Assembly (NCBI RefSeq): GCF_016907925.1
Contig: NZ_JAFBCZ010000003.1
Coordinates: 248,001 to 312,000 of the forward strand
Direction: 5' to 3'
DNA from: Herpetosiphon giganteus
GTDB taxonomy: Bacteria; Chloroflexota; Chloroflexia; Chloroflexales; Herpetosiphonaceae
DNA: 64,000 bases
Shown here: in pieces, positions 1 through 64,000 of the stretch
Numbering within the stretch: position 1 is the stretch's first letter
Layout: each line of letters opens with the position of its first letter
Notes under the pieces: generated by a model
Database searches by the model: none
What the model was told of the DNA's origin: nothing
What the model saw: only the letters and a program-made list of their open reading frames with translations
Translations under genes and position numbers: made by a program

Positions 1-2
1 CC

Positions 3-386
3 CAAACCCCAGAACAATTGCTAACGCTCTACACGAATGCACTCAATCAAGCAGATTATGCCCAAGCATTCAGCTATTGGCGCGAGCAACCAGCTAGCGA
101 TGTGGCAACTTGGAGTCAACAATTTGCTGCCAAACAGTTCAACCAAGTCTTGATCAACCCGCAAGCCTTGAGCGATGCTGGCGCTGGCAATATTTATTAT
201 TCGACCAATCTGGTTTGGTTTAGCCCCGATCAAACTGGGCAATTGCAATTTGAGGCGGGCTGCGTCACGCTGCATCGCAACAACACCGAGCCAGATCAGC
301 CTTGGCAAATTCAACGTGTTGCGCTAGAAGCGATTGAACAAAGCCCTGCCGTGATTAACCAAGCCCTAGCTACAAGCTGCCAATAA
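3..386 (+). CDS. 3' end of an unknown gene (cut by the window start)
   Basis: The reading frame is open from the first bases of the window to the TAA at 384-386, so the gene begins upstream. A TTG at 18 exists but has no ribosome binding site that can be judged. The visible 127 residues form one soluble domain rich in Gln, Ala and aromatic residues, with two cysteines: one in 'EAGCVTLHR' and one in the C-terminal 'SCQ'. A disulfide and an extracellular location are therefore possible but unproven. The stretch starting 'LLTLYTNALNQADYAQAF' resembles a helical opening of a small alpha/beta domain. I do not recognise the family. The gene is followed directly by three palindromes. Confidence 0.6.
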   Translation, partial: QTPEQLLTLYTNALNQADYAQAFSYWREQPASDVATWSQQFAAKQFNQVLINPQALSDAGAGNIYYSTNLVWFSPDQTGQLQFEAGCVTLHRNNTEPDQPWQIQRVALEAIEQSPAVINQALATSCQ

Positions 387-402
387 ATTTAATTCAGCTG
401 AC

Positions 403-539
403 AAGCTATTGTGCGAATTACTCAATAGCTTATTGCTATTGACAAAAAGTACCCATTTCTGTCAATAGAAATTGAGATTATCCAAAACATAGATAGCCTA
501 TTGACAAAAATAAAGGCTTTTTGTCAATAGGCTATCTAT
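403..539. repeat. Three consecutive palindromes built on CTATTGACAAAAA
   Basis: Three inverted repeats stand in a row: 403-411/423-431 (9 bp), 436-444/460-468 (9 bp) and 489-510/518-539 (22 bp perfect arms, 7-base loop). The word CTATTGACAAAAA occurs at 436 and 498 and, reversed, at 518-530; a close reversed copy lies at 457-468. Copies thus alternate in orientation. None is followed by a T-run, so a plain intrinsic terminator is not clear. It lies between two plus-strand genes and could be a transcript-end structure, a protein-binding array or a small repeat element. Confidence 0.75.
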
Positions 540-624
540 TTGCTCGCTATATTTCCCGCAAACAAAGCAGAATCAGCTACACTATCTCAAATGAAGCAAA
601 TTTAAATGCTGAGGAATGCTAGTT

Positions 625-1068
625 ATGCCAGTTGCCAAACGTCTCCGTGGCTTGTGGGTTGATGCAGTGTTGTTAGTGCTTGCGATTTCGCTTTTTATTC
701 CAGCAGTTGGCGCGGCTCAAATGACGGGCGTTTCGCTTGGCCTCACCATGACGTTGCTGATAGCGCTGATTGCGGGCTTAATATTCAAGGCAATTCGCCA
801 TGGAATGCACTTATACAGCCCGCCAGCAGAACGCGAAGCCAAGCTTAACGGCAAAATTCAAACCGCAAGGGTGCTGAGCGCAACGCCAACCGGTTGGTTG
901 CGTGGCACCTATGGCCGTCGAATTTTCGAATTTGAGCTTGAATTACAACTCGAACAAACCACCCTCAAAATCTATCCCTTCCTTGAGTTGCTCAAGGCTC
1001 CCGATGCTGGCGATACCGTTCAGGTCAAAATTCACCAGCAAAATCCTACGGTAGTTGTGCTCGCTTAA
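625..1068 (+). CDS. Small membrane protein, two transmembrane helices plus soluble C-terminal domain
   Basis: The 147-residue protein opens with a basic stretch (KRLRG) followed by two hydrophobic segments at about residues 10-30 and 35-54, then a 90-residue soluble part with alternating beta-like segments ('FEFELELQLEQ', 'TVQVKIHQQNPTVVV'). The ATG at 625 is preferred over the one at 616, because GAGG at 611-614 is properly spaced only from 625. The pattern, with a helical hairpin and a C-terminal beta-rich domain, resembles small envelope proteins of unknown role such as DUF3592-like proteins, but I cannot assign a family. It stands alone, with a strong hairpin after its stop. Confidence 0.75.
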   Translation: MPVAKRLRGLWVDAVLLVLAISLFIPAVGAAQMTGVSLGLTMTLLIALIAGLIFKAIRHGMHLYSPPAEREAKLNGKIQTARVLSATPTGWLRGTYGRRIFEFELELQLEQTTLKIYPFLELLKAPDAGDTVQVKIHQQNPTVVVLA

Positions 1069-1072
1069 TCGC

Positions 1073-1110
1073 TTGAAGCGCCTTTGTTTATTCCAACAAG
1101 GGCGCTTCAA
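1073..1110. terminator. Hairpin between convergent genes
   Basis: A 16-bp stem (1073-1088 with 1095-1110, one G-T type mismatch, 6-base loop) lies between the end of the small membrane protein and the end of the convergent ANTAR regulator. There is no long T-run on either side, so it is a likely but not certain bidirectional terminator. Confidence 0.6.
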
Positions 1111-1167
1111 ACCTATTGAATAGCGCAAAAAGACCAAATTCAAACAATAACAACAATGCTGGGGCAA

Positions 1168-1764
1168 TTATGAGAGCAAGGCTTCAGCATCGATAATGGT
1201 TTGGGCGACATCTTTGAGTTTAACCCGCTTTTCACGAGCACGATGGCGCAACCGCTCATAGGCATCGTGTTCGCTAATATTCAGGCGTTGCATCAAAATA
1301 CCCTTAGCCCGTTCAATCAATTTGCGTGCTTCCAGCGATTCGTGCAAGGCATCGACTTCTTGGCGCAAGGCCCGAATTTCGGCAAAGCGCGCTAAGGCAA
1401 TATCGATTGCTGGCGTTAAGGCTTCCATCGTTACAGGTTTGACCAAATATCCCAGTGCGCCAGCTCGTTCAGCTTTGCGAATGGTGTCACGGTCGGTAAA
1501 CGCCGTCACCATTACAATTGGCATTGGCCGCTCAGCATACAGGCGCGCGGCAACCTCGGTGCCTTCCAATTCTGGCAACTTCACATCAAGAATCGCCATG
1601 TCGGGATCTAATTGGCGCGCCAACTCCAAGGCTTGGGTTCCGGTGCGGGCAACACCCACAACCTGATAGCCCAAATCGGTCAAATATTCTTCCATGGTCA
1701 AGGCCACAAGTTCGTTATCTTCGGCCAATAAAATCCGAATTGTGGCTCGCTGCTCGTCAGACAT
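1168..1764 (-). CDS. Response regulator with ANTAR RNA-binding domain
   Basis: This is a 198-residue AmiR/NasT-type regulator. Residues 8-125 form a receiver domain with acidic pocket E15/D16, phospho-acceptor D60 in 'MAILDVKLP', T87 and K109 in 'YLVKPV'. A coiled linker follows, then an ANTAR domain (about 135-195) with the typical 'LIERAKGILMQR' helix. ANTAR proteins bind paired RNA hairpins in leaders and prevent termination once phosphorylated, so the target should be a transcript rather than a promoter. No histidine kinase is adjacent. The start has a GGAGC ribosome site. A candidate extended -10 (TGCTAGGAT on the minus strand) lies just upstream near 1800. Confidence 0.93.
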   Translation of the reverse strand: MSDEQRATIRILLAEDNELVALTMEEYLTDLGYQVVGVARTGTQALELARQLDPDMAILDVKLPELEGTEVAARLYAERPMPIVMVTAFTDRDTIRKAERAGALGYLVKPVTMEALTPAIDIALARFAEIRALRQEVDALHESLEARKLIERAKGILMQRLNISEHDAYERLRHRAREKRVKLKDVAQTIIDAEALLS

Positions 1765-1799
1765 AACAAAGCTCCGTCTTCACTAGAAATGGCTAACTA

Positions 1800-2440
1800 C
1801 ATCCTAGCATACTTTAAAAAGCATTTACACAGATTAAATACAGGCAAATAAACATCTAAATATATAGATAATGATAAAAAATTATATTTTAGGGCTACGT
1901 TGATCTCGTTGATTTGAATATTCTGTTGCGTTACTTTCCAATCGGGCTTAATCCAATGCGCAGCATTGGGGATTTCCCCAATATATTATTTAATTAGGAT
2001 CATGAAATAGACGTTAACAGTAGAGCATGTGGATTTGTGGAAAGATCGCGTTTCATGCTCTTCTAATGCGCCATGTTTGATCGGGATAGATCGTGGAAGA
2101 GTTTCCCCATGTTCCCCATGGTTTTGGGGATAGGCACATGATGTGGATTATTGTGCACGATCTGCCAACATGGTTTCCCCATGCTTGTCCACATGCTGGC
2201 TAGTTTTCCACAGCAAAGGGCTAGTTATCCCCAATTTGTGGATAATTTTGGGGATAACTGGCGAATAAACAGGGATAACACTACATCTAGGATAACTTGG
2301 CTGAGCATGGCCCTAGATATAGTAGATCCTGGTCGTGGATGTTTTGTGGAAAAGCTGCTGATAACGTGGTGGAAAACCTCTGTATAACATGATCGCTCCA
2401 TGAGCCTGTGGATAGCTGTGGAAACTTGTGGATAACATGC
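1800..2440. other. AT-rich stretch plus dense cluster of DnaA-box-like sites (candidate replication origin element)
   Basis: This gene-free stretch starts with an AT-rich segment (1800-1895) and continues with many copies of the DnaA box TTATCCACA or near variants. Perfect boxes (as TGTGGATAA) lie at 2237-2245 and 2427-2435. Near matches lie at 2028-2036, 2142-2150, 2185-2193, 2204-2212, 2225-2233, 2249-2257, 2270-2278, 2345-2353, 2407-2415 and 2417-2425. Density is highest at 2185-2280 and 2405-2435. The arrangement is what an origin or a DnaA-titrating locus looks like. No dnaA or dnaN gene is in the window, so origin function is an inference. Confidence 0.6.
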
Positions 2441-2456
2441 AGGCCTGATTTTCGCC

Positions 2457-2491
2457 AAAAAAAGCCGCCACTGAAGCTTCAGTGACGGCGA
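2457..2491 (-). terminator. Intrinsic terminator of the bifunctional nuclease gene
   Basis: A near-perfect stem centred on CTGAAGCTTCAG (2465-2490) is followed, in the minus direction, by a run of T (the A-run at 2457-2464). It sits directly downstream of the minus-strand gene ending at 2512 and insulates the DnaA-box cluster. Confidence 0.85.
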
Positions 2492-2511
2492 AAGGAGCGG
2501 GTATGGGTTTC

Positions 2512-3048
2512 TTATTGATCAGATTCTGGATCGATTGAGTCGATGAATTTACGGAAGATCGAAAGCTCTTCTTCATCGGTTGTTGGGGCAGCCTCAGGCT
2601 CGGCCTGCGAAACCGATGTTGTTGGAATATCTTCGCTTTCGTCTTGGTCGTCCATCATATGGCCCAATTCTTCCATCACATGGTCGGCCACGAAAATAGG
2701 GGCTTCGGCGCGAACTGCCAAGGCAATTGCATCGCTAGAACGTGAATCAAGCTCGATCGCTTGGCCATTGTTATCGATGACTAAGCGGGCAAAAAAGGTG
2801 CTATCGCGAAAATCGCTAACTACAACTTCGCGAATCGTGCCGCCCAGTGCTTTGACGGTGGCCAAAAGCAGGTCGTGGGTCATTGGGCGAGGTGGCTCAT
2901 GGCCTTGGACGGCTAGTGCAATTGCATCGGCTTCAAACGGGCCGATCCAGATTGTCACATAGCGACGGCTGTTCAGCTCCCGTAGGACAACAATCCGTTG
3001 TTGTGTGAGTAGACTAAAGCGTATGCTATCAACCTGGACACGAACCAT
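2512..3048 (-). CDS. Bifunctional nuclease family protein (BFN, DUF151)
   Basis: The first 125 or so residues match the DUF151/BFN fold: 'VVLRELNSRRYVTIWIGPFE' early, then 'DAIALAVQG', and the hallmark late motif 'IELDSRSSDAIALAVRAEAP'. Members of this family have been described as having DNase and RNase activity in plants and are widespread in bacteria, where their physiological role is less clear. The last 50 residues are strongly acidic and Ser/Pro/Thr-rich ('DDQDESED', 'TTDEEELS'), unlike the compact core, and are probably disordered or a partner-binding tail. The start ATG has AAAGG 10 bases upstream. The protein has no signal peptide and should be cytoplasmic. Confidence 0.9.
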   Translation of the reverse strand: MVRVQVDSIRFSLLTQQRIVVLRELNSRRYVTIWIGPFEADAIALAVQGHEPPRPMTHDLLLATVKALGGTIREVVVSDFRDSTFFARLVIDNNGQAIELDSRSSDAIALAVRAEAPIFVADHVMEELGHMMDDQDESEDIPTTSVSQAEPEAAPTTDEEELSIFRKFIDSIDPESDQ

Positions 3049-3214
3049 AACGCTGAAACCTTTCTATGCATCATCGTGGTGCATACTTATGAATTAATGC
3101 CGCTCCCTTGCGTTGCATCTTACCACGCCCCCTATAGCAGCGCAACCAGTTATGTCATGCTCTGGTGTCATCTTGGTTTTGCCATATGGGTGACTTATGT
3201 TCACCTCTGTAGCG

Positions 3215-4285
3215 TTAAATTGCTGACCCAACCGCTGCTTGAATCGAATTAAAGCCATCGCGCCGCAGCAGTGCAGCTAGCTCACGGTTGATTGCGCTTA
3301 CCAATTGTGGCCCAGCATAAATTAGGCTGGTATAGAGTTGGATCGCGCTCGCGCCAGCCAAAATCCGTTCGTAAGCATCGTGGCCATTAGCAATGCCACC
3401 AACGCCAATCAATGGCAGCTTGCCATTTGTGCTTTGATAGATATATTTGAGGGTTTGCAAGGCTTTGGTTTTGAGCGGCGCGCCACTTAATCCGCCAGTT
3501 TCGGTTTGCTGCGCAGAGCGTAAGCTTGCACGACTTACGGTTGTGTTGGTGGCGATAATGCCATCAACGCCTGCATCGAGCGCTGCGCCAAGTGCTGCAT
3601 CTAAACCAGCGCGATCTTCGTCGGGCGAGAGTTTGACGAACAATGGCGCTTGATGGCGTAATTGTTGGCGGGCAGTTTGCACAACCTGCAATAATTCGGT
3701 TAATGGTTCGCGCCGACTAAGTTCACGTAACCCTGGTGTATTCGGTGAAGAAATATTGATCACAATATAATCTGCATATTCTCCAAGCAAGTTAATTCCT
3801 TGGCGATAATCATCAGCTGCTTGCTCATTCGGAGTGTTTTTATTTTTGCCCAAATTAATGCCCAGTGGAATTAACCGCGGCTGTTTGGCCAAACGCAGCG
3901 CTAAGGCTTCAATTCCTGCATTATTAAATCCCATGCGATTAATTAATGCCTGATCCTCAATTAAACGAAATAAGCGTGGCTGTTCGTTACCAGCTTGCGG
4001 TTTGGGCGTAACAGTGCCTAATTCCAAAAAACTAAAGCCCAATTGGCGCATACCACGAATATGCGTGCCATTTTTATCAAAACCAGCAGCTAAACCAACA
4101 GGATTATTAAACGTTAACCCACACAGATTTGTTTTAAGGATTGGGTCATTGTGATGAAAGGAACGGAATAAATTTGCGGAAAATGGTAAATAAGTGACCA
4201 AATCAAGCCCAGCAGTGGTAATTCGATGAGCTTTTTCTGGGGCTAAACGAAATAATAATGCCTTTGCAAGCTGATAGATGCGCAT
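3215..4285 (-). CDS. pyrD: Dihydroorotate dehydrogenase, class 2 (quinone-dependent)
   Basis: This enzyme oxidises dihydroorotate to orotate in pyrimidine synthesis and passes electrons to membrane quinone. The N-terminal helical segment 'LAKALLFRLAPEKAHR', characteristic of class 2 enzymes, is present and forms the membrane/quinone tunnel. FMN and substrate motifs follow: 'NPVGLAAGFDKNG', 'NRMGFNNAG' and 'INISSPNTPGLRELS', whose serine is the class 2 base, then 'KLSPDED', 'ATNTTVSR' and 'GVGGIANGHDA'. The ATG at 4285 is preferred to the one at 4297, because AGG lies 6 bases before it. Length (356 aa) is normal. It stands alone rather than in a pyrimidine operon. Confidence 0.96.
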   Translation of the reverse strand: MRIYQLAKALLFRLAPEKAHRITTAGLDLVTYLPFSANLFRSFHHNDPILKTNLCGLTFNNPVGLAAGFDKNGTHIRGMRQLGFSFLELGTVTPKPQAGNEQPRLFRLIEDQALINRMGFNNAGIEALALRLAKQPRLIPLGINLGKNKNTPNEQAADDYRQGINLLGEYADYIVINISSPNTPGLRELSRREPLTELLQVVQTARQQLRHQAPLFVKLSPDEDRAGLDAALGAALDAGVDGIIATNTTVSRASLRSAQQTETGGLSGAPLKTKALQTLKYIYQSTNGKLPLIGVGGIANGHDAYERILAGASAIQLYTSLIYAGPQLVSAINRELAALLRRDGFNSIQAAVGSAI

Positions 4286-4364
4286 AAAAAGCCTCACATA
4301 GGTGCGAATGGCAGCGACACTCGCTTGCCTTGGCGATTATACACAATCATTTGCGGGCCATGAA

Positions 4365-4414
4365 CATATCCCACATATCCCAAGTTTCCCACATATCCCA
4401 CATGGTTATCCACA
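4365..4414. repeat. Tandem 9-bp iterons CATATCCCA ending in a perfect DnaA box
   Basis: CATATCCCA occurs at 4365-4373, 4374-4382 and 4392-4400, with a degenerate copy (AGTTTCCCA) at 4383-4391. The phase is exactly 9 bp, and a perfect DnaA box TTATCCACA follows at 4406-4414. The block lies in the 365-bp gap upstream of pyrD. Confidence 0.75.
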
Positions 4415-4552
4415 TTTTTGGGGGTAACTTATGCAATTTGGGGATAGTATTCAGAACATGTGTTTTTATTAACAAGTGGGTTTTATAATTATTTGAAACA
4501 TTTGTGTTATTATGGCTGGATAAAAACAATTTATTTGACAAATTGCAAAAAG

Positions 4553-4582
4553 TTATCCCACATTATCCCACACTTACCCACA
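4553..4582. other. DnaA-box-like triplet
   Basis: TTATCCCAC at 4553-4561 and 4563-4571 and TTACCCACA at 4574-4582 sit 10-11 bp apart, one helical turn. They form the second half of the 4.36-4.58 kb cluster. A further GGGGATAG occurs at 4440 and again near 4620. Confidence 0.55.
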
Positions 4583-4650
4583 TTTTTGGGCTATTGTTTC
4601 TTTTTGCACAATCTTTTTGGGGGATAGCTTGCTAGTACTTTGGGGTTAAG

Positions 4651-5589
4651 CTAGATTGGGGCAACCATGAAGTCTGGTTCTGGCTCGAAGTTGGCCTTGA
4701 GGAGATTGAGTTGTTCTGCAAAAGCGCGTTCGGCTAGTGTAAGCCCAATTGGCTGAAATTGCAAATACTCAGAAGGCAAGTGCTGAGCGAGTTTGGGCAA
4801 ATCGGCGCGAATCACAACCCCAAGCACTGGATAGCCGCCTGTGGTTTGGGCATCGGCCAAAAGCACAATCGGCTGGCCATCTGGTGGCAGCTGAATTGTG
4901 CCGGGCACAACTCCAAACGAACGTACTCGATTGGCTGGGGCTGCTAAGGCTTGGCCTTCGCAACGATAGCCCATGCGATTGCTTTTGCTGCTAATGCACC
5001 ACGTTTCGGCTTGAAAGTGACGCTGAATCGAGCCATTCAAGTTGCGATTGGGCAGATAGCGAATTGGGCTTTGGCTTGAATCAATGGACATTGTGTCCAA
5101 ACCTCGGCCTGCAATCGTCAGATCTGGTTGGTTATAGCTTAATTGATCGCCGATTCTCAACGGTTGGGCTAAATGGCCCGACCATGGTGCGCCAAGCAAA
5201 CAGCTTTGCGAGCCAAGTTGCGGCGCAATGTTGAAACCACCAGCAATTGCCAGATAGCAGCGTGCGCCGCTTCGCCGTTGGCTAAATGTCAACTCGCTAT
5301 TGGGTCGCACTAACAATGCCCTGCCAAGCGCAATTGGTTGATCATCAAGCTCAGCGCCGAAATCGGCCCCAACCAAGGCAATGATTGTTAGCTCGCTGAA
5401 ATGCAGCCGTGCCCCTGCGCCCGTCATTTCGAGGCTAGCCAACTCTGCTGAATTACCAACCACGCGGCTAGCGAGACTATGCGCCAGCCAATCGAGTGCA
5501 CCGCTGGCAGGCACGCCCCAATGCCGCAGGCCAGCACGCCCCGTATCCTGCAAGCTTATCAACATGCTCGTTTGGCGAATCGTCAACAT
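4651..5589 (-). CDS. pxpC: PxpC/KipA-type subunit of 5-oxoprolinase (biotin-dependent carboxyltransferase family)
   Basis: The protein has the family signature from its first residues ('SLQDTGRAGLRHWGVPASGA'), then 'ANRVRSFGVVPGTIQLPPDG' and 'ADAQTTGGYPVLGVV' near the end. PxpC works with PxpA and PxpB to open 5-oxoproline (pyroglutamate) to glutamate with ATP; the family also covers part of urea amidolyase. At 312 residues it is full length for the subunit. The ATG at 5589 is chosen because the 29-codon in-frame extension upstream consists of intergenic repeat DNA. No pxpA or pxpB neighbours are visible, which is odd because the three genes usually sit together. Confidence 0.88.
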   Translation of the reverse strand: MLTIRQTSMLISLQDTGRAGLRHWGVPASGALDWLAHSLASRVVGNSAELASLEMTGAGARLHFSELTIIALVGADFGAELDDQPIALGRALLVRPNSELTFSQRRSGARCYLAIAGGFNIAPQLGSQSCLLGAPWSGHLAQPLRIGDQLSYNQPDLTIAGRGLDTMSIDSSQSPIRYLPNRNLNGSIQRHFQAETWCISSKSNRMGYRCEGQALAAPANRVRSFGVVPGTIQLPPDGQPIVLLADAQTTGGYPVLGVVIRADLPKLAQHLPSEYLQFQPIGLTLAERAFAEQLNLLKANFEPEPDFMVAPI

Positions 5590-5604
5590 AGGCCTAAGTA
5601 TAAG

Positions 5605-5880
5605 CGAAGGCAAAGAACATAGAACATAGAGCAAAGAACATAGAACATAGGGATGAAAGCAAAAGGCAGAAGGCAAAAGTCAAAAGGCAAAAGTCATAGC
5701 TTTAACTCAGAGGCGCAGAGCGACCGAAGGATGAAGGATGAAGGATGAGGGATGAAAGCAAAAGCCCATAGCCCATAGCCTATAGCCACATCTTCGTGTC
5801 CTTCGCGCTCTTCGTGTTCTTCGTGGTTTCATTCTTCGTGCTCTTCGTGCTCTTTGTGGATCAAAACCTGATCCCTCGCC
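5605..5880. repeat. Intergenic repeat mosaic
   Basis: No gene is seen. The stretch is a patchwork of short words: 'gaacatagagca', 'aaggcagaaggcaaaagtcaaa', 'aactcagaggcgcagag', 'gaaggatgaaggatga', 'gcccatagcctatagcc' and 9-bp tandem CTTCGTGTC-like units (about 5790-5860). The same words recur in at least nine other gaps of this window, in both orientations. Confidence 0.85.
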
Positions 5881-5986
5881 TCCCGAAAGATTGCGCGTAT
5901 AATGATGCTACACATTGTTCTGTTAAGTTGATTATCTACTATCGAATGTCGTTTTTTTGGCGATTGTACTTGTTGGAGGCAAGCCC

Positions 5987-8173
5987 ATGACTACTCGTAC
6001 CCTTCGGATTGTGCTCCTGCTGGGGTTGTTGCTGCTTTTTTTTGGTGGCTCGTATACCCAAGCGCGTGAGTTGCAACGGCCAATGCCCCGACCACAAACT
6101 GCTCTTGTCTCAACAATTTACATCAACCAAAGCTTCGATAGCCCCATTTTTCCCCCTGCCAATTGGGCAACCACGATTATCACCGCAACCGATACGCCTG
6201 ATCCTGAATGGACTCACGTAACCAGTGCTACTCGACCAACCGCTCAGCCCCATAGTGGTGTGGGCATGGCTCATTTCAATAGCTATTCAACGAGCAATGA
6301 CAATGCAGCGCGCTTATCAACGGTGCTTACGCCAACTACTAATGTGCTACGGGCAAGTTTTTGGTATTACCATAGCGCAATTTTTCCAACCTCGGCTGAT
6401 ACGCTGTTGGTGCAAACCAGCAATGATGGCCAAAACTACACCACTCGCACTAGCTATCCGCGCTATCGGGCAACTGATGGCTGGACGCAATATCAGCTTG
6501 ATTTGCCATTTGCCAATGTCGGCCAGCCGTTTTACTTGGGATTTTTGGGGATCAGCGATTTTGGGGCCAATCTTTTAATTGATGATGTGCTGATTCAAGA
6601 TACGCCGCCGATTGAAATCTTTGGCACGACCAGCAACCAAGGCTGTGCTGGCGATACTTTGCTCTATCCATTAAGCGTGCGCAACAATTATCCCAATTCG
6701 CAAACGATTAACCTTAATCTTGCACCGAGTGCTTGGCCAAGCAGTTTACCGTTTAATACGCTGACGATTCCTGCTCAAAGCAGCGGCCCAATTACGGTGA
6801 GCGTACATATTCCGGCAACCGCCCAACCGCGCACTAGCGATCAAACGACGTTGCAATTAAGCAATCAATTGGTTGAGCTTAATCAAGCGCTTGTGACCAA
6901 TTGTAGCCTTGGCCATTGGCTTGATCGCGAAGATTCGTTGCTGGCGGCCCGCTATTCGTCGGTCGTTAGCGCCGATGGTTCGCTGTTTCAAATTGGTGGG
7001 CAAGGGCCAAATAATAATTCTCCTGCCTTGCCCAATACGTTGCGCTATCAGCCGATTACTGACAGCTGGCAACAACGTGCGCCGATGCCTGTTGCAACTT
7101 TTGGCACTGATGCGGCTACGCTGAATGGTGAAATTTATCTGGTTGGTGGCTATCGTACTGGCGGCGGCTCAACCACCACAGGCTTGATTAGCGATCTACA
7201 AATTTATTCGCCAACGCTTGATATTTGGCGCAGCGGTCCAAGCCTGCCAACGCCATTGGCCTATTATCAATCGGCGGTGCTTGCTGGCAAACTATATATT
7301 ATTGGCGGCTCGAATGGAACCAATGCCTTAGCCAGCGTTTGGATATTTGACCCAGCCAGCCAAGCATGGACTGCCGGGCCAGCGATGAGCACGCCGCGGG
7401 CATTCGCTTCGGCTGGAGTGGTGGATAACAAACTCTATGTGGCAGGCGGTACGGCGACAATTAGCAACCAAACGGCCTTGGATACGATGGAATTCTATGA
7501 TCCAAATGTAAATGCTTGGCTGGCTGCGCCAAACTTGCCCCGTCGCCAAATGCAGGGTGGCGATGCCCAAATTCTCGACCGCTTTTTTATCATTACAACA
7601 GGCTATTCGATGCCGGTGGTGGCCTCAAACTCAAGCTTAATTTTCGATCAGCAGACCAACGAATGGTCGGAAGTGCTGCTCAACAGTTCGCGCTATGGAG
7701 CCGAAGCCGATAGCATCAACGACACGCTGTTTGTGGTTGGCGGTCGTCAATTTGCCAACAATAGTTTTACGATGAGCAGCCGCAACGAATCGTTCCAAAT
7801 TTGTCGTTTTGTGCTAACGACAGCAACGCCAACTCCAACCAGCACCAATACTGCCACCGCAACCAATTCGCCAACCAATACCGCGACTAATTCGCCAACC
7901 AACACCAATACGCCGACAATCAGCCCAACTCCGACCAATAGCCAAACCCCAACTGCGAGCAGCTCGGCAACAATCAGCCCAACTCCGACCAATAGCCAAA
8001 CCCCAACCATAACGACCACACCGCCGAGCAGCACGCCAACTCATTCGCCGACCGCGACGCTGAGCCAAACCCCAACAACCTCGGCCACGCCGCCGACCAA
8101 TACGCCGACCGCGACCCAACCAATTGGGCTGCGCAAGGTATTCTTGCCGCTGGTTGGGAATCAGTTGCGTTAG
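5987..8173 (+). CDS. Secreted Kelch-repeat beta-propeller protein with Thr/Pro stalk
   Basis: The ATG at 5987 has GGAGG 7 bases upstream; an in-frame TTG at 5957 has none. Residues 1-30 are a signal peptide (TTRTLR, then a Leu/Phe core). A beta-sandwich, jelly-roll-like domain follows (about 40-210), then an NPCBM/DUF11-like stretch, and from about residue 310 several Kelch units with the pattern '[10 protein letters not shown]', 'LYIIGGSNG', 'KLYVAGGTA' and 'LFVVGGRQF', each followed by 'W'. The last 120 residues are almost only Thr, Pro, Ser, Asn and Ala. They end in '[13 protein letters not shown]', a tail shared with the amylase at 20221. The propeller probably binds or oxidises carbohydrate. 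No copper-radical motif could be confirmed. Confidence 0.9.
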
Positions 8174-8510
8174 TAAAGAGTATAGAGCGAAGAACATAGA
8201 GCAAAGGGAGAAATTTAACGCAGAGGCGCAGAGACATTATGGTTACAGGCTATAGGCTATGGGCTTTTGGAACATAATTAAAACAATCTGTGGAATCTGG
8301 GGCGAAAAAATTATGCTTCGTGGTTTCTCCCCTTCGTGCTCTTCGTGTCCTTCGTGGAGCATAATTTAACGCAGCGGCGCAGAGAATCCATGGCTATAGG
8401 CTGATGGCTATCGGCTATCGGAACAATAATCTGAGTAATCTGTGTCAATCTGTGGCTAAAAACTTAATCTTCGTGCTCTTCGCGTTATTCGTGGTTTCAA
8501 ACTGCGCGCT
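8174..8510. repeat. Intergenic repeat mosaic after the Kelch gene
   Basis: No gene is seen between 8174 and 8510. The words are 'tatagagcgaagaacatagagc', 'aacgcagaggcgcagaga', 'ctataggctatgggc', 'aatctgtggaatctgtgg'-like units and tandem CTTCGTGCT nonamers (about 8330-8360 and 8468-8500). Confidence 0.8.
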
Positions 8511-8579
8511 TTGCATCCTGCGTGGCCCAATCGTCGTCTTATTGCTAGGCGCTTAAATCTTACGATACTAAAAAATAGG

Positions 8580-8609
8580 TTGACAATAAAAAGTGACGCA
8601 TGGTACAGT
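8580..8609 (+). promoter_or_regulatory. Sigma70-type promoter of the HD-domain gene
   Basis: TTGACA at 8580-8585 and TACAGT at 8604-8609 are separated by 18 bp. They lie about 60 bp upstream of the start codon at 8669. Confidence 0.55.
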
Positions 8610-8668
8610 TTGTGATATGGAGATCACGATTGACGCAATTCAATTGAATCGGCCAGGAGGAAAGAACG

Positions 8669-9181
8669 ATGGATGATTTGATTGAGGATTTACTTGCGCA
8701 TCCCAAAGTGCTGGAAACCCAAACCCATCTGCACCATGGGATTGCAAAATACGAACATTTAATGCGGGTTACCCGCTATTCATATCGCATTGCCCGTTTG
8801 CTCAAAGCCGATGTGCGGGTTTGTACTCGGGCTGCCTTGCTCCACGATATTGATTCGCGCTATGGCACGCTGGAAAATCATGGCGCTGTGGCTGCACGCT
8901 GGGCCGAAGAACAAGGCGAAGATTCGGCTGTCTGCCTAGCAATCGTTGGCCATATGTACCCGATTGGCCCTGCACCCATGACCCGCGAAGGCTGGATTTT
9001 GTCGTTGGCCGATAAGGCTGCATCATTGGCCGATTTGACCGCCTATGTGCGAGGATTGGTCAATGGCCGTTCGCAAAAAATGAAACGCGATCTGCAAGCC
9101 AGCGATCCATTTTATCGCCCACGGCGCAAACCAAAACGCCGCGAACAACTGCGCAAAATGCTCGATATTGATATTAGCTGA
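8669..9181 (+). CDS. HD-domain phosphohydrolase
   Basis: This 170-residue cytoplasmic protein carries the HD metal site in order: 'HHGIAKYEHLMRVTRYS' (first His), 'AALLHDIDS' (the HD pair), 'VGHMYP' (His) and 'LADKAASLADL' (late Asp). HD proteins hydrolyse phosphate esters of nucleotides or signalling nucleotides. The compact size and lack of fused domains leave the substrate open. GGAGG sits just before the ATG. The C-terminus is very basic ('RPRRKPKRREQLRK'), which may bind nucleic acid or only be an extended helix. It has its own promoter and no operon partner. Confidence 0.85.
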   Translation: MDDLIEDLLAHPKVLETQTHLHHGIAKYEHLMRVTRYSYRIARLLKADVRVCTRAALLHDIDSRYGTLENHGAVAARWAEEQGEDSAVCLAIVGHMYPIGPAPMTREGWILSLADKAASLADLTAYVRGLVNGRSQKMKRDLQASDPFYRPRRKPKRREQLRKMLDIDIS

Positions 9182-9333
9182 ATTTAAATATTGAACGATA
9201 GATCGAATTGTGTAACAGTTTTGTTGCACAATTTTTGTTTAATTGATGTAAATAGTTATTTCGCTTAACTAAAGCAGAAATAGTTTCTAGCATGATTAAA
9301 GATTGAAACGGCGTTGCTTAGAACTTAATATTT

Positions 9334-9362
9334 TTGACCGAATCTCCGGAGCGGCGTATTAT
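9334..9362 (+). promoter_or_regulatory. Sigma70-type promoter of the 5'-nucleotidase gene
   Basis: TTGACC at 9334-9339 and TATTAT at 9357-9362 are separated by exactly 17 bp. They lie 55 bp before the ATG at 9417. The spacer holds the palindrome CTCCGGAG. Confidence 0.65.
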
Positions 9363-9416
9363 AGCACTATATGCTTGGATCTCAATACGAGCATATCAGT
9401 GTTTTAGGAGGATTGA

Positions 9417-11321
9417 ATGATGCGTTTGCTACGTGCGTTCGCGTTGTTGCTCTTGGTGGCTGTTTTGGCTCCGCTCGGCTTACAGAGCGGTGTCGTGAAG
9501 GCCCAAAGTGAGCAACGCACGGTCACAATTTTGGAAACCAGCGATATTCACGGCAATTTGATGGCGTGGGATTACTACACCGGCAAGCCCGCCGAATGGG
9601 GTATGACCAAGGTCGCAACCCTGATCAAACAAGAACGGGCGCTTGATCCCAATCTGTTGTTGGTCGATAGTGGCGATACGATTCAAGGCTCGCCGTTGAC
9701 CTACTACTACAATACGATTGACCAAAATGCGCCGCATCCAATGGCAGCGGTGTTTAATACGCTGAAATATGATGCAGCTGCTCTGGGTAATCACGAATTC
9801 AACTATGGTTTGGATGTGCTGAATCGCTATAGCAGCCAAGCCCAATACCCAGTGATGAGCGCAAATACCCGTAAAACTGATGGCAGCGAAGCCTTCAAGC
9901 CGTATACGATCAAAGATGTCAATGGCGTGAAAGTTGGTATTTTGGCCTTAACCACGCCATCTGTGCCAACTTGGGAAAAACCAGCTAACATTGCTGGCTT
10001 GCAATTCGCTGATCCGGTTGAAATTGCCAAGCAATATGTGCCACAAATTCGCGCCGAAGGGGCCAATATTGTGGTGGTCATTCAACACATTGGTTGGGAA
10101 AAACAACCAGCCGATGCAACCAAGCCAGAAGCATGGCTTACCGACCACAACACCTGGCGCGATACTGGCTCGTTGCCTGGCGAAAATGTGGCGATTAAAC
10201 TGGCCTTAGAAGTGCCTGGGATTGATGCAATTTTAACTGGTCACTCGCACTTGAATGTTCCCAAGGCTGTTATCAATAATGTTTTATTAACCGAGCCATC
10301 ATATTGGGGCCGGAATTTGGGCAAAGTGTCAATTACGGTTGAGAAAAATGGCGATAGCTGGAATGTAGTTAATAAAGATTCAACCACGCTTTCGGTTACC
10401 AACGTTGCTGAAGATCCAGAGATCAAAGCACTTATCCAACCCTACCACGACCAAACGTTGAGCTACATCAGCCAGCCCGTTGGCACGGCCAGCGCCGAAT
10501 TTGCTGGCGGCCCTAAGGCTCGCTATCGCGATAGCGCCTTGGCCGATTTGATCAACAATGTGCAAAAGCAAGCTGCTGCTGACGCAGGCTACCCTGTCGA
10601 TCTCTCGCTGGCAGCGATTTTTACCGATGGCGGCATGATTCCGGCTGGCCAAATTACCTTGCGCGATGCCTACAGTATTTACATTTACGACAACACGTTG
10701 TATGTGATGGAAATTAATGGCGATATTTTGCGCCGCGCGCTAGAACGTAACGCCGAATATTTCCGCCAACTTGATCCCAATGCCTTGCCCGATGATCCCA
10801 AGGCTGTGGTTAACGATAATGCCCGCGATTACAATTGGGATTTGTATACCGACATCGAATATAGCTACGATTTGACCAAGCCAGCAGGCCAGCGTGTGAC
10901 CAAGCTCCAATTAAATGGCGTTGACATTGCACCTGAACAAACCCTGCGGATTGCAATCAACAACTATCGCGCTGGTGGCGGCGGCGGCTTTGCCATGTTC
11001 CGCGAAGGCAAGATTTTGTATCAATCGACCAGCGAAATTCGCGATTTGATTGCAGAATCGGTTAAAAATGCTGGCACAATTGACCCAGCGGTGGTGAATA
11101 AAGTTAACTTTACTTTAGTGCCAGATTTGTACGCTCACTACTATGGCAACGCGACCCAACCAAGCGCTACGCCAGTGACAGCAGCGCCAACCGCCACGCC
11201 AGCGCCAAATGTGCCAATTACCTTGCCTGATACCAGCAGCAGCCAACCAAGCTATGGCTGGGCTTGGGCGACGCTTGCCATGCTCTTGCTCGTGTTGGGC
11301 TTGATTGTGCGCCGCAAGTAA
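9417..11321 (+). CDS. Surface-anchored 2',3'-cyclic-nucleotide phosphodiesterase / 5'-nucleotidase
   Basis: Signal peptide (about 1-29), then a calcineurin-like phosphoesterase domain with all metal motifs: 'TSDIHGNL', 'VDSGDTIQGS', 'ALGNHEFNYG', 'VVIQHIGWE' and 'LTGHSHLNVP'. A C-terminal 5'-nucleotidase substrate domain follows (about 350-560). This architecture matches CpdB/UshA/YfkN enzymes, which release phosphate and nucleosides from extracellular nucleotides. After an Ala/Thr/Pro linker the protein ends with 'ITLPDTSSSQ', a hydrophobic helix and 'RRK'. This is shaped like a sortase (LPxTG) anchor but with Ser in place of Gly. AGGAGG at 9406-9411 precedes two adjacent ATGs (9417 and 9420). 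Length 634 aa. Confidence 0.93.
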   Translation: MMRLLRAFALLLLVAVLAPLGLQSGVVKAQSEQRTVTILETSDIHGNLMAWDYYTGKPAEWGMTKVATLIKQERALDPNLLLVDSGDTIQGSPLTYYYNTIDQNAPHPMAAVFNTLKYDAAALGNHEFNYGLDVLNRYSSQAQYPVMSANTRKTDGSEAFKPYTIKDVNGVKVGILALTTPSVPTWEKPANIAGLQFADPVEIAKQYVPQIRAEGANIVVVIQHIGWEKQPADATKPEAWLTDHNTWRDTGSLPGENVAIKLALEVPGIDAILTGHSHLNVPKAVINNVLLTEPSYWGRNLGKVSITVEKNGDSWNVVNKDSTTLSVTNVAEDPEIKALIQPYHDQTLSYISQPVGTASAEFAGGPKARYRDSALADLINNVQKQAAADAGYPVDLSLAAIFTDGGMIPAGQITLRDAYSIYIYDNTLYVMEINGDILRRALERNAEYFRQLDPNALPDDPKAVVNDNARDYNWDLYTDIEYSYDLTKPAGQRVTKLQLNGVDIAPEQTLRIAINNYRAGGGGGFAMFREGKILYQSTSEIRDLIAESVKNAGTIDPAVVNKVNFTLVPDLYAHYYGNATQPSATPVTAAPTATPAPNVPITLPDTSSSQPSYGWAWATLAMLLLVLGLIVRRK

Positions 11322-11324
11322 GGG

Positions 11325-11772
11325 CAAAAGGCAGAAGGCAAAAGTCAAAAAAGAGCAGAGGCTATAGGCTATGGGCTATCGGAATATTTAAGGTCAAAAG
11401 GCAGAAGTCAAAAGTCAAAAAAGGGGAGAGAGAGGGATGAAATTTAACCGCGAAGGACGCGAAGAGCACGAAGGAGCAATGGCTTTGGGCTTTGGTCTAT
11501 CGGAAATTTATTCGTGGAATTCGTGTCCTACGTGGATCAAAATTTAACGCAGCGGCGCAGAACGACCGAAGGATGAAGGATGAGGGATGAAAACAAAAGC
11601 CCATAGCCCATAGCCTATAGCCACATCTTCGTGCCCTTCGTGCGCTTCGTGGATCAAAACTCTGACTTCTTGCCTCCCTAAAACCCCCGCTAGCCAAAAG
11701 CCTGTCGTCCTTCGTGCTCTTTGTGCGCTTCGTGGATCGCCAACCCCTATGCTCTATGTTCTATGCTCTTCG
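11325..11772. repeat. Intergenic repeat mosaic
   Basis: No gene is seen in this 450-bp gap. It holds the same words as elsewhere: 'gcaaaaggcagaaggcaaaagtc', 'ctataggctatgggc', 'cgcgaaggacgcgaagagcacgaagg' (reverse of the CTTCGTG units), 'aacgcagcggcgcagaa', 'ggatgaaggatgaggga', 'gcccatagcctatagcc', CTTCGTGCC nonamers and 'tatgctctatgttctatgctc'. The words run up to the stop codon of the next gene. Confidence 0.85.
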
Positions 11773-11774
11773 CG

Positions 11775-12806
11775 CTACACATCCTCGAGCAATAAGCGCA
11801 GCGAGGCCGCATCGAGATCCTTTTTATCGAGCAAGGCCACTGCACCAACTGCCAAGCCACGCCGATGAAACTCGCGATCAGGGTAGGCGCTGACCAGCAA
11901 AACCCGCGTATTCGGCGATTGCTTCTTGATTTGGGCGGCACAGCCAATGCCATCTTCATCGCCCAAAACCACATCGACCAAGGCCAAATCGGGCGTGCGT
12001 TGGCTGACTGCTGCCAAGGCTTCTGCTTGATGCGCGGCCTCGACCACAGCACAATTGGGCTGCATTTTGCTAATCATACGGCTAACATGTTGGCGATAGC
12101 GCAAATTATCATCAACAATCAATACATTTAGGGCTTGGCTGGGGACAAGATTTTGGCTGCTGGTTGGCATCATTGGCAATTGCGGGTGTTGCGCTGCATA
12201 ATGCACAGCTTCAAGCCGACTTTGCACCCCAATTTGGCGATACAAGCGGGTTAGGTGATTTTCAACGGTTTTGACGCTCAGGCCAATTCGGCGGGCGATT
12301 GCGTGATTATCGTCGCCCTGCTGCAAACACCAGAGCAATTCGCGTTGGCGCGGCGTAAGGCCAGTATCAACCACGGGCACGCCGCGCATCAGCTTGGAAA
12401 GTAAGGGCGTGCAAACCCAGCGCTCGCCAGCAAGCACCCGTTGCAATGCTAGCCGAATATCAGCCAACGGTTGATCCTTGAGTTGGTAGCCATCAACTCC
12501 CGCTTGCAACAAACCCTGCACATACACATCGTCGTCGTAGGCGCTGACGACGAGAATTTTGAGCTGGGGATAGTACATGCGAATTTGGCGAATCGTTTGC
12601 AGCGGCTCGAATTGCGGCATGCTCACATCGATCACCAAGGCATCTGGTTGCAGATCAAGCGCTGCTAAAACCCCTGGGCCATCGCCAACCTCGGCCACAA
12701 TCTGCACATTGGGCAAATCGCTTAGGGCCGTAGAAATGCCCGCTCGCACCACGGCATGGTCATCAGCGACCACAATTCGGATCTGACGCTCGCCATTGAG
12801 TTGCAT
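11775..12806 (-). CDS. Response regulator with REC - LuxR-type HTH - REC architecture
   Basis: Residues 8-125 form a NarL-type receiver (acidic D15/D16, phospho-acceptor D60, K110). A LuxR/GerE helix-turn-helix follows at about 145-205 ('LTPRQRELLWCLQQGDDN', 'IGLSVKTVENHLTRLYRQIG'). A second complete receiver spans about 225-343 ('VLIVDDN', D278 in 'LALVDVVLG', K328/K329). Normal NarL proteins stop after the HTH, so a second receiver behind the DNA-binding domain is unusual and could make DNA binding depend on two phosphorylation inputs. No kinase is adjacent. It points away from the sugar ABC operon that starts 370 bp to its right and is a candidate regulator of it. Confidence 0.92.
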   Translation of the reverse strand: MQLNGERQIRIVVADDHAVVRAGISTALSDLPNVQIVAEVGDGPGVLAALDLQPDALVIDVSMPQFEPLQTIRQIRMYYPQLKILVVSAYDDDVYVQGLLQAGVDGYQLKDQPLADIRLALQRVLAGERWVCTPLLSKLMRGVPVVDTGLTPRQRELLWCLQQGDDNHAIARRIGLSVKTVENHLTRLYRQIGVQSRLEAVHYAAQHPQLPMMPTSSQNLVPSQALNVLIVDDNLRYRQHVSRMISKMQPNCAVVEAAHQAEALAAVSQRTPDLALVDVVLGDEDGIGCAAQIKKQSPNTRVLLVSAYPDREFHRRGLAVGAVALLDKKDLDAASLRLLLEDV

Positions 12807-12820
12807 GAAATTCCTCGCTT

Positions 12821-12860
12821 TAGGGGAAATCCCCCCATTGAACTAGGGGAAAGACCCTAG
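12821..12860. promoter_or_regulatory. Candidate operator: repeated TAGGGGAAA with overlapping palindrome
   Basis: TAGGGGAAA occurs at 12821-12829 and 12844-12852, 23 bp apart (about two helical turns). A CTAGGG/CCCTAG inverted repeat lies at 12843-12860. The pair lies immediately upstream of the REC-HTH-REC start codon and could serve autoregulation. The rest of the gap to 13176 shows only a small hairpin (gctcc/ggagc near 13075-13090) and no gene. Confidence 0.35.
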
Positions 12861-13176
12861 GAAGATTGGGGGATTGGGGGTTTTGTTGACCAACGGCTTT
12901 GGCGTACACTTGGGTTACATCAGTCAGCACGGAATATCGTGCCATAAGCAGCGTATTTACGCAACTTAGGCAACCCACCACCAACCAACTATCCAGCATG
13001 GCAAAACTACACCTACAGAAAAAAAGCAATGGTTCGCTCAACGTAGCTTTGGTGCTGGGATAGGGCATTGGTGCGCTCCTACAAGGAGCAGGTTCGTTCG
13101 ATTTCGTTGGCTTTTTGTTCGGACAACTCGGTATCAATGATGATTGTAGGTCTTAACAGACGAAGGAGTCCACTCT

Positions 13177-14301
13177 ATGAACGTGCGGCGTAGCGCATTC
13201 ACCTCCCTCTTGCTTGTGCTTCTCTCAGGCGTGATTGCAGCCTGTGGCAGCGAAAGCGCAACCACTGCTCCAACCACGGGCACTGGTGGCACCACCAGCG
13301 GTGGCGGCAAAGTTGTTGCCTTGTTCTTGCCCGATGCAAAGACAGCCCGCTATGAAACTGCCGACCGCCCTTACTTCGAAGCCAAAATGAAAGAGCTTTG
13401 CCCCGATTGTACAGTACTTTACAACAACGCCAACCAAGATGCTAACTTGCAATTGCAACAAGCAGAAGCAGCCTTGACCAACGGCGCACAAGTTTTGGTG
13501 CTCGACCCAGTTGATTCAGCTGCTGCTGCCTCGATTGCCGACAAAGCCAAAGCCCAAAATGTGCCAGTCATCGCCTACGACCGATTGATCCTCAACTCAG
13601 ATGGCGTGAGCTACTACATTTCATTCGACAACGAATCAGTTGGTAAATTACAAGCCGAAAGTTTGATCGCTGAATTGACCAAACAAGGCATTGCCAACCC
13701 AACCATCGTGATGATCAACGGCTCGCCAACCGACAACAATGCCAAATTGTTCAAAGCTGGCGCGCACAGCGTGTTTGATCCATTAGTGAGCGCTGGCAAA
13801 TTGACGATTGCCAACGAATACGACACTCCAGACTGGAGCCCAGACAAAGCTCAAGACCAAATGCAACAAGCCTTGACCAGCCTTGGCAACAAAGTTGATG
13901 GCGTGTATGCAGCCAATGACGGCACTGGTGGCGGCGCAATTGCAGCTATGAAGGCCGGTGGTCTCTCGCCATTGCCTCCAGTAACGGGCCAAGACGCAGA
14001 ATTGGCAGCCATTCAACGGATTTTGGCTGGCGACCAATACATGACCGTTTACAAAGCGATCAAGCCCCAAGCTGAAGCAGCAGCTGAATTGGCCTTCGCC
14101 TTGATCAACGGCAAAACCTCCGACAAGGCAACTGGTAAAGTCAACAACGGCAAAATTGATGTTCCTTCAATCTTGCTGACCCCAATTTCAGTGACCAAAG
14201 CCAACGTCAAAGACACGATTGTCAAAGACCAATTCCACAAAGTTGATCAGATCTGTGCTGGCGATTTCGCCAAAGCCTGTACTGATGCCGGTATTCAATA
14301 G
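13177..14301 (+). CDS. Sugar ABC transporter substrate-binding lipoprotein (XylF/RbsB-like)
   Basis: The N-terminus has a lipoprotein signal with lipobox 'GVIAAC', so C23 would be lipidated and the protein anchored outside the membrane. A Gly/Thr/Ser linker follows, then a type I periplasmic binding fold: 'NANQDANLQLQQAEAALTNG', 'VLVLDPVDSAAAASIADKA', 'VPVIAYDRLILNSDGVSYYI', 'NGSPTDNNAKLFKAGA' and 'GVYAANDGTGGGAIAAMK'. These segments resemble D-xylose-binding XylF more than ribose-binding RbsB, so xylose or a related monosaccharide is likely, but the ligand is not proven. GAAGGAG precedes the ATG. It heads an operon with the ATPase and permease. Confidence 0.93.
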   Translation: MNVRRSAFTSLLLVLLSGVIAACGSESATTAPTTGTGGTTSGGGKVVALFLPDAKTARYETADRPYFEAKMKELCPDCTVLYNNANQDANLQLQQAEAALTNGAQVLVLDPVDSAAAASIADKAKAQNVPVIAYDRLILNSDGVSYYISFDNESVGKLQAESLIAELTKQGIANPTIVMINGSPTDNNAKLFKAGAHSVFDPLVSAGKLTIANEYDTPDWSPDKAQDQMQQALTSLGNKVDGVYAANDGTGGGAIAAMKAGGLSPLPPVTGQDAELAAIQRILAGDQYMTVYKAIKPQAEAAAELAFALINGKTSDKATGKVNNGKIDVPSILLTPISVTKANVKDTIVKDQFHKVDQICAGDFAKACTDAGIQ

Positions 14302-14313
14302 GTAGCCTCCTCG

Positions 14314-14351
14314 CCGCTGGGTTGGCATGGCTCACAACGCCAGCCCAGCGG
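14314..14351 (+). other. Intercistronic hairpin between binding protein and ATPase genes
   Basis: A 13-bp GC-rich stem (14314-14326 with 14339-14351, one G-U pair) with a 12-base loop lies right after the binding-protein stop. Such structures commonly protect the upstream mRNA or partly terminate transcription, which would give more binding protein than ATPase and permease. No T-run follows, so full termination is unlikely. Confidence 0.65.
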
Positions 14352-14386
14352 CCACTCCACTGACCCACAGCAAAAGGAATAGAGTC

Positions 14387-15178
14387 ATGACAGCAACAGA
14401 AGCAGCGATGCCTGTCTTGCAATTGCGCCAAGTTAGCAAACGCTTTGGTGCGGTTCAAGCCCTCTCCAACGTCGATTTCGAAGTTTATTCGAATGAAGTG
14501 GTGGCGCTGGTTGGTGATAACGGCGCAGGTAAATCGACGCTGATTAAAACCATCGCCGGAGCCTACAAACCAGACGAAGGCGATTATATTTTTGAAGGCA
14601 AGGTCGTTTCAGTTAATAGCCCGCGGCAAGCAACCGACCTCGGAGTTGAAACGGTCTACCAAGATTTGGCCTTGTGCGATAATCTCGATGTGGTTTCCAA
14701 CCTCTATCTTGGCCGCGAAAATGTACGCCGTAGCGGCCTTAAATCCATGGATTTGTTGAATGAAACCGAGATGGAGCGGCGGGCAACTGAAGTGCTGCGT
14801 GATCTAAGTGTCAAAATTCCTAGTGTGCGGGTGCAAATTGCCAATCTTTCTGGCGGTCAACGCCAATCGGTGGCGGTGGCGCGTTCGGTAATGTGGAACT
14901 CCAAAGTTGTGTTGCTTGATGAGCCAACTGCTGCGCTGGGCGTTGAGCAAACCCGCCAAGTCAAAGATTTGATTTTGCGTTTGCGCGAACGTGGCTTAGG
15001 CGTGGTCGTGATCAGCCATAATGTTGCCGATGTGTTTGAAGTATCCGATCGCATTATTGTCATGCGGCTGGGGCGGCGGGTTGCAACCTTCCACACAGCG
15101 CGCAGCACCAACGAACAAGTGATTGGCGCGATTACCGGGGCAATGCTGCCCGCCAATGCCTATGGAGAAGCTGAATGA
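14387..15178 (+). CDS. Sugar ABC transporter ATP-binding protein (single ATPase domain)
   Basis: The domain is complete: Walker A 'GDNGAGKST' (residues 43-51), Q-loop 'ETVYQDLALCDNLDVVSNLYL', signature 'NLSGGQRQSVAVARS', Walker B 'VVLLDEPTAAL' and switch 'VVISHN'. The protein has only one nucleotide-binding domain (263 aa). Monosaccharide ATPases such as XylG and RbsA have two, so this belongs to the FrcA-like single-domain type and probably works as a homodimer. The ATG at 14387 with AAGGA 8 bases upstream is preferred to an upstream ATG at 14327 that falls inside the intercistronic hairpin. Its stop overlaps the permease start (ATGA). Confidence 0.94.
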   Translation: MTATEAAMPVLQLRQVSKRFGAVQALSNVDFEVYSNEVVALVGDNGAGKSTLIKTIAGAYKPDEGDYIFEGKVVSVNSPRQATDLGVETVYQDLALCDNLDVVSNLYLGRENVRRSGLKSMDLLNETEMERRATEVLRDLSVKIPSVRVQIANLSGGQRQSVAVARSVMWNSKVVLLDEPTAALGVEQTRQVKDLILRLRERGLGVVVISHNVADVFEVSDRIIVMRLGRRVATFHTARSTNEQVIGAITGAMLPANAYGEAE

Positions 15179-16410
15179 TGAAGACTCAACCAACCAATCT
15201 CGCTGCTGCGCCAAATAATTGGCGTGAAGCATTGGCCGAACGCTTTCGCCAAGGCAATTTAGGCTCGCTGCCAGTGATTATTGGCCTGATTATTATTGCG
15301 ATTGTGTTTCAAAGCATTAACAAAAATTTTCTTACGCCACTGAACCTGACCAACTTGATGGTGCAAATTGCTGCGATGGGCACAATTTCAACTGGGGTTG
15401 TGCTGATTTTGCTGCTTGGCGAGGTCGATTTATCGGCGGGCCAGGTGAGCGGCTTGGCAGCAGCGGTGATGGCGGTGTTGGTTTCGCGGCATAATCTGCC
15501 TGCTGGCGTGGCCATTGTTGGCGCGATTGTGGTTGGGGCCTTGGTTGGCCTGTTGCAAGGCTGGTGGATTTCCTCCTTCCGCGTGCCCTCGTTCGTGGTG
15601 ACCTTGGCAGGCTTGCTGGCTTGGCAAGGGGCGCGCCTGCGGGTGCTTGGCGACACTGGCAGCATCAACATCACCAACAAATTTATTATTGATATTGCCA
15701 ACTTTCGGCTGCCAATTTGGCTGGGCTGGGTGTTTGGGGTGGTTGGCGTGGTTGTGTATGCCCTGATTGTGTTCAATGAATATCGTAGTCGCCGCGCCGC
15801 CGAATTGCCAGTTGGCTCGTTGAATGGCGTGCTGTGGCGAGTTGGCGTGGTTGGGGCCAGCGTTTTGGCTGGGGTTGCGATGATGAACGTCAACCGCAAT
15901 GCCAATGCTGCTGGGATTCCGATTCAAGGTGTGCCAACCGCCGTTATTATCTTTATGACCTTCTTGATTATCTTCGATTTTATTACTCAGCGCACACGGT
16001 TTGGCCGCTATGTCTATGCAGTTGGTGGTAATACCGAAGCCGCACGCCGCGCAGGGATCAATGTTAATCGCATCCGAATTACGATTTTTATGCTGGCTTC
16101 GGCCTTAGCTGCCTGTGGCGGGATTTTGGCGGCTTCACGTTTGAACGCAGCCAATCAATCATCAGGCGATGGCGATGTGCTGTTGAACGCAATTGCGGCA
16201 GCGGTCATCGGCGGCACGAGCTTGTTTGGCGGGCGGGGCCGCATTTGGTCGGCCTTGCTGGGCGCGCTGGTGATTGGGGCAATTGCTAATGGCATGGATT
16301 TGCTGGCGCTCAAATCATCGATCAAATTTATTGTAACTGGCGCGGTGTTGTTGCTGGCAGTTACAATCGATGCTGCTTCACGGGCGCGCCGCGAAAATAG
16401 TGGACGTTAG
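15175..16410 (+). CDS. Sugar ABC transporter permease (XylH/RbsC-like)
   Basis: This 411-residue integral membrane protein has about ten hydrophobic helices and the family motifs 'LLLGEVDLSAGQVSGLAAA', 'VPSFVVTLAGLLAWQGARL', 'GGNTEAARRAGINV' (the coupling-helix region) and 'AAAVIGGTSLFGGRGRIW'. It is longer than RbsC because of extra central helices, as in XylH. The start codon overlaps the ATPase stop by four bases (ATGA), which implies translational coupling. With the binding protein and ATPase it forms a complete importer. Two hairpins follow the stop. Confidence 0.95.
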   Translation: MMKTQPTNLAAAPNNWREALAERFRQGNLGSLPVIIGLIIIAIVFQSINKNFLTPLNLTNLMVQIAAMGTISTGVVLILLLGEVDLSAGQVSGLAAAVMAVLVSRHNLPAGVAIVGAIVVGALVGLLQGWWISSFRVPSFVVTLAGLLAWQGARLRVLGDTGSINITNKFIIDIANFRLPIWLGWVFGVVGVVVYALIVFNEYRSRRAAELPVGSLNGVLWRVGVVGASVLAGVAMMNVNRNANAAGIPIQGVPTAVIIFMTFLIIFDFITQRTRFGRYVYAVGGNTEAARRAGINVNRIRITIFMLASALAACGGILAASRLNAANQSSGDGDVLLNAIAAAVIGGTSLFGGRGRIWSALLGALVIGAIANGMDLLALKSSIKFIVTGAVLLLAVTIDAASRARRENSGR

Positions 16411-16448
16411 ATCCTAGCTTAACAACATTTATTTCTCCTCCCTTCCGT

Positions 16449-16490
16449 CCCTCCGCTGGAGGGAAACGCCGGGGGTTTTCATCCCCCGGC
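16449..16490 (+). terminator. Tandem hairpins after the sugar operon
   Basis: CCCTCC/GGAGGG (16449-16463) and GCCGGGGG/CCCCCGGC (16468-16490, 7-base loop) stand side by side 40-80 bp after the permease stop. There is no T-run, so this is either a weak terminator or another member of the intergenic repeats. Confidence 0.45.
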
Positions 16491-16534
16491 ACCCCCAAAT
16501 ATTCATGTTCTGGATTGTTATTATGCTTCTATAA

Positions 16535-16615
16535 CCCCAACTTCGCGATCTTCGTGCCCTTCGTGGTTTCCGTTCTTCGTGCTCTTCGTGCTCTTCGTGG
16601 ATCAAAACTTCTGCC
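16535..16615. repeat. CTTCGTGCT nonamer repeat
   Basis: Tandem 9-bp units (cttcgcgat, cttcgtgcc, cttcgtggt, cttcgtgct, cttcgtgct, cttcgtgga) run from about 16541 to 16600. They are the purest example of this repeat in the window. Confidence 0.85.
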
Positions 16616-16670
16616 TGCTTCGTAGTTCCATGCTAAAGTGCTGATAGGTGATTTATCAGCGAGCGACTGT

Positions 16671-17003
16671 ATGAGCAACGAATTTTTGAGCGCAATTTAT
16701 GAGACCCTCAAGCAAGTACCCACAGGCCGAATTGTGAATTATGGGCGTTTGGCGCTGGCGGCGGGCTACCCTGGTTATGCGCGGGCTGTCGGCAAAGCGC
16801 TGCATAGTTTAGATGAGCAATATCCTGATGTGGCTTGGTGGCGCGTGGTCAATCGCGAGGGCCGTATTTCGACCAATTGTCCGGTGCATACGGCGATTGA
16901 GCAACGCCAGCGCTTAGAGGCCGAGGGCATTGAGTTTGATGATCGCGGCTATATCAGCTGGCAGCGTTACGGTTGGCTGGAAACCAGCGAGCTTGAGTTT
17001 TGA
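16671..17003 (+). CDS. Alkyltransferase-like (ATL) DNA-repair protein
   Basis: This 110-residue protein is homologous to the C-terminal domain of O6-methylguanine-DNA methyltransferase ('LSAIYETLKQVPTGRIVNYG', 'ALAAGYPGYARAVGKALHS'). Where the methyltransferase has the active cysteine in PCHRV, this protein reads 'VAWWRVVNREG', so the cysteine is replaced by Trp and no methyl transfer can occur. ATL proteins bind alkylated guanine and flag it for nucleotide excision repair. Start: the ATG at 16671 begins at the conserved N-terminus; the upstream in-frame ATG at 16638 would add non-conserved residues from the 5' region. No other repair gene is adjacent. Confidence 0.9.
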   Translation: MSNEFLSAIYETLKQVPTGRIVNYGRLALAAGYPGYARAVGKALHSLDEQYPDVAWWRVVNREGRISTNCPVHTAIEQRQRLEAEGIEFDDRGYISWQRYGWLETSELEF

Positions 17004-17006
17004 ACT

Positions 17007-17217
17007 ATCCCTCACCCCAACCCCTCTCCCGCGTTTTCGTGGGCGAGGGGGATGGCTTACAAGGGTCGGTTGTTAAGATCCCCTCACCCCAACCCCTCTC
17101 CCGTCCAACGGGCGAGGGGCTTTAACGCGTTGGTTCTCCCGCAATTCCTTGGCGAAACATGGTCGGCTCCCCCTCGCCCGCGTTTTCGTGGGCGAGGGGG
17201 CTGGAGGGTGAGGGAGT
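17007..17217. repeat. GC-rich palindromic repeat family A (CCCTCACCCCAACCCCTCTCCC)
   Basis: Two forward units (about 17008-17058 and 17082-17122) and one partial unit of the type 'CCCCTCGCCCGCGTTTTCG' (17168-17216) fill the gap between convergent genes. Each can fold on itself (CCCTCGCCC...GGGCGAGGG), so they may also end transcripts. Further copies lie at about 25888, 42797, 51238, 60466 and 62938. Confidence 0.85.
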
Positions 17218-17220
17218 GAC

Positions 17221-19941
17221 TTACTTCACCAATACCACGCCTGATTGGGCTGAAACTGGCACAGTTAATTGGCCATTACTGACGGTGTAGCTGCCGCCAT
17301 TCAAGCGATCGGTCAAGACTGTGCCATTGGCTAAATGGCTCACGTTGACGGTCGCGCTTTGGTTGGCAGTGCCGTTGTTGAGCACTACAACTGCCTCTTG
17401 CGTGCCCTTCCAACGCCGATAGCCATACAGTTTGCTGGCATCGTTGACCAGCAAGGTTGCAACATCGCCACTGCTCAGCACTGCATAGGTTCGGCGCAGC
17501 CCGATTAGTTTTTTGAAATGGGCATACATCGCTGTATCGGGGCTGCCGCCTTTATCGGCCCATGGATAGGTTCGGCGGTTGTCGGGATCGCCGCCGCCAG
17601 TTACCCCAACTTCATCGCCATAATAGACCGATGGCGCGCCTGGCAAGGTCATTTGCAACAGCACCATCAATTTCATACGAGCTTTATCGTCGTTGAGCAA
17701 ACGCAAGGCGCGGGTTGAATCGTGCGAACTGACCAAGTTCATCATGCCAAACCATGGCGTGGTGGGCATTTGAGCGCGAAAGGCATTGTAGCTGCTGTCG
17801 AAGGAGCTAGGCGCGTTGCCATTGGCAAAACTCACTGCCCAATCGCGGAAACAATAATTCATCACCGAATCAAGCTCGTTTTGGTTGAGATAGGCGCGAT
17901 ATAAGCCCCAATCACAGCCGCCAGTTACCTCGCCAAGCAATAAACTTTCGCTATCGCCATAGCCATTTTTGACGTAGGGCCGCATATCGCTCCACCAAGC
18001 GTGGGTGATGTCTTGGGCGACATCGAAGCGCCAGCCAGCGATGCCGCGTTCGAGCCAGAAACGAGTAACCGATTTGCCATTCGGGCTTTGAGCGCTGCCA
18101 TCGCGATAGAAAAATTGCTTAACTGGGTCGTTTTCGATAAATTCGGGGATGGTTTCATAGCCATACCAACCCTTCCAGCCCCAGCTGCCAGCACATGGAT
18201 ACGCGCCGCTCGTACCTGCTGAGCCTTGGGTAAACCAGCTGCGGTAAGGCGATGCAGCCGATTCGCACGCACCATTGATGCCTGTCCAGCGGTCGGTTTT
18301 GTAGCCTGGGTAACCTTGTAGATAAATGCTATCCATGCCTGCGTGGTTGAACACGCCATCGAGAATCACTTTGAGGCCTTTGGCATCGGCGGCGGCGATC
18401 ATCTCGTCGAATTTTGCCAAATTGCCAAAGCGTGGGTTGATGCCATAATAATCGTTGGTATCGTAGCCGTGGTTCGATGAAGCATCGAAAATCGGGTTGA
18501 GATACAACACATTTACGCCCAGATCGTTGAAGTAGCCAGCATTGATTTTATCGACGATGCCTTGCAAGTCGCCGCCATAGAAATCGATGCCATAGCCAGG
18601 CGTGGTTGGGGTTTCATTCCAATTGCTGTGAATTGAAGCCACACAATTGGGTGCGCCTGCACCACTGTAGCCGTTGCAGGTGTTGGGGCCATAGACGCGC
18701 ACGTTGTTGAAATTATTCGTACTATCGCCATCACGGAAGCGATCGGGGAAAATTTGGTAGATGACTGCATCTTGTAGCCATGTTGGCACGGCGTAATCTT
18801 GGGGCGGCGCTGGCACAGTGCCTAACTTCCACGAACGATCAAGCGCGGTTGCACTCCAAACGCCCGGGCCTGTGTTGCTGGTGTTGGCAACCACATAATA
18901 ACCAAGCGTCGCGCCATCGTTGAGCTTAAATTGATACCACTGATCGCTTGAAGTGCTGGGTGCTGGCACGCTAGCCTGCCAGATTGCGTAGGTTCCATCA
19001 TTGCTGACCACGCTCAAGGGATAGTTGAATGATGGCTGGCTGTAGGGCGCGCCAGTTAACCAGACCGACAAACTTACCGCGCTGACATCATTGCTACAAG
19101 TGCGCAAGCGAATGCTAGCCGATTGACCTGCTTGCAGCGAACCAAGCGGATCGCGGTAGACGCTGTTGGTGCTATCGTGATAGACAGCGCTGCTGATGAT
19201 GGCGTTATTGCCAAGCGCTGCGCCGCTACAAGCCCCGGTTGGCGTGGCTGAAACCGTGGGGATTGGCGTGTTAGTTGCGGTTGGCGTGCGCGATGGCGTT
19301 GCAACCACGGTTGGCGTTTTGGTCGCGGTCGCGATTGGAGTTGGCGTGCTGGTTGCGGTTGGGGCAATTGTTGGCGTGGCAGTTGGATTCGTGCCACTTT
19401 GGACGGTAAAACTATAATCGTCGGGATCGTAGTTTGTGCCGCGTACATGCTGGCCGCGTGGATTAACATAGCTGCCATTTTGGGCTTTGAGCAACGCCAA
19501 AACGCTGCCATCGTAGACCCGAACCCGATAATAAACTGTCGTGCCAGCGGCTTGAGCTGGAATCGTGCCGCGCCACAGATCGTAACTGGTGTTGGCGGTA
19601 TTGCGGAAGCTAGCGCTGAGGGTTTTGACTTTGGTCATCGCCACCAGCTGCTCGCTGCCGTTCCAATAGCGAATTTGGGCACTCGTCAAATCGCCAGCCA
19701 GCGCCAGAATTGAAATTTGGACATTGGTAGTTGACACAATCATACCATTGCTTGCCCCTTGTTGAAAGCTAAAACTCTCGCCTGGCACAAGTTCGGTGCG
19801 TGGGTTAGCGTTGGGAGCAGCATGATACAGCTCATCCCAATGCACATTATTATCGCCAGCAGCGACCGACTTAGGCGTTGGCAGCAATGCCAAAACCAAC
19901 AGCACCAACGCGAGCAATCCGCCAAATCGTTTGTTGCGCAT
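17221..19941 (-). CDS. Secreted alpha-amylase/neopullulanase-type GH13 enzyme
   Basis: Signal peptide 1-28, a first N-terminal beta domain (about 30-185), a Thr/Pro-rich linker, a second related beta domain ('GSLQAGQSASIRLRT'), then the GH13 barrel starting at 'WLQDAVIYQIFPDRFRDGD'. The four GH13 regions are complete: 'VILDGVFNHAG', 'GWRFDVAQD' (nucleophile Asp), 'LLLGEVTGG' (acid/base Glu) and 'LVSSHDSTR'. A C-terminal beta domain follows (about 810-906). The order resembles neopullulanase/cyclomaltodextrinase-type enzymes that cut alpha-1,4-glucans, here exported. Duplication of the N-domain with a flexible linker between the copies is unusual. The start has GGAG upstream. It lies downstream of, and in the same orientation as, the 1753-aa GH13 gene, with a terminator between. 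Confidence 0.94.
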   Translation of the reverse strand: MRNKRFGGLLALVLLVLALLPTPKSVAAGDNNVHWDELYHAAPNANPRTELVPGESFSFQQGASNGMIVSTTNVQISILALAGDLTSAQIRYWNGSEQLVAMTKVKTLSASFRNTANTSYDLWRGTIPAQAAGTTVYYRVRVYDGSVLALLKAQNGSYVNPRGQHVRGTNYDPDDYSFTVQSGTNPTATPTIAPTATSTPTPIATATKTPTVVATPSRTPTATNTPIPTVSATPTGACSGAALGNNAIISSAVYHDSTNSVYRDPLGSLQAGQSASIRLRTCSNDVSAVSLSVWLTGAPYSQPSFNYPLSVVSNDGTYAIWQASVPAPSTSSDQWYQFKLNDGATLGYYVVANTSNTGPGVWSATALDRSWKLGTVPAPPQDYAVPTWLQDAVIYQIFPDRFRDGDSTNNFNNVRVYGPNTCNGYSGAGAPNCVASIHSNWNETPTTPGYGIDFYGGDLQGIVDKINAGYFNDLGVNVLYLNPIFDASSNHGYDTNDYYGINPRFGNLAKFDEMIAAADAKGLKVILDGVFNHAGMDSIYLQGYPGYKTDRWTGINGACESAASPYRSWFTQGSAGTSGAYPCAGSWGWKGWYGYETIPEFIENDPVKQFFYRDGSAQSPNGKSVTRFWLERGIAGWRFDVAQDITHAWWSDMRPYVKNGYGDSESLLLGEVTGGCDWGLYRAYLNQNELDSVMNYCFRDWAVSFANGNAPSSFDSSYNAFRAQMPTTPWFGMMNLVSSHDSTRALRLLNDDKARMKLMVLLQMTLPGAPSVYYGDEVGVTGGGDPDNRRTYPWADKGGSPDTAMYAHFKKLIGLRRTYAVLSSGDVATLLVNDASKLYGYRRWKGTQEAVVVLNNGTANQSATVNVSHLANGTVLTDRLNGGSYTVSNGQLTVPVSAQSGVVLVK

Positions 19942-19974
19942 GAATAACTCCGTTTACATCGTTGTTAGAGTATT

Positions 19975-20110
19975 TGTCGTGAAACACCAACGTTTCAATA
20001 GGAGCCGTGCGCCAAATTTTAGGCACACCAAACCTAGCGTCGAGCGCTCGGCTTCCCATGCTCTCTGTTTGTGCTTGCGATGATGGTGGTATAGACCATC
20101 TTCACGACAA
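19975..20110. promoter_or_regulatory. Widely spaced inverted decamer TTGTCGTGAA / TTCACGACAA upstream of the amylase
   Basis: The exact 10-bp word at 19975-19984 recurs inverted at 20101-20110, about 126 bp apart (roughly 12 helical turns). Both copies are upstream of the minus-strand amylase, and the proximal one overlaps the likely promoter. This would suit a looping regulator. The protein is unknown. Confidence 0.35.
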
Positions 20111-20142
20111 CCAACAGAGCCTCACCATTGAGCGGTGCAAAA

Positions 20143-20180
20143 CGGGGTATCGCGCTGGCTAAGCCAGCGACAATACCCCG
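20143..20180 (-). terminator. Intrinsic terminator of the 1753-aa amylase gene
   Basis: Nested arms CGGGGTAT/ATACCCCG and CGCTGGC/GCCAGCG surround a 3-base loop. Read on the minus strand, the stem is followed by TTTTGC. It lies 40 bp after the stop codon. Confidence 0.85.
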
Positions 20181-20220
20181 ACACCATTATCGGTATTCAA
20201 TTAGCGGGTTGGAATGAGAG

Positions 20221-23200
20221 TTAGTTGGTTCGTCCAACAATTGGCAGGAAGATTTTGAAGCCTTCGCGACCAACCGTGAAGCGCACAACGTAGCGTTGTT
20301 GCATTGGCGATGGATCACCAATGACCCGCCGAACATTGAATGCAGTTAGCGTATAGGTTCCGTTTGGCAGTGGTGCTGCGGGGATGAAGCTGAAGGTTGT
20401 AGGGCTGGTAGCGACCACTGTTCCAGCGACAGGCTGATTTTGGGCGTTGGTCAAGACCAACACGTTGCTGATCGGCATAGTTGCCGTAACAGCTTGCGAC
20501 CATGTAATTGAGATGTTGGCGTTTGGTGCAACCTCAACTGCGTTATTGGCAATTGAGCTGCTGCTGACCAACGGGTCGCGCCAGGCTTGGACAGCCTTGC
20601 GGTTGTCGTCGCCAGTGCCCCAGTTGGTATTCGTATCGTTCACGATGAAATGGCCGTCGTTGCCATATTCAATCGTCACGCGGCGATTGTTGAAGCCTTC
20701 AATCGTGCCCCACGATTCGACCCGTTCCCATGTGCCACGAGTGTATTTGTAATCCAAAACCGTGCCTTCGAGAATTGGCTTACTAAATTCCCAAGTATCG
20801 GTCAGCACGCGTTGCAGAATTTGGCCGTTGGCCGACCAAGCTCCGTTGAAGACCGCGCCATCGTTGCCAGCGATATAGACGCTTTCGTTGCTTGGCGTTT
20901 CGGCGGGCACTTTGACGCGGAAGGTCACATCGACAACCCGTTGTTCGGCGCGAATATCGACGCTATTCGAGAAGCCCGATTGATTGAACGAGCCATCGAG
21001 CGCCTTCAATTGATAGGTATAGGTAATGCCTGCGGTTACTTCGGTATCGGTGAAGATTGTGGTTGGGTGCAATACCGAGGCAATCGCGTTGCCATCGCGA
21101 TACACATCGTAGCGATAGGTATCGTTTGAGCTTGAAACATCCCAGCCAATGACAATTTGCGCGGCTGAGCGGCGCACTTCGTGCAAGTTGAGTGGCGCTG
21201 CTGGCGGGGTTGTATCGCTGCTGGCCTGCACCAACAAGCTTGCTGCTTGGGCTGGCGAGTAGCCATTGGCCGAGCCATCAAGGTCGGCGTAAATCCAGCT
21301 TGTGCCGCCATCGGTGCTATAGCGATAGGCTACATCGAAGGTCCCAACGCTGGTGGGCAGCAGATTGCCAACAAATTCGTCGTTATTGCCATTTTGTACA
21401 TTGAAACTGGCATCGAACCATTGCCAGCTAGCAGCGCTTGGCTGCGATCCATCGGGGCCATAGCCAACTTCGGCCAACAGGCTTGGGGTTGCACCAGCTT
21501 CGCTAGTCACACCTTCAATGTAGACCTGGCCATAAATGTTGGTTGTTGGGTTGGTGATGCTGATCGTATGGGTGATTGCTGCTGGGAATTGCAGATTCGA
21601 CCAGTTAATCACATAGGCTGGCAAGCCCGAAACTTCGTTGCTGGCGGCGCTTTCCAAGCCATTGCGCAGCGCTTTGACGACATAATAGTAGCGTTGGCCT
21701 GGCGTTAGCCCTGCATCGCTGAAATTGGTATTGCTGCTGTTGCCGACTAGCTCGTAGCCACCACCGCTAACAAGTGAGCGATAGATGTTGTAGCTTTGGG
21801 CAGTTGCCACGCTATTCCAGCTCAGCTCGATGCTTTGTGACAATTGGTTGGTCACTTGCAAGTTAGTTGGGGCCGCAGGAGCGCTCATATCAACGCTATC
21901 AGGCGTTAGCCAAATGCCAACGCTTTGTGGCGCAACGCCGAAGGTATAGGTTGTGACATCGGTTGCAGGCAACAAGCCTGTTTGGCTCAATGGCATGGTG
22001 CGGGTTAGCACGGTGCCTGTTGGCACGTAGCCAGCCAAATTCAACTCGACTGTATGCGCTTGGCTATCGCGGTTGAAGACCACAATTGCCGCGCCATTTT
22101 CGTCTTTGCGGCCATAGGCCAAGACTTTGTTGGCATCGTCGGCGTTTAGCACATCGAACGAGCCAGTGCGCAGGTAGCTATAGTCGCGGCGCAATTGACC
22201 GAGCCGTTGATAGGTCGCCAACAAATTGGTGTCTGCTTTGCGCCATTCTGGCAAGCTGTTGTAGCCTGCTTGGTCTGTCCACGGGTAGGGTTGGCGGTTG
22301 TATGGATCGTCGCGTGGCACATCGAAGCCATAGCCGGTCAAGCCAACTTCATCGCCATAATAGATGGTTGGCGCACCTGGCAAGGTCATTTGCAAGGCTG
22401 CAACCAACGACAAACGATGGCGCGCATTAACAAAATTATCAACTGGTTGGCGATCGTAGCCTTCGCCAGTAAAGCCCAATTCGTTCAGCACATGCACGGC
22501 CCGATTGGTATCGTGGCTGTCGATCAGGTTCATTGCTGAATTGTAGGCTGGCTCTGGATAATCCTCGCGGATAGTTTCAAAGCTGTTGACAAATTGGCTT
22601 GGCAAGAGTGGATCGATCTCTTGGCCACCGTCACCATCGACCCAGCGGGTATCGCGCAAGAAGCCCAACACCGCGCGGCGATAGCGATAGTTCATGGTGC
22701 TATCGAATTCATCGCCAAGCACCCGATCGCGCACGTCGCCTTCGCTCCAAGTTTCGGAGTAGAGCACAGAATCGGGATTGGCGGCTTTCATCACGTCGCG
22801 CCACGTTTCAAAGAAGGTTGGGTTGACCCCAATCACATCGGGCACAACGTCGATACGCCAGCCGTCGGCTTTGTTTTCGCCATCGACCCAGTAGCTGGCG
22901 GTGTTGGTTGGCAAGTTGGGGTTGCCGCCAGGCGTGCCAAACCAATAGGCCATTACTTCTGGGTGGTTGGTGTTGATTTGGGGCAGGGTTGCTACGCCAA
23001 ACCAACCGCGATAGTTGGTATCGCCTGCACACACGCCAGTGCCTGGCTCGGCAGCTGGTTCAAAGAAGAACCATGTGCGATAAGGGCTATTGACGCTTTC
23101 GCATGCGCCAACTTCTGGGTGGCGGCCAAAGCGATCAAAGAAGGGGCTATCGCTGCTGACGTGATTTGGCACGCCGTCGAGCACCACCGTCATGCCCCGA

Positions 23201-25482
23201 TTGTGGGCATCTTCGACCAAATCATCAAAGGCTTGTTGCCCACCAAAAGCTGGGTCGACCGTGCGATAGTTGCGACCATCGTATTTGTGGTTCGATGGGC
23301 TATCGAAAATTGGGTTGAGATAGAGCGTGGTTACGCCCAACTCTTGCAAATAATCGAGTTTATCTTGGACCCCGTTCAAGTCGCCGCCATACATGGTGCT
23401 GCTGTAAGTCGACCACCATGGGTTGCTTGGGTCGGTAAATGGTTCTGGATCGGGCACAATCGAGTTCCACGGCGTGACTGGGAATCGGTGGCCGCGCTCG
23501 GTTGGGTAGAACCAGCCGCGCCCGGGGTAGGTCGTGTCGGTTGCTACGCCGGTTGGGTCGTTGCCTGCATCGCCATTGCGGAAGCGCTCGACGAAAATTT
23601 GATAAATTGTGGCGTTTTGTGCCCATTCAGGTGTGGTAAACGCTGGGTCGTAGATGTAGATATTCCACGAGCGATCAGCGCTGGTGTTGACCACCTCACC
23701 TAAGCCACCATCGAACAAGCTATCATCTTCATAAAAGAGGGTTGTGCTGCCATCTTCGAGGATGAAACGGTAGTACACCACGCCCAGCACGGTTTGGGCT
23801 GGCATGGTGTATTCCCAATAGTCGTAGCTTTCGTCGCTAGCAACTTTGGTCATACGTTGAATGCTTTGGCCGTTGTTGGCCGTGTAATACAAACGAATCC
23901 GCGCTTGAGTGATGTCGTGAGCAGCGGTGCGCAAGCGCAATTTGACTGCTTGGTTGAGCGGAGCAGCGCCGAATGGCACGCGATAGAGCGATTCGCGGCT
24001 GTGATGCTCAATTGCATCGCGATTGATCAAGCCATCGCCGATGACTGAATCGGGAATTTGGCCATCACGTTGCGACGTAATTGCCATACGGCCAGTGCGA
24101 TTATCCAAATAAAACACAACGGTTTCATTCAATGTGGTTGTCGTAAAACCAATTGGTGCTGGCTCACCAGCATCAAAAACTCGACCCTGAGCATTGTATT
24201 GCTCTGTCCAAGAGCCAGTGCGGGTGAACTTAGCGCCATAATCGCCAGGTGCAGCCACGGTGTAGCGCAGCACAAATTGATTAGGTGCGATTTGGGTCAT
24301 CTTGGTAGCTGGATTGTTATTGCTCCAACCTTGAAATGCGCCAACTACCGTGAAGTCATTCGATGAATCGAGCACATTGACGATATTTTGGCTTGGCAGC
24401 AAATCCCAGCCGTTATCATTTGCGTGATTATTGCTATCGAACAACAATTTCACGGTTTGATTTGGCTCGGTTGTGTAGATCCAAGCGTTGGCAGCAGGGA
24501 AAGCAGTTGCCCAGTTACAAGCATTAACCTTCCACTCGTAGGTGCCAGCGGTTGGTACGACAACATCGCGGCTGAAAACGCCGTCGCCGCTTACCAAGTC
24601 ACCTTGAGTCCCATTATCAACCAACGGATTGCCAGTTTCTTGCCATTGGGGGTTTTGGTAAGTGCCTGGTGCACACCAAGGACCAGTGTTGCCAACAGTT
24701 TGTGGGCGAATCGTCAAGCGGCTGGTGTTGGTATCGAGCAAAAATGTTACTTTTTGGTTGGCTTCAGTTGTGGTAAAGCTAATGTTGCCTTGATCGACGG
24801 CGCGGCCAAGGGAATTGACTTGGGTTGTCCAATCGCCAGTGTGGCTTACTTTACCCTCATATGTACCAGCGTTTGGCACGGTATAGACCAACGAATACCA
24901 ACCGTTGCCAATGTTGGTCATGGCTGTGGCAGGGTCGTTGTTTGTCCAAGCAGCACTTTGGAACGAGCCAACAGCAGTCCAATTGGCAAAGCCTGAATCG
25001 TAGGCGTGAACAATATTTTGGCTTGGCACGCCATGATTACCAGCATTGCTGCTGTAATTGTTGGTATCGAGGGTCAATTTGACCGTTTGATTAGCTTGGG
25101 TGGTATTCATCCAAGCATTGGGGCCAGCAGGAACCGAGGTTCCCCAATCGCCACAAATGACGGCCTTCCATTCTGAGCGGCCAGCAGTTGGCACGACAGC
25201 ATCAAATGAATAGATGCCATCGCCAGCGACTAAATCGCCATTGAGACCTTCATCATTGGCTTGGGTTGCACTGTTGTTCCAGCCTTGGAACTCACCAGCG
25301 AAACACCAATTAACTTGTGCATTGGAAACAGTGGGAGCGTTGGTTGCGGCCAAATCAACCTTGCTGGGTTGAGCGGCAACCACGGGAGTTTGAGGACTAA
25401 GCGTGGAGATCATTAACGCCAATAGCATACTAATCAGCAATATTCTGCTGATTAGGCTCCGACGATGGGCTGTGTCACGCAT
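20221..25482 (-). CDS. Very large secreted multi-domain GH13 amylase/pullulanase
   Basis: 1753 residues. After a signal peptide (1-37) come four tandem domains in A-B-A-B order (about 50-480): A units open 'WCFAGEFQGWN' and 'WCAPGTYQNPQW', B units 'WTAVGSFQ' and 'FTVVGAFQGW'. They look like starch-binding or SusE/X25-like modules. A GH13 N-domain and barrel follow (about 490-1150), with 'VVLDGVPNHVSS', 'GWRIDVVPD' (nucleophile), 'LYSETWSEGD' (acid/base) and 'LIDSHDTNRA'. The C-terminal half holds two fibronectin type III domains, a CBM20-like starch-binding domain ('VTFRVKVPAETPSNESVYIAG') and an Ig-like domain (from 'VSSSSIANNAVEVAPN'). It ends in 'FKIFLPIVGRTN'. The enzyme should attack insoluble starch or glycogen at the surface. 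AAAGGAG precedes the ATG. Confidence 0.94.
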   Translation of the reverse strand: MRDTAHRRSLISRILLISMLLALMISTLSPQTPVVAAQPSKVDLAATNAPTVSNAQVNWCFAGEFQGWNNSATQANDEGLNGDLVAGDGIYSFDAVVPTAGRSEWKAVICGDWGTSVPAGPNAWMNTTQANQTVKLTLDTNNYSSNAGNHGVPSQNIVHAYDSGFANWTAVGSFQSAAWTNNDPATAMTNIGNGWYSLVYTVPNAGTYEGKVSHTGDWTTQVNSLGRAVDQGNISFTTTEANQKVTFLLDTNTSRLTIRPQTVGNTGPWCAPGTYQNPQWQETGNPLVDNGTQGDLVSGDGVFSRDVVVPTAGTYEWKVNACNWATAFPAANAWIYTTEPNQTVKLLFDSNNHANDNGWDLLPSQNIVNVLDSSNDFTVVGAFQGWSNNNPATKMTQIAPNQFVLRYTVAAPGDYGAKFTRTGSWTEQYNAQGRVFDAGEPAPIGFTTTTLNETVVFYLDNRTGRMAITSQRDGQIPDSVIGDGLINRDAIEHHSRESLYRVPFGAAPLNQAVKLRLRTAAHDITQARIRLYYTANNGQSIQRMTKVASDESYDYWEYTMPAQTVLGVVYYRFILEDGSTTLFYEDDSLFDGGLGEVVNTSADRSWNIYIYDPAFTTPEWAQNATIYQIFVERFRNGDAGNDPTGVATDTTYPGRGWFYPTERGHRFPVTPWNSIVPDPEPFTDPSNPWWSTYSSTMYGGDLNGVQDKLDYLQELGVTTLYLNPIFDSPSNHKYDGRNYRTVDPAFGGQQAFDDLVEDAHNRGMTVVLDGVPNHVSSDSPFFDRFGRHPEVGACESVNSPYRTWFFFEPAAEPGTGVCAGDTNYRGWFGVATLPQINTNHPEVMAYWFGTPGGNPNLPTNTASYWVDGENKADGWRIDVVPDVIGVNPTFFETWRDVMKAANPDSVLYSETWSEGDVRDRVLGDEFDSTMNYRYRRAVLGFLRDTRWVDGDGGQEIDPLLPSQFVNSFETIREDYPEPAYNSAMNLIDSHDTNRAVHVLNELGFTGEGYDRQPVDNFVNARHRLSLVAALQMTLPGAPTIYYGDEVGLTGYGFDVPRDDPYNRQPYPWTDQAGYNSLPEWRKADTNLLATYQRLGQLRRDYSYLRTGSFDVLNADDANKVLAYGRKDENGAAIVVFNRDSQAHTVELNLAGYVPTGTVLTRTMPLSQTGLLPATDVTTYTFGVAPQSVGIWLTPDSVDMSAPAAPTNLQVTNQLSQSIELSWNSVATAQSYNIYRSLVSGGGYELVGNSSNTNFSDAGLTPGQRYYYVVKALRNGLESAASNEVSGLPAYVINWSNLQFPAAITHTISITNPTTNIYGQVYIEGVTSEAGATPSLLAEVGYGPDGSQPSAASWQWFDASFNVQNGNNDEFVGNLLPTSVGTFDVAYRYSTDGGTSWIYADLDGSANGYSPAQAASLLVQASSDTTPPAAPLNLHEVRRSAAQIVIGWDVSSSNDTYRYDVYRDGNAIASVLHPTTIFTDTEVTAGITYTYQLKALDGSFNQSGFSNSVDIRAEQRVVDVTFRVKVPAETPSNESVYIAGNDGAVFNGAWSANGQILQRVLTDTWEFSKPILEGTVLDYKYTRGTWERVESWGTIEGFNNRRVTIEYGNDGHFIVNDTNTNWGTGDDNRKAVQAWRDPLVSSSSIANNAVEVAPNANISITWSQAVTATMPISNVLVLTNAQNQPVAGTVVATSPTTFSFIPAAPLPNGTYTLTAFNVRRVIGDPSPMQQRYVVRFTVGREGFKIFLPIVGRTN

Positions 25483-25567
25483 GGACGGCTCCTTTGGTAA
25501 GGGTTTTTATTTGAACTGCATTGTCCTTGATTTGTTGCGTCGTCAAACAAACTTTAGCGGTGCTGCG

Positions 25568-25596
25568 ATCATAGCCTACTGCCAATACTTTGTCAA
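25568..25596 (-). promoter_or_regulatory. Strong sigma70-type promoter of the large amylase
   Basis: On the minus strand, TTGACA (25591-25596) and TATGAT (25568-25573) are separated by 17 bp. This gives a leader of about 80 nt before the ATG at 25482. Confidence 0.8.
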
Positions 25597-25751
25597 CTGA
25601 ACGAACGAGGTTTTAAATAAAGTAAAAATACTTACAACCAATATAAAAATAGATTGCTATAAAAGGATAAAATAGTTTTATTTGGTAGATGTTTTGACTT
25701 TTTTGAAAGCTCAATTGGTAACTAAAATTTGATCGATTTTGATAGCAACCA

Positions 25752-25767
25752 TGTTTCACGTGAAACG
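25752..25767. promoter_or_regulatory. parS-like site 1
   Basis: TGTTTCACGTGAAACG contains a perfect 14-bp palindrome and matches the conserved chromosomal parS sequence (ParB binding) at 15 of 16 positions. It lies in an AT-rich gap (25600-25745) that holds no gene. Confidence 0.85.
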
Positions 25768-25887
25768 GTAGCCACGAATTGCACGAATTCCACAAAGAGC
25801 AATTTGTAGCCATAGATGAGCACTTATTATGGTGATTATCTTCCGATAGCCCATAGATGTATTAGTTCATTGCATTGGCAACTATGT

Positions 25888-26160
25888 TCCCTCACCTCCC
25901 AACCCCCTCTCCCACTGAACGCGGGCGAGGGAGAGCACTGGTTTTTACCGACGTATTGCGCAAGAACCACGGCGTTAAAGCCCCTCGCCCGCCACGTGGG
26001 AGAGGGGTTGGGGTGAGGGGATCAAGCCGTGGTTAACCGAATGAACTAGTACAAATAGCCCATAGCCATTCTCTCGCGCCTCTGCGTTAATCGTTGCTCT
26101 TTGCCTTCATCCTTCATACCTTCCCCTATGTTCTATGCTCTATGCTCTCTGCTCTCTATT
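25888..26160. repeat. Family A palindromic repeats followed by repeat-word mosaic
   Basis: Family A units run at 25890-26023 in opposing orientations ('ccctcacctcccaaccccctctccc' and, reversed, 'gggagaggggttggggtgagggg'). The words 'agcccatagcc', 'gcctctgcgttaa', 'ccttcatccttcat' and 'tatgttctatgctctatgctctc' follow to 26160. No gene is seen. Confidence 0.8.
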
Positions 26161-26165
26161 CCCAC

Positions 26166-26171
26166 TATAAT
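26166..26171 (+). promoter_or_regulatory. -10 element of the GH31 gene
   Basis: TATAAT at 26166-26171 lies 35 bp before the start codon, directly against the repeat mosaic. No good -35 is visible inside the repeats. Confidence 0.45.
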
Positions 26172-26205
26172 AGATTGCAACTACTGATCACTACCTGAGG
26201 CTTTT

Positions 26206-28056
26206 ATGACATATACCCTTGAATCAACAGGCTTATTGGTGTTTCACCGCGATGATGAAGAGGTGCTGACGATTCAGCCCTATTTGGCTCAATATGGCTC
26301 GCAGTTTGCCGCAATGGGCGTGCAAATCCAGCCCGATACCGTGCAATACACTAGCTTCGATAACCAAACCTTTGAACTGAACCTCGAAACTACACCAACT
26401 GGCTATCGCTTGGTGTTTCACGTGAAACATCAAGTTGCCCAAATTGGTCTTGCAATCGGCATTCAGCCAGCAGGCTCGTGGTATGGCATGGGCGAACGCG
26501 TAATCCAAAGTTGGCCGCTCAATTTGGCTGGCGTGCAAAGCCAACCCTTCATTACCTACGATCACGCCGATGATGGCACGCTTAATATTGTTACGCCAGT
26601 TTGGATTGGCGCGAATGGCGTGGCGTTGATGGTCGCCGAAGATACTGGCCCGCTGCACGTCACAATCGATAGCGATCCTGCTGGCCTCATTCGCCTATTG
26701 CAGTTTCCTTCGCCAACTCCTTTTGGCGCTGGCTTGGATGGCAGCGAAATTCACTATGCAGGCACACGCTTGGTGCTCGATCTGGTGATTGCTGAGAATG
26801 TGAGCCTCGCAGCCCAGCAGATTATTCAAAAACTTGGCTATCCCAAAGCTGCGCCACCCTTGGCCATGTTCAGCAAGCCAATCTGGACAACCTGGGCACG
26901 CTATAAAATGGATATCGATCAAGCTCAAACCTTGGCCTTTGCCCAAGAAATCATCGATCAACAGTATCCATACTCCGTGCTCGAAATCGATGATCGCTGG
27001 CAAACAGCTTATGGCGATTTAGAATTCGATCGGCGCAAGTTTCCCGATCCCAAGGCAATGGTCGATCAGTTGCATCAGCTTGGTTATAAAGTAACCTTGT
27101 GGATTCCACCATTTTTTGATCCCAAGAGTGCAGCATTTGCCGAAGCAGCAGCCAACGGCTATTTGGTCAAACATCCTGGCAACGATCAACCCTATTTGAC
27201 TCATTGGTGGCAAGGTTGGGGCGGTCTGTTGGATGTTTCGAATCCAGCGGCGTTGGCGTGGTGGCAAGCAGGCTTAGACCGTTTGCAAAGCTTGTACGGC
27301 ATCGATGGCTTTAAATTCGATGGTGCTGAAGGTAATTTCTTGCCCGCCGAAGCCAAAACCCATCTGCCAATGACTCCCAATCAATATAGCGATCGCTACG
27401 TTGCCTTCGTGGCTCAATCGTGGCAATGGACTGAGGTACGCACTGGTTGGCGCTCGCAACAACAGCCAATTTTCTTCCGCGAATGGGATAAATGGAGCCG
27501 CTGGGGCATGGATAATGGCTTGCATGCGGTCGTCACTCAAGCCCTTGCCATGAGCGTCATCGGCTATCCCTACGTGTTGCCCGATATGATTGGCGGCAAT
27601 GCTTATAATGGTGAGTTTCCTGAACGCGAATTGCTAATTCGTTGGACGCAAGTTACCGCGCTCTTGCCGGCCATGCAATTCTCAATTGCGCCTTGGCAAT
27701 ACGATGCCGAAACCAGCCAAATTTGCCAGCGCTATGCGCAATTGCACGCTGAGCTAGAGCCATATATTGCCGAATTATTGCAAGCAACCACAACCGATGG
27801 CACGCCGCTGGTGCGGCCTTTGTGGTGGCACTACCCCGACGATGCGAGCACCCGCTTTATTGGCGACCAATGGTTGTTTGGCGAGCAATATTTAGCAGCG
27901 CCAATTCTGCAAGCCAACCGCTACCAACGCGACATCTACTTGCCCGAAGGTGGTTGGCGCGATTATTGGACTGGCGAGAAATTCGATGGCGAAACTTGGC
28001 TCTACAATTATCCTGCGCCCTTGGAAACCATGCCTTTATTCGAACGGCTGTGGTAG
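26206..28056 (+). CDS. Intracellular GH31 glycoside hydrolase (alpha-glucosidase/alpha-galactosidase-type)
   Basis: 616 residues without a signal peptide. The barrel carries GH31 features: 'FSKPIWTTWARYKMDIDQA', 'YSVLEIDDRWQ', 'VTLWIPPFFDP', 'GIDGFKFDGAEGN' with the nucleophile D372, and the late 'LPDMIGGNAYNGEF' region. The pattern is closest to the branch containing mammalian MYORG and bacterial relatives, so activity on alpha-glucosides or alpha-galactosides is likely, but the substrate is not settled. GAGG lies before the ATG. Being cytoplasmic and next to two secreted amylases, it could finish breakdown of imported oligosaccharides. A perfect parS-like site is embedded in the coding sequence at 26414-26429. 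Confidence 0.88.
   Translation: MTYTLESTGLLVFHRDDEEVLTIQPYLAQYGSQFAAMGVQIQPDTVQYTSFDNQTFELNLETTPTGYRLVFHVKHQVAQIGLAIGIQPAGSWYGMGERVIQSWPLNLAGVQSQPFITYDHADDGTLNIVTPVWIGANGVALMVAEDTGPLHVTIDSDPAGLIRLLQFPSPTPFGAGLDGSEIHYAGTRLVLDLVIAENVSLAAQQIIQKLGYPKAAPPLAMFSKPIWTTWARYKMDIDQAQTLAFAQEIIDQQYPYSVLEIDDRWQTAYGDLEFDRRKFPDPKAMVDQLHQLGYKVTLWIPPFFDPKSAAFAEAAANGYLVKHPGNDQPYLTHWWQGWGGLLDVSNPAALAWWQAGLDRLQSLYGIDGFKFDGAEGNFLPAEAKTHLPMTPNQYSDRYVAFVAQSWQWTEVRTGWRSQQQPIFFREWDKWSRWGMDNGLHAVVTQALAMSVIGYPYVLPDMIGGNAYNGEFPERELLIRWTQVTALLPAMQFSIAPWQYDAETSQICQRYAQLHAELEPYIAELLQATTTDGTPLVRPLWWHYPDDASTRFIGDQWLFGEQYLAAPILQANRYQRDIYLPEGGWRDYWTGEKFDGETWLYNYPAPLETMPLFERLW
26414..26429. promoter_or_regulatory. parS-like site 2 (inside the GH31 gene)
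   Basis: TGTTTCACGTGAAACA is a perfect 16-bp palindrome identical to the strong form of chromosomal parS. It is read in the gene as Val-Phe-His-Val-Lys-His. Placement inside a coding sequence is common for parS in other bacteria. Confidence 0.9.
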
Positions 28057-28100
28057 AATTTTAGCGAGTAGCCGTATTTGGTGTGTAAGGAGATCATTTC

Positions 28101-28826
28101 ATGGCCAACACGACCATCACTTGGCTTGGTCACGCTAGCTTTCTATTCGTCACGCCCGAAGGCAAACGGATTATTCTTGATCCTTGGTATGAGCATAATC
28201 CAAGCTTTCCAGCTTCGGCCAAAGCAGAGCTTGAGCATGTTGATGCGATTTTGCTCACCCACGGTCATATCGACCACACTGGTAACGCGGTTGAGCTTGC
28301 CAAACAAAGCAAAGCGCCAATTGCCGGCATGATCGAATTAATTGGCTGGGTGCAAGGCCAAGGTGTCGATGCGACACAATGTATTGGCTACAACAAAGGT
28401 GGTTGCATTGAAATTGCTGGCATCAAAGCAACATTAACCACCGCTCACCACAGCAGCAGCATTACTAACGGCAGTATTCCGCTCTATTTGGGCGATCCAT
28501 GTGGCTTTATCCTCGAATTTTCCGATGGCTGCGTGGTCTATGTCACGGGCGATACTTGTATCCACAGCGATATGGCCTTAATGGGCGAAATCTATCAGCC
28601 CAACGTCACAATCTTGCCAATTGGCGATTTTTATACCATGGGGCCACGCCAAGCAGCCCATTCCCTCAAATTAATCGGCTCGCAATTCGCAATTCCAGAG
28701 CATTACGGCACGTTCCCTGCCTTGCATGGCAACCCTGAAGCCTTGCAAAACGAGTTGAATAAGCTTGAGTTGAAAACAGAAATTGTGGCCTTGCAACCAA
28801 GTCAATCGTGGACGTACCAAGCCTAA
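28101..28826 (+). CDS. Metallo-beta-lactamase-fold hydrolase, UPF0173 type
   Basis: 241 residues. The first residues 'TTITWLGHASFLFVTPEGK' and the metal motif 'LLTHGHIDHTGNAV' (HxHxDH) mark the UPF0173 family. Later metal ligands are in 'TTAHHSSS', 'YVTGDTCIHSDM' and 'PEHYGTFP'. The proteins are cytoplasmic di-metal hydrolases whose physiological substrate is not established. AAGGAG precedes the ATG. The gene starts 45 bp after the GH31 gene in the same orientation. A parS-like site begins one base after its stop, so the site also marks the end of this gene. Confidence 0.92.
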   Translation: MANTTITWLGHASFLFVTPEGKRIILDPWYEHNPSFPASAKAELEHVDAILLTHGHIDHTGNAVELAKQSKAPIAGMIELIGWVQGQGVDATQCIGYNKGGCIEIAGIKATLTTAHHSSSITNGSIPLYLGDPCGFILEFSDGCVVYVTGDTCIHSDMALMGEIYQPNVTILPIGDFYTMGPRQAAHSLKLIGSQFAIPEHYGTFPALHGNPEALQNELNKLELKTEIVALQPSQSWTYQA

Positions 28827-28827
28827 A

Positions 28828-28843
28828 TGTTTCACGGGAAACA
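28828..28843. promoter_or_regulatory. parS-like site 3
   Basis: TGTTTCACGGGAAACA differs from the palindromic parS at one central position. It lies just after the UPF0173 stop codon. Confidence 0.75.
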
Positions 28844-28991
28844 TTTAACTCACTGAATTACAGCGTGCTGCCTAAACAACAGCACGTTGTTTTTGTCTAG
28901 CGTGCGAATTTGTTGGCTCACATGTGAACATATGCACGATTATCCGTAATCGCTTAACCGCGAATTAACCTTAGCGTCTAAATTGGCCAAG

Positions 28992-29058
28992 TTATACACA
29001 TTTCCCACAGCTTTTCCACATTAGCAATTAACCGAAGTTATCCACATGCTGTGGATAA
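28992..29058. other. DnaA-box cluster between two parS-like sites
   Basis: TTATCCACA at 29038-29046 and its inverse TGTGGATAA at 29050-29058 are perfect boxes. Together they make a 10-bp-arm palindrome (29037-29059). Near matches precede them at 28992-29000 (TTATACACA), 29001-29009 (TTTCCCACA) and 29012-29020 (TTTTCCACA). The 430-bp gap 28827-29259 holds no gene and is bracketed by parS-like sites. Confidence 0.7.
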
Positions 29059-29096
29059 CTTCTTGATAACTAAGTTGCTTTAAGCCAAAGCGTGAT

Positions 29097-29112
29097 TGTT
29101 TCACGGGAAACA
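29097..29112. promoter_or_regulatory. parS-like site 4
   Basis: TGTTTCACGGGAAACA is identical to site 3 and stands 254 bp after its end. It lies 148 bp upstream of the PHP-domain gene. Confidence 0.75.
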
Positions 29113-29259
29113 ATAGAACATATTTGCGACCCAGAGGTCAAATTTAAGTAAATTGCTGCTCTGAGCAGATTGAGGTATCATGACGAACAAAATCGACACG
29201 AGAAGTCGAGAGTTTTTGGCAAAAGAAAAAACATTGATCTTGATGGAGTAAAACGGAAA

Positions 29260-31593
29260 ATGACGTTTAGCGATGAGCAGTTATCTGCGCCTTCCGAGCG
29301 ATGGATGCGTTTAGATTTACATATCCATACGCCCGCATCTGAAGATTATGCCGAACCTGAGGTAAGTTATCTCGATATTTTACGGGCCGCCGCCGCCCAC
29401 CAACTTGATATTATTGCCTTTACCGACCACAACACGATTCGCGGCTATGAGCAATTTCGCGATGAGTTAGCCTTACTCGAACGCTTTGTGCAAGCCGACC
29501 GCTGTACGCCCGAGGAGCGCGAACGCTACGGCGAATATCAACAATTGCTGGCTCAATTGACTGTGTTGCCAGGCTTTGAATTTACCAGCCACTATGGCTC
29601 GCATATTCTGGCCCTGTTTGCCCCAACCACGCCGCTCAGTGTGCTCGAAGCTGTCTTGTTGCAATTGGGCATTCCAGCTCAAGAATTAAAGGCTGGCTCG
29701 TGCTCAATCTCCAACACCAAACACGTGACCGAAGCCTATGAGATTATCAATCGGGCTGGGGGCATCGTGATTGCAGCCCACGTTAATGCCCATTCTGGCG
29801 TGGTCAGCGAATCAATTCGCTTTGGCAATAGCGGTCAATCTCGCGTTGCTGCAACCCAAAGCCCCTATTTACACGCTCTCGAATTTGTCCATTTCTACGC
29901 TTCACACGAAAGCTACCTCAGCCCAACCTTTTATAATGGCCAACATACCTACTACGAACGGCCAATGTTCTGTATTCAAGGCTCCGATGCTCATCGCATC
30001 AGTCGCGCCGCTGCCGACGACCAAGAAAGCAAAAAACTCTATGGCGTTGGCGACCGCTATTTCGAGGCGCTCTTGCCCGAAGCCTCATTCGATGCCTTGA
30101 AAACCTTGTTTACTAGCAAGCAAATCGATAAGGTGCGCGTGCCACGCCGCGACCAAAAGCAATGGGAGATTGATAACGTGCGACTGAATGGCGATTCGCG
30201 CCACTTAATTGCCCGTCCGGCAACCGAGGAGTATCTGGCGCAAGTTTGGCACGATGTGGCAGCGCTTGCCAACGCTGATGGCGGGGTGATCTTAATTGGC
30301 ACCGATGGCGAGCAAACTGTCTCAGCAAGCAGCATCAGCGAGCAAATTAAGCAGCTTGTGGCCCAACACCTCGACCCGCAACCAAACCTCAGCCTCGAAT
30401 TAATGCAATATCAAGAACGCGATGTTGTGCGGGTTGAAGTTAAGCCCGATGAATTGCCACCCTATGTTGCAAGCAATGGCGCAGTGTATGTGCGTCGCGA
30501 CGATCAAACGCAGGTCGCCAACCGCGAAGAATTATTGCAATTGTCCCGCCGCGCCTTGGTTCGCAGCATGATGTCGCCACTTGATAATGGTGAAGATCTG
30601 GAATTGCCACGTTCAGGGGTCGAAATTGTGAGCGAGCAAAAACGCAACTCAGTTTGGACCTACGAAGTACGTGATTTGCGCACCACCACCGGCGTTGAAC
30701 GCGATCGCGCTCAAGGGTTGTGGGCTTATGCCATCTCACGCCACGAAGAATTGCGCGATGCCAAAATCGATCTCAATGAAGATGTGCGTTGGTATGGACG
30801 GCTCGGCGTTTGGCGCACCTTCCAGCAAGGCAATCGCACCAAATACGATCTGATTCATCGCGATGCCTCAGGCGTAATCGACCATATTTTCTATGGCGTT
30901 TCCGAGTGGGGGCTTGGCGAAGGCTGGCGCTCGCTGCTCGGCATCAACGATAGTTTTGCAGTTGATGCCAACGATAACGACGATCATGCACCAATCAGCG
31001 CGCCACGCAGCTTTAGCCCACCAATCGACGATGCAGAAGCTGACAACGAAGATAATTGGCTGCCGTGGGGCGACCGTAAATATCGTTGGAAGGGCCGTGG
31101 CGGCTTATGGCGCATCTATGGCAACGACGAAAAAATGCGCTTTGACCTTGCCATGAAAAACAAAGAAGATGAAGATTTCCAAACCTTCAACGATGTAACC
31201 CGCGCCAAATTGACCGAAGCATGGCTCAATTTGATTCGGGTCAAGCCGCCAACCACAGGCATCGAAGTTGTCGCCATGGAAGAAAGCGATTTTGGCCGCT
31301 CCTTCCGCTTCCGCAATTTGCGCAGCGGCGAGGTTAGCGACCCATGGCGCGATTTGGATCTTGAGCAAGGTACGGTGCGCGAATATGCTGCCCGCATGTT
31401 CCTCGAAGATCTGCCAATCGACGAGGCCTCGGTGCGCTGGTGGGGCAATATTGGCTATATGCGGCCAATGCGCTCACAAGTCGATCTCGTCTATCGCGAT
31501 GAAGATGGCGTTGACCATATTTACTATGCTGCGCGCCGCGAAGAGCTGGAAAACGAATGGCGCGAATTGCTGGAGCTGTGGGACGATGAGTAA
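29260..31593 (+). CDS. PHP-domain phosphoesterase fused to an AlbA/Schlafen-like domain and C-terminal repeats
   Basis: 777 residues from the ATG at 29260; an in-frame TTG at 29170 would add residues without conservation-like features. Residues 15-300 are a PHP domain: 'LDLHIHTP' (H21, H23), 'AFTDHNT' (D56, H57), 'LPGFEFTSHYG', 'VIAAHVNAHSG' and 'IQGSDAHR', giving a complete metal site. About 310-430 resembles an AlbA_2/Schlafen-type domain ('AALANADGGVILIGTDG', 'PPYVASNGAVYVRRDDQ'). The last 320 residues hold related units with 'WYGRLGVWR', 'WKGRGGLWR' and 'WWGNIGYMR', each followed by '(F/Y/V)DL' and a helix ending in 'WR(S/E)LL'. No family name is known to me for that part. The stop overlaps the ubiX start by 8 bp, so they are co-translated. 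Confidence 0.8.
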   Translation: MTFSDEQLSAPSERWMRLDLHIHTPASEDYAEPEVSYLDILRAAAAHQLDIIAFTDHNTIRGYEQFRDELALLERFVQADRCTPEERERYGEYQQLLAQLTVLPGFEFTSHYGSHILALFAPTTPLSVLEAVLLQLGIPAQELKAGSCSISNTKHVTEAYEIINRAGGIVIAAHVNAHSGVVSESIRFGNSGQSRVAATQSPYLHALEFVHFYASHESYLSPTFYNGQHTYYERPMFCIQGSDAHRISRAAADDQESKKLYGVGDRYFEALLPEASFDALKTLFTSKQIDKVRVPRRDQKQWEIDNVRLNGDSRHLIARPATEEYLAQVWHDVAALANADGGVILIGTDGEQTVSASSISEQIKQLVAQHLDPQPNLSLELMQYQERDVVRVEVKPDELPPYVASNGAVYVRRDDQTQVANREELLQLSRRALVRSMMSPLDNGEDLELPRSGVEIVSEQKRNSVWTYEVRDLRTTTGVERDRAQGLWAYAISRHEELRDAKIDLNEDVRWYGRLGVWRTFQQGNRTKYDLIHRDASGVIDHIFYGVSEWGLGEGWRSLLGINDSFAVDANDNDDHAPISAPRSFSPPIDDAEADNEDNWLPWGDRKYRWKGRGGLWRIYGNDEKMRFDLAMKNKEDEDFQTFNDVTRAKLTEAWLNLIRVKPPTTGIEVVAMEESDFGRSFRFRNLRSGEVSDPWRDLDLEQGTVREYAARMFLEDLPIDEASVRWWGNIGYMRPMRSQVDLVYRDEDGVDHIYYAARREELENEWRELLELWDDE

Positions 31594-32185
31594 GCGTTTG
31601 CCGGTGGTAGTTGGGGTTAGCGGTGCGAGCGGTGCGGCACTAGCCAAACGGGTAATCGAACGCTTGATTGCGCTCGAACACCCAATTGAGTTGATCGCCA
31701 CCTCCTCAGCACGCATCGTTTGGCGACAAGAACAAGGCGAAGCTTGGGCCGAAGCAGTTACTGCTTGGCAAGCTTCGGGCCTAATCACCGAGCATAATCC
31801 CAATAATCAGGCGGCAACGATTGCCAGCGGCTCGTATCCGGTCTATGGCATGCTGATTGTGCCATGTTCGATGGGCACGGTTGCAGCCTTGGCTGCTGGC
31901 CTCGCCAACAATTTGCTGTTGCGCGTGGCCGATGTCACTCAAAAAGAGGGACGGCGCTTAGTCGTCGTCCCGCGTGAAACTCCGCTTTCGAGCGTGCATT
32001 TGGAAAATATGTTGCGTTTATCGCAGCGCGGCGTGCGGCTCGTGCCGCCGATGCCCAATTTCTATGCTCGCCCGACCACGGTTGCCGAAGTCGTCGATTT
32101 TGTGGCCGCCCGCGCTTTAGTTGCCTTGGGGCTAAGCCCTGAGCTTGATAGTGACCAGCAATGGGCTGGCTTGGAGCTTGAATAA
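31586..32185 (+). CDS. ubiX: Flavin prenyltransferase UbiX
   Basis: UbiX joins a dimethylallyl group to FMN, making the prenylated cofactor of UbiD-type decarboxylases in quinone and aromatic metabolism. The 199-residue protein starts 'LPVVVGVSGASGAALAKRV' (FMN-binding loop) and contains 'VPCSMGTVAALAAGLANNLL', 'VVVPRETPLSSVHLENMLRL' and 'MPNFYARPTTVAEVVDFV'. The ATG at 31586 overlaps the end of the PHP gene (ATGAGTAA). In-frame sequence upstream of it is the shadow of that gene. Its own stop overlaps the next start by one base. No ubiD is visible in the window. Confidence 0.95.
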   Translation: MSKRLPVVVGVSGASGAALAKRVIERLIALEHPIELIATSSARIVWRQEQGEAWAEAVTAWQASGLITEHNPNNQAATIASGSYPVYGMLIVPCSMGTVAALAAGLANNLLLRVADVTQKEGRRLVVVPRETPLSSVHLENMLRLSQRGVRLVPPMPNFYARPTTVAEVVDFVAARALVALGLSPELDSDQQWAGLELE

Positions 32186-32895
32186 TGTCTGTCTTGCCAC
32201 AATCTGATGAGAAAGCAGTCTATGTCAACGCCATGTTCACAGCCATTGCCGAGCGCTATGATCTGATGAATCGGCTGATGACCTTTGGGCTGGATCAAGG
32301 CTGGCGACGTTGGGCAACCAAACGCATCAAGCAAACCCAAGCCACGTGGGCCTTGGATGTTGGCTCTGGCACTGGCGATTTTCTGCCGATTTTGCAACGC
32401 GCCATGCCGCAGATTGGCGTGGTTGGGCTGGATTTTACCTTTGCGATGATGGCGGCGGGCCAAGCCAAGCGCGATCAAGATACAACTGAGCATAGCTTTG
32501 TCAATGGCGATGGTATGCACTTGCCATTTGCCGATGAATCGTTTGATATGGTGACGACTGGCTTTGCCATGCGCAACATCGTGGATATTCGCCAAGGATT
32601 TAGCGAAATGGCGCGTGTTACTAAGCCTGGCGGCAAATTGGCATGTTTAGAAGTTGCGCGGCCCAAAAATCCCTTGGTACGCTGGGGCCATCAATTCTAT
32701 TTCAACAACATTGTGCCAATTATTGGCAGCATCGTTGGCGGCAACAATCGGGCGTATACCTACTTGCCCCAATCAGCATCAATCTTCCCCCAACCACCCG
32801 AGCTAGCCCAAATTATTGCCGAATGCGGCTGGCGCGACGTGACCTGGAAGCAATTGGGCTTGGGCGCAGTTGCCGTGCATATCGCCACCAAATAA
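32185..32895 (+). CDS. ubiE: Demethylmenaquinone methyltransferase UbiE/MenG
   Basis: The S-adenosylmethionine-dependent enzyme performs the last step of menaquinone synthesis. Motifs: 'FTAIAERYDLMNRLMTFGLD' at the N-terminus, SAM motif 'LDVGSGTGDFLPIL', 'DGMHLPFADESFDMVTTGFA', 'MRNIVDIRQGFSEMARVTKP' and 'PIIGSIVGGNNRAYTYLPQS'. Length (236 aa) is typical. The TAATG overlap with ubiX means tight coupling, and a strong terminator closes the unit 50 bp downstream. Menaquinone is the only quinone expected in a Chloroflexota cell, so MenG is the more fitting role name. Confidence 0.96.
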   Translation: MSVLPQSDEKAVYVNAMFTAIAERYDLMNRLMTFGLDQGWRRWATKRIKQTQATWALDVGSGTGDFLPILQRAMPQIGVVGLDFTFAMMAAGQAKRDQDTTEHSFVNGDGMHLPFADESFDMVTTGFAMRNIVDIRQGFSEMARVTKPGGKLACLEVARPKNPLVRWGHQFYFNNIVPIIGSIVGGNNRAYTYLPQSASIFPQPPELAQIIAECGWRDVTWKQLGLGAVAVHIATK

Positions 32896-32943
32896 AAACC
32901 TTGCGAGGAGAGATGTTTAAGACCTCAGCGCCTGAAATTAAAA

Positions 32944-32980
32944 AAAGCCTGCTGGATTCGTAAAGAATCCAGCAGGCTTT
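32944..32980. terminator. Bidirectional intrinsic terminator
   Basis: A perfect 16-bp stem (32944-32959 with 32965-32980, 5-base loop) is flanked by A-run and T-rich ends. It separates ubiE from the convergent small HTH gene. Confidence 0.9.
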
Positions 32981-33006
32981 AGGTTGTCTGCCAAAAAAGT
33001 TGAAAC

Positions 33007-33213
33007 CTAGGCAGCGCTTGGAGCAAATTGGCGTTCTTGCTCCATTTCGTAGCGCGCCTTCAAGATATTTTGAATCTCATCTTCGGAAATTCGCCAGCCA
33101 CGCCCAAGTTGATACGCGCCAATCAACTTTTTGCTCACCCAACGCCGCACGGTATCTTCGGAAAGCTGCATTAATCCGGCGGCTTCTTCGATTGAATAAT
33201 CATGGGAACGCAT
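33007..33213 (-). CDS. Small MerR/excisionase-type DNA-binding protein (BldC-like)
   Basis: This 68-residue protein is a single winged helix: 'DYSIEEAAGLMQLSEDTVRR' then 'WVSKKLIGAYQLGRGWRISE' and a helical tail. The order (helix-turn-helix followed by a wing with GRxWRI) is the helix_turn_helix_17/BldC pattern used both by excisionases and by small chromosomal regulators. No integrase is nearby, so a regulator is more likely than an excisionase. The ATG at 33213 has AGGAGG five bases upstream. An in-frame ATG-containing extension to 33255 lacks that support. Confidence 0.85.
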   Translation of the reverse strand: MRSHDYSIEEAAGLMQLSEDTVRRWVSKKLIGAYQLGRGWRISEDEIQNILKARYEMEQERQFAPSAA

Positions 33214-33354
33214 ATGCGCCTCCTCTAGATAGCTCATCGTTAGAATCCACCACATTGGGGTTCGTTGCCACCGTTGGCATAGACCTTACTATAGCATAAA
33301 AAGATTAAGCACCTGTTATGCAAACTACACAAAAAAGCGCTTAATCGCTTGGCA

Positions 33355-34500
33355 CTATTGCACAGTTTGGGCTAAAGTTTTTTTGTAAAACTCCATAATT
33401 TGGTCGCCAATGACTTGCCAGCTATAGCCTTTGGCCTGTTGGCGATTCGATTGGCCAATTTTTTTGCGTGCTGCTGGGCTGGCGATAAAGCTGGCAATTG
33501 CCCCAGCCATCGCCCGTGGATCGCGCGGTGGCACAGCTAAATTACCTGGATGATTGACCAAAACGCCTGCATAGCCCGCATTAGCTGCTGCCACGACTGG
33601 CAAACCAAGCGCCATTGCCTCGACAATCACATAGCCAAAACTTTCTTGGCCAATCGCTGGTGCACAAAAAATATCGGCGCTTGCCATTAAATGTGGCAAG
33701 GCCAAATCGGTCACATAGCCAAGCCATTCCACATTGCTCAAATTCAATTGCTTGGCTAAGGCCTGCAACTCCTCGCGCAACGGCCCATCGCCAGCAATCA
33801 CCAGCCGCAGTTGGTTGGGATAATCTTTTTGTAGCAAGGCATACGCGCGCAGCAAATACTCCACACCTTTGCGCTGTTCCAAACGGCCAAGCGTAAAGAG
33901 GGTAATTTTATCGTCATCATATTGGCGCAGGCGGGGCAAGTTGGCTGCATCCTCAAAGCGATCAAGATTGATGCCGCTCGCAATTACCGTATATTCATCT
34001 TGCTTGCCAAAAATTGCCTGCGCCGTCTCCATTGCTGCTTGCGAACCAGCAATTCGGCCATGCACATGGCGAAAGAAATCGGGCAAGATATGCTTGGCCA
34101 TGCGCAAAGCCTGCAATTTCCACGCTTCATCAACCCGATTATGAAAGGTCGAGATATGGCAAGCCTTGGAATTTGCCAAAATTCGCCCGCCCATCGTTGG
34201 CGAGTGCAAAGTCTGAATATGCAAAATATCGCAGTTCTCGGCCTCTAACAGCTCGCGCAACCGTCGATTTGATTCAAGGCAAATGGGCAACGAAGTATTC
34301 GAGCCGCTGCCATAAGTTGGCAACGAAATACCCAAAGGAATAATCCGCTCGGCCAATTTGGCGTTATCAAACTGGCTGCCACCAGCAAAAATCACCACCT
34401 CGTGGCCTAGGCTCTCAAAATAATGGTACAAACCACGAATATAGACCTGAATGCCACCAATGCGGTGCATGTGATCATCAAAGACAAAGCCAATTTTCAT
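33355..34500 (-). CDS. Glycosyltransferase family 4
   Basis: 381 residues with GT-B layout. The N-terminal domain opens 'IGFVFDDHMHRIGGIQVYIR', the loop that meets the acceptor, and has 'DILHIQTLHSPTMGG'. The C-terminal domain has 'TLFTLGRLEQRKGVEYLLRA', 'LVIAGDGPLREEL' and 'FCAPAIGQESFGYVIVEAMA', the E-x7-E nucleotide-sugar site. Such enzymes add hexoses to lipids or polysaccharides, for example PimB-like mannosyltransferases. GAGG precedes the ATG. The gene is single and its acceptor cannot be named. Confidence 0.93.
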   Translation of the reverse strand: MKIGFVFDDHMHRIGGIQVYIRGLYHYFESLGHEVVIFAGGSQFDNAKLAERIIPLGISLPTYGSGSNTSLPICLESNRRLRELLEAENCDILHIQTLHSPTMGGRILANSKACHISTFHNRVDEAWKLQALRMAKHILPDFFRHVHGRIAGSQAAMETAQAIFGKQDEYTVIASGINLDRFEDAANLPRLRQYDDDKITLFTLGRLEQRKGVEYLLRAYALLQKDYPNQLRLVIAGDGPLREELQALAKQLNLSNVEWLGYVTDLALPHLMASADIFCAPAIGQESFGYVIVEAMALGLPVVAAANAGYAGVLVNHPGNLAVPPRDPRAMAGAIASFIASPAARKKIGQSNRQQAKGYSWQVIGDQIMEFYKKTLAQTVQ

Positions 34501-34564
34501 AGTGCAACCTCAACACAATTCTGGTTCAATCTTCGTCACGATCGCCAAAATGTCAAGCAGAAAC

Positions 34565-34840
34565 GTTAGGGATTAGGGGGCAGGTGTCAGGGATCTGCAA
34601 CCGCGAAGGACACGAAGAGCACGAAGGGGAAATGGCTTTGAGCTATCGGCTTTGGGGCTTCTGCCTTTTGATTTTTGATTTTTGCATTCATCCCTCATCC
34701 TTCATCCTTAGGTTACTCTGCGCCTCTGCGTTAAATTCTTATCCACGAAGAGCCACGAATGATATTCTGCTAGCTCCCGACCCCTAACCCCTAGCCCCTG
34801 ACCCCTATGCTCTATGCTCTATGTTCTATGTTCTCTAGTC
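34565..34840. repeat. Intergenic repeat mosaic upstream of the copper operon
   Basis: No gene is seen. The repeat words are 'cgcgaaggacacgaagagcacgaagg', 'catccctcatccttcatcc', 'gcgcctctgcgttaaa', 'cctaacccctagcccctgacccc' and 'tatgctctatgctctatgttctatg'. Confidence 0.8.
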
Positions 34841-34881
34841 CCCAACCAATTGACATTCTGCTAAATTTGCTGCTAATTTGA

Positions 34882-34910
34882 TTGACAAGCCCGAAACAGC
34901 GTGTTATGGT
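34882..34910 (+). promoter_or_regulatory. Sigma70-type promoter of the copper operon
   Basis: TTGACA at 34882-34887 and TATGGT at 34905-34910 are separated by 17 bp. The operator palindrome starts nine bases after the -10, covering the transcription start. Confidence 0.8.
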
Positions 34911-34918
34911 TTAGATAT

Positions 34919-34939
34919 ACCCCCCCTGGGTGGGGGGGT
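34919..34939. promoter_or_regulatory. C-run/G-run palindrome: probable CsoR-type copper operator
   Basis: ACCCCCCC-TGGGT-GGGGGGGT is a perfect 8-bp inverted repeat around a 5-base centre. It sits between the -10 box and the copper chaperone gene. Paired C and G tracts are typical of CsoR/RcnR-family operators in front of copZ-copA. The repressor gene itself is not in the window. Confidence 0.75.
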
Positions 34940-34958
34940 GATCAATAAGGAGTAAGCA

Positions 34959-35189
34959 ATGAAAACCGAAAACTTCAACGTTCCAGGCATCTCATGCCAA
35001 CACTGTGTCAACGCCATCAACAACGAAGTAAGCGCCGTGGCTGGGGTTCAGAATGTGGTTGTCGATTTGGCGAGCAAAACCGTCAAAGTTGAAAGCAACG
35101 CGCAAGTGAGCCGCGACCAGTTAGTGACGGCAATCAGCGAAGCTGGCTACGATGTTTCGCCATTCGCAAATTCAATTCCATTAAATTAG
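34959..35189 (+). CDS. copZ: Copper chaperone (CopZ-like, heavy-metal-associated domain)
   Basis: 76 residues forming one HMA ferredoxin-like fold: '[19 protein letters not shown]' contains the Cys-x-x-Cys Cu(I) site (here C-Q-H-C; most family members read 'MxCxxC'), and '[17 protein letters not shown]' is the typical end. It would carry Cu(I) in the cytoplasm to the export ATPase encoded next to it. AAGGAG lies before the ATG. It is first in the copper operon, 73 bp from copA. Confidence 0.93.
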
Positions 35190-35262
35190 GGGCTTGTGGC
35201 TGGGTCGGGTTGCGCAGTCAGCCCGCCATCCCACTCACTGCGCCAGATCTGAAGGTATAGTT

Positions 35263-37779
35263 ATGGATACAAAGACTCTTACGTTGCCAGTGACCGGCAT
35301 GACCTGCGCCGCTTGTGTAACTCGCGTCGAACGTAATTTGAAAAAAGTAAGCGGCGTTGCTGAGGCCAGCGTCAATTTAGCTAGCGAATCAGCGACCGTT
35401 GCGTTTGATCCGGCGGCTGTTACGCCGACCAGCTTAATTGCAGCAGTCGAAAAAGGCGGCTATGGCGTAATTACCGCCGAACGCACCTTGCCAATCACGG
35501 GCATGACCTGCGCCGCTTGTGTGACGCGGGTTGAAAAAGCTGCGCGCAAAGTCGATGGCGTATTGGATGCAACGGTCAATTTGGCAACCGAAAGCGCAAG
35601 TATCCGCTATCTGCCTGATCAGGCGAGCCTCGAGCAAATCAAAGCAGCAATTAGCAAAGCTGGCTATGGCGTTATCGATACTGGCGAAGATGAGGATGCT
35701 GAGGATAGTGAAACTCAAGCGCGCCAAGCTGAACTCAAGCGCAAACGCACCAATCTGATGGTGGCGCTCGTGCTGGGAGTGCCATTGATGATTCTCTCGA
35801 TGATGCATGATTTCAGCCTGATTAGCCCAATTTGGCTGGGCAGCGCTCGCGATATGGGCGATATGGGCCATCATATGCCAGCGTTCTACAACCTCTGGCC
35901 ATGGCTGTTTGGCCTGATGGCAACTCCAGTTGTGTTTTATAGTGGCCGCGATTTTCTGCGTGGAGCATGGGTTAACCTCAAGCATGGCAGCGCCAATATG
36001 GATACGCTGATTGCGCTTGGCTCGCTGACAGCCTATGGCTTTAGTTTGGCGGTTTTGCTGTTCAAGCTCAGCGGCCACGTCTACTTTGAAACCGCCGCCA
36101 TGATTGTGGCCTTGATTTTGGTTGGTAAATATCTCGAAGCCAAAGCCAAAAGCGCCACTTCATCGGCAATTCGCGCCTTGATTAATTTGCAACCACCAAC
36201 TGCGCGGGTTTTGCGGGGCGGGGTTGAGGTTGAGTTGGCAGTGGCCGAGGTTCGAGCTGGCGAGATTGTCGTTGTGCGGCCTGGCGAGAAAATTCCGGTT
36301 GACGGCGTTGTGACGATGGGCCAATCGGCGGTTGACGAATCGATGCTGACTGGCGAATCGTTGCCAGTTGAAAAACGGGTTGGCGATAGCGTGTTTGGCG
36401 CGACGCTCAACAATGCTGGCAGTTTCCAATTACGCGCCACGGCGGTTGGCAAGGCCAGCGCTTTAGCCCAAATCGTCAACTTAGTCAAAGCAGCCCAAGG
36501 CTCCAAAGCGCCAATTCAGCGCCTAGCCGACCAAATTTCGGGCGTGTTTGTGCCGATTGTGATCGTGATTGCCTTGCTGACCTTTGGGCTGTGGTATTGG
36601 GTTGGTGGCGTTGGCTTTACCCAATCGCTGATCTTTGCCGTTGCTGTGTTGGTGATTGCCTGCCCATGTGCTTTGGGCTTGGCCACGCCGACGGCAATTA
36701 TGGTTGGCACTGGAGTTGGCGCACAACATGGCATTTTGATCAAAAACGCCGAGAGCCTAGAGCGTGCCGTGCGCTTGCAAACAATTGTGCTCGATAAAAC
36801 TGGCACGATTACCGAAGGCAAGCCAACCTTGACCAATATTCTGGCCTTGGCTGATGAGGCTAATTTGCTGAGCCTCGCTGCAACCGCCGAACGTGGCTCC
36901 GAGCATCCACTGGGCAAGGCGATTGTGCAAGGCGCAACTGCGCGCGGCGCAACCCTTGGCCAAACTACAAACTTCAAGGCAATTGTTGGCGGTGGCATCG
37001 AAGCCGAGGTCAATCAGCAAAAAGTTGTGATTGGCAGCCCGCGCTTGGTTCGCGAGCAAGGCTACGATTTGAGCGCTCTTCAATCAACGATCGATCAATG
37101 GCAATCCGAAGGCAAAACCGCAATGGTTGTGGTGGTTGATCAACAGCTTGCTGGCGTGTTGGCGGTTGCCGATACGATCAAAGCTTCTTCGCCTGCGGCA
37201 ATCAAACAATTGCGCAATTTGGGCTTGAAAGTTGTGATGTTGACTGGCGATAATCAACGTACCGCCGAAGCGATTGGCCGCGAAGCAGGCGTTGAGCATG
37301 TGATTGCCGATGTACTGCCAGCAGACAAAGCTGCCAAAATCAAGCAATTGCAAGCAGAAGGTGGCTTGGTAGCGATGGTTGGCGATGGCGTGAACGATGC
37401 GCCAGCCTTGGCTCAAGCCGATGTTGGGGTGGCGATTGGCACTGGCACTGATGTGGCAATCGAAGCCAGCGATATTACCTTGCTGCGTGGCGATTTGGTG
37501 GGCGTGGCCCAAGCGATTGAGCTTTCGCGCCGCACCATGACCACGATTCGCTGGAATCTGTTCTGGGCCTTTATCTACAACGTGATTGGGATTCCAATTG
37601 CTGCGGGCGTGTTCTACAACCTAACTGGCTGGCAACTTTCGCCGCTCTTGGCAGCTGGCGCGATGGCCTTCTCATCGGTGTTTGTCATTACCAACTCGCT
37701 GCGTTTGAAACGGGCTGCCACATTGCCGAATGCTCAGCCTAGCTCAACCAACGAGCCGCTCCAACCAGCTCGCGCCTAA
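35263..37779 (+). CDS. copA: Copper-exporting P1B-type ATPase
   Basis: 838 residues. Two N-terminal HMA domains each carry '[12 protein letters not shown]' (C15/C18 and C83/C86). Then come the membrane helices with the metal gate '[14 protein letters not shown]' (C467-P-C469), the actuator loop '[11 protein letters not shown]', the phosphorylation site 'DKTGT' (D511), the ATP-binding '[10 protein letters not shown]' and the hinge '[18 protein letters not shown]'. The loop between the HMA domains and helices contains '[17 protein letters not shown]', a His/Met-rich patch that may bind copper. The ATG at 35263 is preferred to an upstream ATG at 35194 because the HMA fold starts directly after it. 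It pumps Cu(I) out of the cell. Confidence 0.96.
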
Positions 37780-37790
37780 TCAACAGCAAC

Positions 37791-37826
37791 AGGAGCTTCA
37801 TCAGTTGATGAAGCTCCTATTTTTTT
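37791..37826. terminator. Intrinsic terminator of the copper operon
   Basis: A 13-bp perfect stem (37791-37803 with 37806-37818, two-base loop) is followed by ATTTTTTT. It reaches the stop of the convergent gene. Confidence 0.92.
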
Positions 37827-38811
37827 AGCCCCAAGCACTGGCCAAAATGGCGTAGCGCCACCAAGCCCGCAAACGCGGATCTGCGCCACGCAACAGTTTT
37901 TGGCTTGGCAATAATGTTTCTAAAGCCAATTTGCGCCAAGTCTGCGGTTGCCAATGCCATTCAATTGCTGAATTAAACCATTGCTCGGCCAAGCGCAAAA
38001 CTCCCCAAAGTACATGCGCCAAGCTCCAACGTTGAGCTTCGTGCCAAACTTGCTGCCAGTCGAATTCATAGGTTGCAAGCAAGCGATCAATATCAGCCAG
38101 CATACGGCCAATGCCAGCGCCAAATTGATTGCCAATCACCAAGTGATGGGCTGTGTGCAGCAGTTGGCTGATCGGCTCCAAAACTGGCAGCATGAATGAT
38201 TGATATTGAATATGCTGAATCTGCCAAGCCGGATAGGCATGCAAGCTAGCCCAGCGCGACCAATGGCCAGCAAACAGCCACCAATGCAGTTCCAGCGTCG
38301 CGCCGTTCGCAGTTTGCAAGCGTACTTCGCCACCACTGCGCTGCTGTTGCGGCCATGTATTGATTGTATATTCGCTGAGGCCGTAGCCAGCAGCAAACAA
38401 CACCGCGCAGGCACGTTGCAATTCATCGCGCCGAATCAAGAGATCAATATCACCCATTTGGCGCTGGCCAAGCGAGCGATAGATCGTTGGGGCGAAGGCC
38501 ATACCTTTGAGCAACGCTACCTCGATTGATTCAGCCTTGAGCATATGTTGAATGCGCTGGAATTCTTCCAAGCGCAAATCGTTGCGCAAGGCTGCGAGGT
38601 AATAGCGTTCGCGCCAATGTTCAGCCAAGGCAGCTGGCAAGGCTTGTTGGCGCAATCCAAACCAGAGCAAGCCCTCGACCTCGTGATAATCAGCTAATGC
38701 TGCGAGCATTTGCCAATCGTTGGGGCCGCAGGCAGCGCATAATTCGGCTAAATTTGGCTGTGGCTGGCTCGACCACGCCGCTATCAACAACGCCAACGCA
38801 GGTTGGCTCAT
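37825..38811 (-). CDS. Nucleotidyltransferase-fold protein (PF14907 type)
   Basis: 328 residues. The middle contains 'VALLKGMAFAPTIYRSLGQR' and 'QMGDIDLLIRRDELQRA', the GDxD metal site of NTP_transf_5 proteins. The rest is helical and Trp/Leu-rich. Members often sit in polysaccharide or peptide biosynthetic clusters, and their substrate is unknown. The start at 38811 overlaps the stop of the upstream epimerase gene as ATGA, so both are one transcription unit. A start at 38841 is possible but would need a longer overlap. Confidence 0.85.
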   Translation of the reverse strand: MSQPALALLIAAWSSQPQPNLAELCAACGPNDWQMLAALADYHEVEGLLWFGLRQQALPAALAEHWRERYYLAALRNDLRLEEFQRIQHMLKAESIEVALLKGMAFAPTIYRSLGQRQMGDIDLLIRRDELQRACAVLFAAGYGLSEYTINTWPQQQRSGGEVRLQTANGATLELHWWLFAGHWSRWASLHAYPAWQIQHIQYQSFMLPVLEPISQLLHTAHHLVIGNQFGAGIGRMLADIDRLLATYEFDWQQVWHEAQRWSLAHVLWGVLRLAEQWFNSAIEWHWQPQTWRKLALETLLPSQKLLRGADPRLRAWWRYAILASAWG

Positions 38812-40313
38812 TGCTTGATTGATTCGCGCTGGTTGACCCACGGCGTTTCCAAGCGTAGCAATGGCGCATTATCAACGTTGGTCAGGAATTTATGGTTGTT
38901 GTAGGCTGAGTCGTAATAATCGCCAATCGTGCCTTTGCGCAAGGCTGCTTCGATTTCGCGCACGCCATCTTCAACTGTGTACTGCGGGCTGAAATTGAGC
39001 ACTTTGGCAATTTTGGCGAACGAAACGCGATAATTACGCTTATCAACATCGCTGCCTTGCAACACCAACTCAGCCTCAGGAATCAATTGGCCAATTAATT
39101 CGCCGATTGCGCTGATCGTATAGTTTTGCGCATCCGAGCCAACATTGAAAATCTCGCCGCGCACCGCTGCCAGTGGCGCATTTAAGCTCATCACAACCGC
39201 GCGGGCTGCATCATCGGCATGGACAAATGGCCGCCATTGATCGCCGCCAAAGACCGTGATTTTGCCTTCGCGTACAGCTTTGGCGGTAAGCAAATTGACC
39301 ACCAAATCAAAGCGTGGCCGTGGCGACAAGCCATAAATCGTTGAAAAACGCAGAATCGTGGGGGCAAATTGCTGGTCGGCCAAGCCCAACAAAATCGTCT
39401 CTGAATCGATTTTGGTTTGAGCGTAGAGCGAAACCGGATTGAGCGCCGAACGCTCGTCGAGCAATTCATCAGACGCGCCATAGACGCTACAGGTCGAGGC
39501 AAAAATAAAGCGCCGAATGCCATAGCCTTTGCAGGCTTCAGCCAACATTCGGGTGGCAATCAGATTAATTTCGGTGCTGAAATCTGCATCAATCGCGCAG
39601 GCTGGATCGCCAACAATCGCCCCAAGGTGAATCACCGCATCCATGCCAACCAGCGAGCGCACGACAGTTTCGATGTGGCGCATATCGCCATGCACAAACT
39701 CAAATTGCGGGTGATTGTACAACTCGCGAATCGCGCCATCGCCATACATCAGCGAGTCAACCAAGCGCACATGATAGCCTTGATTGAGCAAGCGGCGCAG
39801 CACCAACGAGCCAATATAGCCCGCCCCGCCAATTACCAACACATGCTTAATCGGCTGATCAGCTTTGGGCGTTTGACGTTCCAAGGCATCGACGGCGAGC
39901 ACCACATTGCGCGCAATCCGAATACCAATAATCAACCCCGAGCTAAAGACCCAGCTCAGCACCACAACCCCACGCGGAACAAACGGCAAGAAGCGCAGAA
40001 AGAAAAAGCTAAATCCATAGGCAAGATGGGCTAAGGTGGTGGCTTGCAACAAGGTGATGATTTTGAAGCGCCGCGCATAACTGCGCACGTGATGATAAAC
40101 CCCAAACATCCAGAGCAAGCCTAGGCCAAGGCTGGTCAATAACCAACTGGTGCTCAAAAATTGGTTGCGATAATCCAAAATCAAGCGTTCGGCTAAATGT
40201 GGCTCGTGCAGCACAATCGTGATATAGCGCACCACAAAGGCCAAGAGCAAGCCGCTATTAATCAAGATTGCATCGACCAACAGCCTTGTTGCAATTGCGC
40301 GTGAAAATTTCAA
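38808..40313 (-). CDS. Membrane-anchored NAD-dependent sugar epimerase/dehydratase
   Basis: The first 140 residues hold four hydrophobic helices ('LLVDAILINSGLLLAFVVRY' and later ones), as in CapD/WbpM-type membrane dehydratases. The rest is an extended SDR domain: NAD motif 'VIGGAGYIGSLVLRRLLNQG', 'HLGAIVGDPA', catalytic 'STCSVYG' and 'YAQTK', 'LRFSTIYG' and 'FNVGSDAQNYTI'. The SDR half looks like UDP-glucose 4-epimerase/dTDP-sugar enzymes rather than the CapD core, which makes the fusion interesting. It is translationally coupled to the nucleotidyltransferase and probably supplies an unusual sugar for a surface glycan. Length 501 aa. Confidence 0.9.
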   Translation of the reverse strand: MKFSRAIATRLLVDAILINSGLLLAFVVRYITIVLHEPHLAERLILDYRNQFLSTSWLLTSLGLGLLWMFGVYHHVRSYARRFKIITLLQATTLAHLAYGFSFFFLRFLPFVPRGVVVLSWVFSSGLIIGIRIARNVVLAVDALERQTPKADQPIKHVLVIGGAGYIGSLVLRRLLNQGYHVRLVDSLMYGDGAIRELYNHPQFEFVHGDMRHIETVVRSLVGMDAVIHLGAIVGDPACAIDADFSTEINLIATRMLAEACKGYGIRRFIFASTCSVYGASDELLDERSALNPVSLYAQTKIDSETILLGLADQQFAPTILRFSTIYGLSPRPRFDLVVNLLTAKAVREGKITVFGGDQWRPFVHADDAARAVVMSLNAPLAAVRGEIFNVGSDAQNYTISAIGELIGQLIPEAELVLQGSDVDKRNYRVSFAKIAKVLNFSPQYTVEDGVREIEAALRKGTIGDYYDSAYNNHKFLTNVDNAPLLRLETPWVNQRESIKQ

Positions 40314-40340
40314 GGCAGTGCTCCTTTCCTAGTTGCAATA

Positions 40341-40485
40341 ATTGGCTATAGGCTATGGGCGATAGGCTCTAGGAATGGTTTTGAGTGCCTATCGCCCATT
40401 TATTTGAGCCTTAACCTTGTTTTTTTGAAGCAAAGAAGCGTTTGGAACTCCCCAAAATAGCCCATAGCCTATAGCCTATAGCCAG
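40341..40485. repeat. Repeat words and a 12-bp perfect hairpin
   Basis: Words 'ggctataggctatgggc' and 'gcccatagcctatagcctatagcc' flank a perfect inverted repeat (40355-40366 with 40388-40399). No gene is seen. Confidence 0.7.
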
Positions 40486-40489
40486 AGCA

Positions 40490-41668
40490 CTATTGGCTGG
40501 CGGCGATTTCCTCGCCATAGGCGCAAATCAGCTTGATTGCATTGCAGATGGTTTCGATTGTGTCGAACTCCATTTCGGAGTGCATTGGCAAGCTTAAACT
40601 GGCCTTTGCCAACCAATCAGTTTTGGGCAGGCTACCCTCGGCTGGCGCAAATTGGGCATAGGCTGCATGGCGATGAACTGGCGGATCGTAGTAGGCGCGG
40701 GTTTCAATCCCCTCGGCAGCCAGCGCTTGGCGCAGCATGTCGCGGCTCAAACCAAAGTAGGTTTCGTCGATGGTAATTGAATAATCTTTGTAGGAACAGC
40801 GATCGCTTGGACGCACCGCTTGAAAATCAATTCCAGGTGTGGCAAACAAGGCTGCCCAATATAAGGCTGCATATTGGCTGCGCTGGCGGGCTGCTTGCTC
40901 TAGTTGATCAAGGCTATGGCGGCCCATAATGGCGTTATATTCGGCCATGCGAGCATTCAGCCCAGCCCAATCGCTGCCATACTTGCCATCGTTGCCATAT
41001 TCGCGGCCTGTGCGAATTTTGTGAGCCAATTCGTCGTTGTTGGTGGCGACAATGCCGCCCTCGCCAGCAATCAAGAGCTTGGTTGGGCTAAGGCTAAAAC
41101 ATTCAGCGGTGCCAAATCCGCCAACAGGTTGCCCGTTGTATTGTGCTCCAAATCCATGGGCTGCATCGAAAATTAAGGGAATGCCAGCCTCGTTGGCCAG
41201 CGCTTCAAGCTCGGCAATTGCTGCCGGATTGCCAAAATTGTGGACTGCAACGATTGCCTGAACCTCTGGCGTAAGCGCCGCCCGTACTGCCTTAACATCA
41301 ATATTGGTCGTTGCTGGGTCGATGTCGACAAAGCGCGGGGTTGCGCCTGCCCAAATCAAGGCACTGACGGTTGCCATAAAAGTAAAGCTTGGCACGATCA
41401 CTGGCCCGTTTAAGCCCAAGGCACGGTACGTTAAGGCCAAACCAGTTGTACAACTTGAAACCGCAATTGCATGGGCAACCCCGAGATGGTCGGCAACGGC
41501 TTGTTCAAAGGCAGCCAAATGTTGGCCCTTGGTGACCATTCCGCTAATTAATGTTTGCTCAACAGCTGGGGCTAAGGTTGCAAACTCAGGCAAAACAGGA
41601 CGAACTAAGCGAATTGGCGACGTTGCCAAAGGCGTACCGCCAAGAATTGCAGGACGTAAATCAGCCAT
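40490..41668 (-). CDS. DegT/DnrJ/EryC1/StrS-family sugar aminotransferase
   Basis: 392 residues, PLP-dependent fold type I. Motifs: 'SSCTTGLALTYRALGLNGPV' (PLP phosphate loop), 'FVDIDPATTNIDVKAV', 'VHNFGNPAAI', 'LIFDAAHGFGAQYNGQPVGG' and the lysine region 'ECFSLSPTKLLIAGEGGIVA' (Schiff-base Lys in SPTK). The family aminates keto-sugars of nucleotide sugars for antibiotics and surface polysaccharides. The ATG at 41668 has AGGAAAG upstream; a GTG at 41677 would be too close to it. It lies next to the epimerase gene and may act in the same sugar pathway. Confidence 0.93.
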   Translation of the reverse strand: MADLRPAILGGTPLATSPIRLVRPVLPEFATLAPAVEQTLISGMVTKGQHLAAFEQAVADHLGVAHAIAVSSCTTGLALTYRALGLNGPVIVPSFTFMATVSALIWAGATPRFVDIDPATTNIDVKAVRAALTPEVQAIVAVHNFGNPAAIAELEALANEAGIPLIFDAAHGFGAQYNGQPVGGFGTAECFSLSPTKLLIAGEGGIVATNNDELAHKIRTGREYGNDGKYGSDWAGLNARMAEYNAIMGRHSLDQLEQAARQRSQYAALYWAALFATPGIDFQAVRPSDRCSYKDYSITIDETYFGLSRDMLRQALAAEGIETRAYYDPPVHRHAAYAQFAPAEGSLPKTDWLAKASLSLPMHSEMEFDTIETICNAIKLICAYGEEIAASQ

Positions 41669-41784
41669 AAACGACACTCTTTCCTAGGTATGATTCACTT
41701 CAGGATAGCATAAACGCGCAAATGCTGGCTATCCCCTTTGGGTTTTGGGCAACGATTAGTGCTTTCGTTATGGGAGGTTATCGA

Positions 41785-42330
41785 ATGAAGTTTTTTGTGC
41801 GCGTCGCGGCGATTATTATCCGCAATCAACAAGTGCTGGTGCATCGCTCTGAGCAGCAAGGCAGCAGTTATTGTGCCTTACCAGGTGGTCACCTCGAAGT
41901 GGGTGAGACGACCGAAGCATGTGTGGTGCGTGAGTTTGCCGAAGAATTTGGGGTGGCAATTCAGCTGGAGCGGTTGGTGTATATTGCCGAGGGCATGTTT
42001 ATGGCTGGGCGCAAAAAGCCCAAGCCCAAACACGAAATCGTGTTTTATTACCGAGCGCACTTGCAAGATCCCATGGTTGTGGTGCGCTCTCGCGAGGAAC
42101 CAACAATGTATGCCGATTGGCTCAGCCTCGATAGCAATTTGGCCGAGTTGTATCCCCAATGGCTGCGCTCGATTTTAGCAAGCGATTATCAGCACAATTG
42201 GCAAGATTGCCCACGCCAGATTATTGCCAATGAATTGATTCAGCCACCAACGACCATAATTCGCCAGCTTTATTCTGGCGATGGCAGCACAAAATCGTCG
42301 TCGCTAGGGGCTGGGGTTGATAATTCATAA
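41785..42330 (+). CDS. Nudix hydrolase
   Basis: 181 residues. The Nudix box is complete: 'GGHLEVGETTEACVVREFAE' followed directly by 'EFG' (G-x5-E-x7-R-E-x2-E-E-x-G). A C-terminal extension of about 50 residues ends in Ser/Gly-rich 'SGDGSTKSSSLG'. The enzyme should cleave a nucleoside diphosphate linked to another group; the substrate is not readable. The ATG at 41785 has GGGAGG upstream. Its 3' end overlaps the convergent hypothetical gene by about 60 bp. Confidence 0.88.
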   Translation: MKFFVRVAAIIIRNQQVLVHRSEQQGSSYCALPGGHLEVGETTEACVVREFAEEFGVAIQLERLVYIAEGMFMAGRKKPKPKHEIVFYYRAHLQDPMVVVRSREEPTMYADWLSLDSNLAELYPQWLRSILASDYQHNWQDCPRQIIANELIQPPTTIIRQLYSGDGSTKSSSLGAGVDNS

Positions 42331-42569
42331 CGCATTACCATGGCCAACCGATCAATATCGCTAATCAGCACTTCTTGCTGGCCGCGAGCTTCGCTGACCA
42401 ACATGCCGCTATCGCCAACTTTAATATCGTAGAGTGCTTGCGATTGCAACACAACCAAGCGATGATTGCCTGCGGAAATGAGCACTGGCACTTTGATTTT
42501 GTTGACCAACAAATCGCCATCAAGCAAAACCCGCGCCGTATTCGGAGGAGGAGTATCTACTATTGTCAT
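42270..42569 (-). CDS. Small hypothetical protein, beta-rich
   Basis: About 99 residues from the ATG at 42569. The sequence has alternating short hydrophobic strands ('NTARVLLDGDLLVNKIKVPV', 'HRLVVLQSQALYDIKVGDSG'), resembling a small beta-barrel or OB-like domain, and an acidic Ser/Pro tail ('PSDDDFVLPSPE'). I do not recognise it. It overlaps the end of the Nudix gene on the opposite strand, and a second minus-strand frame (42520-42723) overlaps its beginning. The start is uncertain, since no convincing ribosome site is near either of its ATGs. Confidence 0.55.
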   Translation of the reverse strand: MTIVDTPPPNTARVLLDGDLLVNKIKVPVLISAGNHRLVVLQSQALYDIKVGDSGMLVSEARGQQEVLISDIDRLAMVMRYELSTPAPSDDDFVLPSPE

Positions 42570-42723
42570 AACCGGAACCCTCATTGCGTAATTGTGTCGC
42601 ATCATACCATAAAGCTTTTTGGGCTTCGCAGGCCTGGATCCAAGTATCCATCAAACGGATCATGGGCTTTGTTTGTTCCCAAAGCCCTAAAAGCCAAGCC
42701 TTGGCTTTAATCAAGGCCAGCAA
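42520..42723 (-). CDS. Possible small Trp-rich protein, alternative frame
   Basis: 67 codons from a TTG at 42723, containing several Trp residues ('AKAWLLGLWEQTKP' and later 'DTWIQACEAQKALWYD') and ending 'YSSSEYGAGFA'. The composition is protein-like rather than shadow-like. It lies just upstream of, and overlaps by 50 bp, the hypothetical gene at 42270-42569. There is no clear ribosome site, and an ATG at 42663 is the alternative start. It could be a separate small gene, or a 5' part that was joined to the next gene before a frameshift. Confidence 0.3.
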   Translation of the reverse strand: MLALIKAKAWLLGLWEQTKPMIRLMDTWIQACEAQKALWYDATQLRNEGSGYDNSRYSSSEYGAGFA

Positions 42724-42739
42724 GCAGCTTTTAAGATTC

Positions 42740-43140
42740 CATCAAAAGTCTGAGGATGGGGGGCGGGTGCCAGCGGTTCTTTCAAGGGTAGGTTGTTACG
42801 ATCCCCCTCACCTCAACCCCTCTCCCGTCCAACGGGCGAGGGGCTTTAATGGCGTGGTTGTTGCATGATTTGTAGTAAACATTGGTGCTCCCCCTCGCCC
42901 GCGTTTTCGTGGGAGAGGGGGTTGGGGTGAGGGAACGCTCCACCGCCGACCAATCGCTCAAAACCAACCCTTGTAAGGGCCAGGGGCTGGGGATCGGAAT
43001 CCCGTGCTGTACCAACCATCTGTTGCCAACCCCAATGATTTCCGCTAGCCAAACGCCTAGAGCCTATAGCCTCATGCTCTTCGCGAACTTCGTGTTCTTC
43101 GTGGTTCCTGATCCCTAACATCTAACCCCCGATCCCCAAA
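42740..43140. repeat. Family A palindromic repeats and repeat-word mosaic
   Basis: No gene is seen. Family A units run at about 42797-42850 and 42890-42936. 'ctagagcctatagcctcatgctcttcgcgaacttcgtg' type words follow at 43030-43110, and 'ccctaacatctaacccccgatcccc' to 43140. Confidence 0.75.
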
Positions 43141-43184
43141 CATACCAATTCCAACAAAAGTCTTATAAATAGTCGTGATGAGTA

Positions 43185-43193
43185 TGCTATAAT
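43185..43193 (+). promoter_or_regulatory. Extended -10 promoter of the tmRNA gene
   Basis: TGCTATAAT (TGN plus TATAAT at 43188-43193) lies 32 bp before the mature tmRNA 5' end. No good -35 is seen. Confidence 0.7.
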
Positions 43194-43225
43194 ACAAAGA
43201 CCTCGAACGCAGAGGCCTACTACCT

Positions 43226-43584
43226 GGGGATGCTTGGTTTCGACAGGGAGGGCCGATCGTAAGTGGCAAGCCGAGACGCTGAGCCTCGTTAAATCGGCAA
43301 CGCCATTAACTGGCAAAAACACTTTCCGCGCTCCTGTAGCGCTTGCTGCCTAATTAAGGCAACACGCCTCTACTAGCCTCAGCCCGATGGGCTTGTAGCG
43401 GCGACATTTAGTCGGGTCGCTCCCTTAGTTATGTCTGTGGGCTAGGGGCTAAGATTAACAGGCTGGTCGTGGCCCGCTTTGTCTATCGGGTGGTGCTACG
43501 ATAAGATTTAATCAATAGACTACGCTTGTAGATGCTTGCGGTTTAACTTTTTGGACGCGGGTTCGATTCCCGCCATCTCCACCA
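43226..43584 (+). ncRNA. ssrA: Transfer-messenger RNA (tmRNA)
   Basis: The gene begins GGGGATGCTTGGTTTCGACA and ends with a T-arm 'GGTTCGATTCC' and 'CATCTCCACCA'. The first seven bases pair with CATCTCC to form the tRNA-like acceptor, and CCA is encoded. The tag frame runs from GGC at 43312 to TAA at 43351 and reads GKNTFRAPVALAA, with the protease-recognised end ALAA. The RNA rescues stalled ribosomes with SmpB and marks the unfinished protein for ClpXP. It is a standard one-piece form of 359 nt. Confidence 0.97.
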
Positions 43585-43593
43585 AGATCAAGC

Positions 43594-43628
43594 AAATCCA
43601 GCCACTTCAATGGCTGGATTTGTTGTTT
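43594..43628. terminator. Bidirectional terminator between tmRNA and the kinase gene
   Basis: An 11-bp perfect stem (43594-43604 with 43611-43621, 6-base loop) is followed by GTTGTTTT on the plus strand. Confidence 0.85.
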
Positions 43629-45400
43629 TAGAGCTGTTTAAAAAAGTATTGATAGATGGCATTACTCCCTAAGCTGCCGCCTAAAGCATAAAAGAAGGCA
43701 GTTAATGAAAATGGATTAAACGCTCCGAAAATATAAATCGCATACACGCTGCCTGCTAACAACGCCCCACCAATGCTCAACAGCAACTGAATAATCACAT
43801 CATGTTTGCGCTCAGCAAACATCATCGCCCAAATAATGCCAATTAATGCGCCAACTGCTGCCTCAATCAAGAGGCTGTTGTTGGGATAATAGACTACCGC
43901 CAAAACGATGCTCAGAAATACAGCACCGCCGCCAAAGCCAGCAATCAAGGGCCATAAATCGCCGGTATCTGGCTTGGGCAGCGTGCCTTGGGCGAGTTGA
44001 ATCTTCAATTTGCGCCGCTGCGGTTTTTCAGTGCCAATCCGAATTTCAAAGCTTACGCTCGCAGATTGACCAGGCATTGGGTTACGATCAAGATCGAGGC
44101 CAAATTGAAACTGTTGGGGTTGATCGGGCACGACGTAAAGCTCTGGTGGCCCAACTTGCAACCAGCCAGGTGCATCGACGGCCTTAATATGCGCTGCCCG
44201 ATTGCGCGCCGTAACCGTCAATGGCGTGGCGGTCATACCATCCAACGGCAACATCACGGTGTTGTATTCAAATTTAACTTCAGCAGCCAATAGATTCGGC
44301 GCTAAGCTTCCAACCAAAAAATCAAGCACCCGCTCTGGACGTTCGTTTTGCACCAGCATGCGATGAACTTTGATCGCCAATTCCGTGTGTTGATGCTGAC
44401 GCAACCATGTATTCAGATCGCCGTTGACCAAGGCATGCAAGCCATAGCCCCAATCGGCCTGAATCGCCTGGGCCAAATCATGGCCATTATAGGGCGTGAC
44501 TCCACTCGGAAACTTAAACGGCTGCACAAGCGTTGGCTCAAGCGTTTCCTCAAGCAAATCGCGGAAAATGGTGGCATTTGGCCGTTGGCTTAAATCTTCA
44601 TGCAACGCGCGGCCAAGCACTTGTTGCATGCGTTGGGGCAAGCTGGTTAATTTCGGGAAGTGTAACGGGTGTTGGGTTGGATCATCGTCAGTGAGCAGTT
44701 GATAGATGGTGGCGGCTAAATTATAAATATCGCTGGCAGGATAGCGCTGATTGCGATATTGCTCAGGCGCGGCATAGCCAGGCGTGCCATAGGTTTTGCC
44801 TGCACCGCTAATTGCGGCTGCGCCAAAATCGACCAAAAATAACTCGTTACTCTCACGATCACGAATCAAATTGGCGGGCTTAATATCGCCATGGACAATT
44901 GGTGGCTTGAGGCCATGCAAATATTCCAAAATTTTGCATACCACAATCCCATCACGCAGCACTTGCTCGAATGGCCGAGCCTTACCCGCCATAAAGCTGC
45001 CATCAACCAGAATATGGCTTAGCCCATACTCCAAATCACGACCTGCCACATATTCCATCACAATTGTGGCAACCCCGTCTTCCTCAAAATAGGCAAAAAC
45101 TTGGGGAATTTGGGGATGGCGGAGCTTGGTTAGCAGCTCAGCTTCGGTGGCAAACATGCGCCGCGATTCGCTGCCGCCTTGGAGTTGCGTGCGCTTCAAA
45201 ATACATTGCCGATTGAAGGTACGGGTATCTTCGGCAAGGTAGATTTGGCCAGTGCCACCCTCGCGCAAGGGTTGAAGTACCCGATATTGACCCATAATCA
45301 ACGCACCAGCTACCAGCAGTTGAGGTAGCGGTGCGTTACATTGATCACAGCTAGAGCTTTGGGCATTAGCCACGGTTGTGCCACACGCAGGACATTGCAT
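43628..45400 (-). CDS. Membrane Ser/Thr protein kinase with N-terminal zinc ribbon
   Basis: 590 residues. The first 25 carry a zinc ribbon (CPACG...CDQC). The kinase domain (about 38-300) has 'REGGTGQIYLAED' (glycine loop), 'CILKRTQL' (Lys), 'MEYVAGRDLEYGL', 'IVHGDIKPANLIRD', 'VDFGAA' and 'GYAAPEQYR'. The catalytic loop reads HGD instead of HRD, which is seen in some bacterial kinases. A helical region and Ig-like domain follow (about 370-460). Three or four hydrophobic helices at the C-terminus (from 'LWPLIAGFGGGAVFLSIVLA') anchor it, so the kinase domain is cytoplasmic. Substrates are unknown. Confidence 0.92.
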   Translation of the reverse strand: MQCPACGTTVANAQSSSCDQCNAPLPQLLVAGALIMGQYRVLQPLREGGTGQIYLAEDTRTFNRQCILKRTQLQGGSESRRMFATEAELLTKLRHPQIPQVFAYFEEDGVATIVMEYVAGRDLEYGLSHILVDGSFMAGKARPFEQVLRDGIVVCKILEYLHGLKPPIVHGDIKPANLIRDRESNELFLVDFGAAAISGAGKTYGTPGYAAPEQYRNQRYPASDIYNLAATIYQLLTDDDPTQHPLHFPKLTSLPQRMQQVLGRALHEDLSQRPNATIFRDLLEETLEPTLVQPFKFPSGVTPYNGHDLAQAIQADWGYGLHALVNGDLNTWLRQHQHTELAIKVHRMLVQNERPERVLDFLVGSLAPNLLAAEVKFEYNTVMLPLDGMTATPLTVTARNRAAHIKAVDAPGWLQVGPPELYVVPDQPQQFQFGLDLDRNPMPGQSASVSFEIRIGTEKPQRRKLKIQLAQGTLPKPDTGDLWPLIAGFGGGAVFLSIVLAVVYYPNNSLLIEAAVGALIGIIWAMMFAERKHDVIIQLLLSIGGALLAGSVYAIYIFGAFNPFSLTAFFYALGGSLGSNAIYQYFFKQL

Positions 45401-45466
45401 AGATTGGTCTCAATTAAAGGCTTTTCACGTATGATACACGTTTACGCAACTTTGCCCAAAAGGTGG

Positions 45467-46243
45467 CTACTGCTGGCGGCGTTCATTGGCCAAGATTGCC
45501 AAAACTTCTTGCTGCAACGCTGCATTCGTCGCCACCGCATCTGCCCCCCAAATGCTGGCCTCGCCAGCCCAGGTTGTAAAATGGCCGCCAGCCTCGCGCA
45601 AAATTGGCAGCAATGGCGCGCAATCCCACGGATTCATGGCAGGATCAAGCATAATTTCGGCCCGCCCAGTTGCCACCAACACGTAGCCATAGCAATCGCC
45701 CCAGGTGCGCTGAAGTTTGGTTTTGCTCACCAGTTGCGCGTAGGCATCAGAGCGTTTCATGGCCGAAGTTACCGAGGTCGTGAGCAATGTGGCCTCAGCT
45801 AGCGTGTCGACCTTGCTCACATGCGCTGGCCGCCCATTCCAGCTACAGCCCAAACCATCAGCCGCCGCTAGCATCTCATCGAAGGCTGGCAAATAGACTG
45901 CGCCCACACTGGCTTGGCCTTTGACTTCTAGCCCAATCAGCACGCCATAAAACGGCACGCCATGAATAAAGGTTTTAGTACCATCAATTGGGTCGATAAT
46001 CCAGCGATAATCAGCATCGCCCTGTTGTTCGCCATGTTCCTCGCCAATAATCGTATGGCTTGGAAAATAGCGCCCAATACATTCCCGAATGATCGTTTCG
46101 GCTTCGCGATCGGCGCGAGTAACCGGAGTCGAATCGCCTTTGGTTTCAACCTGAACATCGGCCCCAAAATAGGCCAGCGTGCGCCGACCACCTAAATAGG
46201 CAGCTTCGCTCGCAACATCCAACAATTCGCGCAAACTTGGCAT
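45467..46243 (-). CDS. Inositol-monophosphatase family enzyme (possible histidinol-phosphatase)
   Basis: 258 residues. The metal motifs are 'IIGEEHGEQQ' (Glu), 'WIIDPIDGTKTFIHGVPF' and 'NPWDCAPLLPILREAGGHF'. The pattern with 'FIHGVP' and 'TWGDCYGYVLVATGRAEI' is closest to HisN-type histidinol-phosphate phosphatases of the family, but inositol phosphatase or 3'-phosphoadenosine phosphatase activity cannot be excluded. The ATG at 46243 has AAGGA 8 bases upstream; two earlier ATGs lie within or before that site. It begins 27 bp after the MarR gene stop, in the same direction, so the two may be co-transcribed. Confidence 0.88.
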   Translation of the reverse strand: MPSLRELLDVASEAAYLGGRRTLAYFGADVQVETKGDSTPVTRADREAETIIRECIGRYFPSHTIIGEEHGEQQGDADYRWIIDPIDGTKTFIHGVPFYGVLIGLEVKGQASVGAVYLPAFDEMLAAADGLGCSWNGRPAHVSKVDTLAEATLLTTSVTSAMKRSDAYAQLVSKTKLQRTWGDCYGYVLVATGRAEIMLDPAMNPWDCAPLLPILREAGGHFTTWAGEASIWGADAVATNAALQQEVLAILANERRQQ

Positions 46244-46270
46244 GGCTTGCATCCTTCCATAGCAACACAA

Positions 46271-46744
46271 TTAGCGTGAGCCATGGTAGTTGGCAGCATC
46301 CAAACGAGCAAGTTCTTGCACAAAGCGCTGCACAATATCGGCCAAAAGCGCCAATTCCTGATTATCGAATTGCTCCATCAGCTGCGACATATCGCGATAG
46401 CGTTCAGCATTGATTGATTCAATCTTTTTGCGCCCTGCATCCGTAAGCTCTACGAACACTACGCGACGATCTTGTTCGTCGCGCTCGCGAGCCACCAAAT
46501 CGTTGTTGATCAGCCGATCAACAATGCCGGTTAATGTGGCGGGTGCATGCTGAGTAATGCGCCCAAGGTCACTCATGCTGGCGCGGCCTTGGTGGGCATC
46601 GAGGGCAATTAATAAAATTGCCTGCGAAAGCGTCAAGCCCAAGCGTTCCATAGTTTGGCTGCTTTGGCGATGCGAGAGCCAAGTCAATTGGCGAATCATA
46701 TCGGAGATTGAGCTGAGTAGTGAACTACGATGTTCATCTTCCAT
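46271..46744 (-). CDS. MarR-family transcriptional regulator
   Basis: 157 residues with the winged-helix order of MarR proteins: dimerisation helices, 'TLSQAILLIALDAHQGRASM', recognition region 'ITQHAPATLTGIVDRLINND', wing 'LVARERDEQDRRVVFVELTD' and C-terminal helices. The ATG at 46744 has AAGGA 7 bases before it. It is divergent from the RND exporter gene and likely represses it and itself, releasing DNA when a drug or aromatic ligand binds. Candidate operator repeats overlap its leader. Confidence 0.93.
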   Translation of the reverse strand: MEDEHRSSLLSSISDMIRQLTWLSHRQSSQTMERLGLTLSQAILLIALDAHQGRASMSDLGRITQHAPATLTGIVDRLINNDLVARERDEQDRRVVFVELTDAGRKKIESINAERYRDMSQLMEQFDNQELALLADIVQRFVQELARLDAANYHGSR

Positions 46745-46757
46745 AAAGATTTCCTTG

Positions 46758-46840
46758 TTGTGAACAATTGTGAAAAACCACAGTACCATGCCACTTTAGG
46801 GCGATTGGCATCTTGACACAAAATTCACAAATCCTATAAT
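46758..46840 (+). promoter_or_regulatory. Exporter promoter and candidate MarR operator
   Basis: TTGACA (46813-46818) and TATAAT (46835-46840), 16 bp apart, face the RND gene. TTGTGAA occurs at 46758-46764 and 46768-46774 (10 bp phase) and inverted (TTCACAA) at 46824-46830 inside the promoter spacer. This places a likely MarR site over both divergent genes. Confidence 0.6.
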
Positions 46841-46930
46841 AGTTCGCGTGCCGAAATATTATCGACATATATAATCGTAGCGACAAATAATCTTGCCGTC
46901 AAACATTTTCGTGCCGAAAGGAGCCACGTA

Positions 46931-49900
46931 GTGTTGTGGTTTACACGTCAATCGCTTAAGCGCTCGCCAATTACGATCATGATCTCAGTGGTCTTGATCA
47001 TTGCGGGGCTGGTTGCTTCAGCAGGGCTGAAACGGGAACTCTTCCCGGATATTTCCTTCCCCATCGTCAGCATCACCACGATCTATCCGGGGGCTTCTTC
47101 TGAAACCATGGATAGCGAAGTGACATCGGTAATCGAAAAGGCCGTTAATGGCTTGTCGGGCGTTCAAGCAGTTCAATCAACATCGTCAGAAAGCTTTGCC
47201 TTTACCATTTTGACCTTTGATGTTGATGTTGACCCCAAAGATGCCAAGGTTGAGGTTCAAGAGAAAATTAGCTCGTTGAGCTTACCTGAGAACGCCCAAA
47301 AACCAACGATTGGCACGTTTAACTTCAATTCGTTGCCAATTGTCGTGGCCAGCGTTAGCGGCGCAAACTTGAGCGACGTTCAAGCCAAGGTCGATGGCGA
47401 ACTGGTGCCAGCCTTGTCGGCCATCCCTGGCGTGAACAACGTGGCGGTAACCGGCGGCGAGCAAGAAAAAGTTTTGGTCACGCTTGATCCTGAGAAAATG
47501 GCTGCCAACAACTTAACCCAAGCCCAAGTTGTGCAATTCTTGCAAGCCAATAACTTGGTCTTCCCCGTGGGCACGATTACCGACGAAGGCCGTGGCTTGC
47601 CTTTGCGGATTACCCACAAATATAGCTCAACCAACGAAATTGAAAACGTTGTAGTTGGGATCAAGGGTGTTGATCTAAGTGGTGGAGCCAGCGGTGGCCT
47701 TGGTGGTGCAACTGGTGGTTTTGGCGGTGCGGCTGCCCAACCAACTGCGGCAGCTACTCCTAGCCCAACCCAAGCCCCAACCCAACCAGTCACAACCAGC
47801 TTGATTCCTGCTCCATTGCAAGCTGCTGGTATTACGAGCCCTGATCAAATTACACCTGCGGTGATTGGCCAATTTCCTGCTGCTGGCTTGAGCCAAATCA
47901 GCTTGCCATTGGCCTTGGCCTTGAGCGACGATAGCCAAGCTGCGTTGGCCGAACGCTTGCCAGAAGCTGAAGTGCCAGCAGAATTTGCGGCCTTTGGCAT
48001 TACAGCACCTGACCAAATTACGCCAACGGTAATTGGCCAATTGCCAGCTGCTGGCTTGGCTCAATTCCCAGTCAACTTGGCTTTGGCTTTGCCCGAAGCT
48101 AGCCAAACTGCTTTGGCCGAAGCTGTGGCCGCTGCTCCTGCTGCTACTCCAGCTCCAGGCAATGGCGCAAGTGCCTTGCCAGCAGAATTTGCGGCCTTTG
48201 GCATTACTAGCCCTGATCAAATTACGCCTGAGCTGATCGAGCAAATTCCAGCTCAATTCTTATCGGCCTTTACGCCTGAAATTACTGCCTTGCTTTCAGA
48301 AGAAAGCCAAGCAGCCTTGGCGCAAAAGCTCAACAATCCCGATGCAGCTGGCAGCGCTGGCGTGCCTGAAGCATTGCTGATTCGCTTGAAGGATGTGGCG
48401 ACGGTTGAAGTTGGCGCAGTTGGTGGCAGCACTGTAACCCGTACCAACGGCCAAGCCAGCTTGGGCTTGGAAATTTCCAAAGATACCACTGGCAACACGG
48501 TTGAAATTGTCGAAGCTGTTGAAGCTGAATTCGCCAAATTCAACGATGGTAGTTTGACGATTCAAATCGTCAGCGAACAAGCCACCCCAATCAACCAAGC
48601 GGTTAGCGCAGTGTTGACCGAAGGCGCAATTGGCGCAGTCGTGGCGATTGTGGTGATCTTCTTGTTCTTGCGTTCGTTGCGCACCACCTTGGTAACCGCA
48701 GTTTCAATTCCACTTTCAATTATGGTGGCCTTGATTCTGATGCGTTTGCAAGGTTTCTCGCTCAACGTGATGACCTTGGGCGGTCTGACCGTCGCGGTCG
48801 GACGGGTGGTCGACGACTCGATTGTGGTGCTGGAAAACATCTATCGCTACTTGAATAAAGGCGCGAATCGCCGCGAAGCTGTGATCGAAGGCACCAAGGA
48901 AGTTGCTGGCGCAATTACCTCATCGACCTTGACCACCGTCTGTGTGTTCTTGCCCTTGGGCTTGGTCGGCGGGATCGTCTCGAAATTCTTCTTGCCCTTC
49001 GCTTTGACCGTTACCTACGCTTTGTTGGCTTCGTTGATTGTGGCAATTACGATTGTGCCGCTTTTGGCCTATCTGTTTATTCGCCAAACCAAAGAAGAGC
49101 CAGAAAACACTTGGATGCAACGCGCTTACACTCCAGCCTTGTTGTGGGCTTTGCGCAACCGCGCTTGGACATTGGTCATTGCATTTGCCTTGTTGCTGGG
49201 TAGCTTTGGTTTCGTCAATTTCTTGAAATTCACCTTCTTGCCTGATAGCAGCGAAAAGTTGATTTCAATCCAGATCAACACGCCATCGGGCACTGACCTT
49301 GAAACCACCGTTGCCAAAGCCAACGAAATTGAAAAATTGTTGTTGGTGCAACGTGATGCAGGCAAAGTGCGCGATATTCAAACCGTCATTGGTAGCTCAA
49401 GCGGTGCAAACGCAGCTCGTGATCGATCCGGTGGTGCCAGCGCTCCTGATAGCGCCCGCTTCAGCTTGACGATCGATAACGACAAAGTAACCGACCCAGC
49501 TGCTTTCGCCAAAGAACTGGAAACCCAAATCAAAGGCGTTGCTGGCCTCGAATCGGTAACTGCCGAAGTTGTTTCGCAAGGTGGCGGCCCTGGCAATGCT
49601 GGCCTCGACATTACCTTGGTTAGCTCGGATATTAACAAACTGCGCGAAGCCAACGACAAAATTATGGCCGTAATCGGTGGCAATAAAGTCAGCGATCGCT
49701 TCGATATTGCCAACGTCAAGAGCAGCTTGGCCGAAGTGCAGCCAGAGCTTGAAGTTGCGGTTGATCCTGCCAAGGCAATCAACAGCGGCACCAGCACAGC
49801 CCAAATCGCTTTGCAAATTCGCGCAATGCTGACTGGCGAAAACGCTGGGACTGTCCAATTGGATGGCACCAACAAACCGCTTGATATTTACGTACAAGTC

Positions 49901-50731
49901 GATCCTGCGGCCTTGGATGCTGAAAAATTGCGCGCGCTGGAAGTCGGCACAATCAACACCGTGCCACTTTCACAAGTTGCAACGATTAGCGAAGTGCCTG
50001 GCGCAAGCAGCATCGTGCGGATCAACGGCGACCGCGCCACCTCGATTTCAGGTCAATTTACCAGCGATGATACCTTCTCGACCCAAGCTGCGGTCGAGGC
50101 TGAAATTCGCGATAACATTGGCTTGCCCGAAGGCGTAATTATTCAAGCTGGTGCCCAAGCCCAATCACAAACCGACACCTTCAACGATATGTTCCTCGCC
50201 TTGGGCGTGGCCGTTATCTTGGTGTATTTGGTGATGGTGCTCTCGTTTGGCTCGTTGATGAACCCATTAATCATTCTCTTCTCGTTGCCATTGGCGATTA
50301 TCGGGGTCTTGACCTCGCTGTTCCTCACTGGCAAGCCACTGGGCATCACCACCATGATTGGGGTCTTGCTCTTGATTGGGATTGTGGTGACCAATGCAAT
50401 CGTGTTGATTGAGTTGGTTGAACAATATCGTGAAGAAGGCAAGCCAGTCTACGAATCGTTGGTGCAAGCTGCTCGCGTGCGCTTACGGCCAATCTTGATG
50501 ACCGCAATTGCGACGATGGTTGCCTTGCTGCCATTGGCTTTGGGCCTCAAAGAAGGCGGCTTTATTGGCGCAGACCTTGGGATTGCGGTGATTGGTGGCT
50601 TGTTCACCTCGACCTTCTTGACCTTGCTGGTTGTGCCAGTTGTGTATAGCTTGGTTGAAAGCCTCAAAAAACGCTTTGGCTTTGGCGATAAGCATGGCCA
50701 TAGCGAAACCAGCGAAGCCGAAGCCGCCTAA
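46931..50731 (+). CDS. RND-family exporter with a 225-residue repeat insertion
   Basis: 1266 residues, AcrB-like. The protein starts with GTG behind AAAGGAG. It has the N-terminal helix 'SPITIMISVVLIIAGLVASA', the porter motifs 'FPIVSITTIYPGASSETMDS' and 'EKISSLSLPENAQKP', and the membrane motif 'GRVVDDSIVVLENIYRYLN' with the proton-relay Asp pair. The loop at about 250-475 is replaced by Gly/Ala/Pro-rich sequence and three units of 'GIT(S/A)PDQITP' (from about residues 298, 356 and 423), so the first porter domain is much enlarged. No membrane-fusion protein or outer-membrane channel gene lies next to it, in line with a cell type probably lacking a standard Gram-negative outer membrane. A terminator follows. 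Confidence 0.93.
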   Translation: MLWFTRQSLKRSPITIMISVVLIIAGLVASAGLKRELFPDISFPIVSITTIYPGASSETMDSEVTSVIEKAVNGLSGVQAVQSTSSESFAFTILTFDVDVDPKDAKVEVQEKISSLSLPENAQKPTIGTFNFNSLPIVVASVSGANLSDVQAKVDGELVPALSAIPGVNNVAVTGGEQEKVLVTLDPEKMAANNLTQAQVVQFLQANNLVFPVGTITDEGRGLPLRITHKYSSTNEIENVVVGIKGVDLSGGASGGLGGATGGFGGAAAQPTAAATPSPTQAPTQPVTTSLIPAPLQAAGITSPDQITPAVIGQFPAAGLSQISLPLALALSDDSQAALAERLPEAEVPAEFAAFGITAPDQITPTVIGQLPAAGLAQFPVNLALALPEASQTALAEAVAAAPAATPAPGNGASALPAEFAAFGITSPDQITPELIEQIPAQFLSAFTPEITALLSEESQAALAQKLNNPDAAGSAGVPEALLIRLKDVATVEVGAVGGSTVTRTNGQASLGLEISKDTTGNTVEIVEAVEAEFAKFNDGSLTIQIVSEQATPINQAVSAVLTEGAIGAVVAIVVIFLFLRSLRTTLVTAVSIPLSIMVALILMRLQGFSLNVMTLGGLTVAVGRVVDDSIVVLENIYRYLNKGANRREAVIEGTKEVAGAITSSTLTTVCVFLPLGLVGGIVSKFFLPFALTVTYALLASLIVAITIVPLLAYLFIRQTKEEPENTWMQRAYTPALLWALRNRAWTLVIAFALLLGSFGFVNFLKFTFLPDSSEKLISIQINTPSGTDLETTVAKANEIEKLLLVQRDAGKVRDIQTVIGSSSGANAARDRSGGASAPDSARFSLTIDNDKVTDPAAFAKELETQIKGVAGLESVTAEVVSQGGGPGNAGLDITLVSSDINKLREANDKIMAVIGGNKVSDRFDIANVKSSLAEVQPELEVAVDPAKAINSGTSTAQIALQIRAMLTGENAGTVQLDGTNKPLDIYVQVDPAALDAEKLRALEVGTINTVPLSQVATISEVPGASSIVRINGDRATSISGQFTSDDTFSTQAAVEAEIRDNIGLPEGVIIQAGAQAQSQTDTFNDMFLALGVAVILVYLVMVLSFGSLMNPLIILFSLPLAIIGVLTSLFLTGKPLGITTMIGVLLLIGIVVTNAIVLIELVEQYREEGKPVYESLVQAARVRLRPILMTAIATMVALLPLALGLKEGGFIGADLGIAVIGGLFTSTFLTLLVVPVVYSLVESLKKRFGFGDKHGHSETSEAEAA

Positions 50732-50755
50732 TTAGCTGCTTGGTTCTGGTTACAG

Positions 50756-50789
50756 CGCAGGTTACCTTCACGGTAGCCTGCGTTTTTTG
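50756..50789 (+). terminator. Intrinsic terminator of the RND gene
   Basis: CGCAGGTTACC/GGTAGCCTGCG stem (one G-U) with a 5-base loop and TTTTTTG tail, 25 bp after the stop codon. The 280 bp that follow to 51070 hold no recognisable feature. Confidence 0.9.
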
Positions 50790-51070
50790 TTGGCAAGGCA
50801 ACTTTAGCGCTCCTAATGTTGCAATTTGAGTTATTTTGGCATCAAAACTGTAGGAAAAATGCTTTACACTGGCCATTAGCCACGTATGTTTCCCAGCGTG
50901 TATAACTATTGTGGCTATCAATAAAGCTTGGATCAGTCAGATTCAGCTTCGGTTTGCATTCTAGGCCAGCTATGCGTACCATGCACTAAATCGATGTCCA
51001 CAAACGTGCATTTTTAGTATTGCACAAGCTTTAATCAAGCTACGTTTTGTTGTGTGTAGGAGTTATGGCT

Positions 51071-51229
51071 ATGTCCAAGGGCTTTCGGAATTGGCTAATT
51101 ATCTATGCGGTTTTATTTTTGGTCTTAGTTGTTGGCATGATGTTTCTCGATGTGCCATGGTATGTGGCAGTGATTTTGACCGCTGTTGGCATGATTTATC
51201 AAGCTGGGCGTTATTTCTTATGGGATTAA
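51071..51229 (+). CDS. Small two-helix membrane protein
   Basis: 52 residues. The ATG at 51071 has TAGGAG 8 bases upstream; an ATG six bases earlier is too close to it. Two hydrophobic segments ('WLIIYAVLFLVLVVGMMFL' and 'WYVAVILTAVGMIYQAG') form a helical hairpin with a short Asp/Pro turn. The family is not recognised and no clear partner is adjacent. Confidence 0.65.
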   Translation: MSKGFRNWLIIYAVLFLVLVVGMMFLDVPWYVAVILTAVGMIYQAGRYFLWD

Positions 51230-51237
51230 ATTTTGTT

Positions 51238-51373
51238 CCCTCTCCCCCCAGCCCCCTCGCCCACTGGACGCGGGCGAGGGGAGCACGCGTTTGTTTTTAC
51301 CAACGAATTATTGCTGAACCACCGCATTAAAGTCCCTCTCCCGCGCCACGGGAGAGGGGTTGGGGTGAGGGCG
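51238..51373. repeat. Family A palindromic repeats in opposing orientation
   Basis: The segment starts 'ccctctccccccagccccctc' and ends with the reverse 'gggagaggggttggggtgaggg'. The central part (51296-51335) is the same non-palindromic core seen at 25940-25990 ('ttttaccaacg...aaccaccgc...ttaaag'). Confidence 0.85.
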
Positions 51374-51426
51374 TGACCAATCAGATTCAATCGATCAGAG
51401 CACGCAGCAAATTAAGATATTCGATC

Positions 51427-51432
51427 TATAAT
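51427..51432 (+). promoter_or_regulatory. -10 element placed for a leaderless transcript
   Basis: TATAAT at 51427-51432 ends 7 bp before the ATG of mevalonate kinase at 51440. Transcription would start at or next to the A of the start codon. There is no ribosome binding site between. Confidence 0.6.
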
Positions 51433-51439
51433 ACTCGCG

Positions 51440-52402
51440 ATGAATAGTGCGCCTGGAAAACTTATTTTAGCGGGCGAGCATGCCGTGGTGTATGATCAAC
51501 CTGCTTTAGCTATGCCGATTGCCGCCCTCCGCGCGAGCGTCGTCGCCGAACCAGCTCCTTCTGGCGCTGGCATGACGGTGCACGCGCCCGATTTGGGCTT
51601 GGTTTGGCGTTTACGGGCAACCGCGCCGCTCAGCGATTTAGCTCAGCGCACTTTAGATTATTTGCAATTGCCAGAGCCTGATTTGCGCTTGACGATCAGC
51701 TCCAGCATTCCAATTGCTAGTGGCATGGGCAGTGGGGCTGCGGTTGGCGCTGCCTTGGTGCGCGCCTTGGCCGAACAGGCGGGCCAGCAGATTGCAGCCC
51801 AAGTCATTTCAGATTTGGTGTATCAGAGCGAAAAAGCGTTTCATGGTACGCCCTCAGGCATTGATAATACCGTCGTTGCCTACGAACAGCCAATTCTGTT
51901 TCAGCGCCAAGCCCATGCTGATCCGATTATTGCGCCGCTAGCGGTGGGCCAGCAATGGCATTTTGTGGTCGCCGATAGTGGCATCGCCAGCGAAACCAAA
52001 GCGGTAGTCGGCGATTTGCGCCAGCGCTGGTTGGCTGAGCCAGATCGCTATAATGCTCAATTTGCAGCGGTTGGCAGCTTGGTGCGGCAGATTCAAGCAG
52101 CGCTCGCGGGCAATGCTGGCCCAGAATTTGGCCAATTGCTGAGCCAAAATCATCAATTACTCCAAACGCTCGGCGTTTCGTGCGCCAAACTTGATCACTT
52201 GGTGCACGCGGCGCTTGAAGCTGGGGCTTGGGGCGCAAAAATGTCGGGCGCTGGCTGGGGCGGAATTATGCTAGCCCTCGTTCCCGCTGAGCGTGCAGCC
52301 TTGATTCAAAACCAATTGCGAGCCGCTGGGGCGGTGCAAACTTGGCAAACCAGCCTGATGCCGACCCAGGCTGCTGAAGAGGTTACTCATGACCATGCTT
52401 GA
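51440..52402 (+). CDS. mvk: Mevalonate kinase
   Basis: GHMP kinase of 320 residues that phosphorylates mevalonate for isoprenoid synthesis. Motifs: 'APGKLILAGEHAVVYDQPAL' at the N-terminus, the ATP loop 'PIASGMGSGAAVGAALVRAL', 'SGIDNTVVAYEQP' and the C-terminal 'KMSGAGWGGIMLAL'. The mevalonate route is used by some Chloroflexota, which fits the suggested host. The ATG stands 7 bases after a TATAAT, so the mRNA is probably leaderless. The 3' end overlaps the glycosyltransferase start by 14 bp. No other mevalonate-pathway gene is visible. Confidence 0.93.
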   Translation: MNSAPGKLILAGEHAVVYDQPALAMPIAALRASVVAEPAPSGAGMTVHAPDLGLVWRLRATAPLSDLAQRTLDYLQLPEPDLRLTISSSIPIASGMGSGAAVGAALVRALAEQAGQQIAAQVISDLVYQSEKAFHGTPSGIDNTVVAYEQPILFQRQAHADPIIAPLAVGQQWHFVVADSGIASETKAVVGDLRQRWLAEPDRYNAQFAAVGSLVRQIQAALAGNAGPEFGQLLSQNHQLLQTLGVSCAKLDHLVHAALEAGAWGAKMSGAGWGGIMLALVPAERAALIQNQLRAAGAVQTWQTSLMPTQAAEEVTHDHA

Positions 52403-53597
52403 TGCTGCGATTATTGTTGTAACCTACAACCACGCTCGCTATATTGGCGATTGCCTCAACTCATTGTTGGCGCTTGATCCTGCGCCCAGCGAATTGGTGG
52501 TGGTCGATAATGCCTCGCGTGATGAAACCGCCAAAATCGTCAAAAGCCAATTTCCTCAAGTGCGCTTTGTGCAAACCGGAGCCAATTTGGGCTTTGCAGG
52601 CGGCTGCAATCAAGGAGCGAGATTAACGTCCGCTGAATATATTGTGCTGGCTAATCCCGATTTAATTGTGCAGTCCGCTTGGCTTGAGCAGCTAATTGCG
52701 CCCTTGGAACGCTGGCCAAATATTGGTGCGGTTGGCGGCAAATTACTCTATCGCGATGGAATCACGCTTCAGCATGCTGGTGGAGTTTTGCGCTTGCCAT
52801 GGGGCTTAGGCCATCATCGGGGAGTCGGTGAGCTTGATCATGGCCAATATAACGCGCTAGAAACTGTTGATTATGTGACTGGCGCGGCCTTTGCTTGTCG
52901 GCGCAGCACCTGGGAAAGCTTCGATGGGCTTGATGAGCAATTTTACCCCGCCTATTACGAAGAAGTTGATTTTTGCACCCGCATGCGACGGGCAGGGCTT
53001 GATATTCTGTATACGCCGCGGGCTGTTGCAACCCATATTGAAGGCTCAAGCGTGGGCCATCGTAGCGCTGTCTACTTGCAGCTCTATCATTTCAATCGCT
53101 TGCGCTACCTCTTTAAATATTTCAACAATACTTGGCTGATGCGCACTTGGCTGCCCGCCGAGATGGGCCATATTCGGGCTTGTGCAAGCGACGATGAGAT
53201 TCAAGCGCTGAAGATTGCCTATTTAGCCTATCAATCAGCCTTTTTAAACCATGAATCGCAGCCGGTGATCAGCGAGCTTGATATTTTTCCTGATGAAACT
53301 GCCGACGGTGGCGAAACCGAATTGCAATGGATTGAACGCCAACTTCGTGCTAAAGTGAATGTTGCACCAGCGCCGATTCCAGCGCGGCGACCGTGGTTGG
53401 GGGCAATTCGCAACGGCCTATTACGTTTAGCCACTCGTGATTTTGTTGTGCCAATTGTGCAAGCACAAAACGATGCTAACGCAGCCTTACTAGAATCGAT
53501 TCAAGCATTGAGTCGTCAACGGCGCGCCGCCGATGCGACCATCCTACTACAAGGCATGCTATTAGCTAAAAGTCTTGATCAACAACCAAAGGCCTAA
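52389..53597 (+). CDS. Glycosyltransferase family 2 (rhamnosyltransferase-like)
   Basis: 402 residues with the GT-A order: 'IIVVTYNHARYIGDCLNSLL', 'ELVVVDNASRDETAKIV', 'NLGFAGGCNQGARL' and 'VLANPDLIVQ', then 'GAAFACRRSTWESFDGLDEQ' and 'EEVDFCTRMRRAGLDI' with the ED catalytic pair, typical of WbbL/RfbN-like enzymes. After about residue 290 comes a long helical tail. The start lies inside the last codons of mevalonate kinase with GAGG upstream, so the genes are translationally coupled even though their chemistry differs. Confidence 0.92.
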   Translation: MTMLDAAIIVVTYNHARYIGDCLNSLLALDPAPSELVVVDNASRDETAKIVKSQFPQVRFVQTGANLGFAGGCNQGARLTSAEYIVLANPDLIVQSAWLEQLIAPLERWPNIGAVGGKLLYRDGITLQHAGGVLRLPWGLGHHRGVGELDHGQYNALETVDYVTGAAFACRRSTWESFDGLDEQFYPAYYEEVDFCTRMRRAGLDILYTPRAVATHIEGSSVGHRSAVYLQLYHFNRLRYLFKYFNNTWLMRTWLPAEMGHIRACASDDEIQALKIAYLAYQSAFLNHESQPVISELDIFPDETADGGETELQWIERQLRAKVNVAPAPIPARRPWLGAIRNGLLRLATRDFVVPIVQAQNDANAALLESIQALSRQRRAADATILLQGMLLAKSLDQQPKA

Positions 53598-53717
53598 TCT
53601 TGCCCCTCTTGATCACCACGTTATGATAGTGTTAAGCCAATGTTTAGAGCATTGGATATTCTTTTGCTTTGGTCTGCGACGACTATTATTCATTTTTCGT
53701 TTTTAGGAGCGTCAACG

Positions 53718-54179
53718 ATGACCAAGATCCATCCACCGAGCCATCGGGTAGCGGCATTTGCGCTTATTTTTAATTCCAATGGTGCAGTGTTGCTTTCACG
53801 ACGGGCTGATAGCGGCTGGTGGAATTTGCCAGGTGGCGGAGTTGAATCCCACGAAAGTGTCAGCGAGGGCATTATTCGTGAGGTGCGTGAAGAAACAGGC
53901 TTAGAGGTTGCCGTAAATCGGCTGGTTGGGGTCTATTCCAAGCCCCAAAAGCATGAAGTCGTGCTAACCTTTGAGTGCAATGTGCTTGGCGGCGAACTCC
54001 AAACAACCGAGGAATCTGCGGAACATCAGTGGTTTGCCCCAGAATCCTTGCCCACCGAACAATTTCTGCCAAAACATCGTGAGCGAGTGCTCGATGCCTT
54101 GAGCAATCAACCAGCAGCGATTCTACGCGAACAACGTTCACCTTCAGTCGGCGACCATCAACCCAATCACAATCAATGA
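53718..54179 (+). CDS. Nudix hydrolase
   Basis: 153 residues. The Nudix box is complete: 'GGGVESHESVSEGIIREVRE' followed by 'ETG'. The protein is a compact single domain with a short His/Asn/Gln-rich tail ('GDHQPNHNQ'). TAGGAG precedes the ATG at 53718. It is the first of three consecutive plus-strand genes (Nudix, kinase, Nudix) with gaps of 8 and 5 bp, so they probably form one transcript. The substrate is not known. Confidence 0.9.
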   Translation: MTKIHPPSHRVAAFALIFNSNGAVLLSRRADSGWWNLPGGGVESHESVSEGIIREVREETGLEVAVNRLVGVYSKPQKHEVVLTFECNVLGGELQTTEESAEHQWFAPESLPTEQFLPKHRERVLDALSNQPAAILREQRSPSVGDHQPNHNQ

Positions 54180-54187
54180 GGTGAGCT

Positions 54188-55852
54188 GTGGCCATTCTCG
54201 ATAAGCTCCTCTCGCGCTCTGATGATGCCGATAATTTAAAGGGCGTAGAGTTTAAAGTTGGCGATATTATCGACCAACGCTACTTGGTGCGCAATGTGCG
54301 CAAAGGTTTTATGGGCTTGGTCTACATTGCCCGCGATTTGCGTTCGGAGCAGACCGTGGCCATGAAAACCTTTCAAGCCAAATTCACATGGGTCGATAGT
54401 GCAATTGCCAATTTCACCCGTGAGGCCGAAGTTTGGATGCGGCTTGGTTCGCATCCAAATGTTGTCGAAGCAACCAGAATTGTGACGATTGCAGGCCGTC
54501 CGCACATCGTTATGGAGTTTGTGCCTGGGGTTTCGCTGCGCGAGATGATGCGCCGTGGCCGTTTGCGCTTCAAACATATTCTCGATTTTGCCATCCAAAT
54601 TTGCTGGGGCATGCAATATGCCTACGATCGTTGTAATTTGATTCACCGCGATCTCAAGCCCGATAATGTGATGGTTACGCCCGAAGGCATTGCCAAAGTG
54701 ACCGACTTTGGCTTGGCCCAAGGTGCCAGCGTTTCAAATAAAGTGCGCTGGGGCCACGATTCGCAACATAACGACAGCAAAATTGTGACCCATGCTAGCG
54801 ATTTGTTTGGCGGCTCCCAACCATACATGTCGCCAGAGCAACGTGCGCCAGGCACGCCGCTAGGCACAACCAGCGATATTTATGCAATGGGCGTGATGCT
54901 ATATGAGATGATGATTGGCGATTTACCCTTCAAAGCGCCGACGGTTGCTGAATTGACCCATTTGCATTGCAACGTGCCACCGCCAACGCCTTCGGAAGTG
55001 CGGCCCGATTTGCGCCGCGGTTGCGACCACGTGATTTTGCGCTGTTTGGCCAAAAAAGCCAACGACCGCTACCAATCGTTCGATGAACTTGAACATGATT
55101 TGCAGTGGCTGCGCAAATATCACTTGGGCGAAGAACTGGCCCGCCCAACCGTGACGATTAGCGTCGAAACTCAAGCCGCTGATCTGAATGCTAAGGGCAT
55201 TGTGCATATGTCGTTGCACGAATATAGTGCTGCGCTCAAATGCTTTCGCCAAGCCACCGAGCTAGAAAGTGCGCGCGCAACCTATTGGCTCAATTTGGGG
55301 ATGTGCCAAGTGGCCTTGTTGGGTTACAACGATGCGCTCAAAAGCTACGAACATGCCTTGACGCTCTATCCAACGCGCGATGAAGAAGTGCGCTTGCACT
55401 GGCTTTCCGGCGAATCGCACGAATATTTGTATCAGCTGCGCGAAGCCTTGGAAGATTACGATTTGGCCTTGAACTTGGATAAAAAAGAGCGGCGGGCATG
55501 GCTGGGCCGTGGCCGCGTCTATAGTGCGTTGGCCTTGCCCAAAGAGGCCTTCCAAGCCTATGAATACGCTTCCAAGCTCGACCCAAATGATCCAATTACG
55601 TGGCGCAGTATGGGCTATGCCTCGCTCGAATTAAATCAAGCCAAGCAAGCCTTGTACTACTTCGATCAAGCCTTGAAGGTCAATCCGCGCGATGCTCAGG
55701 CATGGTGTGGCAAAGGCCAAGCCTTCTTTGATCTGCGTAAAAATAACGATGCCTTGCAAGCCTACGAAAAAGCCTATAAACTCGACGCGAATTTAGCCGA
55801 AGCCGTGATGGGCATGGCCAAAGTGCGTGGCCCTGGGGCAATACCGAGGTAA
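54188..55852 (+). CDS. Ser/Thr protein kinase with C-terminal TPR repeats
   Basis: 554 residues starting with GTG (GAGGTGA upstream). The kinase domain (about 20-315) has 'QTVAMKTFQAKF' (Lys), 'MEFVPGVSLREMMRRG', 'LIHRDLKPDNVMVTP', 'VTDFGLAQG', 'YMSPEQRAPGTPLGTTSDIY' and a closing 'RYQSFDELEHDL'. The glycine loop is weak ('RKGFMGLVY'). About six TPR units follow from residue 340 ('LNLGMCQVALLGYNDALKSY', 'WRSMGYASLELNQAKQALYY'), a module for holding protein partners. There is no membrane segment. It lies between two Nudix genes. Confidence 0.93.
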   Translation: MAILDKLLSRSDDADNLKGVEFKVGDIIDQRYLVRNVRKGFMGLVYIARDLRSEQTVAMKTFQAKFTWVDSAIANFTREAEVWMRLGSHPNVVEATRIVTIAGRPHIVMEFVPGVSLREMMRRGRLRFKHILDFAIQICWGMQYAYDRCNLIHRDLKPDNVMVTPEGIAKVTDFGLAQGASVSNKVRWGHDSQHNDSKIVTHASDLFGGSQPYMSPEQRAPGTPLGTTSDIYAMGVMLYEMMIGDLPFKAPTVAELTHLHCNVPPPTPSEVRPDLRRGCDHVILRCLAKKANDRYQSFDELEHDLQWLRKYHLGEELARPTVTISVETQAADLNAKGIVHMSLHEYSAALKCFRQATELESARATYWLNLGMCQVALLGYNDALKSYEHALTLYPTRDEEVRLHWLSGESHEYLYQLREALEDYDLALNLDKKERRAWLGRGRVYSALALPKEAFQAYEYASKLDPNDPITWRSMGYASLELNQAKQALYYFDQALKVNPRDAQAWCGKGQAFFDLRKNNDALQAYEKAYKLDANLAEAVMGMAKVRGPGAIPR

Positions 55853-55857
55853 GCATT

Positions 55858-56379
55858 ATGGGGCGTGAAGATCAAGGGATTAACAACAATTTGCATCGTT
55901 GGCAGGCCATTCCACGGACGCTGTGTTTTGTAACCTATGGCAGCGGAGCCGAGCGCCAAGTGTTGCTGCTGCGCGGCGCTCCTACCAAGCGGGTTTGGCC
56001 CAATCGCTTAAACGGGGTTGGTGGCCATATCGAGCGCAACGAAGATTTTCTGAGCGCGACGCTGCGCGAGGTGCACGAAGAAACTGGCTTGACAGTTGCC
56101 ACTCCCAGACTGGCTGGGATTGTGCATATCGATAGCGGCGCTGAAGTGGGCATTGTGATGGCGGTGTGGACTGCCGAAGCTAGCAATCAAAACTTCGTTC
56201 CAAGTGTTGAAGGCGCGTTGGAATGGCACGCGGCAAACCAACTGCCAACCAGCGATTTAGTTGATGATTTGGCGATTCTATTGCCAAAAGTGTTGAGCAT
56301 GCAGCCGCATGATCCGCCATTTTTTGCGCATTATTCCTACGACGAGCATAATCAACTGCGGATTGCTTGGCAAGCTTAA
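55858..56379 (+). CDS. Nudix hydrolase (MutT/8-oxo-dGTP-like)
   Basis: 173 residues. 'TLCFVTYGSGAERQVLLLRG', 'GVGGHIERNEDFLSATLREV' then 'HEETG' form the Nudix box region, and 'IDSGAEVGIVMAVWTAEA' follows as in MutT/YvcI-type enzymes. The C-terminus ends 'HYSYDEHNQLRIAWQA', typical for 8-oxo-dGTP diphosphatases of this branch. It begins 5 bp after the TPR kinase and probably shares its transcript. A hairpin (gcacgg/ccgtgc, 56411-56428) follows. Confidence 0.9.
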   Translation: MGREDQGINNNLHRWQAIPRTLCFVTYGSGAERQVLLLRGAPTKRVWPNRLNGVGGHIERNEDFLSATLREVHEETGLTVATPRLAGIVHIDSGAEVGIVMAVWTAEASNQNFVPSVEGALEWHAANQLPTSDLVDDLAILLPKVLSMQPHDPPFFAHYSYDEHNQLRIAWQA

Positions 56380-56410
56380 TGCAGAAATAATTTAATCAAA
56401 CCCACAACAG

Positions 56411-56428
56411 GCACGGCTTAGCCCGTGC
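56411..56428 (+). terminator. Small hairpin after the Nudix gene
   Basis: GCACGG/CCGTGC with a 6-base loop, followed by TTGTTGC. It is a weak terminator candidate between the kinase operon and the next gene. Confidence 0.45.
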
Positions 56429-56451
56429 TTGTTGCATGCAGGAGCATACAT

Positions 56452-56739
56452 ATGCCACTAACACCCTATGGTAACCCCAACGATGCGCCAGGTAAGGTGC
56501 TTGGCTCGAAGTTATTGATCATTTTAGGGGCGATTTTGGCCTTGGCTGGCTTGTTGTTAAGCATCTTTGGCGATCTTTGGACGGGCCTGATGCTGCTTGG
56601 GGCTGGCGTTAGCTTTAGTTGCTTTAGCGTGATGCAATCGAACACGCCCGAATCAACCCGCAACCGAAACTTGCTTTTAGGCGTAGGTCTGATTGCGGGG
56701 ATTGTGGCATGGTTGGCAGCAATCAAATTAGTGCTTTAG
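56452..56739 (+). CDS. Small membrane protein with three hydrophobic segments
   Basis: 95 residues from the ATG at 56452, which has GGAG upstream. Segments 'LLIILGAILALAGLLLSIFG', 'LWTGLMLLGAGVSFSCF' and 'LLLGVGLIAGIVAWLAAI' are hydrophobic, separated by a short polar loop (NTPESTRNRN). The N-terminus is Pro/Asn/Asp-rich. It is not recognised. It lies between the kinase/Nudix operon and the sensor-like gene, which has its own promoter. Confidence 0.7.
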   Translation: MPLTPYGNPNDAPGKVLGSKLLIILGAILALAGLLLSIFGDLWTGLMLLGAGVSFSCFSVMQSNTPESTRNRNLLLGVGLIAGIVAWLAAIKLVL

Positions 56740-56757
56740 AAACGGCTCGTCGCGCCA

Positions 56758-56766
56758 TGCTATAAT
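56758..56766 (+). promoter_or_regulatory. Extended -10 promoter of the membrane regulator
   Basis: TGCTATAAT (56758-56766) has the same extended -10 word as the tmRNA promoter. It lies 67 bp before the ATG at 56834. Confidence 0.65.
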
Positions 56767-56833
56767 TCAAGTTGGCGGCAATGCTGCGGCCACAGTTCGC
56801 AAACTACATTCTCAATCGCTAGGAAATTTAGGT

Positions 56834-58771
56834 ATGGTGGCGGCGTTTTCGTGGACTAATTTTTTGCTAGCAGCCAATGACCTAACGCTAGCAGCAATTG
56901 TGGTCGTAGGGTTTTCGTTATTTGCCTATATTGCTCTGCACAATTGGCGCAATGGGGTAGCGCGTTCGTTTTGTTTGCTGATCGTTGGCTTGATGATTGT
57001 GCTTGGGGGCGCAATTCTACAACGTCAAGCACAAACTGAAGCTACTCGCCATGTGCTTTGGCGCATTCAATGGGCAGGGATTAGCCTTGTGCCTGCGGCC
57101 TACTACCACTTTGCTGAATCGCTGCTGCGCAGCACTGGTGATCCACGTATGTGGACGCGAGTGCTCTTACCATTATTCTATACATTTAGCGTTGGCTTTT
57201 GGTTGGTGGCGCTCACCAGCAATCTTTTGGTGATCGATGTTCCCAGCCAGCCGTATGTTGGTTTTGGCAAAGGGCCGCTCTTTTGGTTTTTTATTAGCTA
57301 TTTTGTGGCGGTCTGTTCATTGGGCGTGTGGTGCATTCGCCAAGCCCATCGCCGCTCGATCACTCCGGCCAATCGGCGGCGCTTATGGTATTTAAGTACT
57401 TCTTTTTTAGCACCCTTTTTGGGGGTGTTTCCCTATTTAATCATCGCTGCCAATACTACGGTTGTGCCATCCTGGCTTTCGTTGATGTTACTAGGTGCGA
57501 GCACGACCGGCGTAGGAGTGATGATGACCCTCATGACCTATAGCGTCGCTTTCCATGGGGTGATTGTTCCGGATCGCTTAGTTAAGTATAATTTCTTAAG
57601 ATACATTTTATATGGGCCAGTGGTTGGCGTGGCCTTGATTATCTGTTTACAATTGGTTGAGCCGTTGAGTGCTTCAACTGGCTTGCCGCGCGCAACGATC
57701 ACGATCTTTGGGGTGATGCTGATGACGGTGGTGATGCCAATTTTTATTGGGCGAATTCGGCCAACCGTCGATACCCTAATTTATCGCCAAGATAGCGATG
57801 AAGTGCGTTGGATGCGGCGCTTCGAGGAGCGAGCTTTTACGCGCCAAGATTTACGCCAATTGCTCGAAAATACCTTGGTCGCCGTTTGTGGCTCGTTGCG
57901 GGTTGAATCGGGCTTTGTGCTGGCTCCCAATGAGGATCAATTTACAGTTCAAGCCTCGTGTGGCCCGCGCCGCACGATCAAACAGTTTTTAAATGTCAAT
58001 AATATTAGCGAACTCTTGCAAAGCTTGCCACACGGCGCTTTTCGCAACGATCGCATGCCTGAGGTCGAGGATTTTAGCATTCACGATGGGTTTTGTTTGT
58101 TGCCATTGTACAATAGCCAGCAGGAATTACTGGGCGCAATAGGCATTGGCTGTAAACCTGAGCAGCTGACCATCCCAACTCGTCAATTAATCGCAACCTT
58201 GGCGCATCAGATGGAATTGGCGCTGACTCATATGCAATTGCAGCAAAATCTATTTAGCTCGTTGCGTGGGCTAGCCCCGCAGAGCGCTTCGCTGTTACAA
58301 TTGACCAGCGAAATTGAAACGCCAGCCTCAGAAATGGCCGATGCGATTGCGGATGTGGCGTTGCACCCTGAGTTTCCCCAATTGGTGAAAGATGCGCTTT
58401 CGCATTATTGGGGCGGGCCAAAACTGAGCGATAGCCCATTGCTCGATTTGCGCACGGTGCGTCAATTGCTTAATACTCAAGGTGGCAGCCCAACCCGCGC
58501 CTTGCAAGGCGTGTTGCGCCAAGCAATTGAAAATATTCGGCCTGAAGATCAACTTGATCCTTCTGCGCCCGAATGGATGATTTACAATATTTTAGAGTTA
58601 CGCTTTCTCAAAGGCTTACGGATTCGCGAGATTATAGATAAGCTCGCAATGAGCGAATCGGATTTTTATCGAAAACAACGGGTGGCGGTGGAAGAAGTGG
58701 CCCGTCAGTTGGCGCTGATGGAAGACCAAGGCGATCGCCCTTCCGGCTCGGTTGAGCGACAACGTCCCTAA
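56834..58771 (+). CDS. Membrane regulator: seven-helix sensor, GAF-like domain, C-terminal HTH
   Basis: 645 residues. The first 300 form about eight hydrophobic helices in the layout of histidine-kinase N-terminal 7TM regions. Then a linker ('GRIRPTVDTLIYRQDSDEVR') and a GAF-like domain (about 340-480: 'LLENTLVAVCGSLRVESGFV', 'GFCLLPLYNSQQELLGAIGI') follow. No kinase H-box or ATPase is present. The C-terminus (about 585-630) has 'LELRFLKGLRIREIIDKLAM' and 'SESDFYRKQRVAVEEVARQL', a sigma-region-4-like helix-turn-helix. The protein therefore looks like a membrane sensor that binds DNA itself. It is followed 25 bp later by the REC/GGDEF gene in the same direction. Confidence 0.8.
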   Translation: MVAAFSWTNFLLAANDLTLAAIVVVGFSLFAYIALHNWRNGVARSFCLLIVGLMIVLGGAILQRQAQTEATRHVLWRIQWAGISLVPAAYYHFAESLLRSTGDPRMWTRVLLPLFYTFSVGFWLVALTSNLLVIDVPSQPYVGFGKGPLFWFFISYFVAVCSLGVWCIRQAHRRSITPANRRRLWYLSTSFLAPFLGVFPYLIIAANTTVVPSWLSLMLLGASTTGVGVMMTLMTYSVAFHGVIVPDRLVKYNFLRYILYGPVVGVALIICLQLVEPLSASTGLPRATITIFGVMLMTVVMPIFIGRIRPTVDTLIYRQDSDEVRWMRRFEERAFTRQDLRQLLENTLVAVCGSLRVESGFVLAPNEDQFTVQASCGPRRTIKQFLNVNNISELLQSLPHGAFRNDRMPEVEDFSIHDGFCLLPLYNSQQELLGAIGIGCKPEQLTIPTRQLIATLAHQMELALTHMQLQQNLFSSLRGLAPQSASLLQLTSEIETPASEMADAIADVALHPEFPQLVKDALSHYWGGPKLSDSPLLDLRTVRQLLNTQGGSPTRALQGVLRQAIENIRPEDQLDPSAPEWMIYNILELRFLKGLRIREIIDKLAMSESDFYRKQRVAVEEVARQLALMEDQGDRPSGSVERQRP

Positions 58772-58796
58772 GCGCAAGGCATCTGGAGACACCTGT

Positions 58797-60455
58797 ATGG
58801 ATAGCTACGAACGCCGTTCTCGTTTTGTTCACCGTTTTGCAACGCCGCTCACCACCTTGAACGCAGGTTTGGCCTTGCTTGAACGTTATTTAGCCGAAAC
58901 CAACGCCAATTCGGCCCAAATTGCCGAGGTGATGGGCTTACTCAATCGCTCGGCAACACGCTTGGGCAGCGCAATTGATGTGTTGCAAGAATATATGTTT
59001 GACCATGCAACCGGCATTCAGGTGATTATCCCTGATGAGGTGCTGGCCCAACGTCCGCAACAAACCAACCAAGCGCCTGCAGAAGCGCCACATTCGGCTT
59101 TGCCCAAATATCCTCCCGATATCGACACCAGCAAGCCGTGTGTTTTGTTGATTGAAGATTCGCAGACCTATCGGGCCGTGGTTTCGGCTCGCTTGACGCA
59201 ATCGGGCTATAACGTGGTTACTGCGCCCGATGGCATGGCGGGCTTAGATTTGGCGCGGGCCTATCAGCCGGTCGCAATTATTCTCGACCTGATGTTGCCG
59301 CATCTCAATGGCGAACAAGTGGCCTTTGTGTTGGGCGAAGATCCAGAAACCAAGCATATTCCAATTATTATTTACACTGGTTTGGAAGCAACTCAAACCG
59401 AAAAACTAGAGCTTGACCCACGGCTGCAAATTATTCGCAAAGACGAGGCCTTGGATCGTTTGCCAATTATGGTCAGCGAACTGGTGATCAAAAGCCGCAA
59501 GAAAACCATTGCCGAGCTTTTGATTATCGAAGATGATCAAGAAATTCAACAAGTTGTCAGTCAAGGCTTATCGAATGCTGGCTATTCGATTACGGTCACG
59601 ACCAGCGGCGAGGAAGGCTTGCGGCTCGCCATGCGCCAGCCCTTCGACTTGATTATGCTCGATTTGATGTTGCCCGATATTGATGGCTGGACGGTGCTGC
59701 GCCAGTTGCGCGAGCGCACCCAAACCGCCACTACGCCGCTGATGCTGGTTTCGGCGCTGGGCAAGCCCGAAGAAAAAGTCCGCGGCTTTCAACTTGGCGC
59801 AGACGATTATATTACCAAGCCCTTTGATTGGAACGAATTGCTGGCGCGGATTAGTGCCTCGCTGCGTCGCCGCGAAGTCGAAGGCAACGCCAACCCATCG
59901 ACGATGCTACCAGGCAATCGGGCAATTGAGCGAGCCATCGCGGCGCGGCTTGATCGCAAACAGCCGTTTGTGGTGGGCTACTGCGATCTCGACCACTTCA
60001 AAGCCTACAATGATGAATATGGCTTTCTCAAAGGCGATGCGATTATTCACCAAACGGCGCGCATAATTACTGGCGCGGTGGAGCGTTCGGGAGCTGCTGG
60101 CGATTTTGTGGGCCACATCGGCGGCGATGATTTTGTGTTTTTGGCTCATCCCGATAATGTGGCGGCGATCTGCGAATCGATCATTCGTGAGTTTGATCAG
60201 CTTGCTCCGTTGTATTACGACATTGAATCGCGCCAACGTGGCTTTATTCGCCAAAATGATCGCGAGGGCAATCCCAAGCAATTTCCGTTTGTGAGCATCT
60301 CGATTGGCGTGGTTTCAAGCCTCAATCACCACATTAGCCACTTTGCCGAGTTTGGCGATTTGGCCGCCGATGTGAAAAAGCGGGCCAAGGCGCATAAAGG
60401 CAGCGTTTATTTGATTGAAACTGGCGATCAAGCGACTGTGAAAGTAGCGAGCTAG
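58797..60455 (+). CDS. DHp-like domain, two receivers and GGDEF diguanylate cyclase
   Basis: 552 residues from the ATG at 58797, which has GGAG 8 bases upstream. Residues 1-65 form a helical hairpin with 'FVHRFATPLTTLNAGL', very like a histidine-kinase H-box, but no ATPase domain follows. Receiver 1 is at about 120-235 ('CVLLIEDSQ', 'AIILDLMLPHLNG'). Receiver 2 is at about 250-370 ('ELLIIEDDQ', 'DLIMLDLMLPDIDG', 'DDYITKPFDW'). Residues 375-540 are a GGDEF domain with 'GHIGGDDFVFL' (an active-type GGDDF signature) and 'GYCDLDHFKAYND'. No RxxD inhibitory site precedes it. The enzyme probably makes cyclic di-GMP under control of two phosphate inputs, with the DHp hairpin as a phosphorelay or dimerisation module. 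Confidence 0.9.
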   Translation: MDSYERRSRFVHRFATPLTTLNAGLALLERYLAETNANSAQIAEVMGLLNRSATRLGSAIDVLQEYMFDHATGIQVIIPDEVLAQRPQQTNQAPAEAPHSALPKYPPDIDTSKPCVLLIEDSQTYRAVVSARLTQSGYNVVTAPDGMAGLDLARAYQPVAIILDLMLPHLNGEQVAFVLGEDPETKHIPIIIYTGLEATQTEKLELDPRLQIIRKDEALDRLPIMVSELVIKSRKKTIAELLIIEDDQEIQQVVSQGLSNAGYSITVTTSGEEGLRLAMRQPFDLIMLDLMLPDIDGWTVLRQLRERTQTATTPLMLVSALGKPEEKVRGFQLGADDYITKPFDWNELLARISASLRRREVEGNANPSTMLPGNRAIERAIAARLDRKQPFVVGYCDLDHFKAYNDEYGFLKGDAIIHQTARIITGAVERSGAAGDFVGHIGGDDFVFLAHPDNVAAICESIIREFDQLAPLYYDIESRQRGFIRQNDREGNPKQFPFVSISIGVVSSLNHHISHFAEFGDLAADVKKRAKAHKGSVYLIETGDQATVKVAS

Positions 60456-60465
60456 AACTTCCTAA

Positions 60466-60505
60466 ACCCCAACCCCTCGCCCGTCCAACGGGCGAGGGGC
60501 TTTAA
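60466..60505. repeat. Partial family A repeat
   Basis: 'aaccccaacccctcgcccgtccaacgggcgaggggctttaa' is a truncated unit that folds (cccctcgcccg/cgggcgagggg) and may end the GGDEF transcript. Confidence 0.7.
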
Positions 60506-60559
60506 TTTGGTGGTTTTAGCTTGGTTTGGGGAAGTTTACGATTGGGAAAGGAGATTCGT

Positions 60560-60910
60560 ATGTCTCGTTGCTGGCAAGAACAGTATGATCCTGAATTACA
60601 CCCAGATTATATGTCCTCAAGCTGGATTGGCGGGCAAAAAGCAATGCGTGAAGCAACACCACTTGTGCCTCAGTGGGTTTATTGCGTCCATGTCTGCTCA
60701 TTTACATTCCTTTTCCATTCGCTTGATCAGCTTCGCACCTGTCTCGGCCACTTTGAGCAGAAATTGCACCCAAGCAGCCGCGAGCCAGGCTATAGCCTTG
60801 AGCATTATTGGCAACGCTGGTATGAGCGCCTGCCAGCCTATCTATTTAAGGAGCCGAAGCGCCAAAGGGTTATTCGCGCTCTGCGGCAGGCCTTGAACCA
60901 ATTTGATTGA
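60560..60910 (+). CDS. Small hypothetical protein
   Basis: 116 residues from the ATG at 60560, which has AAAGGAG 7-8 bases upstream. The sequence is rich in aromatic residues and His ('CWQEQYDPELHPDY', 'HYWQRWYERLPAYLFKEPKR'), has three Cys, and ends in a basic helix ('RVIRALRQALNQ'). There is no signal peptide or membrane helix; the middle 'VCSFTFLFHSLDQL' is moderately hydrophobic. I do not recognise it. The ribosome site and residue composition support coding over the alternative frames in this stretch. Confidence 0.6.
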   Translation: MSRCWQEQYDPELHPDYMSSSWIGGQKAMREATPLVPQWVYCVHVCSFTFLFHSLDQLRTCLGHFEQKLHPSSREPGYSLEHYWQRWYERLPAYLFKEPKRQRVIRALRQALNQFD

Positions 60911-60992
60911 GCTGAAATAGCCACGTTACGGTTAGTAACCCAACGACTATGATTATGAGTTTTTCAGAATTTGTGTTCAATACGGAATTGAT

Positions 60993-61025
60993 GCCCTCTC
61001 CCAAATGTTGAGAGAGGGGCTTTTT
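60993..61025 (+). terminator. Intrinsic terminator between convergent genes
   Basis: GCCCTCTC pairs with GAGAGGGGC (one bulge), followed by TTTTT at 61021-61025. It lies just before the stop of the minus-strand permease gene. Part of it matches family A repeat sequence. Confidence 0.75.
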
Positions 61026-61033
61026 GTTTCAAA

Positions 61034-62431
61034 CTAAATCTTCGCTTCGATCAAGGGCAACAGGAAGTAGACCAAGAACGATACAGCAACAACCCACAAC
61101 AATGGATGAATTTGCTTGGCTTTGCCCAAGGCCAATTTAAGCACCACATAACTGATAAAGCCAGCACCAATGCCGTTGGTAATGCTATAGCTGAATGGCA
61201 TAATCGTCATGGTCAGTAAGGCGGGAAAGCCCTCTTCTAGCTCGCCAAAATCAATTTCGCGAATGCCGCCACACATCAAAAAGCCCACGATAATTAGGGC
61301 TGGCGCGGTTGCTTCGCTTGGCACAATGCCCGCAAATGGCGCGATCAGAATGCTCAGCAGGAACAAAATCCCAGTGACCACTGCGGTGAGGCCTGTGCGT
61401 CCGCCCTCGCCAACGCCCGCCGCACTTTCGATGTAGGTGGTGACCGATGAAGTGCCAAATACGCCGCCAGCAATCGCCGCAACTGAATCGACCATCAGCA
61501 CCCGATTCGAGTTGGGCAAATCGCCGTCTGCTTTGACAAAGCCTGCTTGTTCGCCCACGCCAATGATTGTGCCCATCGTGTCGAAGAAATCTGAGAGCAT
61601 CAGCGAGAAAATTACCAAGACTGCTGAAAGCACTCCAGCTAATTTAAACACATCAAAATTGATGCCTTGTCCAATCGTCTCGAAACTTGGGCTAGCCAAC
61701 TCGCTTGGGAAGGCTCCTTGCACCCCAGTTTGAGCACTTACATCAGCACCAAAGGCATAATGGCTGACAACGCCGATGATTGTTGTGGCCAAAATGCCAA
61801 TCAGCAAGGCGGCTTTAACTTTGCGCGCCAGCAAAATCAAGGTCAAAAACAAGCCAATCATGGTGAGTAAAATTGAAAAGGTGGTGAAATTGCCCAAGGC
61901 CATGGGCGTGCCCTCGCCACGTTGCACAATGCCAGCGTTATTCAAGCCAATGAAGAGAATAAACAAACCGATGCCAACGCTAATCGCCCGTTTCTGCGAA
62001 AGCGGAATTGCATGCATCACCGCTTGGCGAAAACCGGTTAGTACCAAGGCCGTAATTAACAAGCCTTCGAGCACAACCACACCCATAGCTGCTTGCCATG
62101 GCAGGCCCATTGTCAGAATTAATTGAAAGGCGACGACCGCATTCAAGCCAAGGCCTGGAGCGAGGGCAAAAGGATAATTGGTAAATAAGCCCATCGCGAT
62201 ACACATCAAGGCCGAAACCAAACATGTGGCGGTGAGGGTTGCGTTGAACGGCGGGCCTGCTTCTGCCAAGGGGCCGCTCGATAAAATCGATGGATTGACA
62301 AAAATAATGTAGGCCATCACGAAAAAAGTGGTTACGCCCGCCAGAATTTCGGTGCGAAGGTTGGTTCCACGTTCGGCAAAGCGAAAAAAGCCTGCCAAGC
62401 CAGCGTCAGGCCGCGAAGTGCTGCGTGCCAC
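61034..62431 (-). CDS. Purine permease, AzgA type (NCS2 family)
   Basis: 465 residues, about twelve hydrophobic helices. Family motifs: 'TNLRTEILAGVTTFFVMAYI', 'NYPFALAPGLGLNAVVAFQL', 'LMLSDFFDTMGTIIGVGEQA', 'GGVFGTSSVTTYIESAAGVG' (substrate region) and 'SYSITNGIGAGFISYV'. AzgA-like proteins import hypoxanthine, guanine or adenine with protons. The start is GTG with AAAGGAG seven bases upstream. An unusually long structured leader lies in front of it, so control by RNA structure is possible. Confidence 0.95.
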   Translation of the reverse strand: MARSTSRPDAGLAGFFRFAERGTNLRTEILAGVTTFFVMAYIIFVNPSILSSGPLAEAGPPFNATLTATCLVSALMCIAMGLFTNYPFALAPGLGLNAVVAFQLILTMGLPWQAAMGVVVLEGLLITALVLTGFRQAVMHAIPLSQKRAISVGIGLFILFIGLNNAGIVQRGEGTPMALGNFTTFSILLTMIGLFLTLILLARKVKAALLIGILATTIIGVVSHYAFGADVSAQTGVQGAFPSELASPSFETIGQGINFDVFKLAGVLSAVLVIFSLMLSDFFDTMGTIIGVGEQAGFVKADGDLPNSNRVLMVDSVAAIAGGVFGTSSVTTYIESAAGVGEGGRTGLTAVVTGILFLLSILIAPFAGIVPSEATAPALIIVGFLMCGGIREIDFGELEEGFPALLTMTIMPFSYSITNGIGAGFISYVVLKLALGKAKQIHPLLWVVAVSFLVYFLLPLIEAKI

Positions 62432-62444
62432 AGATCAACTCCTT

Positions 62445-62566
62445 TGAATCAAGCCAACAATGCATGCCCGGCAAATGCTGGCCATGCGCAAGAAAGCTCC
62501 ATCCAGCAGGCTGCCGTAGACTTCAAGATGGGGAAATAGAATTAAATTAGGCGTAGCACTATTATA
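62445..62566 (-). promoter_or_regulatory. Structured leader and -10 box of the purine permease
   Basis: On the minus strand, TATAAT (62561-62566) starts a leader of about 120 nt. In it CGGCA-gcc-TGCTGG pairs with CCAGCA-tt-TGCCG (about 62467-62516), closing a long loop. The sequence does not match the purine riboswitch core that I know. No convincing -35 is present. Confidence 0.4.
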
Positions 62567-62574
62567 CGATATGG

Positions 62575-63200
62575 CGGGGGAAAGGATGAAGGATGAGGGA
62601 TGAAAGAACATAGAGCATAGAACATAGAGCATAGAACATAGGGTTTGGGGATCAGGGGTCGGGGATCAGGCTATAGGCTGTAGGCTTTTGGCTATGGGAA
62701 AAAGGGGCGAGGCTATAGGCTTTTGGCTATGGGAAATTAATAATCAAAATAATCTGTGGCAAAAAAATAATCTTCGTGCAATTCGTGAAATGTTTTTAAC
62801 GCAGCGGCGCAGAGAACCGAAGGATGAAGGATGAGGGATGAAATGCCAAAGTCAAAGCTCAAAACCACAAACAGGCCGTTTTAACGCAGAGGAATTATGG
62901 GCTATATGTAATGGTTCATTGCGTTAACCTTCGATTGCCCCCTCACCCCCGCTCCCGCCCGCGAGGCGACGGGGAACCGCCGACTCCGTGCTCCCCTCGC
63001 CCGCATTCAGTGGGAGAGGGGTTGGGGTGAGGGCATGCCACTGGTTCCAAAAGCCAAAAGCCTACAGCCACATTCGTGGAATTCGTGACTAAAAACTTAA
63101 CTTCGCGATCTTCGTGATCTTCGCGGTTTCCGTCCTTCGTGCCCTTCGTGTCCTTCGTAGATCAAGCCGATCCCCGATTCCCAAACGACCGATCCCCACG
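62575..63200. repeat. Long intergenic repeat mosaic with a family A unit
   Basis: No gene is seen in this 600-bp stretch, the longest repeat block of the window. Words: 'aaggatgaaggatgagggatga', 'gaacatagagcatagaacat', 'ggctataggcttttggctatggg', 'aataatctgtggc', 'aacgcagcggcgcagaga', a family A unit with a palindromic core (62938-63034) and CTTCGTG nonamers (63100-63165) to just before the rlmN start. Confidence 0.85.
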
Positions 63201-63243
63201 ATAAAGAAAGATGGTATCATTGGGCGTAACAAACGAGGAACCC

Positions 63244-64000
63244 ATGAATATTTACGATCTTGATTTGCAGGGCTTGACTGCGCAATTGACTGAATTAGGC
63301 CAACCAGCCTTTCGCGCGCGCCAAATTTATGCCCATTTATATAAAAAATTAGCCAACGATTTTGCTGCCATGACCGATTTATCGGCGGCTTTGCGCGAAC
63401 AATTGGCGGCCAAATTTCAAATTGGCGGCCTTGAACTGGTGCGCGAACAAACGACTGACGATGGCTTGACCCGCAAAGTGCTTTGGCGCTGTCCAGGCAA
63501 TGCGGTGATTGAAACCGTGCTGATGATCTACCCGCCTGATCGGGCGACAATTTGTGTTTCGACCCAAGCTGGTTGTGCCATGGGCTGCGTTTTTTGCGCT
63601 ACTGGCAAGCTAGGCTTGTTGCGCAATATCTCCAGTGGCGAGATTATGGAGCAGGTGCTGTATTTCGAGCGCTATCTGCGCACTGAAGGCGCTGCGATTG
63701 CCAAACGCCATGGCGGGCCAGTACCCGACCATATCACCAACTTGGTGTTTATGGGCATGGGCGAGCCATTTGCCAATTACGACCGTTGGTGGGCGGCGGT
63801 GGAACGGCTCAACGATAAACAGGGCTTCAATCTTGGCGCACGCAATATGACGGTTTCGACGGTGGGCTTGGTCAAAGGCATTCGCCAATTGGCCGATGAA
63901 GCCTTGCAAGTTAATTTGGCGGTTTCGTTGCACGCGCCCAACGATCAATTGCGCAGCGAACTGATGCCAGTCAACGATCGCTTTGATATTAGCGATTTGA
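63244..64000 (+). CDS. rlmN: 23S rRNA (adenine-2503-C2)-methyltransferase RlmN, 5' part (cut by the window end)
   Basis: The frame from the ATG at 63244 (GAGGA upstream) stays open to the window end, giving 252 residues of about 350. Visible features are the N-terminal '[17 protein letters not shown]', the radical-SAM cluster in '[16 protein letters not shown]' (C111, C115, C118), '[20 protein letters not shown]', '[12 protein letters not shown]' and '[13 protein letters not shown]'. RlmN methylates A2503 of 23S rRNA and A37 of some tRNAs. The C-terminal catalytic Cys lies beyond the window. Confidence 0.95.

What the first reader, a model, noticed from the sequence alone, without database searches (positions are those of the whole stretch)
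25752..29112. Four parS-like sites around a DnaA-box cluster: candidate origin-proximal segregation region
Seen: TGTTTCACGTGAAAC(G/A) at 25752 and 26414 and TGTTTCACGGGAAACA at 28828 and 29097, all within 3.4 kb, with two perfect and three near DnaA boxes between the last two. Known: chromosomal parS sites bind ParB and cluster near the replication origin in most bacteria that have ParAB. Inference: this is the origin-side partition locus of the chromosome, and ParB loading could start here. It is unusual that no parA, parB, dnaA, dnaN or gidA gene is in the surrounding 64 kb. The large minus-strand genes on the left and plus-strand genes on the right agree with replication moving outward, but that is weak support.
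Basis: partly seen in the sequence, partly recalled or inferred. Interest (0 to 1): 0.85.

Follow-up and report, generated by a model that had tools for sequence, protein, structure and literature searches.

The report
Replication origin and its parS centromere
This stretch of a Herpetosiphon chromosome very probably holds the place where DNA copying starts together with the sites used to pull the two copies apart, and it lies far from the dnaA gene where genome maps of this group put the origin.

Summary
The four parS sites are the only matches (up to 2 mismatches) in the 6.16-Mb Herpetosiphon genome. They recur in place in the five other Herpetosiphon genomes searched, with an almost invariant DnaA-box core between the last two. 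Across the order this spot carries a phased three-box array: 52 of 54 array-bearing genomes have it 40-593 bp past BFN. In 14 relatives parS lies 1.6-6.4 kb from BFN, 11 of them with parA and parB beside it. In H. aurantiacus the GC-skew low point is 26-46 kb from the cluster, but the basin is broad and TA skew does not point here. dnaA lies 0.78 Mb away, parAB 0.57 Mb. Best reading: oriC is at about 1.98-2.44 kb; the parS island at 25.7-29.1 kb is its centromere, stranded when parAB moved. The DnaA-box core inside the island is a second, family-level DnaA site of unknown role. No binding or replication data exist. Ordinary machinery, but the order's origin appears misplaced on published maps.

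The parts
25752..25767 (.). parS site 1 (TGTTTCACGTGAAACG), intergenic
   Evidence: a site at this place also in five other Herpetosiphon genomes
26414..26429 (.). parS site 2, perfect palindrome, inside the GH31 gene
   Evidence: identical in the six Herpetosiphon genomes searched, G000 included; 6 of 6 codons identical in 4 species against 269 of 528 gene-wide
28828..28843 (.). parS site 3, just after the MBL-fold hydrolase gene
29097..29112 (.). parS site 4
28991..29074 (.). DnaA-box core C between parS 3 and 4: boxes 28992+, 29012+, 29038+ (perfect), 29050- (perfect)
   Evidence: 81 of 84 columns invariant in four Herpetosiphon species; boxes with parS also next to the MBL gene in G051 and G052
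2142..2435 (.). DnaA-box cluster B, proposed oriC core: 9 boxes with up to 1 mismatch (2142-, 2185+, 2204+, 2225+, 2237-, 2249-, 2345-, 2407-, 2427-)
   Evidence: its homologue is the densest cluster in 2.39 Mb sampled of H. aurantiacus; kept in six Herpetosiphon genomes
1981..2010 (.). AT-rich stretch (83% A+T), candidate unwinding element beside cluster B
   Evidence: composition and conservation only
2314..2325 (+). TAGATATAGTAG, a TAG-rich stretch inside cluster B that resembles a DnaA-trio (lead only)
   Evidence: sequence; the same in six Herpetosiphon genomes
2512..3048 (-). Bifunctional-nuclease-domain gene (BFN), synteny marker of the proposed origin across the order
   Evidence: PF02577, E 3.7e-40; matches in 138 of 158 class genomes
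1168..1764 (-). Response regulator with ANTAR domain on the other side of cluster B
26206..28056 (+). GH31 glycoside hydrolase gene that contains parS site 2
28101..28826 (+). MBL-fold metal-dependent hydrolase gene next to the parS/DnaA core
   Evidence: class-wide search
29257..31593 (+). Gene with AlbA_2 domain and a PHP-like N-terminus (PHP match below cut-off) on the other side of the core; start codon uncertain

Best explanation
[quoted passage not shown] oriC is the intergenic stretch between the ANTAR regulator and BFN genes: nine DnaA boxes at 2142-2435 with an AT-rich flank at about 1981-2010. DnaA binds there, melts the flank and starts bidirectional replication (inferred). The four parS sites at 25.7-29.1 kb are the centromere of the same origin region: ParB, made from a parAB operon about 0.6 Mb away, loads on them, spreads, and with ParA (and perhaps SMC) separates the newly copied origins (inferred from the motif and the ParB domains). 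The DnaA-box core between parS 3 and 4 is a second conserved DnaA-binding site, probably regulatory or titrating, that ties the initiator to the ParB-loading site (inference, weak). Shown here: motif rarity and clustering, conservation, synteny and the array. Not shown: any binding, melting or initiation.
For: parS: only four matches in 6.16 Mb, all within 3.4 kb. Same island in H. aurantiacus CP000875 (5,533,012-5,536,454), H. geysericola and H. llansteffanensis, with 1, 0 and 1 further 2-mismatch matches elsewhere. Cluster B: in 2,392,587 sampled bases of CP000875 the only runs of at least 4 boxes with gaps under 100 bp are the homologues of B (8 boxes) and C (4); by boxes per 300 bp B scores 8, and the dnaA promoter and C 4 each. 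Class-wide: a three-box array (20/21 bp phasing, up to 2 mismatches) occurs in 54 of 82 genomes of the order, once in each except G041 (two), reversed control 0; in 52 of the 54 it is 40-593 bp beyond the BFN stop. parS lies on the same contig as BFN in 22 of the 38 genomes whose parS was listed, 1.6-6.4 kb from it in 14, and in 11 of these 14 parA and parB were found in the fetched parS locus. ParA and ParB adjoin parS in 14 of 30 parS loci read. In G067, G073 and G088 the array is 1.4-2.8 kb from parB, in G088 although its BFN is on another contig. dnaA is elsewhere: about 1.9-2.1 Mb from the array in three single-contig genomes and 0.13 Mb in a fourth. GC-skew fit: best origin 5.60 Mb, cluster B at 5.566 Mb fits as well, dnaA worse by 5.1 log-likelihood units.
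Against: The skew is weak: the bootstrap 5-95% range for the GC origin is 4.3 to 7.1 Mb (7.1 meaning 0.75 Mb past zero), the place of parB fits only 0.3 units worse, and TA skew prefers 6.3 Mb and ranks dnaA above B. The strict array is absent at up to 2 mismatches from G000, the five other Herpetosiphon genomes and G051; B has a looser 19/21 spacing. dnaA promoters also carry boxes: 21 of 22 dnaA loci hold at least three with up to 1 mismatch, and the four at the CP000875 dnaA promoter miss the criterion only through one 110-bp gap. Only 38% of CP000875 was read for clusters, though that includes about 94% of 4.88-6.35 Mb. parAB is not beside parS in Herpetosiphon. 16 of 38 genomes give no parS-BFN linkage (13 on different contigs, 3 without a BFN match). 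No functional data.
Confidence: 0.83

Rival explanations
1. The origin is the parS-flanked DnaA-box core C itself (28.99-29.06 kb), and cluster B is a DnaA titration or timing site.
For: 81 of 84 columns invariant in four species; parS sites flank it at 148 and 38 bp; boxes with parS by the same gene in two other genera, G051 and G052; one of only two box runs in the sampled CP000875.
Against: 4 boxes against 9; A+T only 0.55-0.63 around it; no parS and no box cluster next to the MBL gene in the 21 loci read outside the family (L216-L236), whereas B's position is kept across the order; GC-skew fit slightly worse than for B.
Confidence: 0.1
2. The origin is at dnaA, as the genome papers draw it, and this locus is a segregation and DnaA-regulatory site only.
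For: dnaA loci carry at least three DnaA boxes in 21 of 22 genomes; the H. aurantiacus map is oriented to dnaA (PMC3368417, passages) and the C. aurantiacus paper puts oriC at twelve o'clock with dnaA as Caur_0001 (PMC3150298, passages); TA skew ranks dnaA above B.
Against: GC skew disfavours dnaA; parS, parAB and the array cluster elsewhere in the order. The passages read give no experimental origin mapping.
Confidence: 0.06
3. Chance or non-chromosomal signal: the parS-like sites belong to an integrated plasmid or phage partition locus.
For: Plasmid parS can share this consensus (recalled).
Against: Conserved in place in six Herpetosiphon genomes and beside the same gene in two sister genera; window 28000-30000 has no blastn match in the plasmid collection (the rest of the island was not searched there); shuffles exclude chance.
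Confidence: 0.01

Closest known systems
Chromosomal ParABS origin domains (Bacillus subtilis Spo0J/parS, Caulobacter, Pseudomonas aeruginosa)
   Same: Same 16-bp palindrome (B. subtilis-type consensus, recalled), several sites in a few kb, ParB with the usual domains, within tens of kb of the proposed origin. P. aeruginosa needs parS within a zone of about 650 kb around oriC (PMC5098823, abstract and passages).
   Different: No parA or parB in the surrounding 64 kb. A conserved DnaA-box core sits between two parS sites.
Bacterial oriC with DnaA-box cluster and AT-rich unwinding element (e.g. Thermotoga maritima oriC, PMC10316083, abstract and passages)
   Same: Boxes in both orientations, AT-rich flank, TAG-rich stretch, the densest box cluster found.
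   Different: Not beside dnaA; marked by a BFN gene; three phased boxes at 20 and 21 bp in most relatives of the order.
oriC regions away from dnaA, acknowledged for some species by Ori-Finder 2022 (PMC10225481, passages)
   Same: DnaA boxes, parS and GC skew point to an origin that is not next to dnaA.
   Different: Here the arrangement appears order-wide; the two published maps of this group that I saw passages of place the origin at dnaA or start there.

Membership tests
Chromosomal parS centromere | Sequence match to the parS palindrome above chance | tested here: met
Chromosomal parS centromere | Cognate chromosomal ParB with ParB_N and ParB HTH domains in the genome | tested here: met
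   own ParB on C30 with a ParA gene in the same 3.3-kb locus; that it is cognate is inferred
Chromosomal parS centromere | Clustered near the replication origin | tested here: inconclusive
   clustered within 3.4 kb and 23 kb from cluster B; the origin itself is inferred and GC skew locates it only loosely
Chromosomal parS centromere | ParB binding in vivo | not testable with these tools
   needs ChIP-seq or gel shift
Chromosomal ParABS locus | parAB adjacent to parS (usual, not obligatory) | tested here: not met
   CP000875 parB at 6,134,251, about 598 kb from parS; on another contig in the window's genome and the four other Herpetosiphon drafts; met in 14 of 30 parS loci read
Bacterial oriC | Dense cluster of DnaA boxes, one per chromosome | tested here: met
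   (38% of CP000875 read); array found once in 53 of the 54 order genomes that have it
Bacterial oriC | AT-rich unwinding element beside the boxes | tested here: inconclusive
   1981-2010 is 83% A+T and conserved; melting not testable
Bacterial oriC | Cumulative GC-skew minimum at the locus | tested here: inconclusive
   lowest sampled point 26-46 kb away in a flat basin; TA skew disagrees
Bacterial oriC | Initiation of replication | not testable with these tools
   needs marker frequency or an origin-plasmid test

The most novel reading that the evidence does not exclude
In Herpetosiphonaceae the centromere itself has become a DnaA-responsive switch. Core C, with its inverted perfect DnaA boxes held between two parS sites and kept almost unchanged, would let DnaA occupancy and ParB loading compete or cooperate on the same stretch of about 280 bp. 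This would couple initiation to segregation in cis, after parAB moved away and ParA could no longer be made beside the origin.
Probability: 0.2. Interest if true: 0.75.

Novelty: new member of a known kind. Interest (0 to 1): 0.5.

Why it matters
It gives a concrete, testable origin for Herpetosiphon and, through the BFN-linked array, for its order as a whole, where the published maps I saw start at dnaA. Origin position underlies strand-bias studies, growth-rate estimates from read depth, and the design of replicating plasmids for bacteria with few genetic tools. The lineage also shows parS staying with the proposed origin while parAB leaves, a natural test of what keeps centromeres near origins.

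Tried and rejected
Gene orientation as support: rejected, strand bias not significant in sampled CP000875. The TA column was wrong because of a reused variable and was redone. One search aligned cluster B in the wrong orientation; redone. One search translated the BFN region off frame; the ORF came. One search picked a glycosyltransferase as 'ParB'; corrected. In one search row L243 was cut wrongly and is not used. In one search the files were mis-opened and every row showed the window; redone. One search left out G060 and several second sites when counting parS against BFN; recounted (22 of 38, not 22 of 37), and the distances given are. Plasmid origin: no match for window 28000-30000. The inversion between the window and CP000875 (window 561-11350 runs the other way) includes cluster B, but its far breakpoint could not be read, so it is not used as evidence.

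Limits of the counts: 16 of 38 genomes with a listed parS have BFN on another contig (13) or no match (3) and say nothing about linkage; the parS listing was cut off after G060, although 105 of 158 genomes have a match (53 have none). The reversed parS control hits 5 of 158 genomes. Only the best 30 matches per search gave loci. G045 has no parS or boxes within 1.5 kb of its MBL gene, although parS and parB are about 3-4 kb away. No shuffle control was made for DnaA-box clusters; the background is the sampled CP000875.

Not in print, as far as these searches go: Herpetosiphon with replication origin, Chloroflexus with oriC, dnaA and skew, parS with Chloroflexi, ParB and distribution, Chloroflexi with DnaA box and replication origin, Chloroflexus with parS and ParB, Chloroflexus with DoriC, Roseiflexus with origin of replication, chloroflex with oriC and parS. 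Judged by titles and abstract starts, none is about this locus. Of the papers in these eight listings I read passages of PMC3368417, PMC3150298 and PMC5109545 only; the rest were seen as listings. Only open-licence papers are held, and DoriC entries could not be consulted.
Full report
What is there. The window is C3:248001-312000 of a 6,159,747-base, 85-contig genome. The named genomes that match the MBL-fold protein beside the sites best are Herpetosiphon llansteffanensis, H. geysericola and H. aurantiacus (96, 90 and 88% identity). The reversed control pattern also gives five hits at two mismatches, so the 2-mismatch count alone means little. The four real sites, however, are all within one mismatch and within 3.4 kb, and the control has no hit at one mismatch in this genome.

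Conservation of the island. H. aurantiacus CP000875 has the four sites at 5,533,012-5,536,454 plus one 2-mismatch match at 2,593,631; H. geysericola has exactly four; H. llansteffanensis has four plus one elsewhere. Two more Herpetosiphon genomes, G048 and G050, show three sites each at up to one mismatch, and a fourth at two mismatches lies beside the same gene. Between sites 3 and 4, 81 of 84 columns (window 28991-29074) are invariant in four species, including two perfect and two one-mismatch DnaA boxes. The parS inside the GH31 gene keeps 6 of 6 codons, against 269 of 528 conserved-residue codons gene-wide; 19 of 489 six-codon windows are as conserved, so this is modest evidence. In the wider family, G051 and G052 have parS sites and DnaA boxes beside the same MBL gene (G052 six sites at up to two mismatches, G051 two). 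G045 does not within 1.5 kb, but its parS and parB lie about 3-4 kb away. In the 21 loci read outside the family the MBL gene has no parS nearby, even at three mismatches, and at most two scattered boxes (L216-L236).

The missed cluster. At 2142-2435 the window has nine DnaA boxes with up to one mismatch, between an ANTAR response regulator and a bifunctional-nuclease-domain gene, BFN. In 2,392,587 bases read from CP000875 (60 pieces of 20 kb at even steps plus about 94% of 4.88-6.35 Mb and 0-0.1 Mb), only two places have at least four boxes with gaps under 100 bp: the homologues of this cluster (8 boxes, 5,566,375-5,566,625) and of the parS-flanked core (4 boxes). The dnaA promoter has four boxes too but with one 110-bp gap. 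By boxes per 300 bp the cluster scores 8, the dnaA promoter 4 and the core 4. An AT-rich stretch (83% at 1981-2010) and a TAG-rich stretch (2314-2325) are kept in six Herpetosiphon genomes. A resemblance to DnaA-trios is a lead only.

An order-wide marker. BFN has matches in 138 of 158 class genomes. Of 30 BFN loci read, 29 hold at least three DnaA boxes (G042 has two), often three in line at 20 and 21 bp. That array, searched class-wide at up to two mismatches, hits 80 of 158 genomes; the reversed control hits none. Within the order (82 genomes, including the window's own) 54 have it and 28 do not. In 52 of the 54 it lies 40-593 bp beyond the BFN stop; the exceptions are G057 (no BFN found) and G060 (array on another contig). 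The 28 without it include G000, the five other Herpetosiphon genomes and G051; in Herpetosiphon the spacing is looser. parS and BFN share a contig in 22 of the 38 genomes whose parS was listed: 14 of them 1.6-6.4 kb apart, the farthest 55 kb; in 11 of the 14 parA and parB were found in the parS locus read. The other 16 are uninformative because the genes are on different contigs (13) or BFN was not found (3). Overall parA and parB adjoin parS in 14 of 30 parS loci read. In G067, G073 and G088 the array lies 1.4-2.8 kb from parB; G088's BFN is on another contig. In G054 they are 190 kb apart and in G059 12 kb. In four single-contig genomes dnaA is near base 600-1300 while the array is at 2.63, 1.97, 1.89 and 0.136 Mb. 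So the array tends to travel with parABS rather than with dnaA.

Skew. In CP000875 the GC-skew maximum is at about 2.45-2.9 Mb, and the two-arm split exceeds all 300 permutations. The minimum lies in a flat basin; its lowest sampled point is the piece 5.592-5.612 Mb, 26-46 kb from cluster B. A two-breakpoint fit with gene-strand bias as a covariate puts the GC origin at 5.60 Mb. Cluster B fits as well (+0.44 log-likelihood), the parS core is 2.0 worse, 4.98 Mb 1.9 worse and dnaA 5.1 worse, but parB's place (6.13 Mb) is only 0.3 worse and the bootstrap interval is wide (4.3 to 7.1 Mb). TA skew prefers 6.3 Mb, with B 5.6 worse and dnaA 2.3 worse. Skew therefore agrees with the proposal for GC, not for TA, and does not decide. 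Gene-strand bias is not significant.

parAB. The ParB (330-codon open frame; ParB_N and ParB HTH domains; a ParA gene in the same 3.3-kb locus) is on another contig in the window's genome, at 6,134,251 in CP000875, 568 kb (9% of the chromosome) from cluster B, and on other contigs than parS in the four remaining Herpetosiphon drafts. No parS at up to two mismatches lies within 1.5 kb of these six parB domains. [quoted passage not shown]

Interpretation. The economical reading is that cluster B is oriC and the parS island its centromere; that the ancestral arrangement was array, BFN, parS, parA and parB within a few kb, as in many of the order today; and that in Herpetosiphon parAB left while parS stayed about 23-30 kb from BFN and cluster B. 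The second DnaA-box core inside the island is as conserved as a functional element should be, but its role is open: titration, timing, regulation of the flanking genes, or a direct link between DnaA and ParB. The two genome papers seen place or start their maps at dnaA (PMC3368417 and PMC3150298, passages); the passages read hold no experimental origin mapping.

Verdict. The machinery is of a known kind; what is new is the place, the order-wide BFN marker and the parS-flanked DnaA core.

Noticed in passing
window 4337-4640: A third intergenic stretch with repeated CCCACAT words, one perfect DnaA box and two one-mismatch boxes, 2 kb from cluster B beside a gene that reads like dihydroorotate dehydrogenase (by eye).
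   Followed up: partly
window 561-11350 against CP000875 5564750-5575454: This segment, which includes cluster B, is inverted in H. aurantiacus relative to the window, with a breakpoint near 11.4-11.8 kb; by the strands of the MBL and BFN genes G048 and G050 keep the window's arrangement.
   Followed up: partly
window 29170-31593: Gene with a PHP-like N-terminus and an AlbA_2 domain; sub-cutoff similarity to TrlF-family and Ppl anti-phage proteins. In G051 a similar PHP-like reading frame also adjoins the core (by eye).
   Followed up: no
L215 (G052) 2240-3305: Six parS-like palindromes in about 1.1 kb, four of them GGTTTCACGTGAAACC, two of these inside a short repeated unit: apparent local multiplication of parS.
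   Followed up: no
window 43226-43584: A tmRNA gene (tag GKNTFRAPVALAA).
   Followed up: no
window 25890-26020: Intergenic inverted-repeat-like text (CCCTCACCTCCCAACCCCCTCTCCC ... GGGAGAGGGGTTGGGGTGAGGGG) between parS 1 and the GH31 gene, seen by eye.
   Followed up: no
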